IMG/VR virus record: IMGVR_UViG_3300023237_000053
Span: 1 to 30,090 of that record
Source of the DNA: a virus
Length of the DNA: 30,090 nucleotides
Reading direction: 5' to 3' (one strand)
Shown here: piece after piece, positions 1 to 30,090 of the stretch
How positions within the stretch are numbered: position 1 is the stretch's first letter
Layout: each line of letters starts with the position of its first letter
Notes under the pieces: model-generated
Databases searched by the model: none
Told to the model about the DNA's origin: nothing
Seen by the model: the letters and a program-made list of their open reading frames with translations, nothing else
Made by a program: the position numbers and the translations under genes

Positions 1-57
1 CCTAATTTTTCCCTATGTCAATAAAATAGTAATGCCTTTCAAAAAAATGGATTCAGA

Positions 58-519
58 ATGCCAATAGTAAAAACAATTCAAGAACATAAACAGGAAGGCA
101 CATATCGTGGCGATCGTCACGATGGTAAAAACTTGGATAGCATTGCCGTTGATGTAAAAATAAAACCCCCAAGGCATATGCATACAGCAGCAGCTAAAGT
201 TTGGCGAAAATTATTACCGATCGTCCAACGTGGTCAGGTTTTAGAAACGGACCTTATGGCTTTTGAAGTGCTATGTTATTCATGGGCGGACTATTACTAC
301 TGCATGAATGCTATCGTTACAGATAAGTACGTTCAACAGTACACTAATACAGAAGGCGCTACTAACACTATGCGACACCCACTTTCTACAGACAAAAAGC
401 AAGCCTATGATATGCTCCAGCAAATGATGGCAAAGTTTGGCTTAACTCCTGCTGACCGTTCAAAAATAATAATCTCAATTAATGACGATATTGACGATGA
501 AATGGCTGACTTTATTTAG
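58..519 (+). CDS. Terminase small subunit (P27-like)
   Basis: This 153-residue protein is the likely DNA-recognition subunit of the packaging terminase. The C-terminal segment with HPL, a helix ending in MMAKFGLTPADRSKI, and a short acidic tail is typical of P27-family small subunits. It is the first gene before the large subunit, the standard order in HK97-like phages, and overlaps it by 38 bp. An upstream ATG at 47 runs into a stop after six codons, so 58 is the sensible start. No clear Shine-Dalgarno sequence precedes it. The family call rests on motif and position. Confidence 0.85.
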   Translation: MPIVKTIQEHKQEGTYRGDRHDGKNLDSIAVDVKIKPPRHMHTAAAKVWRKLLPIVQRGQVLETDLMAFEVLCYSWADYYYCMNAIVTDKYVQQYTNTEGATNTMRHPLSTDKKQAYDMLQQMMAKFGLTPADRSKIIISINDDIDDEMADFI

Positions 520-2191
520 CAAGTACATTTCAGATGTAGGAAAAGGTAAAGTTAAGCTTAGTAAATACGCACGTTTAGCAATTGAGCGGTATAATAAAGA
601 TGTAGCTGATAAAAAATGGACTTTTGATACTGATAAAGCTGATCACGCTATACGATTTATTGAGATGATGCCACATATTGAAGGTTCTTTGGAAGGCCAG
701 CGATTAAGACTTGAGCCATGGCAGATATTTATAGTTGCTAATTTATTTGGTTGGGTAGATGATCAGCGCTTACGCAGATTTCATGAGGCATATATAGAAG
801 TTTCCCGTAAGAATGGTAAGTCTACGTTAATGGCCGCTATTGGTAATTACATGGCTATTGCTGATGGTGAAATGGGCGCTCAGGTATTTAGTGGGGCCAC
901 CTCATTAGATCAGGCAAGAAAAGTATTTGATCCGGCATGGATGATGCTTCAAAAAATGCCAGAGTTTAGAAAAAAAGCAAAAATACGATTACTTGGCACC
1001 GCAGAAAGACCAGTCAGTATACATAGACAAGGCTTACGTTCATTTTTTAAACCAATGGTTGGTAAGCCTGGGGACGGCGACAACCCACACTGCGCCATTA
1101 TAGATGAATTTCACGAACACCCTACTGAGGTCATGTACAAGGCCATGAAAACAGGTATGCGAGCGAGGTTACAACCCATGGTTATTAGCATAACGACTGC
1201 TGGTATGAATTTATCCTACCCATGTTACAAGAAACATAAGCAAATGAAGCTTCTTTTAGGTGGCACATACAGCGATGATAGAACCTTTAGTATGATTTTT
1301 AGCATAGATGAAGATGATGAGCCCCTAAGTTTAGCCGCTGCAATAAAAGCCAACCCAAACTATGGCGTAAGTTTAACCGCTACTGGCATTGAAGCTGCAA
1401 TAAATGATGCTAAGAATGGTTCTGGAATTGATTTAAACTATCATCTTACTAAACATTTGGGCGTCTGGGTATCCGGTTCAAATGCCTTTTTTAATGTTGA
1501 GAATTGGCGAAAAAACACCATTCCCGAAGCTGATATAATAAATAAGCTTCACGAGCTTGACGTGTATGTTGGTATTGATACTGCCAGCTCAGATGATATT
1601 ACCGCTGTGCATTTCATTGCATACGAGCCTGTTGAACTATGTTACTATACATTTGGTCGCTATTTTATTGCCGATGCGCACATGAATAACTTGCATGATT
1701 CAGTTAAAGATATGTATAAGGATTTTTTAAAAAACAAGGAGTTTGAGCTAGTAAACGATGCAGACGGTTTAACTGATTTTGCAAAAGTAGCACAGATCAC
1801 CGCAGATTTATCAATCAACTTTAATATAAAAGGCTTTGTACGCGATAAAACGCAGTGGGGTGTGGCTGGTCCTGCATTTTACAAGCACTTTGACGAAAAT
1901 CTATTTATTCCTGCAAAGTATGGGTCCCATCAATCGCAGCCTTTAGATGAGATGAAAGCTAAATCTACTGTGGCCAAATTTAAGCACAACGGCTCTTCTG
2001 TACTTGAATGGATGGTTGGTAATGCAGAGGTCAAAGTATTTGACAACAGCAAGAGGTTAGCTAAGAATAATGAGAAAGATCATCACGCCAAGGTTGATGG
2101 CGTTGAAGCTATTGTATACGGTATGCAGAGATTGTTGGAAGCTAATCAAGAGAATAATGAAACAATAATTAACGACATTTGGTTTTTATGA
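482..2191 (+). CDS. terL: Terminase large subunit (HK97-like)
   Basis: This is the ATP-driven packaging motor and nuclease, 569 residues. The N-terminal ATPase shows a Walker A variant SRKNGKS near residues 108-114, a Walker B CAIIDE near 204-209 and a TTA coupling motif near 238-240. The C-terminal nuclease begins with YVGIDTASSDD near 362-372, whose first Asp is a likely metal ligand, and ends with a DGVEAIVYG helix. The size and motif order fit the Terminase_1/HK97 class. Translation could start at 482 or at the in-frame ATG at 497; both lie inside the small-subunit gene, suggesting translational coupling. Confidence 0.95.
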   Translation: MTILTMKWLTLFSKYISDVGKGKVKLSKYARLAIERYNKDVADKKWTFDTDKADHAIRFIEMMPHIEGSLEGQRLRLEPWQIFIVANLFGWVDDQRLRRFHEAYIEVSRKNGKSTLMAAIGNYMAIADGEMGAQVFSGATSLDQARKVFDPAWMMLQKMPEFRKKAKIRLLGTAERPVSIHRQGLRSFFKPMVGKPGDGDNPHCAIIDEFHEHPTEVMYKAMKTGMRARLQPMVISITTAGMNLSYPCYKKHKQMKLLLGGTYSDDRTFSMIFSIDEDDEPLSLAAAIKANPNYGVSLTATGIEAAINDAKNGSGIDLNYHLTKHLGVWVSGSNAFFNVENWRKNTIPEADIINKLHELDVYVGIDTASSDDITAVHFIAYEPVELCYYTFGRYFIADAHMNNLHDSVKDMYKDFLKNKEFELVNDADGLTDFAKVAQITADLSINFNIKGFVRDKTQWGVAGPAFYKHFDENLFIPAKYGSHQSQPLDEMKAKSTVAKFKHNGSSVLEWMVGNAEVKVFDNSKRLAKNNEKDHHAKVDGVEAIVYGMQRLLEANQENNETIINDIWFL

Positions 2192-2403
2192 GTGAGCTTA
2201 AGCGTTACCCACAAAGTATTTTACGCCTTCAGGATTTTGAGGGGTTCAATGCGCAGTTTGAGAGCTTGTTGCCACACATGAGAGCGAGCGAAGCGTACAA
2301 AAAAACAGAGGAATTATACTATTATTGGTTTATGCGTACTAAGTATAGCGGTTATGAATCGTTTAGGGTTATCCGATCAGGAAGGATAAAAAGCTATAAA
2401 TAA
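2188..2403 (+). CDS. Small protein between terminase and portal, unknown
   Basis: This 71-residue protein is not recognised. It is rich in Tyr, Arg and Lys (YYYWFMRTKYSGYESFRVIRSGRIKSYK at the C-terminal end, split here as a basic, aromatic tail) and has no signal or membrane segment. Its ATG overlaps the terminase stop codon in an ATGA arrangement, so it is probably translated by coupling from terL; an upstream TTG at 2179 is a less likely start. About 75 bp without a gene follow before the portal gene. A minor head or packaging accessory role is possible but is only inferred from position. Confidence 0.6.
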   Translation: MSELKRYPQSILRLQDFEGFNAQFESLLPHMRASEAYKKTEELYYYWFMRTKYSGYESFRVIRSGRIKSYK

Positions 2404-2479
2404 TCAATATTGCATGACAATCAACTAAATATGTAAGTAATTTACGGATTTTTAGCTATTTGTTGTCGTTATTTGGTGC

Positions 2480-3691
2480 ATGACGGCAAGAGAACTGATC
2501 AATAAAGCAGCTACTTTATTAGGTATAGGTAGCATTAATACAAGTCCAGATGGTGCTATAGCATTAGCGGCTGTCTATAGCTGTATAAAAAGCATTAGTG
2601 AGACGGTAGGCATGCTTCCCCTCAATCATTATTTAGCTACTGATAAAGGTAGAGTTTTAATAATGAACGCAGTTACCAAGAAAGTATCTGTCAGGCCTAA
2701 TAACTACACTACCGCCAGTGATTTTTATCAAGCTATCATAGCCAATGTTTTACTTTACGGAAACGGGTATGCAATAATTTACAGAGACTCGGACGGTGAG
2801 AAAGTACGCTCTATGCAGGTGGTACCATCTTACTATGTAGACCCTAAATTTGCCGATGGTAATATTACCTATGATGTAACCATTCCAATTAGTGATTCCC
2901 AGCAAGTTGTAAGAAAAATTCCCCAAATGGATATGATCCATTTAAAGGGTGTTGGCTTTGATAATATTAAAGGTAAAAGCCCTGTTGAGTATGCTGCCGA
3001 AGCGTTTGGATTTGGTTTAAGCGCACAGAAATATGGCGCAGAGTTCTTTAAGAATGGCGCTCATTTAAAGGGGTTTATTGAAATGCCGTCTGGCGTTACG
3101 GTTGAAGGTAAAACTAGAGAAGAAAAAAAATCTACCATTGAAAGAATTAAGGATGCCATTTTAAGTGGACTAAAAGGCGAAAGTAGCGCTGGTGGGATTG
3201 GAGTGCTTGAAAATGGCATGAAGTTTCAGGCTATGAGCTTGCCTAATGATCAGGCACAGTTTTTAGAAAGCAGAAAATTTAGCCGTGAAGAAATTGCAGC
3301 TATGTTTCGGATTCCCGCATATATGGTTGGGGAAATGGCGAACGCTATTAAATCTAATATTGAGCAGCAGTCCATTGAGTTTATAAAATATGCGGTTATG
3401 CCCTGGGTGATTAAACTTGAACAAGAGCTTGAGTATAAGATTTTAACTATTGAAGAAGAATACTTCAAGTTTGATGTAAATAGCTACATGAGAGGTACGG
3501 CTTTAGAGCGTGCACAATACTTAAAAGAGCTTAGATATGCAGGCATCATTAGCAAGCAGGAAGCCCGGGTATATGAAGATTTACCCATTGAGGGTGAGGG
3601 CGATTTTATGAGGTCTAAAAATGAATGGGGCAAAGAAGAATATGATCTGGAAATTGAAAAACGCATAAAAGAATTGAAAGGAGCAGCCTAA
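2480..3691 (+). CDS. Portal protein, HK97 family
   Basis: This 403-residue protein would form the dodecameric portal ring at the capsid vertex. The N-terminal region with ALAAVYSCIKSISETVGMLPL and the later segment PAYMVGEMANAIKSNIEQQS are hallmarks of HK97-type portal proteins. It lies between terminase and the maturation protease. The start at 2480 has no obvious Shine-Dalgarno sequence, but it gives a typical short N-terminus before the conserved AVYSC segment. The stop codon overlaps the next start in TAATG, with GAAAGGAG upstream acting as that gene's ribosome binding site. Confidence 0.93.
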   Translation: MTARELINKAATLLGIGSINTSPDGAIALAAVYSCIKSISETVGMLPLNHYLATDKGRVLIMNAVTKKVSVRPNNYTTASDFYQAIIANVLLYGNGYAIIYRDSDGEKVRSMQVVPSYYVDPKFADGNITYDVTIPISDSQQVVRKIPQMDMIHLKGVGFDNIKGKSPVEYAAEAFGFGLSAQKYGAEFFKNGAHLKGFIEMPSGVTVEGKTREEKKSTIERIKDAILSGLKGESSAGGIGVLENGMKFQAMSLPNDQAQFLESRKFSREEIAAMFRIPAYMVGEMANAIKSNIEQQSIEFIKYAVMPWVIKLEQELEYKILTIEEEYFKFDVNSYMRGTALERAQYLKELRYAGIISKQEARVYEDLPIEGEGDFMRSKNEWGKEEYDLEIEKRIKELKGAA

Positions 3692-4437
3692 TGAAAAATA
3701 GCAGCTTAATAAAGAATAGCAAACTGATCTTTAATATTGAAAAATTGGAGACTACAGCCATTATTAATATCAATGGCTTTATCGGCGATGAGTATGATGA
3801 TAATGATGCTAAAACTTTTGCAAGGGCTTTGCAGGAATTAAAAGGCTTGGATTTAACGATTCGAATTAATAGCCCTGGTGGGATTGTTACAGATGGTTTT
3901 CAGATGCACGATTTATTGGCCATGCATGATGGTAAGGTTACTACAGAAGTATACGGAGGTACAGCGAGTGCCGCCACAATTATTAGCCAAGTTGGCATCC
4001 GCATGATGAGTACCAATGCATTAATGCTAGTGCACCATGCATGGGGTTGTTTTTGCGGTAATGTCAATGATATGCGTGAGAATATTGAAACCCTTGCCAA
4101 ATTTGACGAGCAGATTTTAAGCATTTATACAAAACGTGGAGCTGATAAGGAGGTGATCACTAATCTAATGGCCGCTAATAACGGCAATGGAAAATGGATA
4201 AATGCAGACGAAGCCTTAACAGCTGGCCTTATTGATGGAACTTTTGAGCCGACTGAAGCAAGATCAGAAATTGATGCAAAGTTAATTAAGAATTTAGGCT
4301 TACCTGAGATACCTGTGAAAGCAGAAGTCCCAGAGAAGCCCGTAAAAAAAGAAGAATCTACAGATGTGGATGCAGAAGCGCAAAATTCTGAGCGCAGACG
4401 CAGACAAATTCAAATAAAAACAAAAAAGGAAAAATAA
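3691..4437 (+). CDS. Head maturation protease, ClpP-like (S14)
   Basis: This 248-residue serine protease would cut the capsid precursor and scaffold during head maturation. The fold is shown by INSPGG near residues 59-64, the nucleophile motif GGTASAA with Ser93, and VHHAWG with His115. The segment NADEALTAGLID near 171-182 matches the end of the ClpP core. The residue aligning with the ClpP catalytic Asp appears to be in an Asn/Gly-rich stretch (NNGNGK), so the third triad member is uncertain. The tail after residue 205 is charged and ends in a basic run. The gene overlaps its neighbours by one base at each end, and an AAAAAGGAAAA site near its end serves the capsid gene. Confidence 0.9.
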   Translation: MKNSSLIKNSKLIFNIEKLETTAIININGFIGDEYDDNDAKTFARALQELKGLDLTIRINSPGGIVTDGFQMHDLLAMHDGKVTTEVYGGTASAATIISQVGIRMMSTNALMLVHHAWGCFCGNVNDMRENIETLAKFDEQILSIYTKRGADKEVITNLMAANNGNGKWINADEALTAGLIDGTFEPTEARSEIDAKLIKNLGLPEIPVKAEVPEKPVKKEESTDVDAEAQNSERRRRQIQIKTKKEK

Positions 4438-5666
4438 TGGATCACCAAAAAGATATCCAAATCTTAAAAAAAGAGCGCTCAGATGTTTTATCTCATCTTG
4501 ACGCGAATTACAAAACGCTAGAAGACGAAGTGTATAACACTAAAATGCAAAGAGTTGAGGCGATTGATGCGCAAATTCTGAAAGCAGAAACGATTGAAAA
4601 GCACCAGAGTAAAAATATGGTCAATCCAATGGCGCAAACTACTGACGGTCGTAAATCGCTTGAATCATTTGATTTCTCCCGATTTTTGAGAAACGCAGTA
4701 AATAAGAATGCCCAAGAAGGTGTAGAAGCAGAGGTTATTACTGAGCAGAAAGCCTTTATGAAAAATGCAGGTTTAGAAGCCTCTGGCATGTCCCTTCCAT
4801 TTGAAGTCTTTAACGCACACACCGCTGGCGCTGCAAACAATGGCGCTGAATTGGTTGAAACCATTAAGACAGGCAAGTTTATTGATGCTTTGCAGCCATA
4901 TAGCGTACTTACGCCACTTGGTGCTAATATTTTAACTGGTTTAAGTGGCAATCTTGAAATTGGTGCCATAACCAACCCAGTTAATCCTGGAGTTAAAACA
5001 GAAACCGCTGATGCTGATGATTATACCGCAACTATTGTGAGTAGATCATTAAACCCTACAAGAGGAGCCGTTGAGACTACTTTTTCTCAGACATTATTGG
5101 CTAATACCTCTTACAATGTACAGCAGATTTTAAGCCGCCATTTGCTATCAGGCGTAACACGCCGCGCTGAATCTCATGCAATGGCAGAAGTAATTGCGAG
5201 CGCTGGTACTACTGTGGCTATAGGCACCAATGGGGGTGCTTTGACTTACGCAAAATCGGTGGAATTATTGAATTCATTGAGCGCAGCCAATAGCTCTGGT
5301 TTAAACAACGCCTTTGTTACTAATTCAAAAGTAAGAAGTGCGGGGATGCAAATTGCGTTAGATACTGGGTCAGGTAGATTCCTTTGGGAGCATACTACGC
5401 CAAATCTATTTCTAGGCAACCGTGCCCTAGTAACGAATTATGCGCCAGCAACCCTATCAAAAGGATCTGCTGACGGGACGCTTTCTGCATTAGTTTATGG
5501 GGACTTTAGCAGCCTTACCGTAGGTTTCTGGGGCGGTTTAAATATCGTGCTAGATGAAATCACTTTAGCTACTACTGGTCAAATTCGGTTGATTGTGAAT
5601 TTCTTCCATGATTCAGTTGTCGAAGTTCCTGAGAATTTTGGAGTTATCAAGGATATTATCGCCTAA
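4437..5666 (+). CDS. Major capsid protein, HK97 fold
   Basis: This 409-residue protein would build the capsid shell. The first 60 or so residues are charged and coiled-coil-like (delta/scaffold domain), and the likely mature protein starts around residue 90-110, where the protease would cut. Later parts contain NAFVTNSKVRSAGMQIALDT, a motif typical of HK97-fold capsid proteins, and the C-terminal domain with the IRLIVNFFHDSVVEVPE segment. The order portal, S14 protease, capsid supports the call. The length is close to the unprocessed HK97 capsid protein (385 residues). Confidence 0.93.
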   Translation: MDHQKDIQILKKERSDVLSHLDANYKTLEDEVYNTKMQRVEAIDAQILKAETIEKHQSKNMVNPMAQTTDGRKSLESFDFSRFLRNAVNKNAQEGVEAEVITEQKAFMKNAGLEASGMSLPFEVFNAHTAGAANNGAELVETIKTGKFIDALQPYSVLTPLGANILTGLSGNLEIGAITNPVNPGVKTETADADDYTATIVSRSLNPTRGAVETTFSQTLLANTSYNVQQILSRHLLSGVTRRAESHAMAEVIASAGTTVAIGTNGGALTYAKSVELLNSLSAANSSGLNNAFVTNSKVRSAGMQIALDTGSGRFLWEHTTPNLFLGNRALVTNYAPATLSKGSADGTLSALVYGDFSSLTVGFWGGLNIVLDEITLATTGQIRLIVNFFHDSVVEVPENFGVIKDIIA

Positions 5667-5682
5667 TTAAGCGATTCATTGG

Positions 5683-5717
5683 TCAAGGGCTGGGCAGTTT
5701 ATCTGCTTGGCCTTTGA
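5683..5717 (+). terminator. Stem-loop after the capsid gene
   Basis: A 15-bp hairpin lies 16 bp after the capsid stop codon: arms 5683-5697 and 5703-5717 with a UUUAU loop. Every position pairs, four of them as G-U wobbles in the rightward RNA. The 3' side is AUUUAA, not a run of U, so it is a weak terminator at best. It may instead attenuate transcription or protect the abundant capsid mRNA. Confidence 0.6.
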
Positions 5718-5735
5718 ATTTAACAAGGTAAAAAA

Positions 5736-5945
5736 ATGACAAAGATATTTGTACTAAAGCCACATGAAAAGTGGTCCTACAATGCTGGCGATGTGGGTTT
5801 AGTCCCAGATGAAGCAGCGCAAACAATGGTAAAAATCGGCTATTGGAAAAAGGTTGAAGATGAGCAGAAGCAAACTACAGATAACGACACCTCCAAGCGG
5901 AAACGTGGTAACTCTCGAGCAGGTAAAATCCCATCTAAGGATTGA
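5736..5945 (+). CDS. Small protein after capsid, unknown
   Basis: This 69-residue protein starts after an AACAAGGTAAA ribosome binding site. The N-terminal half (KIFVLKPHEKWSYNAGDVGLVPDEAAQTMVKIGYWKKVE) looks like a small folded domain. The C-terminal third is polar and basic and overlaps the next gene by 86 bp in another frame. Small proteins at this position in HK97-like phages often decorate or complete the head, but no family is recognised here. The overlap could mean that the tail of this protein is not well constrained. Confidence 0.65.
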   Translation: MTKIFVLKPHEKWSYNAGDVGLVPDEAAQTMVKIGYWKKVEDEQKQTTDNDTSKRKRGNSRAGKIPSKD

Positions 5946-6426
5946 TGGGTATGATCAAGATACCTACTTATCTACGCTAATTATTTCGGCAGTAAAACTA
6001 ACCGAAAGGGCTACTGGTCGGGCTTTATTACGCACCAGTTTTAGCATTAGTGTAGACACGTTTAGGGATATTGAATTACCAAAGCCGCCTTTTGTCGCTA
6101 TTAGTAGTATCACTTATTTAGATGATGCTAGCCAGAGCCAAACTCTAGCTACCACAACTTACGATATAGATGATGCTGAAGAGCCTTGTTTGATTGTATT
6201 TGAAAAAGATTTACCGCAATTAGCGGATACACGCCTTCCAATTACGATTAATTACAGCGCAGGCTACGCGGATGCGGACGCTATTCCAGAGCCGATTAAA
6301 CAATATGTACTGATGATTGTAGGGTCTTTATACGATACCTCACGCTCAGCGCACTCAGAATATGCACTACACACCACGCCAACTGCTCGCATGTTAATAG
6401 CGCCCTATATGGTTGGGGAGATTTAA
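5860..6426 (+). CDS. Head-tail connector, gp6/phiE125 gp8-like
   Basis: This 188-residue protein would form the adaptor ring under the portal. The N-terminus ITTPPSGNVVTLEQVKSHLRI and the following TYLSTLIISAVKLTERATGRAL helix are typical of gp6-like connectors. The C-terminal IKQYVLMIVGSLYDTS helix also fits. ATG 5860 is preferred over TTG 5854 because it places the conserved PP-x-x-x-VTLEQVK segment at the usual distance from the start. It overlaps the previous gene and is followed four bases later by the next head-tail protein. Confidence 0.88.
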   Translation: MSRSKLQITTPPSGNVVTLEQVKSHLRIDGYDQDTYLSTLIISAVKLTERATGRALLRTSFSISVDTFRDIELPKPPFVAISSITYLDDASQSQTLATTTYDIDDAEEPCLIVFEKDLPQLADTRLPITINYSAGYADADAIPEPIKQYVLMIVGSLYDTSRSAHSEYALHTTPTARMLIAPYMVGEI

Positions 6427-6429
6427 GCA

Positions 6430-6747
6430 ATGCGCTCGCATAAATTAGACAGACGAATAGCCCTGCTATCATCAACGTCAAGTATTAATGATTTAGGTGA
6501 ATCGGTTTTTTCTTGGTCTACAAATATGAGCGTTTGGGCGCAAGTTAAATATAGATCAGGGAGTGAAGATTTTAGCGATGGTATAGAGGTAAACACCCAA
6601 AGTGCTACTTTTATTATACGCTATCAAGCGACCCTAACTACCAAGTATAGAGTGCTTTTTGATGGCAATACATACGACATAGAAGCAATAACAGACCCAA
6701 GAAGAAAAGAATTAATGGAGTTGGAATGTACATTGATAGAAGTGTAG
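6430..6747 (+). CDS. Head-tail adaptor (SPP1 gp16-like stopper)
   Basis: This 105-residue protein is likely the head closure or stopper protein. It starts with the typical LDRRIALLS segment, continues with ESVFSWSTNMSVWAQVKY, and has the beta-rich RYQATLTTKYRVLFDGNTYDIEAI core followed by RRKELMELECTLIEV. These features match the Phage_H_T_join family. It follows the gp6-like connector directly, and its last 22 bp overlap the start of the lysozyme gene. Confidence 0.88.
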   Translation: MRSHKLDRRIALLSSTSSINDLGESVFSWSTNMSVWAQVKYRSGSEDFSDGIEVNTQSATFIIRYQATLTTKYRVLFDGNTYDIEAITDPRRKELMELECTLIEV

Positions 6748-7142
6748 ACATGTTAAAAACATTTGAGGGCTTTAGCGGTAAGCTATACCGATGCACTACA
6801 GGCGCTCAGACAATAGGCTACGGCTTTAACGTAGACGCTGGTATGAGTGAACGTGCCGCTGCTTCCCTTCTTGAGCACCAAGTAACTGAATTATATGCAG
6901 ATTTAGCCAGATTTGAGTTTTTTGATGAATTAGACGAGGTACGCCAGAGCGTGATTGTACAGATGGCTTTTCAGATGGGCAGCAGCGGCTTGCTTAAATT
7001 CAGAATGATGCTTGAGGCGATTAAGCAAAAAGACTACGCTAAAGCGTCTATTGAGATGCTTAATTCAAAGTGGGCTAATCAAACTCCAATGAGAGCCAAA
7101 AAAATGGCTGCAATGATGAAGGCTGGATTATGGGAGATTTAA
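6726..7142 (+). CDS. Endolysin, T4-type lysozyme (GH24)
   Basis: This 138-residue enzyme would cut peptidoglycan between N-acetylmuramic acid and N-acetylglucosamine at lysis. The catalytic segment is FEGFSGKLYRCTTGAQTIGYG: Glu14 matches T4 Glu11 and Thr29 matches T4 Thr26. The position of T4 Asp20 holds Cys23. Some natural GH24 enzymes also carry Cys here, and a Cys at this site is compatible with activity. The conserved tail helix with AFQMG and a final Trp region (SKWANQTPMRAKKMAAMM) is present. No signal peptide is seen, so export should depend on a holin. It overlaps both neighbours. Confidence 0.93.
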   Translation: MYIDRSVDMLKTFEGFSGKLYRCTTGAQTIGYGFNVDAGMSERAAASLLEHQVTELYADLARFEFFDELDEVRQSVIVQMAFQMGSSGLLKFRMMLEAIKQKDYAKASIEMLNSKWANQTPMRAKKMAAMMKAGLWEI

Positions 7143-7474
7143 ACGTAAAAAATGAAGGTAGCCTAATAGAATGGATAAAAAACCATTCCTACGCTATTTT
7201 TATAGCGGTAATTATCATTGCGATTGATTATGGCGTAATTACCACCCGCTTAGCTGGTGTTGAAAGTTCAGTTGAAACCAATTCCAAGTCTATAAAAGAA
7301 TTGGAAAAAAATGTAGACCAGATTGAGGACTTTCAAATAGAAATGAACGCTGTAATTATTCAGACACTCAAAGACATAAACAGTAAGCTAGAGCGATTTG
7401 AGAACAAATTTGACAAGTATGATGAAGGGATTCAAAGACTCTACCAAGATTATGACTTAAAAAAGAAAAACTAA
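7130..7474 (+). CDS. Membrane-anchored coiled-coil protein, lysis-associated
   Basis: This 114-residue protein has one membrane segment near residues 20-38 (YAIFIAVIIIAIDYGVITT) and then a long charged coiled coil to the end. It starts inside the lysozyme gene and lies before a holin-like gene, so a lysis role is likely. Its shape fits a holin of the hemolysin-XhlA sort or an inner-membrane spanin, but no outer-membrane lipoprotein partner is seen next to it. The exact function is an inference from topology and location. Confidence 0.65.
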   Translation: MGDLNVKNEGSLIEWIKNHSYAIFIAVIIIAIDYGVITTRLAGVESSVETNSKSIKELEKNVDQIEDFQIEMNAVIIQTLKDINSKLERFENKFDKYDEGIQRLYQDYDLKKKN

Positions 7475-7484
7475 GGTGATACTA

Positions 7485-7712
7485 ATGAAATTCATTAAAA
7501 AGCTTTTAAGCAAAACCCCAAAGCTGGGAAAAACAATTAGAAACGTTGGAGGTGTACTGCTTGGTGGTACAGCTGCTTCTTTTAGCTTTCCAGAAATTCC
7601 CGAGAGCTACATACAGATTTTAACCATTGTATATGCGGTGGTTTTGGTTTTTAAAGGTCAGTACAGCACCGCTGAGGATGTGATTAAGGAAGCTAAAGAA
7701 ATAGGGGAATAA
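7485..7712 (+). CDS. Holin-like small membrane protein
   Basis: This 75-residue protein has a basic N-terminus (MKFIKKLLSKTPKLGK), a weakly hydrophobic segment near 20-36 (NVGGVLLGGTAASFSF) and a stronger one near 42-57 (YIQILTIVYAVVLVF), then an acidic tail. This two-segment plan and the lysozyme just upstream suggest a class II-like holin. ATG 7485 with AAGGTG upstream is preferred over the GTG at 7476. Sequence identity to a named holin family was not recognised. Confidence 0.65.
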   Translation: MKFIKKLLSKTPKLGKTIRNVGGVLLGGTAASFSFPEIPESYIQILTIVYAVVLVFKGQYSTAEDVIKEAKEIGE

Positions 7713-7714
7713 CC

Positions 7715-8134
7715 TTGTCTGATATTACTATAAATGGAATAAAAGAAGTAGAGCAATCTATGAAAGCCTTATCGGGCTTTCCGCAGCAGCGCCAGTTAAT
7801 TCAAGCTGCCGGGCGCAGAGCTGCTAGAGTTTACATTAGCGCTGCAAAGGCCTCTATACCCAGAAAAACAGGTGAGCTTAAGCGATCTATAGGAACTAAA
7901 TCCTCAAGAACAACAAACTCTGTTATTGTGGGGCCAAGACGTGGTGGTAAATTTAAGGGCTATCATGGCCACCTTTATGAAGAAGGGTTTACCCACCGAT
8001 CAGGCGTTAAAGTGCAAGGCGCAAAGACGTTACAAAGAGCTTGGAACGCTACTAAAACCAAAGTTAGAGATGTTCAAATGCAAGTTATCGGCGAAAAGTT
8101 TAATCAATACGCTTCAAAAGCACTAAAACGATGA
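7715..8134 (+). CDS. HK97 gp10-like head-tail joining protein
   Basis: This 139-residue protein matches the gp10 family: a short N-terminal ITINGIKEVEQSMKAL, then RRAARVYISAAKASIPRKTGELKRSIGTKSSR, followed by a Gly-rich HLYEEGFTHRSG segment and a C-terminal helix. It would act at the head-tail interface or in tail completion. The start is a TTG at 7715, two bases after the holin-like stop, with GGGG upstream; no ATG lies early enough to keep the conserved N-terminus. It resumes the joining module after the lysis genes and overlaps the next gene by four bases. Confidence 0.88.
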   Translation: MSDITINGIKEVEQSMKALSGFPQQRQLIQAAGRRAARVYISAAKASIPRKTGELKRSIGTKSSRTTNSVIVGPRRGGKFKGYHGHLYEEGFTHRSGVKVQGAKTLQRAWNATKTKVRDVQMQVIGEKFNQYASKALKR

Positions 8135-8505
8135 CATCAGCGGGCAAGGTTATTTATGGGGCTTTAAACGGCAATGTGGCTGGCTTAACTAGAGTTAGCC
8201 CCAAGTTTGATGCAAACGTCAGGCCGATGCTGGTTTACTCTGCCCAATCCTTGCCTCCCACTAGAACTAAAACGGCTATTATTGCCAGAAATTACAACGT
8301 AAATCTTACAATTTTTGCAGACACCTACACGGCGTGCGAAGATTTTACCGCTTCGGTAATTGCGCTACTTGAAGTGCTTGGTGGCACAACAGTAAACGGT
8401 AACGCCGTTCGCTACTGCACCACCGCTTTTACTGGCGATATTTTTGAAGAAGAAATAGGATTTGGAACAGACATTACAATTAATCTAACCTTAAACGAAG
8501 GATAA
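8131..8505 (+). CDS. Tail terminator/completion protein (DUF3168-like)
   Basis: This 124-residue protein has the compact alpha-beta plan of tail terminator proteins: an N-terminal helix with KVIYGALNGN, a central strand region LPPTRTKTAIIARNYNVNLTIFA, a helix TYTACEDFTASVIALLEVLGG and a final ITINLTL strand. Its place between a gp10-like protein and the tail tube protein supports the DUF3168/terminator role, capping the tail at the joining end. The ATG overlaps the previous stop. Confidence 0.72.
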   Translation: MTSAGKVIYGALNGNVAGLTRVSPKFDANVRPMLVYSAQSLPPTRTKTAIIARNYNVNLTIFADTYTACEDFTASVIALLEVLGGTTVNGNAVRYCTTAFTGDIFEEEIGFGTDITINLTLNEG

Positions 8506-8508
8506 AAA

Positions 8509-8931
8509 ATGGCAGTATTACAGGGAACAGATCTCTTTGTTTCTGTAGGCGATGATCAAGTGGGCTTTGCGCAGACTTGCTCTATTGTGCTAAACACAGA
8601 AATCATAGATCAAAACACGAAGTCTAACGCAAGTAAATTTGCTTCTCGCAGAGCTGGCAGAAAAACAGGAACTATAAGCACGAATGGGCTTTATGATCCT
8701 TCCGACACAGCGCAAGCGGCGTTAATCACCGCAGCTTTTGCCGATTCAGCTCAGGTCACAGCAAGTTATGGAGTAGCGAATGGTACTACTGAATCTGCTA
8801 CAAACTCCAGATATGTTGGGACCTTTATTATTACTTCACTTGAGTTGAATTCAACAGATAATGAAGACGCTACCTTTACGGCTACGCTTGAAAGTGCTGG
8901 TGCCATAACTCGAGATAATACAGGCGCATGA
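8509..8931 (+). CDS. Major tail tube protein
   Basis: This 140-residue, Thr/Ser/Ala-rich protein is the likely tail tube subunit. It has strand patterns such as GTDLFVSVGDDQVGFAQTCSIVLNTEI, an ASRRAGRKTGTISTNGLYD turn, and a C-terminal YVGTFIITSLELNSTDNEDATFTATLESAG segment typical of TP901-1-type tail proteins. GAAGGATAAAAAATG gives a good ribosome binding site, in line with high expression. It is followed by the frameshifted chaperone pair, the standard tail order. Confidence 0.87.
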   Translation: MAVLQGTDLFVSVGDDQVGFAQTCSIVLNTEIIDQNTKSNASKFASRRAGRKTGTISTNGLYDPSDTAQAALITAAFADSAQVTASYGVANGTTESATNSRYVGTFIITSLELNSTDNEDATFTATLESAGAITRDNTGA

Positions 8932-9239
8932 TAAGGCAGATTCTAATTGAAGGTAAAAAGCGCCCCTTTGTTATGTCTATGGCCACGGTTGAATATTATT
9001 TATTTAATAGAGATGTGCCCTTAGCTGATTTAGCTAAGATTTTTAAAAACATGACCACTAAAGACTTGCCAGAGCTGATTTTGCAGGGCTTTATAGTGGG
9101 CGCTATTTTGGAGGGTAACGAATGTGATTTAACCGTTAAAGACTTGCTAAAAGCGGGTATTAAAGGGGAAATCAACCTCATCAAATTATCTGAAGAACTC
9201 AGTAGCGTTTCGGATGAGGAAAAAGATCAGGGAAAGTAG
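8928..9239 (+). CDS. Tail assembly chaperone, short form (gpG-like)
   Basis: This 103-residue protein ends at TAG 9237-9239 just after a GGGAAAG heptamer. It would be the short chaperone that coats the tape measure protein before tube assembly. It contains helices such as SMATVEYYLFNRDVPLADLAKIFKNM and has an acidic, charged end. The ATG overlaps the tail tube stop. Its place before the tape measure gene and the frameshift site make the assignment strong although the sequence itself is variable in this family. Confidence 0.87.
   Translation: MIRQILIEGKKRPFVMSMATVEYYLFNRDVPLADLAKIFKNMTTKDLPELILQGFIVGAILEGNECDLTVKDLLKAGIKGEINLIKLSEELSSVSDEEKDQGK
9230..9236 (+). promoter_or_regulatory. Programmed -1 frameshift site GGGAAAG
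   Basis: The heptamer G GGA AAG lies in the correct phase (codons GGA 9231-9233 and AAG 9234-9236), directly before the TAG stop of the short chaperone. It is the same heptamer used in lambda G/GT. A -1 slip continues as GTA GAA GGC into an open frame to 9556. A weak stem (9256-9261 with 9272-9278, one bulge) lies downstream. Confidence 0.88.
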
Positions 9240-9556
9240 AAGGCTATGAGAGTAAGCTAACTATTCAGATGGTTCAGCAAACTATGCTAGGTTTAATGGG
9301 TGTCAGTTACGTTGATTACTGCACTATGCCTGTTCGAACTGCTTTCATAGCCATGTCTGGCCATCATCTTGGTGAGAAACATAAAATGCAAATGGAATGG
9401 GCGCAAGCCCGATTTATTGCAAGTGCTATGACAGACACCAGTAGCATTAAGTTTGATTGGGAAAAAGAGGTAGCAGCTAAAAGCGCTGTATTACCGCATG
9501 AAGAATATTTAAAAAGATTTGAGCGAGTATATGGCAAGAACAAGCATACTGGGTAA
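9236..9556 (+). CDS. Tail assembly chaperone, frameshifted extension (T part of gpGT)
   Basis: This frame is read after a -1 shift at 9230-9236 and adds 106 residues (VEGYESKLTIQMVQQTMLGLMG onwards) to the 103-residue short form, giving a fusion of about 209 residues. The frame has no stop between the slip site and 9554. An internal ATG at 9269 exists but has no ribosome binding site, which favours frameshifting over independent initiation. In lambda the GT fusion links the tape measure to the tail tube protein. The 3' end overlaps the tape measure gene by 26 bp. Confidence 0.85.
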   Translation, partial: VEGYESKLTIQMVQQTMLGLMGVSYVDYCTMPVRTAFIAMSGHHLGEKHKMQMEWAQARFIASAMTDTSSIKFDWEKEVAAKSAVLPHEEYLKRFERVYGKNKHTG

Positions 9557-11345
9557 CGTAGCAGTAAAAATAGGGATGCAAAGCGCAGGCTTTAATAAAT
9601 CTCTAAATAAGTCGCTACTAAAATTAAAAAAGTTCGGGAAAAGTGCTGAGAAAATAGGTAAAACTCTTTCCATAGGCTTTACTACGCCGCTCGTTGCAGG
9701 TTTTGCAAAATCTATTATGTTGTTTGATAAGCAGGCTAAAGCCATTGCCCAGGTAGAGCAGGGATTAAAAACTACCGGTAACGCAGCTGGCTTTACGTCT
9801 AAAGAGTTGCAAAAAATGGCCAGTGGGTTGCAGGGTATTACCATCTTTGGCGATGAGGATATTTTAAAAGATGTAACCTCACAGCTCCTAACCTTTACCA
9901 ACATAAGTGGCGATGCCTTTGCACGAACCCAAAAAGCAGCATTAGACTTGGCCACCCGATTAGATGGCGATTTAAAGAGTGCATCTATTCAACTTGGTAA
10001 GGCATTAAATGATCCAGTCGCTAACTTATCTGCATTAAGTAGATCAGGTATTCAGTTCAGCGCCCAGCAAAAGGCGGTTATAAAAGATCTGGCAGACACT
10101 AATCAATTAGCTGCTGCGCAAGCCATTATATTAGATGAATTAGAAAAGCAGTATGGGGGCTCAGCCGAAGCAGCGCGCAAAGCAGGTGCCGGTGGATTGC
10201 AGGCACTAAGCAACAGCTTTGGCGATATTTTAGAACGTGTGGGTGAATCGCTGAATCCTGTACTAAATAGATTAGTAGCCTTTTTTGATGAGATTGCAGT
10301 TAAAGCCAGTAACCTTAGTGATAAACAAATACGTTTAGGTGTAGCTATTGGTATAGCTGTTGCTGCTATTGGTCCAATGATTTACGTGATAGGTCTACTA
10401 GCTACAGCTTTTGTAGCCTTAGCTACGCCTTTAGCGCTAAAAATAGCGGCTATTGTAGCCTTAGCCGTTGGTATAAACTATCTGTACCAGAATGCAGGCG
10501 CTTTGGCTGATCGGTTTGTCTACGCTTTTAACGTTGCAAAAGAAGCGGTGTTGGATATGACGGCTAGCGCTATTGACGCTCTTGCCTCCTTGGTTGGGGT
10601 ATTTGATTCAGTCACGGCTTTAGGCTTAAGAGGTATGGCTGTTGATATGCGTAGTGGTTTAGGTAATATAAAGAAAGACTTTACCGAGTTTAAAGGCTTT
10701 ACGGAAACCCTAACAGATACCATATCTGCTTTGGGTGAAGCTTTTGACAATCTTTTTACAGGCATGCAAGGGGGCTCAAATTCCTCTGGTGGTAGTGGTA
10801 GCCGCCAAAACTTTGGGGAAAACATTGGGCGCGGGTCTGTGCAAGCGGTGGGTTCTGGCCCTGTTGAAACGTTAAGTGGTATTATTGAATTAGCGCCCAT
10901 AGCCGCTGTAAAAATGCAAGAACTTACAAATATGCAGATTGCGCAGTCCCAGGCATTAGCGCAGACGTTTGATCAAATAGCCGATGCCTTCGCCCGAACA
11001 TTTGTAGACGGACTCATGGATATTAAAAATTTTGGCGATGCATTTAAAACATTGGGTAAAACTGTGGTAGCATCACTAAAGGAAATAGCTGCGCAGATGC
11101 TAAAAATGGCTATTATTAAGGGAATCGGGTCAATATTATTCCCTGGCGCTGGTACCTTATTGACAGGCTTTGATTTAGCTAGACAAGCATTTAGTGGACC
11201 AGGTAAAATGAGGGCTGGCGGTGCTGGGGTTGCTAGCGCTGCAAATAAGCAATCATTTAGCGCTAAGCTTTTTATTGATGGCCAAAACGTAAGAACTACA
11301 TACGAGATTGCTAATAGACGATTTAATAGAATTGTGGGGTCGTAA
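9531..11345 (+). CDS. Tape measure protein
   Basis: This 604-residue protein would set tail length and be ejected with DNA. The segment LDLATRLDGDLKSASIQLGKALNDPVANLSALSRSGIQFS is characteristic of the TMP_2 tape measure family. A hydrophobic region near residues 268-315 could span a membrane during ejection. A Gly/Ser linker follows near 410-425. At about 1.5 angstroms per residue the tail would be near 90 nm. ATG 9531 is preferred over TTG 9519. It is directly followed by the tail tip gene. Confidence 0.93.
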   Translation: MARTSILGNVAVKIGMQSAGFNKSLNKSLLKLKKFGKSAEKIGKTLSIGFTTPLVAGFAKSIMLFDKQAKAIAQVEQGLKTTGNAAGFTSKELQKMASGLQGITIFGDEDILKDVTSQLLTFTNISGDAFARTQKAALDLATRLDGDLKSASIQLGKALNDPVANLSALSRSGIQFSAQQKAVIKDLADTNQLAAAQAIILDELEKQYGGSAEAARKAGAGGLQALSNSFGDILERVGESLNPVLNRLVAFFDEIAVKASNLSDKQIRLGVAIGIAVAAIGPMIYVIGLLATAFVALATPLALKIAAIVALAVGINYLYQNAGALADRFVYAFNVAKEAVLDMTASAIDALASLVGVFDSVTALGLRGMAVDMRSGLGNIKKDFTEFKGFTETLTDTISALGEAFDNLFTGMQGGSNSSGGSGSRQNFGENIGRGSVQAVGSGPVETLSGIIELAPIAAVKMQELTNMQIAQSQALAQTFDQIADAFARTFVDGLMDIKNFGDAFKTLGKTVVASLKEIAAQMLKMAIIKGIGSILFPGAGTLLTGFDLARQAFSGPGKMRAGGAGVASAANKQSFSAKLFIDGQNVRTTYEIANRRFNRIVGS

Positions 11346-11348
11346 AAT

Positions 11349-14300
11349 ATGTCATATGGGGAAATAGGCTACATTCGCCACATTGATTATGGTGAAAACT
11401 CTTGGAGAATTGCGCTACTTGAAAAAGATTATACGGGTGGTTCAACTGAATTCAAAGCAGATATGCCTGTTTTTCAGCTAAATTATGTTGAGCAGCCAAC
11501 ACTGTTTGATTCTTTCATGGCTTCCGAATTAACTATTTTTATCAATTTACCTGATATCACGCTAATAAATAATGTAGCTAATTCAGGTGTCGGAAAATAC
11601 TTAGTGACATTAAGTAAGAGTGATGAAATTGTATGGACGGGTTATATAGACCCATCTATTACTTCCTACACCAGTGAGCATGGTTTCATTTCTACGCAGT
11701 TGAGAGCTATTTGCGGTATAGGTTTATGGGAGCGCTTGGGCTATTTGTATGAAGGGTTTACCGATACTATTCAGTTGCCTGCTGAATATTTACCTATCAA
11801 AAATGCTCTTTTAAAATTCGCCCAAAAGTTCAGCCATAACATAAGCTGGGGCGTTTTTGGAGAAAGTGGCGATATTTTAGACGGGTTATCACTTAATGAT
11901 AAAGTGAACCGATCAGGAACTGATGGCGATTATCAAACTATCAGTCAGAAAACGGTAGCCGATCAGATAGCCAAACGCTTTTTAAGCCGCTGGTATCAAT
12001 GGAGGGGTTGGAAGTTAGAGCAGCCCGAAGGGACGCTTCACGATACCGTTTATAAACAATACACCACAGGCGGTACAGGCTTTGATTCTTTAGTTCATGG
12101 GGGCGCTGTTACGGTAACAGATAATGACTTTGTAGATGGATTGTCTACTGATTTTGAAGCAGCTATTTCAAGCAGTATGGTGACTTATAAGCACGGCATG
12201 AATGGAATAATAGATGCGATAAGCACCGATAACACCACAGGCTTTGCTCAGAATTACCTGTATGATTATCAAGATGGGAATAAGATTCTTTTAAGCGGTT
12301 CCATTGCCCCTAAGCAGGCGCAAACTAACAACCCTTTGCTATTTGTGGATTTTATTATATCGGCTGGTGCTGGTGGCCAGACTACTAAATATTGGGATAA
12401 CAGTAATAAAGAATGGATTAATAGTAATCCTCACAATAGAACGTGGCTTATAAACCCCGCATTTTTCCCCTTTACTGTTGAGACTGATGATATACCCGAA
12501 GATTATACCACCTTTGGGGTAACTCTATCTGAAATTTATGTAGGCACATTTTTAAATACAAATACTCGTGGCGCTATATCGGGCAATACCGTTATTAATG
12601 CAAATGTGCAGATAACAGGTAACAGTGATGGTTCAGCTGATTCTAAGGTTACTCAAGCGATTACAGATAATGATGCTGCAGGAACTTATGATCATGGTGA
12701 GCTTTATTTTTCAACGGGTATAGCTGACTTTGATTTATCTGCATTGAAAATAACGGGTTCAACAAACAGAGCTTTATCTATTATTTCCCCAGGTAACACT
12801 ACCGCTGGTTTAGATATAGATGGCTTGACTACCTTAAGTATAAACCGATTTGCAAAAGTAGCAAAGCGGAAAATTCGTGGGGTACTTTTAGACACCAGTT
12901 ATGAGCCATCTAAAACCCTTACTTATGACAGTAAGTCCTATTACTTTTTAGGCGGTAGCGTTGACGGAACAGGCTACTGGCAGGGCGTTTGGCAAGAATT
13001 AAGCTACGCTGATAAATCGGTTACTTTCAGGAATTATACACAAAGCGATGGGAATGCAAATGGTAGCTTACAACAAGGCCAAGGCACACTATTAAATAAC
13101 AGCTTAGCGTTGGCTTTTAATAGAGCCGCGCAAACAGAAAGCGAGCAGCTAACCACACTTACCACGGCCATTGCAGCTGGGGCCACGGTTACAAGTTTAA
13201 CAATTACCGCTATTAATAGTGGTGATGCTATTGCTGCATTAAAATCTGGTTATAAAGTAAATCTACTCAATATAAGAACGGGTTTACAGCAAATTTTTAC
13301 CATTAGTAGTGATTATGTATCTGGGGCCACAAGCCTTTCGGTGAGTAGTGCCACAAGCATTACCGATTTTACGAGTGGTTCAGCCTTGATTTTGAATGGG
13401 GAAAGCTTGCAAAGTTATGTGATTAAAACCGCACAATTTTACACCGCAGGCGTTCAGGCAGCCGATGTGCAAAGCATTGCTACCGTTAGCGGGACTGTTA
13501 GTAATTCAGTTGCAATTACCGCTATACCCGTAAGCGCTTTAAGTTATCAGATTACCGATGGACAAAAATTAAGAATAGTTGATGCTGATGATGCCAACAC
13601 CTTTGATGAGGTTGAAGTTTCTACAGATACAGCAAGTGGCGCAACATCTATTCCGATTCTTAGTACCACATTAACTAATGCCTATAGCTCTGGCGATAGC
13701 GTAGTATTTACTGTGGCTCAATCATCTGGCCTATTATATATTTTAGCGGGTTCGGCTGGCGTGAGTGCTACTAATTCATCTAATAGCGCAAGCACTGCAG
13801 GTACCGCAAGAGATGCCGCGGTAACAGCTAGTAATTTATCTCAGGATGCAAGAGATGCCGCGGAAACCTTTAAAGACAATGCGGAAACTTTTAAAAATAG
13901 TGCAAGTTCAAGTGCGACTGCATCAGCTTCAAGTGCTCAAGCAGCATTAACAGCCAAAACCCAATCAGAGAGTTTTGCATCAAGTGCGAGTGCAAGTGCA
14001 ACCTCAGCCAGCGGATATGCTAGCACTTCTTTAACCGCAAGGAATGATGCACAAACGGCGGCTGGTAGTGCTCAAAGTGCCTTATCTCAAGTAAGTGCAA
14101 GTGTTAACGGCCTAGATACACAGATTGTACTAAAGGGGATTACTAATGCAGACGGCACCACCTCTATGGCGCTTGTTCGTCTGGATACATCACCAAGCAA
14201 TAGCAATGTAACTATTTCAGCAGATGATATTGAAATATCTGGTAAAACTACTTTTTTAAGCGCTATTAGTAGCGCTATTTCATCAGGCGCTATAACTAGC

Positions 14301-15542
14301 CCCGGCGCTAAAGTTACTCGATCAAATAACGCCCCATCTAATGCCGCGTTAAATGATGTTTGGGTAGATACCAATGATGGGAATAAACCATATAGCTACA
14401 ATGGTTCGGTTTGGGAACCTATGTTTACCATAATTGATGGGGGTAATTTAACCACTGGTTCAATTACCGCTGCTAAAATTGCCTCCAATGCCATAACCGC
14501 CGCTAAAATTAGCGCTGGTGCTATTACTACGGATAAGATAAGCGCTGGCGCTATAACCGCTGTAGAGTTAGCAGTGGATGCTATAGAGACAGATAAAATT
14601 AGCGCTGGAGCTATTACTACTGTTAAAATAGCGACATCAACTATTACCGCTGATAAGATAACCTCAGGCGCCATAACCAGTCCTAAGATTGCAGCTGGGG
14701 CTGTAACAGCGGATAAGATAACCGTTACAAACCTATCTGCTGTAAACGCTAACACAGGAAATTTAACGGTAAGTGGCATATTAAAAAGCAATAACTATGT
14801 AGCAAATACCTCAGGTTATGCATTAAATCAGAACGGTACCGCTGAATTTCAATCCGTGACGGTTAAAGGCGTTTTAATTGCTGGAAGTGGTTCTGATATT
14901 GATTGGGATTATGTAAATAATGTTCAAATTATAACAGCGCAGATAGGGGATGCTCAAATCACGTCGGCTAAGATTGCAGATGCTACTATCACGACTGCGA
15001 AGATAGGGGATGCTCAAATCACGTCGGCTAAGATTGCAGATGCTACCATTACGTCGGCGAAGATAGATAGTTTAGACGCTGCTAAAATTAATGCTACTTC
15101 TTTAAGCTCAATAACCACAAGCACAGGAAGCCTTGCTGTTAGTGGCACTTTAACTTTAGGATTAGGTGGTAGTATTGAAATGTCATCAGGTAATACTATA
15201 ACAGATGATGGAATTTCTTTAGAACAAGGTAGTGGAACTAAAATAACAACAGACCCTAGTGTTATAAATTGGGGTAATGATGTATCTATATATGGAACTT
15301 TTCAAGGCGTGGGTGGTCATACATTACAAATAGAAGCTAGTACAATGTCTATAAACGCTAATTTAGACTGTTTTGGTGTAGTTTCGTTAGGTAGTTTAAA
15401 TAGCTCTTTTCGGGGCTCTTACAAATCATCGGACGACTCAGCTGGAATAAGCGCTACAAGAACTTGGACTGATCAATCACTCACGACTCACAGCGTGACC
15501 ATAAAAAATGGACTTATAACTACTTGGACCACAGAAGACTAA
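11349..15542 (+). CDS. Large tail tip / tail fibre protein
   Basis: This 1397-residue protein seems to merge distal tail, tail-hub and fibre functions. The first 400 residues are beta-rich and resemble the distal tail proteins of Bacteroidota phages. Residues 810-930 are an Ala/Ser-rich heptad-like shaft with repeated SSASASATSAS patterns. Residues 1040-1260 carry many I-T-x-x-K-I repeats spaced 10 residues apart, which suggest an elongated trimeric fibre. The end (ISATRTWTDQSL, THSVTIKNGLITTW) looks like a fibre tip module. There is no separate Dit or Tal gene nearby, which supports a composite role. Receptor contact is inferred from position. Confidence 0.82.
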   Translation: MSYGEIGYIRHIDYGENSWRIALLEKDYTGGSTEFKADMPVFQLNYVEQPTLFDSFMASELTIFINLPDITLINNVANSGVGKYLVTLSKSDEIVWTGYIDPSITSYTSEHGFISTQLRAICGIGLWERLGYLYEGFTDTIQLPAEYLPIKNALLKFAQKFSHNISWGVFGESGDILDGLSLNDKVNRSGTDGDYQTISQKTVADQIAKRFLSRWYQWRGWKLEQPEGTLHDTVYKQYTTGGTGFDSLVHGGAVTVTDNDFVDGLSTDFEAAISSSMVTYKHGMNGIIDAISTDNTTGFAQNYLYDYQDGNKILLSGSIAPKQAQTNNPLLFVDFIISAGAGGQTTKYWDNSNKEWINSNPHNRTWLINPAFFPFTVETDDIPEDYTTFGVTLSEIYVGTFLNTNTRGAISGNTVINANVQITGNSDGSADSKVTQAITDNDAAGTYDHGELYFSTGIADFDLSALKITGSTNRALSIISPGNTTAGLDIDGLTTLSINRFAKVAKRKIRGVLLDTSYEPSKTLTYDSKSYYFLGGSVDGTGYWQGVWQELSYADKSVTFRNYTQSDGNANGSLQQGQGTLLNNSLALAFNRAAQTESEQLTTLTTAIAAGATVTSLTITAINSGDAIAALKSGYKVNLLNIRTGLQQIFTISSDYVSGATSLSVSSATSITDFTSGSALILNGESLQSYVIKTAQFYTAGVQAADVQSIATVSGTVSNSVAITAIPVSALSYQITDGQKLRIVDADDANTFDEVEVSTDTASGATSIPILSTTLTNAYSSGDSVVFTVAQSSGLLYILAGSAGVSATNSSNSASTAGTARDAAVTASNLSQDARDAAETFKDNAETFKNSASSSATASASSAQAALTAKTQSESFASSASASATSASGYASTSLTARNDAQTAAGSAQSALSQVSASVNGLDTQIVLKGITNADGTTSMALVRLDTSPSNSNVTISADDIEISGKTTFLSAISSAISSGAITSPGAKVTRSNNAPSNAALNDVWVDTNDGNKPYSYNGSVWEPMFTIIDGGNLTTGSITAAKIASNAITAAKISAGAITTDKISAGAITAVELAVDAIETDKISAGAITTVKIATSTITADKITSGAITSPKIAAGAVTADKITVTNLSAVNANTGNLTVSGILKSNNYVANTSGYALNQNGTAEFQSVTVKGVLIAGSGSDIDWDYVNNVQIITAQIGDAQITSAKIADATITTAKIGDAQITSAKIADATITSAKIDSLDAAKINATSLSSITTSTGSLAVSGTLTLGLGGSIEMSSGNTITDDGISLEQGSGTKITTDPSVINWGNDVSIYGTFQGVGGHTLQIEASTMSINANLDCFGVVSLGSLNSSFRGSYKSSDDSAGISATRTWTDQSLTTHSVTIKNGLITTWTTED
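11701..11744 (+). repeat. 44-bp sequence, copy 1 (tail gene)
   Basis: These 44 bases, in the tail tip gene and encoding LRAICGIGLWERLGY, recur exactly at 28637-28680, in another reading frame. The sequence fits the surrounding protein here, so this copy looks like the original. Confidence 0.95.
14941..15060 (+). repeat. 60-bp tandem duplication in the fibre shaft
   Basis: Two 60-bp units (14941-15000 and 15001-15060) are identical over their first 46 bases and differ at a few of the last 14. They encode two copies of a 20-residue IGDAQITSAKIADATIT-type unit inside the tail tip protein. The near identity points to a recent in-frame duplication. Confidence 0.95.
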
Positions 15543-15733
15543 TGACTATAAATAATTACATAGCGTTTACAGAAAAAAGATTAGAAGCAGAATCAGAACT
15601 ACTTGCAAACTTAAAAGTAGTAACCGCAGATAATGAAAAATTACAATTAACCATAAAGGAGCTAGAAAATGGCAATAGCATTATTAAAACCCCAGCCGAG
15701 GTTAGCACTGCCAGCGCTAACTCTGACGCTTGA
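15542..15733 (+). CDS. Small coiled-coil protein after tail tip gene
   Basis: This 63-residue protein starts at an ATG that overlaps the tail tip stop (TAATG). Residues 7-50 form a clear heptad-like helix (FTEKRLEAESELLANLKVVTADNEKLQLTIKELEN), followed by a polar tail. It may be a tail fibre chaperone or a small structural part, but nothing in the sequence names it. Its last third overlaps another small gene in a different frame. Confidence 0.65.
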   Translation: MTINNYIAFTEKRLEAESELLANLKVVTADNEKLQLTIKELENGNSIIKTPAEVSTASANSDA

Positions 15734-15794
15734 TATCCCTAATTTTGATGGCATAGGCTTCATGATAATTGGAACAACATTTGAGGTAGCATAA
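15669..15794 (+). CDS. 41-residue overlapping small ORF
   Basis: This ORF begins at ATG 15669 after an AAAGGAG site at a good distance (7 bp) and ends one base before the next gene. The product begins MAIALLKPQPRLALPALTL and ends with a strand-like DGIGFMIIGTTFEVA. It overlaps the coiled-coil gene by 65 bp and fills the gap to 15796. The strong ribosome binding site and exact fit between neighbours support it; the function is unknown. Confidence 0.5.
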   Translation: MAIALLKPQPRLALPALTLTLDIPNFDGIGFMIIGTTFEVA

Positions 15795-15795
15795 A

Positions 15796-17562
15796 ATGGC
15801 TGAACGTACTGACGCATACTTAAAAGGTCGATTTATAACAGGTGCCACACCTACTGAAGCTGATTTTGGTGATATGGTAGATAGTAAACGCAATGTTGCT
15901 GATAATTTGGCAATTAGTGATGTTACTGGACTACAAACCGAATTAGATAATGCTTCTACCGCTATAGATTGGGGTGATATTACAGGTACACTAGCGGATC
16001 AAACGGATTTAGATACCGCGTTGGATAGTAAGTCACCCACGACACACGTGCATAGTGCAGCAACCACCTCAGTAGCTGGGTTTTTGAGTGCCGCAGATAA
16101 AACCAAATTAAATGGGTTAGATGCAACAAATTATGCAGCTGCATCCCATGACCATATAAAATCAGATATCACAGACTTAGCATCTACTGAATTAGTGCCA
16201 TCTGGTGGAACGGATGGTCAGTTATTGAGCAAAGTTAGCGGCAGTGTTGCTTGGGCTGATGCAGCTGGTGGTGGTGGAATGAGCCTAAACGAAAAGATAA
16301 ATCAAAATATACTTTTTGAAAATGTGGCTAGATTAAACTATCAAGATAGCTTAGCTGCTATAGCTTATCGGGGCGGAACCTTTGATATTTTTACGGACGA
16401 AACGAAAATAGCGAGTAAAACACAAGTTAGCGTTAGTACTTTAGCTGTTGGAGCGGATAACGGTAGCATAATACTTGATGATTCAATTAGCGGGTGGGGT
16501 GCTATAAATGATGTTACATACGATTCAAAAACGATTAGTGTAAGTTCGCAATCCTCATTGCCAAATGGGTTTTCTTTTAATCCAGATAAATCTAAAATGT
16601 TTATTTTGGGTTCAATTAACAATGTTATTTATCAATATACATTATCAACTCCGGGCGATGTTTCTACAGCTACTTATGATAGTGTAAGTTTTTCTACAAG
16701 TTCACAAACTAGCTTTCCGACTGGATTATTTATTAAACCAGATGGGACTAAATTTTACCTAACTGATGGGTCTGCTATGTATCAATATAGCATGAGTACT
16801 GCTTTTTTAATTAGCTCAGCTTCTTATGATTCTATTACGTTGACAGTTGGCACTGGGGCAAGAGGGCCATTTTTTAGGGCTGATGGTCTTAGATTTTATG
16901 CTATTTATTCAGGAACAGTTGTCTCGGAATATTCGCTTGCTAGCGCTTGGGCAAATATAAGTACGGCTACTTTAATTTCACAGACAACTATCTCAACACA
17001 AGATAACTCATTACGTGCAATATGGTTTAAAGATGATGGGCTTAAAATGTACTTACTTGGAAGTCAAAATGATAATATTTATCAATATACGCTGGGGACG
17101 GCTTGGGATAGCTCAGACTTTACATACGATTCATTAAGTTTTAGTGTAGGTAGTCAAGAAACAGCCCCTAATGCTATATTTATTGATGATATCGGGTTGC
17201 AATTATTTATAATTGGTCAAATAACTGACGCAGTATATCAATATACGTTGGGGTCAAATGATGGATTTTTAACTACGGGTAACTTCATTAGCACTTCACT
17301 AGATTTGACGGGCGACTTAGCAGCAAATCCGACTAAAGTAGTAGTGAGTTCAACTTTTGCAACACCCACCGATACGACTTTATCGCTTAAAATTTCAGAC
17401 GGAACGCCAGCAAATGATGTTACAGTCACAAGCGCTAATTTCGACACAGAAGTAGACTGCTCTAGTTTAACGACTCGAACGCTTACTTTGCAGTGGCTAT
17501 TTACTACCTCAGATACAGCTGCAACGCCAACTTTAAATAATTACGGAGTATACTTTACATGA
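15796..17562 (+). CDS. Beta-propeller-like tail fibre / receptor-binding candidate
   Basis: This 588-residue protein has three parts. The first 160 residues contain phage fibre repeats (KGRFITGATPTEADFGDMVDS, HVHSAATTSVAGFLSAADKTKLNGLD, SHDHIKSDITDL). Residues 225-495 contain about five repeats of roughly 50 residues, each with a TYDS start, a FSFNPDKSKMFILGS-like strand pair and a YQYTL end; this pattern suggests a beta-propeller. The last 90 residues form a separate beta-rich domain. It is probably the receptor-binding protein or a side fibre. It is followed with a four-base overlap by a DUF4376-like gene. Confidence 0.72.
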   Translation: MAERTDAYLKGRFITGATPTEADFGDMVDSKRNVADNLAISDVTGLQTELDNASTAIDWGDITGTLADQTDLDTALDSKSPTTHVHSAATTSVAGFLSAADKTKLNGLDATNYAAASHDHIKSDITDLASTELVPSGGTDGQLLSKVSGSVAWADAAGGGGMSLNEKINQNILFENVARLNYQDSLAAIAYRGGTFDIFTDETKIASKTQVSVSTLAVGADNGSIILDDSISGWGAINDVTYDSKTISVSSQSSLPNGFSFNPDKSKMFILGSINNVIYQYTLSTPGDVSTATYDSVSFSTSSQTSFPTGLFIKPDGTKFYLTDGSAMYQYSMSTAFLISSASYDSITLTVGTGARGPFFRADGLRFYAIYSGTVVSEYSLASAWANISTATLISQTTISTQDNSLRAIWFKDDGLKMYLLGSQNDNIYQYTLGTAWDSSDFTYDSLSFSVGSQETAPNAIFIDDIGLQLFIIGQITDAVYQYTLGSNDGFLTTGNFISTSLDLTGDLAANPTKVVVSSTFATPTDTTLSLKISDGTPANDVTVTSANFDTEVDCSSLTTRTLTLQWLFTTSDTAATPTLNNYGVYFT

Positions 17563-17954
17563 GACCTACTAATGTAATAAACGAAATAAAAAGCGGCTCA
17601 ACGTCTCAATTAGAGCAAGTTTTTGCATCTTACGAAGCGCAAGGAATGCCGATTGTAAATAACGGTACAACTTATCATTTGCAATGCCGTCCGCTCGATC
17701 GCACCAACTGGCTAGGTGTAATGGCAATGGCTAACTTGCTAGATTCAGACTTAGATACCGTCACTATAATGACTTTCGAGAACGTACCAATTACACTCAC
17801 AAAGCCACAAGTACTACAAGCCATGGCAAACATAGGCGTTTATTCTCAGGCTTTATACGGCGCCAGGTGGTCAACTAAACAAGCGATTAGCAACGGCACT
17901 ACGTCTATTCAAGCTACATTTTCAACCGCTTTACTAGCTATTCTAAACCCATAA
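17559..17954 (+). CDS. DUF4376-like tail fibre-associated protein
   Basis: This 131-residue protein contains CRPLDRTNWLGVMAMANLL, a VTIMTFENVPITLTKPQVLQAMANIG segment and SQALYGARWSTKQAI, a pattern of DUF4376-type domains often found in tail fibre assembly proteins. Its ATG overlaps the stop of the putative receptor-binding gene, so the two are probably co-translated and the small protein may help fold or attach it. It is the last gene of the rightward late operon and is followed by a terminator. Confidence 0.65.
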   Translation: MRPTNVINEIKSGSTSQLEQVFASYEAQGMPIVNNGTTYHLQCRPLDRTNWLGVMAMANLLDSDLDTVTIMTFENVPITLTKPQVLQAMANIGVYSQALYGARWSTKQAISNGTTSIQATFSTALLAILNP

Positions 17955-17957
17955 AAA

Positions 17958-17984
17958 AAGCCCCGACAGTTACGAAGGGGCTTC
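17958..17984 (-). terminator. Terminator between convergent operons
   Basis: A stem with arms AGCCCC and GGGGCT and a 12-base loop lies between the late operon and the leftward accessory genes. On the minus strand it is followed by a run of seven T, so it is strongest as a terminator for the XRE gene; it may also slow rightward transcription. Confidence 0.8.
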
Positions 17985-18009
17985 TTCCGAGCGTAATGCG
18001 AGCGCTCAG

Positions 18010-18303
18010 CTAATTGGGATTATGAGCGCCCCAGCGGGCTTTCATTATTTCGGTAAAATTGTTATTTGCTTCTTTTGGGCTTACAAAAAAGTATAGATCT
18101 AACCCCTCACAAAGCTTTAGCAGTGTTTCTAAATTTGGGCTGAATTTACCCATTTCAATCCTTTCAAGTGTGGATTTATTGATACCCACTTTTCCAGCTA
18201 AAGCTACTTGAGATAGCTTCATCGCATGCCTGCGGTCAATAAGATGCCGCACAATCATTCGCACAGCTTCTTTATGTTTCTCAGTGCTCATTTTCTTGCT
18301 CAA
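18010..18303 (-). CDS. XRE-family HTH regulator
   Basis: This 97-residue DNA-binding protein has a helix-turn-helix near residues 30-65 (MKLSQVALAGKVGINKSTLERIEMGKFSPNLETLLKLCEGL), typical of the Cro/CI superfamily. It is on the minus strand and overlaps the upstream gene's end by 23 bp. An internal Met at residue 5 is an alternative start. Such small regulators in accessory blocks often control their own operon or serve as antitoxins. No toxin-like partner is recognisable, though the upstream gene is of unknown function. Confidence 0.82.
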   Translation of the reverse strand: MSKKMSTEKHKEAVRMIVRHLIDRRHAMKLSQVALAGKVGINKSTLERIEMGKFSPNLETLLKLCEGLDLYFFVSPKEANNNFTEIMKARWGAHNPN

Positions 18304-18817
18304 TTATAAAGCCATATTCGGTGTAGTCGTTTACACCATGTTCTCCCGAAATAGTTGTCCAGCCCGTATCTTTTCTCTCTAAAGAGATGTCTCCGCTAAA
18401 GCCCTCTAGCTTGCCATCTGCGTCTGTAAACTCCGTGTTTACTCTGCTGATTTCAGCATCTACTAAGATGCTGTCAAAAAGCCCTTCTTCTGTTATGGTG
18501 ATTTTCATCTTTATAAACCCCATCCTATTCGATTTAAAATAGTTTTCATCAGCGGTAATAGCATTCGCATCAATTTTCGTAGCGGTAATAGCATTCGCAT
18601 CAATAAACATAGGTCCCCTAGCCGACGCATTGTTTAAAATTATGTGCTGCTCATTTCTAACAAACTCATATAGCTTAGATTCTTTATCCTCGATTAAATC
18701 CGTTGCGTCGTTTTCAGAGAGAATAAGATTTCTTAATTCTTCACTAGTGAATGAACCACTTTTGGCATCTATAGCGTTATTATTTAGTATTTCTTGAATG
18801 TTTTCTGGAATGTACAT
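18281..18817 (-). CDS. Unknown protein with ITxxKI repeat
   Basis: This 178-residue protein is not recognised. Residues 1-65 are acidic and helical. Residues 72-90 hold two near copies of a DANAITAxxx unit, recalling the ITADKI repeats of the large tail protein. The C-terminal 80 residues are beta-rich (MGFIKMKITITEEGLFDSILVDAEI, GEHGVNDYTEYGFII). It is paired with the XRE gene on the minus strand. A secreted or surface-linked function is not indicated, since no signal peptide is seen. It could be a toxin-like partner, an exclusion protein or a tail-derived protein. Confidence 0.65.
   Translation of the reverse strand: MYIPENIQEILNNNAIDAKSGSFTSEELRNLILSENDATDLIEDKESKLYEFVRNEQHIILNNASARGPMFIDANAITATKIDANAITADENYFKSNRMGFIKMKITITEEGLFDSILVDAEISRVNTEFTDADGKLEGFSGDISLERKDTGWTTISGEHGVNDYTEYGFIIEQENEH
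18551..18604 (-). repeat. 30-bp-period direct repeat
   Basis: A 24-base sequence at 18551-18574 recurs exactly at 18581-18604, a 30-bp period that encodes the repeated DANAITA unit of the overlapping minus-strand gene. Confidence 0.9.
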
Positions 18818-18926
18818 TGTAAGTAGCCGATTTAGTTATTTGCTGTTGTCGCCAGCGTGAGTAAGCTTTTTGCTTGTCTTAATATACACGCTTTTATGCA
18901 GGTATGCAAGTTTTATTTTATTTACC

Positions 18927-19388
18927 CTAATTTAATTCAGCGGATAATCTTTCTTGAATAGAATCAAAGAAGGGCTTAATCGTCTTTTCAGCCATAACCT
19001 TAGTGATGGCTTGATCCTGCCAACCGCCAAAGCTTCCTGATCGGGTTTGGTAGCCCATATTTATTCTTACTATACACTGCTTTGGCTTATCTTTACTGTT
19101 GATTATATTAAAATTAGTTCGGGTTCTGCGCCCACCAGTTAGCACAATAGACAGGTCCCCGCCAAGCTGCATCCAGTCCGTGTTAATGATACCTAGCTCT
19201 TTATCTACGTTTATTATTGTAGCTGTTCCTAATTGTATCGAAGTTAAGAGTACATCAAAGACCTCATCTTTTGTGTATTCATAGACTTTCCATGTAATAT
19301 CTTTTTGCTGATCAGCAGGCAGGGTGTAAATAGAGGGCGCACAACTTACAATAAGTAGAGCCAGTAGCGCAATAATTGCATATTTCAT
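18927..19388 (-). CDS. Lipoprotein, candidate lysogenic conversion gene
   Basis: This 153-residue protein begins with a signal peptide MKYAIIALLALLIVSC whose lipobox IVSC places the lipid on Cys16. The mature part is a compact alpha-beta domain (VYEYTKDEVFDVLLTSIQLGTATIINVDKELGIINTDW ... IVRINMGYQ) with a C-terminal helix. It lies on the minus strand between tail genes and integrase, a usual place for genes expressed from a prophage. Phage lipoproteins in such places often block superinfection, but that is an inference. It could also be a host-derived gene. Confidence 0.75.
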   Translation of the reverse strand: MKYAIIALLALLIVSCAPSIYTLPADQQKDITWKVYEYTKDEVFDVLLTSIQLGTATIINVDKELGIINTDWMQLGGDLSIVLTGGRRTRTNFNIINSKDKPKQCIVRINMGYQTRSGSFGGWQDQAITKVMAEKTIKPFFDSIQERLSAELN

Positions 19389-19483
19389 AATCTTACGATT
19401 CGTTATTGGTTACCTAAATGTGCAAAAATATATTTTTAGCTGCAATATATAAAAGCAAGAGCAACCAAATCGCTACCAGACAT

Positions 19484-19517
19484 AAAAAAACCCCCACTGA
19501 TAACAATCAGAGGGGGT
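19484..19517 (-). terminator. Leftward-facing intrinsic terminator
   Basis: The stem pairs CCCCC-A-CTGAT (19491-19501) with ATCAG-A-GGGGG (19506-19516) around an AACA loop with one A-A mismatch. On the minus strand seven T follow. No leftward gene ends here: the lipoprotein gene begins 96 bp further left. It could shield the accessory genes from leftward transcription entering through the integration site. Confidence 0.75.
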
Positions 19518-19602
19518 CTACGTACTCGGGAGGGGAGTAAAACTATATGTGTATACTGTGTTTAAACCTATCTCCGTTTACTTTATTAAGCATATATTAG
19601 AA

Positions 19603-19610
19603 TAGATTTG
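19603..19610 (+). promoter_or_regulatory. Possible integrase promoter -7 box
   Basis: TAGATTTG matches the Bacteroidota -7 pattern TAnnTTTG and lies 65 bp before the integrase start. No convincing -33 element is seen, so this is tentative. Confidence 0.3.
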
Positions 19611-19675
19611 CATCTTTACGCAGAAAAGAGCAACCTATGTTGCTCTTATGTTGCTCCAAATTTCACCACTGACCA

Positions 19676-20824
19676 ATGAAATTATCTACCTATTACCAGG
19701 CTAAAAGACAATCCATTTCCATTCGTATTTCTCATCAAAAACAAAAATCTCTTTACAAGATTTTTAACTTAGAACCCAAATATTGGAATGCTAAAACAAA
19801 TCAGGTTAGAAGTAGTCACCCTGAATCTGGGCGCTTAAATGCTACCATAAAGCATGCATCTGATAGCATTGCAAATATCGTTAGGGCTAACAATTTTGAA
19901 AGCCCTAAGCAGGTAAGATTTCACTTAGAAGAATTTGGCTATAAAGTAAAACCCATAAAAACCGAATTTACTACCGAGTTCATAAAAGCTGATATTATTG
20001 GTAAGCGTAAGCAAACCTCAAAAAACTACAATACTCTGTGCCGGTGGCTACAAGAGTTTGATCCAACTATTAGACTGCATGAATGGACCAAGGTAAGATT
20101 GCATGAATTTAAACGTTTTTTGGAGCAGCAACCCACGTTAAATAGCAAAAATACAATTATTCGATATTTGACTGATTTACGTGCAACACTAAACCATGCT
20201 ACTTATTTAGAGCTGTTGTCACCAGAGCTTAATCCCTTTCGTACCGGATTTACGATAGAATCATTTAAACCCAAGGATATTAAGCTTGAATTGCATGAGC
20301 TAAAAAAGCTTTATGCCCTATCCCCTACCCGCCTTGCAGCACGTTGGTTTATGTTGATGTACTTACTTGATGGCGCTAGACCCAACGAAGCCGCCAAACT
20401 TAAATGGACTGATATAAATAACGGCATAATTAGCTTTGTGCAGTCAAAGACTGGTAAGCAAATGAACGTGACTATTACACCAAAGCTCCAGGCGTTGCTA
20501 CAACTATTTATAAATGATGGCATCTACATAGTTAACGTTGTAAATAGCATAAAGAATGAAGATGAACACTACAAAGCCTCACGATCTTTGCAGATTTTAA
20601 ATCCATTGCTAAGAAAAGTCTGTATCGAGTGTGGAATAAAAGAAGTGACATCGCATGTTGCTCGTCATACCTTTGCTTACTTAGCCCAAGATTTTGGGTA
20701 TTCAATTCTAGAGCTTCAGCAGGCGCTAAATCATTCGAAGCCTGAAATAACCGCAGACTACGTTGGGCGTTTGAAAGGTGATAAGATGAACGAGCGTAGA
20801 AAAGACTTACATGACAAATTGTAG
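19676..20824 (+). CDS. int: Tyrosine integrase
   Basis: This 382-residue recombinase would integrate and excise the phage at attP/attB. The N-terminal arm-binding domain (residues 1-70, with YWNAKTNQVRSSHPESGRLN) and the SAM-like core-binding domain (about 95-190) are of the Bacteroidota type. The catalytic set is visible: Arg235 (GARPNEAAKL), Lys258, His327 and Arg330 (HVAR), His353 and the nucleophile Tyr362 (ITADYVG). The start ATG at 19676 is about 20 codons before the first conserved strand. No near match to integron-type recombinases was noticed (the extra alpha helix region of IntI is not evident). Confidence 0.95.
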   Translation: MKLSTYYQAKRQSISIRISHQKQKSLYKIFNLEPKYWNAKTNQVRSSHPESGRLNATIKHASDSIANIVRANNFESPKQVRFHLEEFGYKVKPIKTEFTTEFIKADIIGKRKQTSKNYNTLCRWLQEFDPTIRLHEWTKVRLHEFKRFLEQQPTLNSKNTIIRYLTDLRATLNHATYLELLSPELNPFRTGFTIESFKPKDIKLELHELKKLYALSPTRLAARWFMLMYLLDGARPNEAAKLKWTDINNGIISFVQSKTGKQMNVTITPKLQALLQLFINDGIYIVNVVNSIKNEDEHYKASRSLQILNPLLRKVCIECGIKEVTSHVARHTFAYLAQDFGYSILELQQALNHSKPEITADYVGRLKGDKMNERRKDLHDKL

Positions 20825-20907
20825 TTTTTACAACTTTTAATGAAAGAAAATAGGATTCAGCGCGTTTACTACTAATCCATTAATGAATACTAATTTGAGT
20901 AAACTTT

Positions 20908-21006
20908 ATGCAAAATCAAAGCTTTAGAGAGTTAATTCTAGAAACAGTACAAGAGGCCATAGATTCTATAAGTTCGAATCAGATTCAAAATTTAAAAAAT
21001 ACCTAA
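20908..21006 (+). CDS. 32-residue ORF, possible excisionase remnant
   Basis: This short ORF starts at ATG 20908, 83 bp after the integrase stop. Its product (MQNQSFRELILETVQEAIDS and 12 more residues) resembles the first helix of the excisionase-like protein at 21704 (QNEDIRTIVINAVNEAI). It stops before any HTH. Its last 41 bp overlap the end of the repressor gene on the other strand. It may be a remnant of a second excisionase-like gene cut short here; a functional small peptide is less likely. Confidence 0.4.
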   Translation: MQNQSFRELILETVQEAIDSISSNQIQNLKNT

Positions 21007-21385
21007 ATATTTTTGGTCGATGTTCTTCAGGCGTCTGCATACAGGCTTCAACAATTGCATCATGCAGGCGCTTTTTTACTATTGCTTTAGCTTTTTCTAA
21101 GTGTATATCAGCGCTGTAAGTATCAATAGGCTCATTTACTATGTCAATTTCCTTGCTTTTTTTTGTCAAGTCAATCCACAAATATCCCCCATCCTTGCTT
21201 ATTATCTCTACTTCAAGAGCTTTATTTAGTCGCGTTATAAGTTTAGTTGTTGCTGTTTTTTCACTTAAATAACGTGTTATGTTGGAGGGGTGTATGCCTT
21301 TCAGTTTTTTGGCTAAGTCCTTCTTCTCCATTCGTTTAACATAGAGTATATCTTTCAGCATTTCCCCGAAATTTTGATGAATCAT
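20966..21385 (-). CDS. CI-like phage repressor (XRE HTH)
   Basis: This 139-residue protein has an N-terminal helix-turn-helix near residues 8-60 (LKDILYVKRMEKKDLAKKLKG, then HPSNITRYLSEKTATTKLITRLNKAL). The C-terminal part is charged and helical and lacks an S24 peptidase, so it is not an autocleaving LexA-type repressor. It faces left, divergent from the early operon across a 104-bp operator region. This arrangement suggests it maintains lysogeny. AGGAG lies upstream of its ATG. Confidence 0.82.
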   Translation of the reverse strand: MIHQNFGEMLKDILYVKRMEKKDLAKKLKGIHPSNITRYLSEKTATTKLITRLNKALEVEIISKDGGYLWIDLTKKSKEIDIVNEPIDTYSADIHLEKAKAIVKKRLHDAIVEACMQTPEEHRPKIFRYFLNFESDSNL

Positions 21386-21489
21386 TTTAGCTCCTAAAAA
21401 TTAAATATAAAATCATTTGTTATTTATATCAATCTATTTTATATTACTAGTGTAATAACAGTAGCAACATAAGTAATAAATGCCACAAT
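21386..21489. promoter_or_regulatory. Divergent operator/promoter region
   Basis: Between the repressor and the early operon lies a perfect palindrome TATTAC-TAGT-GTAATA at 21442-21457, with a further GTAATA half-site at 21473-21478, likely operator sites. For the leftward repressor gene a TTGATA (21432-21427) and TATATT (21409-21404) pair is spaced by 17 bp, a possible sigma-70-like promoter, although Bacteroidota promoters usually look different. Confidence 0.55.
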
Positions 21490-21717
21490 ATGAACGATTT
21501 ACAACAAAATTTGTCAAGCGAATTGCTATCGCATGACATTAAATACCCCGAAATGGCAAGGGCCACAGGGTATAGCGAGGGACAAATAAAGCAATGGTTT
21601 TATCGTCATGCGATAAACCAAAAGCGTTACGGAATTATCAAACTCGGAATAAAGAAGGTTATTGAGACGCGGTTTGAAGCTGCGAAGGCTGCAAAGGAGC
21701 TTTATGGCGCAAAATGA
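21490..21717 (+). CDS. Small HTH protein, Cro-like position
   Basis: This 75-residue protein has a helix-turn-helix-like part (DIKYPEMARATGYSEGQIKQWFYRHAI) followed by a basic C-terminal helix. It is the first gene to the right of the operator, divergent from the repressor, which is the Cro position. A DNA-binding role in the lysis-lysogeny switch is likely; identity with a named Cro family is not claimed. It overlaps the excisionase-like gene by 14 bp. Confidence 0.72.
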   Translation: MNDLQQNLSSELLSHDIKYPEMARATGYSEGQIKQWFYRHAINQKRYGIIKLGIKKVIETRFEAAKAAKELYGAK

Positions 21718-21931
21718 AGACATAAGGACAATTGTTATAAATGCGGTGAATGAAGCGATCACCATGCATAATAGTGGTCCCATGAATACGCAAACAGCCG
21801 CCAAGTATCTTTGCATTAGCCCTAGAAAAATGCAGGATCTCTTTTCTTACATAAAGCACTCACGTGTGGGTGGTAAGAGACTTTTTTTAAAAGCCGACTT
21901 AGATGCCTACATCAAGGAGCAGAGATCATGA
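21704..21931 (+). CDS. Excisionase-like HTH_17 protein
   Basis: This 75-residue protein contains a MerR-like winged helix typical of HTH_17 excisionases: MNTQTAAKYLCISPRKMQDLFSYIKHSRVGGKRLFLKADLDAYI. It could direct excision with the integrase or regulate early genes. ATG 21704 with AAAGGAG upstream is preferred over the TTG at 21662. It overlaps both neighbours (ATGA with the next). Confidence 0.8.
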   Translation: MAQNEDIRTIVINAVNEAITMHNSGPMNTQTAAKYLCISPRKMQDLFSYIKHSRVGGKRLFLKADLDAYIKEQRS

Positions 21932-22290
21932 GAATCAGCCATTCTAATGGCGGTAGCGGACGTGGTATCACAACAGATTCATATCGAGCGCTGGGCGAGA
22001 TTCCTCGAATTAACGATACATCACAGTTTCCCCCGTCGATCAACCCCTTTCGCATCCCACTATCATCAAATTTTGACGGCTATGGGCGCAGATATAGACG
22101 CAAGAATTACAACAATAAGAGTATTAATGAAATGCTAAACAAAGCAATTGGAGACGTTTTAGTCATTAACCAAACACTCTCTGAAGTTGAATTGCTTATT
22201 AAAAAATGCAAAGAACTCTGCCCAAAAGGTAGTTTTAAAGTTCTTGAGCAAAGCGCTACTGGCGTTAAGATTATGTGTACAAGTGTATAG
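21928..22290 (+). CDS. Unknown early protein
   Basis: This 120-residue protein is not recognised. The first 60 residues are polar, rich in Gly, Arg, Ser and Pro, and probably disordered (a basic GYGRRYRRKNYNNK patch). The second half is helical (INEMLNKAIGDVLVINQTLSEVELLIKKCKELC) and ends with a short strand-rich segment. The ATGA overlap with the excisionase-like gene supports this frame rather than an overlapping 63-residue frame at 21947. It is followed by a structured gap of 174 bp before the next supported ORF at 22465. Confidence 0.6.
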   Translation: MRISHSNGGSGRGITTDSYRALGEIPRINDTSQFPPSINPFRIPLSSNFDGYGRRYRRKNYNNKSINEMLNKAIGDVLVINQTLSEVELLIKKCKELCPKGSFKVLEQSATGVKIMCTSV

Positions 22291-22303
22291 TTAGGGTTAA
22301 ATA

Positions 22304-22429
22304 ATAACATACCCACATCATTGTGAAGGGTGTTATGGGCTTATGATTGATAAGGAAACCTGCTATAGCGTATGACAGCGCTATAGCTATTAAGTATTAG
22401 TTATGTCTGATGTTGGCCTTGACCGGTCA
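22304..22429 (+). promoter_or_regulatory. Structured intergenic region with three inverted repeats
   Basis: Three symmetric elements lie close together: 22304-22314 with 22328-22336 (nine pairs, two-base bulge), a perfect 9-bp hairpin 22362-22370/22379-22387, and a 10-bp palindrome TGACCGGTCA at 22420-22429. None is followed by a T run. They could be operators or a structured leader for the next operon segment. Confidence 0.5.
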
Positions 22430-22468
22430 TCATCTATTACCACCAATGAACCTGAAATAAAACCATGA
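22403..22468 (+). CDS. Possible 21-residue leader ORF
   Basis: A short ORF (MSDVGLDRSSSITTNEPEIK plus Pro) begins at 22403 and overlaps the next small gene by ATGA. No ribosome binding site is clear. The overlap chain with two following genes is the only support, so it may be fortuitous. Confidence 0.25.
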   Translation: MSDVGLDRSSSITTNEPEIKP

Positions 22469-22560
22469 GAATATCAAAAAAACAAATCGGCGTGTTAATT
22501 ATTGGCACCTCTATAATTGGGCTTGCGCTTACTTACATAATGAGCAGGGTAAGGAAATGA
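22465..22560 (+). CDS. 31-residue single-pass membrane peptide
   Basis: This small ORF encodes a basic N-terminus (MRISKKQ), one hydrophobic segment of 19 residues (IGVLIIGTSIIGLALTYIM) and a basic end (SRVRK). Its stop overlaps the next ATG (ATGA). The clear membrane-peptide pattern and coupling to the downstream gene support it. Small membrane proteins of early phage regions may affect the host envelope or exclude other phages, but the role here is unknown. Confidence 0.55.
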   Translation: MRISKKQIGVLIIGTSIIGLALTYIMSRVRK

Positions 22561-22772
22561 GTAAAACCCTAAGAAAAATCAAAATAAATTCTATAACTCA
22601 GCTTAAAAATGAAGCATCAAAGACTCTTTTAACAGAGTCTCAAAATTTAACAGCTCAATTAGATAAGCTTTTAAATGCGCATAAAACTTTATGCTATTTA
22701 TACGATGAATTATCAAAAGAAAACAATGAACTAATAGACCAAATAAATGCAGAACCAAGAATCAACCACTAA
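22557..22772 (+). CDS. Small coiled-coil protein, unknown
   Basis: This 71-residue protein is basic at the start (MSKTLRKIKINS) and then forms a long helix with heptad character (LTESQNLTAQLDKLLNAHKTLCYLYDELSKENNELIDQI). It overlaps the preceding membrane peptide by four bases and the next gene by 26 bases. It may be an oligomeric partner of one of these. No family is recognised. Confidence 0.6.
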   Translation: MSKTLRKIKINSITQLKNEASKTLLTESQNLTAQLDKLLNAHKTLCYLYDELSKENNELIDQINAEPRINH

Positions 22773-23244
22773 AGAAGAATCCAATATTTCGGGTTCGCAA
22801 AAGCAAATACTAAGTAGCCCAGAAATGGCGCACATAGCTGATCAAATCAGCGTTGAAAAGAACATTGAGTTTAGTCCATTTAATATTGGCTTTTATTTAT
22901 GTTCTCCAAACATTTCAAAAAAGACAGTTAGTAAAGTTACTAAAACCAGTTTAGAGCTTAAGTATTTTTCTGGACTTGATGCCATTATTCAAGTTTCTGA
23001 AGAGGTTTGGGACTTTTTAGAATATGAGCAAAAGAAAGCTTTGGTCTATCAAAATCTACTCAGAATTAGTACTTCATTTAAGTCTAAAACACAAGAACAT
23101 AGCTTGAAAATTGTTCAAACTGAGTACGCAACATTCCACCGTTTAAATGATGAATTTGGGTCGGATTGGTATAAAACTATTCAAGAGGTTGTTTCATCAT
23201 TGTATGATCTATCTAGTCCTGAAGAAAATCAGGTTAAGATATGA
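22747..23244 (+). CDS. Degenerate phage metallopeptidase-like protein
   Basis: This 165-residue protein shares the layout of phage putative metallopeptidases: SKVTKTSLELKYFSGLDAIIQVSEEVWDFLEYEQKKALV is close to the family's strand-helix core just before the zinc site. Where that family has DHELCH, this protein has YQNLLR (residues 101-106), so the HExxH zinc ligands and catalytic Glu are missing. The downstream FHRLNDEFGSDW segment matches the family's end. It is likely a non-catalytic member kept for another role. The family link is from memory of the motif, not a search. Confidence 0.55.
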   Translation: MQNQESTTKEESNISGSQKQILSSPEMAHIADQISVEKNIEFSPFNIGFYLCSPNISKKTVSKVTKTSLELKYFSGLDAIIQVSEEVWDFLEYEQKKALVYQNLLRISTSFKSKTQEHSLKIVQTEYATFHRLNDEFGSDWYKTIQEVVSSLYDLSSPEENQVKI

Positions 23245-23352
23245 CGTAGGAATTAAATCAAGATGTGTCAATAGGTTTAACTAGATAACACCCTCTGAGT
23301 AGCCTTGAAAAGCTGCTTAGTATTACAACTAATTTATCAAATAAAAAAAAAT

Positions 23353-23970
23353 ATGTCAGCAATAACTAAATCAAGCAATTCTGCAAACGCACTAGCGCAC
23401 ACAACTGATAATCCCATTGTGCTTAAAGCTGTGCAGGAAATGCAAACACGTAGAGAAGTCGTGGTGCATACAATGAACGCCCTTATGCAAAAGGGTATTC
23501 ATTACGGCATTATACCGGGCACAAAGCAGTTCTCTTTGTTAAAGCCAGGCATGGATATGCTTTGCTCTACACTTCGCTTTGTTGCTCACTACAGCTTTGA
23601 TATTAAAGAGCTTGCTAATGAGCATCGTGAAGTTACTGCTCATGTAAAGATGACTAGTAGAGCTTCATCTGATGAGATTATAGGTACAGGGATTGGTGTA
23701 TGCACAACCATGGAAAAAAAGTACCGATACCGCAATAACTGGGAGGGTAAAGTTAAGACACAGGTGGAAAACCCTGACTTAGCAGATCAATACAATACCG
23801 TTGCTAAAATGGCAGCTAAACGAGCGCTTAGCATGGCTATTCAGACAGCGACTGGATGTACAGACATCTTTGCATCAGACCCATCTGATATAGAGCGTGT
23901 GGACCCTAGTACTGGAGAGATATTAGACGATAATGAGCTGGCCTTTGCTAAACCTGCATCGGGTAAGTAG
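23353..23970 (+). CDS. Conserved phage protein, possible recombination/ssDNA-annealing role
   Basis: This 205-residue protein contains conserved blocks seen in a widespread phage family: GIHYGIIPGTKQFSLLKPGMDMLCSTLRF, GTGIGVCTTMEKKYRYRNN and NPDLADQYNTVAKMAAKRALSMAIQTATGCTDIF. Members often lie near recombination and replication genes, as here before a VRR-NUC nuclease and the replisome organizer. A DNA-annealing or single-strand-binding function is possible but not shown by the sequence. ATG 23353 is preferred to an upstream TTG at 23305. A 108-bp gap precedes it. Confidence 0.6.
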   Translation: MSAITKSSNSANALAHTTDNPIVLKAVQEMQTRREVVVHTMNALMQKGIHYGIIPGTKQFSLLKPGMDMLCSTLRFVAHYSFDIKELANEHREVTAHVKMTSRASSDEIIGTGIGVCTTMEKKYRYRNNWEGKVKTQVENPDLADQYNTVAKMAAKRALSMAIQTATGCTDIFASDPSDIERVDPSTGEILDDNELAFAKPASGK

Positions 23971-23972
23971 CA

Positions 23973-24191
23973 ATGTATTGCCAAAAAAAGCGAATACTAA
24001 ACTTTATGATGGAATATGGATCTATTAATCCAATTCAAGCCCTTAGACATCTTGGCGTATTTAGATTAGCGGCTAGAATAAACGATTTAAGAGCTGATGG
24101 AATAGCTATATCAGATGAATGGGTTGATAGTATTTCAAGTGTTACAGAACAACCAGTACGCTTCAAAAAATACCTTTTAATAATGGAGTAG
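23973..24191 (+). CDS. Small winged-helix DNA-binding protein
   Basis: This 72-residue protein has a winged-helix plan: QKKRILNFMMEYGSINPIQALRHLGVFRLAARINDLRADGIAISDEWVD, followed by a two-strand wing ending RFKKYLLIME. This pattern is typical of the HTH domain found in many phage replication regions. It lies between the conserved family gene and the VRR-NUC nuclease with gaps of two bases on each side, so it belongs to the same operon. Its target is unknown. Confidence 0.8.
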   Translation: MYCQKKRILNFMMEYGSINPIQALRHLGVFRLAARINDLRADGIAISDEWVDSISSVTEQPVRFKKYLLIME

Positions 24192-24193
24192 AA

Positions 24194-24571
24194 ATGCCAG
24201 ATAAGCTTAGTCAAAAATATAAAAGCGAGCACCATTTACAGTGTATTTGTATCAATTGGTTTGATCTTTATTACCCAAAATTAAGGCTCAATTTATTTGC
24301 TATTCCAAACGGGGGATTAAGAAATAAAATGGTTGCAAAGAAGCTTAAAAAAGAGGGCGCAAGATCAGGGGTTTGGGATTTATTTTTAAGCCTTCCAAAC
24401 GCTACAAATAACGGCCTATATATTGAGAGTAAGAACGGTGATAATTGCTTAACAGATAACCAAATAATCTTTAAATCTGCTAATGATAATAATTACAGCT
24501 TTGCCGTTATACGCTCACTAGACGAGTTCCAAATGGTTTTGAAAAGCTATATGAATAACGAGGAATTTTAG
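24194..24571 (+). CDS. VRR-NUC nuclease
   Basis: This 125-residue protein is a PD-(D/E)XK-type nuclease of the VRR-NUC family. It shows Glu12 in the first helix, IPNGGLRNKMVAKKLKKEG (37-55), the metal-site Asp62 in GVWDLFL, the ExK pair Glu78 and Lys80 in GLYIESK, and LTDNQ ending at Gln90. Such stand-alone VRR-NUC domains act on branched or flapped DNA and occur in phage recombination modules. GGAGTAG upstream is a fair ribosome binding site. Confidence 0.9.
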   Translation: MPDKLSQKYKSEHHLQCICINWFDLYYPKLRLNLFAIPNGGLRNKMVAKKLKKEGARSGVWDLFLSLPNATNNGLYIESKNGDNCLTDNQIIFKSANDNNYSFAVIRSLDEFQMVLKSYMNNEEF

Positions 24572-24572
24572 C

Positions 24573-25412
24573 ATGGCTAATGATAAAAAGAGAATGATCA
24601 GCACAAAGTTTTGGAATGATACTTACACATCTGATTTAGATCCTATTGAAAAGCTGCTATTTCTGTATCTGCTAACCAACGATCAGACCAATATGTTGGG
24701 AATTTATGAGATACCACTCAGACGAATTGCATTTGATACCGGTATTGATAGAGAAATGGTTTTAAAAATACTTGAGCGGTTTAAAAGCTTCGGAAAAGCA
24801 GAATATACGGAGGGTTATGTGATTATTTACAATTTCATAAAACACCAAAAATACAATAAGCTAATGGCTATCAGTGCCTTGAAAGTTTATGAAGAGTTAC
24901 CGAAAAGTATACCCTTAGCAAAGGGTATACAAAGGGTTAGCAAAGGGTATGAGACCCTTTGGCAAGGGTTCGAGATATATAAAAAGGAAATAGAAATAGA
25001 AATAGAAAAGGAAAAGGAAAGTGAAATACAAATACAGGAAGGCGCGGCTTCGCCTGTGTGTGTGAAAGATTCTATTGATTTTGAATTGTTCATTTCTGAG
25101 TGGAATCAGGTCTATGCTACCAACATCAGACTTACGAAATCAAAAAAAACGCAGCTAATACAGCGCCTTAAGAGTTTTTCAAAAGAAGAAATATTAACCG
25201 CAATGCACAAGCGAAGACATGACCATTGGCTGAACAACGATGGCAAGAAGTTTTTAACGGATTGGGAAGCCTTATTCCGAAATGATGAAAAAATCGAAAA
25301 ATATCTAAACGCCCCTTTAAAGAATTTACAGCATGAAAGCACTAAAAGATCATATCAGACAAGTGGAGACCACATTGGTTCAATCTATCGAGACATTGCC
25401 AACGGCCATTAA
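24573..25412 (+). CDS. Replisome organizer / replication initiator (O-like)
   Basis: This 279-residue protein would bind the origin and recruit replication proteins. The N-terminal winged-helix region (residues 1-110, with STKFWNDTYTSDLDPIEKLLFLYLLTND) is typical of phage replisome organizers. A low-complexity Glu/Ile/Lys stretch (about 136-155) links it to a C-terminal helical domain (165-265) with WNQVYATNIRLTKSKKTQLIQRL. The DNA coding for residues 112-155 holds phased AAGGGT repeats and a purine-rich tract, a lambda-O-like internal origin. GAGGAA lies upstream of the ATG. Confidence 0.85.
   Translation: MANDKKRMISTKFWNDTYTSDLDPIEKLLFLYLLTNDQTNMLGIYEIPLRRIAFDTGIDREMVLKILERFKSFGKAEYTEGYVIIYNFIKHQKYNKLMAISALKVYEELPKSIPLAKGIQRVSKGYETLWQGFEIYKKEIEIEIEKEKESEIQIQEGAASPVCVKDSIDFELFISEWNQVYATNIRLTKSKKTQLIQRLKSFSKEEILTAMHKRRHDHWLNNDGKKFLTDWEALFRNDEKIEKYLNAPLKNLQHESTKRSYQTSGDHIGSIYRDIANGH
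24907..25035 (+). repeat. Candidate replication origin with AAGGGT iterons
   Basis: Six AAGGGT/ACCCTT elements lie at 24911 (reverse), 24921, 24932, 24943, 24954 (reverse) and 24964. Their spacing is 10-11 bp, about one helical turn. The first two form a perfect 10-bp inverted repeat, 24907-24916 with 24921-24930. From 24973 to 25035 a strongly purine-skewed, A-rich tract follows. Iterons then an easily melted tract within the initiator gene is the lambda plan. Confidence 0.6.
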
Positions 25413-25941
25413 GCCTGTTTCTAAAGTTCCAGAGACTCGCAATATACGCCAAGCTATTAAAAGCTTATTGCTTGATCACATGGTTTTGATCGGTTTGCAG
25501 TATGAAATTCCAAAAGACAAAGCCGAAAGATCAGCTTTTATTGGGCGCTGGCATGATACCATTTGTGAAAACAACACCAGCTGGCCCATCGGCTTTGATA
25601 ACGTGGCGATTTACAAAGCTTTTTTGATTGCTCTTAGAGACGGACGTGTAGAGCTGAGGAAGACCTCCGCATTTGCCCATGCGATGGCGTTCAAGGATTG
25701 GGTTAAGTCAGGTAGCCTAAATCGGTTTAAACCTCAGCACAAGGCGCTCATGGCTCCACAATCGCAAAGTATGAGCCTTACTGAGCAGGTTAAGAACTTA
25801 AGAAGTACAATTAGCTTCTGTCAAAGCAATGGTTATCAATTATTGCCCGAAGATAACATCAGGCGCAAATCTTACGAGAATGCAATCAAAGAGCTTGACG
25901 CTATTCAATATCAGCAAGGGGGCGTAAAATATGTCATTTAA
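25333..25941 (+). CDS. Replication-module protein, possible helicase-loader position
   Basis: This 202-residue protein follows the O-like gene with an 80-bp overlap. It is helical, with RNIRQAIKSLLLDHMVLIGLQYEIPKDKAERSAFIGRWHDTICEN, a middle KAFLIALRDGRVELRKTSAFAHAMAFKDWV segment and a C-terminal helix pair. Its place is that of helicase loaders (lambda P) but no AAA+ motif is seen, so the role is an inference. The long overlap leaves the start uncertain; GTG 25363 or TTG 25375 are alternatives. Confidence 0.6.
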   Translation: MKALKDHIRQVETTLVQSIETLPTAIKPVSKVPETRNIRQAIKSLLLDHMVLIGLQYEIPKDKAERSAFIGRWHDTICENNTSWPIGFDNVAIYKAFLIALRDGRVELRKTSAFAHAMAFKDWVKSGSLNRFKPQHKALMAPQSQSMSLTEQVKNLRSTISFCQSNGYQLLPEDNIRRKSYENAIKELDAIQYQQGGVKYVI

Positions 25942-26131
25942 GCCATTTTTAGATACTGCAAACTCTGATCCAAACATAAGCAGACACCATGAGATTGAAC
26001 GTCTAAATAAAGCTATTAATGAGCGTGAAATACAGATTAAAAAACTTATTCAAGCAACCATTATAGATGAAAAATCTATCAAGCTTTATCAAAAGAAAAT
26101 CAACGAACAGAATCAAAAAAGATTCCTATGA
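25931..26131 (+). CDS. Small coiled-coil protein, unknown
   Basis: This 66-residue protein is largely one charged helix (HHEIERLNKAINEREIQIKKLIQATIIDEKSIKLYQKKINEQ). It overlaps its upstream neighbour by 11 bp and its downstream neighbour by four, so it is likely part of the operon. No family or catalytic motif is seen. Confidence 0.6.
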   Translation: MSFKPFLDTANSDPNISRHHEIERLNKAINEREIQIKKLIQATIIDEKSIKLYQKKINEQNQKRFL

Positions 26132-26505
26132 AAACTAAAGTGGTTTACATAGCTCATCCCATTTCAGGTGATATAGCGGGTAACATTGCAAAGATTTACG
26201 CATTGGTGAGATTAATCAGTTTTAAGCGCCCAGACGTTATCCCTTTCGTGCCGTACTTGGTGTATTTGGGGGCTTTGGATGACCACGAGCCGAAGGAAAG
26301 GGCGATGGGAATGCGATTTAATGAGCATTTCATAAGCCCAAAATACATTGATGAGATCTGGGTTATGGGCTTATCTGAAGGGGTTTTTAAAGAAATTGAA
26401 CAAGCTAATCAACAGCTAATTAAAATAGTTTATTGGTGCAAGCAAATGGACTACAACGAATTTAAAAAAACAGGTTATAAACCATCTAAAATTTTTGGAC
26501 TATGA
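26128..26505 (+). CDS. DUF4406/DUF7768-like nucleotide-binding fold protein
   Basis: This 125-residue protein has a Rossmann-like plan typical of a phage family related to nucleoside deoxyribosyltransferases: VYIAHPISGDIAGNIAKIYALVRLI at the start, FVPYLVYLGALDDHEPKERAMGMRFN in the middle and IDEIWVMGLSEGVFKEIEQANQ near the end. Members may handle nucleotides or sense them, but activity is not established. It overlaps both neighbours by four bases. Confidence 0.72.
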   Translation: MKTKVVYIAHPISGDIAGNIAKIYALVRLISFKRPDVIPFVPYLVYLGALDDHEPKERAMGMRFNEHFISPKYIDEIWVMGLSEGVFKEIEQANQQLIKIVYWCKQMDYNEFKKTGYKPSKIFGL

Positions 26506-27089
26506 AAAATAATTTTTATACAACTGAAGAAATAGCGGTAATTACCGCTTTCTACAAAAATGAAGGAGCCACTTATTGCGCGGGTTTAATGCCAGGTCGT
26601 AAGCCTAGTTCTGTAAAGCAGAAGGCTCGTAAGCTGGGTTTTTACTATGAGGGCGATAAATTAGGTTGTTTTAAAGAAGGCCACACGCCAGCCAATAAGG
26701 GCGCTAAAATGCCTAATCACGTTTATGAGGCCGCTAAAGCAACGATGTTTAAAAAGGGGTTTAAGCCAGCAAATACTAAATTTGATGGGGCCATTAGCTT
26801 ACGAAAAGATAATAGCGGATATGTGTACAAATTTATACGACTAAAATGCGCAAAATGGGTTCAGCTACACCGTTATGTTTGGGAGCAGGCGAACGGCCCT
26901 ATACCGGATAAGCATATAATTAGATTTATTAATGGAAATACTTTAGATGTCCAGCTGGATAATCTTGAACTGTTGAGTATGGATAAAAATGCCATAATAA
27001 ACAGACATGCTAAGTACCCAAGATCACTTCAAGAATCAATTTACCAATTCCACAAACTTAATAGGGAAATAAATGCCAAGAAATACTAA
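26502..27089 (+). CDS. HNH-type endonuclease with degenerate metal site
   Basis: This 195-residue protein joins an N-terminal DNA-binding helix set (residues 5-48, ATYCAGLMPGRKPSSVKQKARKLGF) to an HNH_3-type core (110-160). The core has LHRYVWEQANGPIP with His123 and NGNTLDVQLDNLELL with Asn154. The second His of the usual VxHxDGN motif is replaced by Arg141-Phe142. Similar phage proteins often have this change, so activity is uncertain. It could be a homing endonuclease or have lost cleavage. Confidence 0.75.
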   Translation: MKNNFYTTEEIAVITAFYKNEGATYCAGLMPGRKPSSVKQKARKLGFYYEGDKLGCFKEGHTPANKGAKMPNHVYEAAKATMFKKGFKPANTKFDGAISLRKDNSGYVYKFIRLKCAKWVQLHRYVWEQANGPIPDKHIIRFINGNTLDVQLDNLELLSMDKNAIINRHAKYPRSLQESIYQFHKLNREINAKKY

Positions 27090-27303
27090 TACCGACTTAC
27101 AAAATCACTTATTTGAAGTGATTGAAAAGCTTAGCGTTGGCGATATTGAATTAGATAAAGCCAAAGCGATATCAGAGGTTGCTAAGCAGATTATTGAAGC
27201 GAAAAAGCTTGATCATCAGGCTAATGAACTAAAACTACAAAGTTTTAAACTTATTGCTGAGTATAACGGTAAGGTTGATGAATCAAAATTGTTGGGTGGT
27301 TGA
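27073..27303 (+). CDS. Conserved small phage protein
   Basis: This 76-residue protein is helical and acidic: NTDLQNHLFEVIEKLSVGDIELDKAKAISEVAKQIIEAKKLDHQANELK. The NTDLxNHLFE and DxxKAKAIxxVAxxII patterns recur in small proteins of many phages and prophages whose function is unknown. It overlaps the HNH gene by 17 bp. Confidence 0.7.
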   Translation: MPRNTNTDLQNHLFEVIEKLSVGDIELDKAKAISEVAKQIIEAKKLDHQANELKLQSFKLIAEYNGKVDESKLLGG

Positions 27304-27304
27304 T

Positions 27305-27487
27305 ATGAGATATAAAAAATATAGAATTGTTAGAAATCATTTTTACAATTGTTTTAAAGTTCAATGTTGGAGAATTTGGTTCCCGTTTTGGGTTGAAATA
27401 CACTTTTGTAGTGTTGAATCTTCTTTAGAAGAAGCGAAAGAAGCTCTTAAATATCATAAAAATCCTATCATTTATTATGAAGAATAA
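27305..27487 (+). CDS. Small aromatic-rich phage protein
   Basis: This 60-residue protein starts at ATG 27305, one base after the previous stop. It has a strand-rich first half (YKKYRIVRNHFYNCFKVQC, then WRIWFPFWVEIHF) and a short C-terminal helix (SSLEEAKEALKYH). Proteins of this kind, with aromatic strands then a SLEEA helix, occur in many phage early regions without known function. It overlaps the next gene (ATGA-like, 11 bp). Confidence 0.6.
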   Translation: MRYKKYRIVRNHFYNCFKVQCWRIWFPFWVEIHFCSVESSLEEAKEALKYHKNPIIYYEE

Positions 27488-27956
27488 AGAAAAAATTGAA
27501 TTGCTTGAAAAGCGTATTTTTTGTCTTGAAGTTTCATGCGATTATGCAATGAGAAAAGAAGATGAAAAGTTTAATGAAATCGTATATAAGAAACCTGAGG
27601 TAATTGAAATGCCGTTCAAATTAGATAAATATGGAGACGTAGTGTTTAAAGACAAACGAATAAATCCGGACGCTTTTTTTAATTATTTAATAGACGAAAA
27701 CATAGATCAAACGCAAATTAATCGAATTCAAATCGAAATGAAGGACGAAAGAGATTACAAAGCAATGAATAAAGATGCACAAGGCAATTCATCTTTAAGT
27801 AGTGTTAGCCCACGTATTGACTGGGTTGAGCTACGAAACAACTTCTTTAATGAATGCGCAACAGAAACAAGAGAAGAACTTGGTAAAAAAGTAAACATTG
27901 CTCCACACGATTTATTTGAATGGTTTAAACGTGAGATTTTGGAATATGTGGGCTAA
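27477..27956 (+). CDS. Unknown protein at end of early operon
   Basis: This 159-residue protein is not recognised. It begins with a coiled-coil helix (MKNKEKIELLEKRIFCLEVS) and has an acidic middle part. The C-terminal 50 residues (DWVELRNNFFNECATETREELGKKVNIAPHDLFEWFKREIL) look like a small helical domain. Its stop codon lies inside the left end of the first attC-like unit (27948-27957). It overlaps the upstream gene, so it is probably the last gene of the early operon. Confidence 0.6.
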   Translation: MKNKEKIELLEKRIFCLEVSCDYAMRKEDEKFNEIVYKKPEVIEMPFKLDKYGDVVFKDKRINPDAFFNYLIDENIDQTQINRIQIEMKDERDYKAMNKDAQGNSSLSSVSPRIDWVELRNNFFNECATETREELGKKVNIAPHDLFEWFKREILEYVG

Positions 27957-28049
27957 CGTTGAGTATATGGTTTTGTAAGCCATAGCATAAATTACAATTA
28001 AATGAATATAAACTTTGTGGGCTTATAAACTATATATAGTGTTACCCAC
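27948..28049 (+). other. attC-like unit 1
   Basis: The unit begins GTGGGCTAAC (27948-27957) and ends GTTACCCAC (28041-28049), which are inverted to each other. Inside, an imperfect stem pairs 27964-27981 with 28020-28036 with one mismatch and one bulge. Spacers of six and four bases separate the inner and outer pairs. Ends of AAC and GTT, two box pairs and bulges are the plan of integron attC sites, though the outer boxes do not match the usual RYYYAAC/GTTRRRY. Confidence 0.5.
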
Positions 28050-28065
28050 TTTTAAAATTACGATT

Positions 28066-28293
28066 ATGAAACGAGAAGTTAAATTTTACCAAACACAATT
28101 TTCGCCATTTACGGGTAAAAATTTATTGCCAAAACTCACCTTTTCTAAGAATGTACAAGGTTGGTTTTTTACTAGAAATTGGACAATTACACTATTTAGA
28201 TTTGCTTGCACAATATCAACAACTGTAACGAAAGACTTAGATGTAGATAGGAATTTGGCGCACGATCAGAATGTATCTAAGTATATGGCCTAG
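28066..28293 (+). CDS. Cassette gene 1, unknown
   Basis: This 75-residue basic protein (MKREVKFYQTQFSPFTGKNLL at the start, a WFFTRNWTITLFRF aromatic centre) is not recognised. ATG 28066 is chosen because the longer frame would begin with a TTG inside the repeat unit. The leader is A/T-rich without a Shine-Dalgarno sequence. It is a single gene lying between two attC-like units. Confidence 0.5.
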   Translation: MKREVKFYQTQFSPFTGKNLLPKLTFSKNVQGWFFTRNWTITLFRFACTISTTVTKDLDVDRNLAHDQNVSKYMA

Positions 28294-28304
28294 TAATTTT
28301 TATT

Positions 28305-28361
28305 GTGGGTAACGGTACACGGCTATGCTTAGTCCCGACTTATTAACGACAAAATATAATT
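28305..28361 (+). other. attC-like unit 2, partial
   Basis: GTGGGTAAC at 28305-28313 begins this unit, but no GTTACCCAC end is found before the next gene at 28365. Only the left half seems to be kept. Confidence 0.35.
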
Positions 28362-28364
28362 GAA

Positions 28365-28682
28365 ATGATACATATTACAGAAGAAAAATTAAAAGCAGCA
28401 ATTCAGATGGCAATACTTGACGAATGTGAAAACATGGATAAAGCAGAAGCTAAATTAGTACACGACATTAAGGCGTTAAGTATAGCCGATGTTAGCGGTA
28501 TGTTGCCCGACCAAACGAAGCGACATATTGACTTAGCATATTTAACAGGCGTATTTAATGTAGTCGGTATTGATGGTTTACAAAAAGAACTGACAAGGCT
28601 GAAAGAAATTGGTAAAAAACCACACGATATTTTCTGTGAGAGCTATTTGCGGTATAGGTTTATGGGAGCGCTTGGGCTATGA
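28365..28682 (+). CDS. Cassette gene 2, C-terminus replaced by tail-gene DNA
   Basis: This 105-residue protein is not recognised. The first 90 residues are helical and acidic (MIHITEEKLKAAIQMAILDE onwards, with a LPDQTKRHIDLAYLTGVFNVVG core). The codons for residues 92-105 (ESYLRYRFMGALGL) and the first base of the stop come from a 44-base sequence identical to part of the tail tip gene but read in another frame. So the original 3' end of this gene appears to be lost. The leader lacks a Shine-Dalgarno sequence. Confidence 0.55.
   Translation: MIHITEEKLKAAIQMAILDECENMDKAEAKLVHDIKALSIADVSGMLPDQTKRHIDLAYLTGVFNVVGIDGLQKELTRLKEIGKKPHDIFCESYLRYRFMGALGL
28637..28680 (+). repeat. 44-bp sequence, copy 2 (cassette end)
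   Basis: This exact copy of 11701-11744 lies at the 3' end of cassette gene 2, in a different frame, and runs up to where the left box of the next attC-like unit would be expected. Confidence 0.95.
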
Positions 28683-28759
28683 ATTGAAGCCCTAATACTA
28701 AAGTTCGATTCACAACAATAACCTTGACAGGGCTTTTATTTATAGCCTTTGTTACCCAC
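28680..28759 (+). other. attC-like unit 3, left end lost
   Basis: The unit ends with GTTACCCAC (28751-28759) and has an inner stem 28680-28693 with 28729-28742 (11 of 14 pairs, AAGCCCT/AGGGCTT core). The left GTGGGTAAC is absent; the 44-base tail-derived sequence lies in its place and ends in GGGCTAT, slightly like the GGGCTAAC of unit 1. Confidence 0.45.
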
Positions 28760-28788
28760 AGTACGGGTTGACAAACAAAAACTTAATT

Positions 28789-29247
28789 ATGAAATACGAT
28801 AGCAAAGCAGATACTCTACTGCACATCAAAAGAGTAAACCAATTGTTTACAGAATCAGCAAGTGAATTGATAAGACGTGCCAATGTTCACGATAATTCAA
28901 AACTTGAAAGCCCTGAAAAGGAATTGTTTGACGAGTACACACCAAAGCTAAAAGACTGTACTTACGGAAGTGATGAGTATAAAGAGTTTTTAAAGGGTTT
29001 GAAAGTAGCCCTTGACCATCATTACAAAAATAATAGCCACCACCCAGAACATTACGAAAATGGTGTAAATGGATTTGATTTATTTGACTTAATAGAAATG
29101 TTCTTCGACTGGAAGGCTGCAACAGAACGACACGTAGACGGTAATATAATGAAGTCTATTGAAATAAATAAAGGACGTTTTGAATTATCTGAACAGCTTT
29201 GCAAAATTATGAAAAATACTGCTGTTCGTTTAGGATACGATAAGTAG
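28789..29247 (+). CDS. DUF5662-like protein (cassette gene 3)
   Basis: This 152-residue protein has the pattern of DUF5662: VHDNSKL (His34, Asp35), VALDHHYKNNSHHPEHYENG (77-92, with several His) and DLIEMFFDWKAATERH. The ordered His and Asp residues suggest a metal-binding, HD-like helical fold, with unknown substrate. DUF5662 genes are common in phages and mobile DNA. ATG 28789 has no Shine-Dalgarno sequence; a TTG at 28768 lies nearer the repeat unit. It is a single gene between attC-like units. Confidence 0.72.
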   Translation: MKYDSKADTLLHIKRVNQLFTESASELIRRANVHDNSKLESPEKELFDEYTPKLKDCTYGSDEYKEFLKGLKVALDHHYKNNSHHPEHYENGVNGFDLFDLIEMFFDWKAATERHVDGNIMKSIEINKGRFELSEQLCKIMKNTAVRLGYDK

Positions 29248-29251
29248 TATT

Positions 29252-29369
29252 GTGGGTAACGACCTGTGTATGTGTAGTAAGGCTAGCACATACTTTCGGT
29301 TTAAAACTAAATTAATTAGCCTTATTACATATAAATCTTCTTTGCAGGTTTCTTTGCAAAGTTGCCAAC
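29252..29369 (+). other. attC-like unit 4
   Basis: The unit begins GTGGGTAAC (29252-29260) and ends GTTGCCAAC (29361-29369), a seven-of-nine match to GTTACCCAC. The inner stem pairs 29269-29285 with 29317-29333 at 15 of 17 positions. The right spacer is 27 bases, longer than in an ordinary attC, and contains a small CTTTGCA/TGCAAAG hairpin. Confidence 0.42.
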
Positions 29370-29381
29370 TTAACTGAAGTT

Positions 29382-29570
29382 ATGATAGAACTGAAATGTG
29401 AAAAATGCGGTGTTGACTATGAAAAGCCTGCCGACTTTAAAAAGTGGAATGACGAAAAACCAAATGTATTTTTTAAATGGAGCTTAGCATTTTGTGATAC
29501 TTGCAGACGTAAAAGAGAAATAGAAGGACTAAAGAGATTACCTGAAGTTATTAAAGCGTTGGCAAAATGA
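29382..29570 (+). CDS. Small zinc-ribbon-like protein (cassette gene 4)
   Basis: This 62-residue protein has two CxxC pairs (Cys6/Cys9 and Cys38/Cys41) about 28 residues apart, as in small zinc ribbons, and a basic C-terminal helix (RRKREIEGLKRLPEVIKAL). It may bind DNA or RNA or be a protein partner. It lacks a Shine-Dalgarno sequence, like the other cassette genes, and follows unit 4. No classical unit is seen after it; the 75-bp gap to the HNH gene holds only a GCGCA/TGCGC hairpin at 29589-29605. Confidence 0.6.
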   Translation: MIELKCEKCGVDYEKPADFKKWNDEKPNVFFKWSLAFCDTCRRKREIEGLKRLPEVIKALAK

Positions 29571-29645
29571 ACGCTAACTCATCTATAAGCGCACAAAACC
29601 TGCGCATATAATAAAAATAAAAATAACAAATTATAGGGGTGAAAG

Positions 29646-30056
29646 ATGGGATCATCAAAGGCGTTCACTAAGCAATCAGATGAAGCAAAAGAGTATAAGA
29701 AGTTCTACCAGTCTAAACAGTGGCGGAATTTTAGATTAATGATGAAGCGCTCAGCGGTGATTAGTCAGCTCAAAGAGCCACGTTTCAAATATTACGCAGC
29801 CACTAAGTATCTATATATGAATGAGCCGCTATGCGTTATATGTGTCACTCATAATCAATTTACTAAAGCAAATACACTTGATCATATAAAGCCTATCCGT
29901 TTGGGTGGTGGTAAAGTTGATCAACAAAATGTTCAATGGGTCTGTCAGAACTGTCACTACGCTAAGAGTGGCGGCGAGAAGCAGGACTACAGGCCAAAGA
30001 CAGACAAAGGGAGCTTAGAAATATGGAAAAGAGCCCTACTAGAGCAACAGGGGTAG
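29646..30056 (+). CDS. HNH endonuclease (terminase-associated)
   Basis: This 136-residue HNH nuclease carries the zinc pairs CVIC (Cys63, Cys66) and CQNCH (Cys100, Cys103), with DHIKPIRLGGG (Asp79, His80) and Asn95 between. In HK97-type phages an HNH gene lies just upstream of terminase and is needed for DNA cleavage during packaging; here it lies at the window's end, with terminase at the start, consistent with joined ends. AGGGGTGAAAG is a good ribosome binding site. The last 34 bases hold no gene. Confidence 0.92.
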   Translation: MGSSKAFTKQSDEAKEYKKFYQSKQWRNFRLMMKRSAVISQLKEPRFKYYAATKYLYMNEPLCVICVTHNQFTKANTLDHIKPIRLGGGKVDQQNVQWVCQNCHYAKSGGEKQDYRPKTDKGSLEIWKRALLEQQG

Positions 30057-30090
30057 GGGGTTCAGTTGCGTGGGCTTAATGCTCCGTAAC

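Follow-up and report, generated by a model that had tools for sequence, protein, structure and literature searches.

A probable array of mobile gene cassettes in a Bacteroidota phage, with sites related to those beside chromosomal XerA-like recombinases

The DNA analysed here (the window) comprises the 30,090 bp of a virus record with phage genes that include terminase, tyrosine-integrase and HNH genes. At 27.9-29.6 kb its small genes alternate with units that form a stem and carry AAC and GTT boxes (Table 1). The original prediction, made from the sequence alone, had read these units as those of an integron-like gene cassette cluster with left ends at 27948, 28305 and 29252. Exact GTGGGTAAC is found at 28305 and 29252, but the end at 27948, although present, is one base longer (GTGGGCTAAC). 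The right ends are as described, being exact GTTACCCAC at 28041 and 28751 and a near match, GTTGCCAAC, at 29361; a fifth GTTACCCAC, at 2204, is isolated and lies in the terminase region. Only site 1 is complete among the window sites, and sites 2-4 are damaged: site 2 is without its right half, site 4 has approximately 25 extra nt ahead of its right box, and site 3 has, as had been noted, lost its left AAC, its sibling in L032 retaining both GCTTAAC and GTTAGC. Stems were also borne out in units 1, 3 and 4, whose folding energies are modestly better than those of shuffled sequence (z -1.3 to -2.4), but not in unit 2, a 64-nt stub that shows no stable fold (z +0.3). Folding of the units is similar on both strands. 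Despite the modest excess in folding energy, the inner stems of the units are real. A search of the window against Rfam returned no match.

Four GTT-9-mers in 27751-29580 are each followed, 100-700 nt downstream, by an AAC-9-mer that is exactly complementary to them (27804/27949, 28041/28305, 28751/29252 and 28164/28612, the last of which is unrelated to the units). In 1000 dinucleotide shuffles the mean number of such pairs was 0.2, and none of the 1000 reached the observed four; the paired boxes in the window are not chance. The first of these pairs includes GTTAGCCCAC, which may be the left end of a further cassette.

The array spans 27957-29577 and its genes, with the exception of the DUF5662 gene, are without close families. 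The gene of cassette A encodes 75 aa and belongs to no family; that of cassette D encodes 62 aa, is Cys-rich and likewise belongs to no family. Cassettes A and C both have matching ends (GTTACCCAC/GTGGGTAAC). Cassette B has lost both of its own boxes, and the 3' end of its gene enters the stem of site 3. DUF5662 is also present in unrelated large phages, and PADLOC assigned none of the cassette proteins of the window or of the related contigs L095 and L096 to a known defence family. The left edge of the array lies between ~27750, where homology of the native phage gene to L196 ends, and 27957, and no relative covers it; the ORF at this edge consists of an N-terminal part that is the native phage gene and a C-terminal part that is fused to it. 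Bacteroidota generally lack Shine-Dalgarno sequences, and the absence of such sequences from the small genes, which the original prediction had pointed out, says little because of this.

Table 1. Features of the array and of the phage genes discussed (positions in the window)
Feature	Position	Strand	Basis or remark
Tyrosine integrase of the phage itself	19676..20824	+	remote kin of array recombinases, not IntI-like
ORF at left array edge, stop inside left box of site 1	27477..27956	+	
GTTAGCCCAC box, complementary to GTGGGCTAAC (27948-27957)	27804..27813	+	inverted repeat; 9-mer pair
Putative recombination site 1, complete (GTGGGCTAAC, stem, GTTACCCAC)	27948..28049	+	R1 E 8.9e-6; folding
Cassette A: site 1 stem and gene 28066-28293	27957..28312	+	edges by analogy with other cassettes
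Site 2, truncated: left box GTGGGTAACG and partial left arm	28305..28364	+	sequence
Cassette B gene, 105 aa, no family	28365..28682	+	
Putative recombination site 3, left AAC lost	28661..28759	+	R1 E 6.4e-4; L032 sibling
Cassette C: site 3 stem and DUF5662 gene 28789-29247	28669..29259	+	
Putative recombination site 4, imperfect, right box GTTGCCAAC	29252..29369	+	R1 (weak match 29252-29348, E 0.078); inverted repeat
Cassette D: site 4 stem and gene 29382-29570	29260..29577	+	ends at AA of edge box
Apparent landing site (attI-like): stem TATATGCGCA/TGCGCTTATA, GATGA, GTT	29574..29611	-	exact edge of variable slot
HNH endonuclease gene, conserved right flank of slot	29646..30056	+	

A covariance model, R1, was built from 21 phage-type sites of other contigs, two of them from Bizionia, with the window sites excluded. 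R1 matched the window at 27949-28049 (E 9e-6), at 28661-28759 (E 6e-4) and, weakly, at 29252-29348 (E 0.08), all on the same strand and inside 1.4 kb, and gave no further match in the window at E < 1; site 2 was not matched. (A match at 27704-27812, with an E of 1.2, was set aside as it is not significant and overlaps a native phage gene.) Elsewhere R1 identified one site in L096 and approximately 100 sites in 17 chromosomal arrays. The family is a loose one, with a mean column identity of 39% and few exact bases common to its sites. Note that the invariance of AAC and GTT in our alignment A1 was imposed by the finder and is hence no evidence, whereas the near-invariant G that follows AAC was not so imposed. 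Sites of the family keep a single orientation throughout phage and chromosomal arrays. Judged by these matches, the window sites belong to one family with sites from independent phage and chromosomal arrays, which, together with the varying content and sharp AAC edge of the slot described below, upholds the proposal that they are divergent attC-type sites.

The DUF5662 gene served as a lead to the chromosomes of Bizionia and Algoriphagus, in which it adjoins a gene for a tyrosine recombinase of 369-375 aa. Homologues of this recombinase (< 1e-60) were found in 123 of 249 Flavobacteriaceae genomes and in 72 of 296 genomes sampled across the phylum Bacteroidota, the arrays themselves having been checked in Flavobacteriaceae only. 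Using a simple finder of AAC-stem-GTT units with asymmetric spacers, we counted, over 40 chromosomal loci, ~190 units that lie on the expected strand as against 22 that lie on the opposite one, compared with 0.3 units per 10 kb of shuffled sequence at a slightly different threshold. Within the closest group, all 21 flanks of at least 8 kb contained at least one unit, and 17 of the 21 contained at least three. The chromosomal units are often ~125 bp long, there are mostly single genes between them, and each array has the recombinase gene at its end, the 3' end of the gene facing the array. Long one-way arrays of this kind, at the 3' end of an XerA-like gene and with a palindromic attI-like site directly after its stop codon, were observed in Flavobacteriaceae loci L155-L194, L098:1-2710 and L099:1-1709. 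Of note, many assemblies (contig ends of G137, G221, G144, G053, G079 and others) break within ~200 nt of the 3' end of the recombinase gene, as would be expected if the repeats of an array stop assembly; chromosomal cassette arrays are probably under-represented in draft genomes.

The best family for the chromosomal array recombinases is the XerA-like family (NCBIfam NF040815), with scores of 201-242 bits against a cut-off of 220. With the integron-integrase model TIGR02249 they fall below the cut-off, and in most of them the best stretch ends at around position 180 of 315. Alignment with IntI4 (2A3V) places 24 residues of the array recombinases opposite ~67 residues of IntI4. The score and this gap in the alignment indicate, therefore, that the IntI-specific domain is missing from the array recombinases. 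This additional domain is treated as defining for integron integrases (PMC9668308). Such units do separate genes in Bacteroidota arrays, but the neighbouring enzyme is an XerA-like recombinase without the IntI insertion rather than IntI. As predicted, there is no integron integrase with the cluster: we found neither an IntI-type nor an XerA-type recombinase in the 30-kb record, and the only tyrosine recombinase of the window aligns with the array recombinase at an E of 1.4e-4.

These observations bear on the idea that the array is an ordinary integron CALIN, in which divergent canonical attC sites were recruited by a true IntI of the host. CALINs are known from phages, including a Polaribacter phage, and IntI1 recombined attC sites of phage origin, a Polaribacter phage being the source of one of these sites (Qi et al. 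2023, PMC9892861). Bacteroidota also appear in published listings of integrons (PMC8618304). The array moreover resembles integrons in its AAC/GTT boxes, in the matching ends of its cassettes and in having single genes. However, the chromosomal arrays with the same sites adjoin XerA-like recombinases without the IntI insertion. The boxes in the window, as had been pointed out, also depart from the usual consensus, GTTACCC falling outside GTTRRRY although the AAC/GTT core holds. In addition, none of 149 Flavobacteriaceae genomes passed the TIGR02249 cut-off, in a search in which the control genomes were equally silent. We regard recruitment by a host IntI as unlikely.

One phage-like contig, G544, has at the right edge of its array a gene for an XerA-like recombinase of its own, 266 aa in length (L040:5185-5985). 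The gene lies between the array and a gene predicted from its sequence to encode a DnaB-like helicase, and shares its direction with the cassette genes. This contig possibly represents a complete Xer-type integron in a phage.

To define the unit that moves, we compared the edges of shared sequence. The stretch shared by the DUF5662 cassettes in L030/L031, L032/L033 and L034/L036 opens at the junction of AAC and G ahead of the stem, closes with the AAC that follows the gene, and goes no further. The edges in these phage pairs define the unit, therefore, as stem, gene and next AA. Chromosomal cassettes are duplicated in several loci, some of the copies being 100% identical, and their edges often fall exactly between AAC and G (L162, L173, L180, L184 and L191); some of these duplicates have one copy adjoining the recombinase end, and other duplications in chromosomal loci have different edges. 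Of 135 neighbouring pairs examined, 92 show complementarity between the two ends of a cassette (at least 6 of 8 matches); between the boxes of the same site it is seen in only 12 of 185. The matching boxes of the window had been taken as halves of one site; they are instead the two ends of one cassette, and this accounts for the exactly paired boxes at 28041/28305 and 28751/29252, which are complementary over 9 nt without a mismatch. The end sequences GTTACCCACAGTA and TATTGTGGGTAACG of the window are also found on chromosomal cassettes, in L166 and L185.

The content of the slot was compared with that of related IMG/VR contigs. Over window positions 1-11287 the identity of L198 is 98.5%, and L095/L198 and L096 are 98.4% identical to the last 515 bp of the window; in these contigs the end of the window continues into its start. 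Homology stops exactly at 29576, between AAC and TCATCTATAAGCGC (that is, AAC followed by TCATC), and left of this position L095 and L096 hold other small genes parted by similar units. The last cassette is common to L095 and L096, and beyond it the two diverge. Hence the genes at this position differ among related phages, and the units are not a family-wide intergenic sequence: contigs that are ~98.5% identical have different genes and different spacers there. We consider that the different content of near-identical phages is the strongest single fact in favor of a cassette slot. For the near-identical phages no left flank was recovered, because searches with the HNH gene at 26502-27086 and the gene at 24573-25412 gave no relatives of the former and only distant ones of the latter. 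An assembly chimera was rejected on the grounds that the independent contigs L095 and L096 and the unrelated L196 agree on the edge. (A search of viral contigs for the exact-box pattern GTGGGTAAC...GTTACCCAC returned 24 stretches, none with array anatomy; this was the wrong probe because the boxes vary between cassettes.)

Two further explanations can be weighed against these edges. Were the units ordinary intergenic terminators or family-wide phage spacers, their similarity in the boxes would be incidental. The stems could also end transcription, and both strands fold alike; however, the cassette ends match beyond chance, the edges between AAC and G are exact, and near-identical phages differ in content at a slot whose exact edge, shared by L095, L096 and the unrelated L196, led us to reject a terminator-only reading. 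We consider it extremely improbable. Alternatively, the region could be a hypervariable one in which homologous or illegitimate recombination acts between short repeats and no dedicated site-specific recombinase takes part. Phage genomes are generally mosaic, different cassettes can have a stem in common (L033 and site 1 of the window), and the junction of the cassette shared by L095 and L096 lies away from AAC, all of which would fit such recombination. On the other hand, a mean column identity of 39% among the sites is too low for homologous recombination, many edges in both chromosomes and phages lie within 1-2 nt of the AAC/G boundary, and the orientation of the sites is uniform. It seems to us distinctly improbable that short repeats account for the array. 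With regard to the junction itself (L095:437 / L096:494), it falls a few nt before GTT and so off the usual edge, and L095 has a very short unit, AAC-CTTT-GTT, at this point.

Many chromosomal array recombinases are followed, directly after the stop codon, by a palindrome of ~11 bp, usually 4-5 nt, and GTT. The bottom strand of window positions 29574-29611 has this same palindrome / 4-5 nt / GTT architecture, and for this reason we take the right edge of the slot to be a landing site. The same edge recurs in L196/L199, whose backbone is unrelated to that of the window phage except for one small gene left of the slot: their own array ends on the right with GCTAAC followed by TCATCTATAACCGCACAAAAC. 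At the L196 edge it is the sequence that is conserved and not the palindrome, the right half of which has not been kept. A search of 395 Bacteroidota genomes for the pattern, allowing up to two mismatches, gave no hit, which suggests that the landing site is phage-borne rather than a chromosomal attI.

Phages and chromosomes differ in the direction of the genes. Relative to the asymmetry of the site spacers, cassette genes in chromosomes run one way by 159 to 5; in phages, with DUF5662 left out, they run the opposite way by 18 to 2, parallel to the phage genes around them. The DUF5662 cassette that adjoins the Bizionia recombinase has the phage orientation, as it would if it had been captured from a phage. 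In Polaribacter filamentus (L031/L097, L097:7908-10694) a DUF5662 cassette in phage orientation is followed by a gene for 614 aa in chromosomal orientation; this hybrid stretch is also on record as a viral contig.

Taken together, these findings make it likely, in our assessment, that the window phage, a phage of Bacteroidota, carries an array of mobile gene cassettes whose right-hand border is a phage-borne landing site and which is served in trans by an XerA-like enzyme. The comparison supports the site family, the cassette unit, its edges, the variable slot and the landing site. Three of its results amend the original prediction: the system is a Bacteroidota one adjoined by XerA-like recombinases, the phage genes are reversed relative to those of chromosomes, and the array extends to 29577 with the landing site beyond. 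In the mechanism that we propose, each cassette would comprise a stem-forming site and usually one small gene, would start at the C of its left box (between AA and CG) and end at the AA of the next, and through its complementary ends (GTTACCCAC...GTGGGTAAC) would yield a free circle with one matched, foldable site. The site would fold as a single strand, an XerA-like tyrosine recombinase would cut it at G^TT, and the cassette would be excised as a circle that such an enzyme could re-insert at the phage landing site or at a chromosomal attI. Because the record of the window phage contains no such recombinase, the enzyme would have to act in trans, from an array in the host chromosome or from another phage such as the one represented by L040. 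Cassettes would in this way move between the chromosome and the phage landing site, and the phage would sample small accessory genes that are expressed in the direction of its own operon.

Like the CALINs described in phages (PMC9892861), the window has an array without an integrase gene, AAC and GTT around a stem, and mostly one small gene per unit. It differs from them in that its sites are of a Bacteroidota family found beside XerA-like recombinases, its genes are opposite to those of chromosomal cassettes, and it has a landing site and a content that is swapped in near-identical phages. Polaribacter phage P12002L has units of similar form between small genes, and R1 found no match in it; the similar units of this phage (L201, 30009-30055, 38036-38089 and 39126-39244) are on the minus strand, in phage-type orientation, and lie between small genes and methyltransferase genes. 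The Flavobacteriaceae arrays resemble sedentary chromosomal integrons (for example those of Vibrio) in having a recombinase gene, one insertion site, a long one-way array, G^TT-type boundaries and complementary cassette ends, but differ from them in that the recombinase is without the IntI insertion and has its 3' end towards the array, and in having an insertion site built of a palindrome, then a short spacer, then GTT. The XerA-like family (NF040815; PDB 4a8e, 5hxy) is the best family for these recombinases. The Xer enzymes known so far act on one dif site, where they resolve dimers; the array recombinase, in contrast, adjoins many sites and, in most members, has an N-terminal extension of ~100 aa. 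Our literature search, outside which lay most subscription journals and preprints, found no paper on Flavobacteriaceae arrays beside an XerA-like recombinase. What is new here is the Xer-type recombinase, the reversed genes, the phage landing site and the swap between near-identical phages.

The chromosomal system behind the phage array may be more than a variant of known integrons. With less confidence than we have in the reading of the window itself, we lean towards a cassette-capture system of Bacteroidota that is run by an XerA-like recombinase without the IntI domain, and that is either a sister or an independent invention of the integron; phages would hold a pool of its cassettes with the opposite gene orientation and a landing site of their own, one of them with its own recombinase, and cassettes would pass from phage to chromosome and back. 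IntI is the defining feature of integrons and also what searches for integrons depend on. Should an Xer-type recombinase run the Bacteroidota arrays, a large reservoir of cassettes would have gone unnoticed, and it would become possible to test where IntI came from. On the phage side, accessory genes can be swapped at a fixed slot in a backbone that stays ~98.5% identical, and the exchange of cassettes between phage and host can be tested directly in the laboratory.
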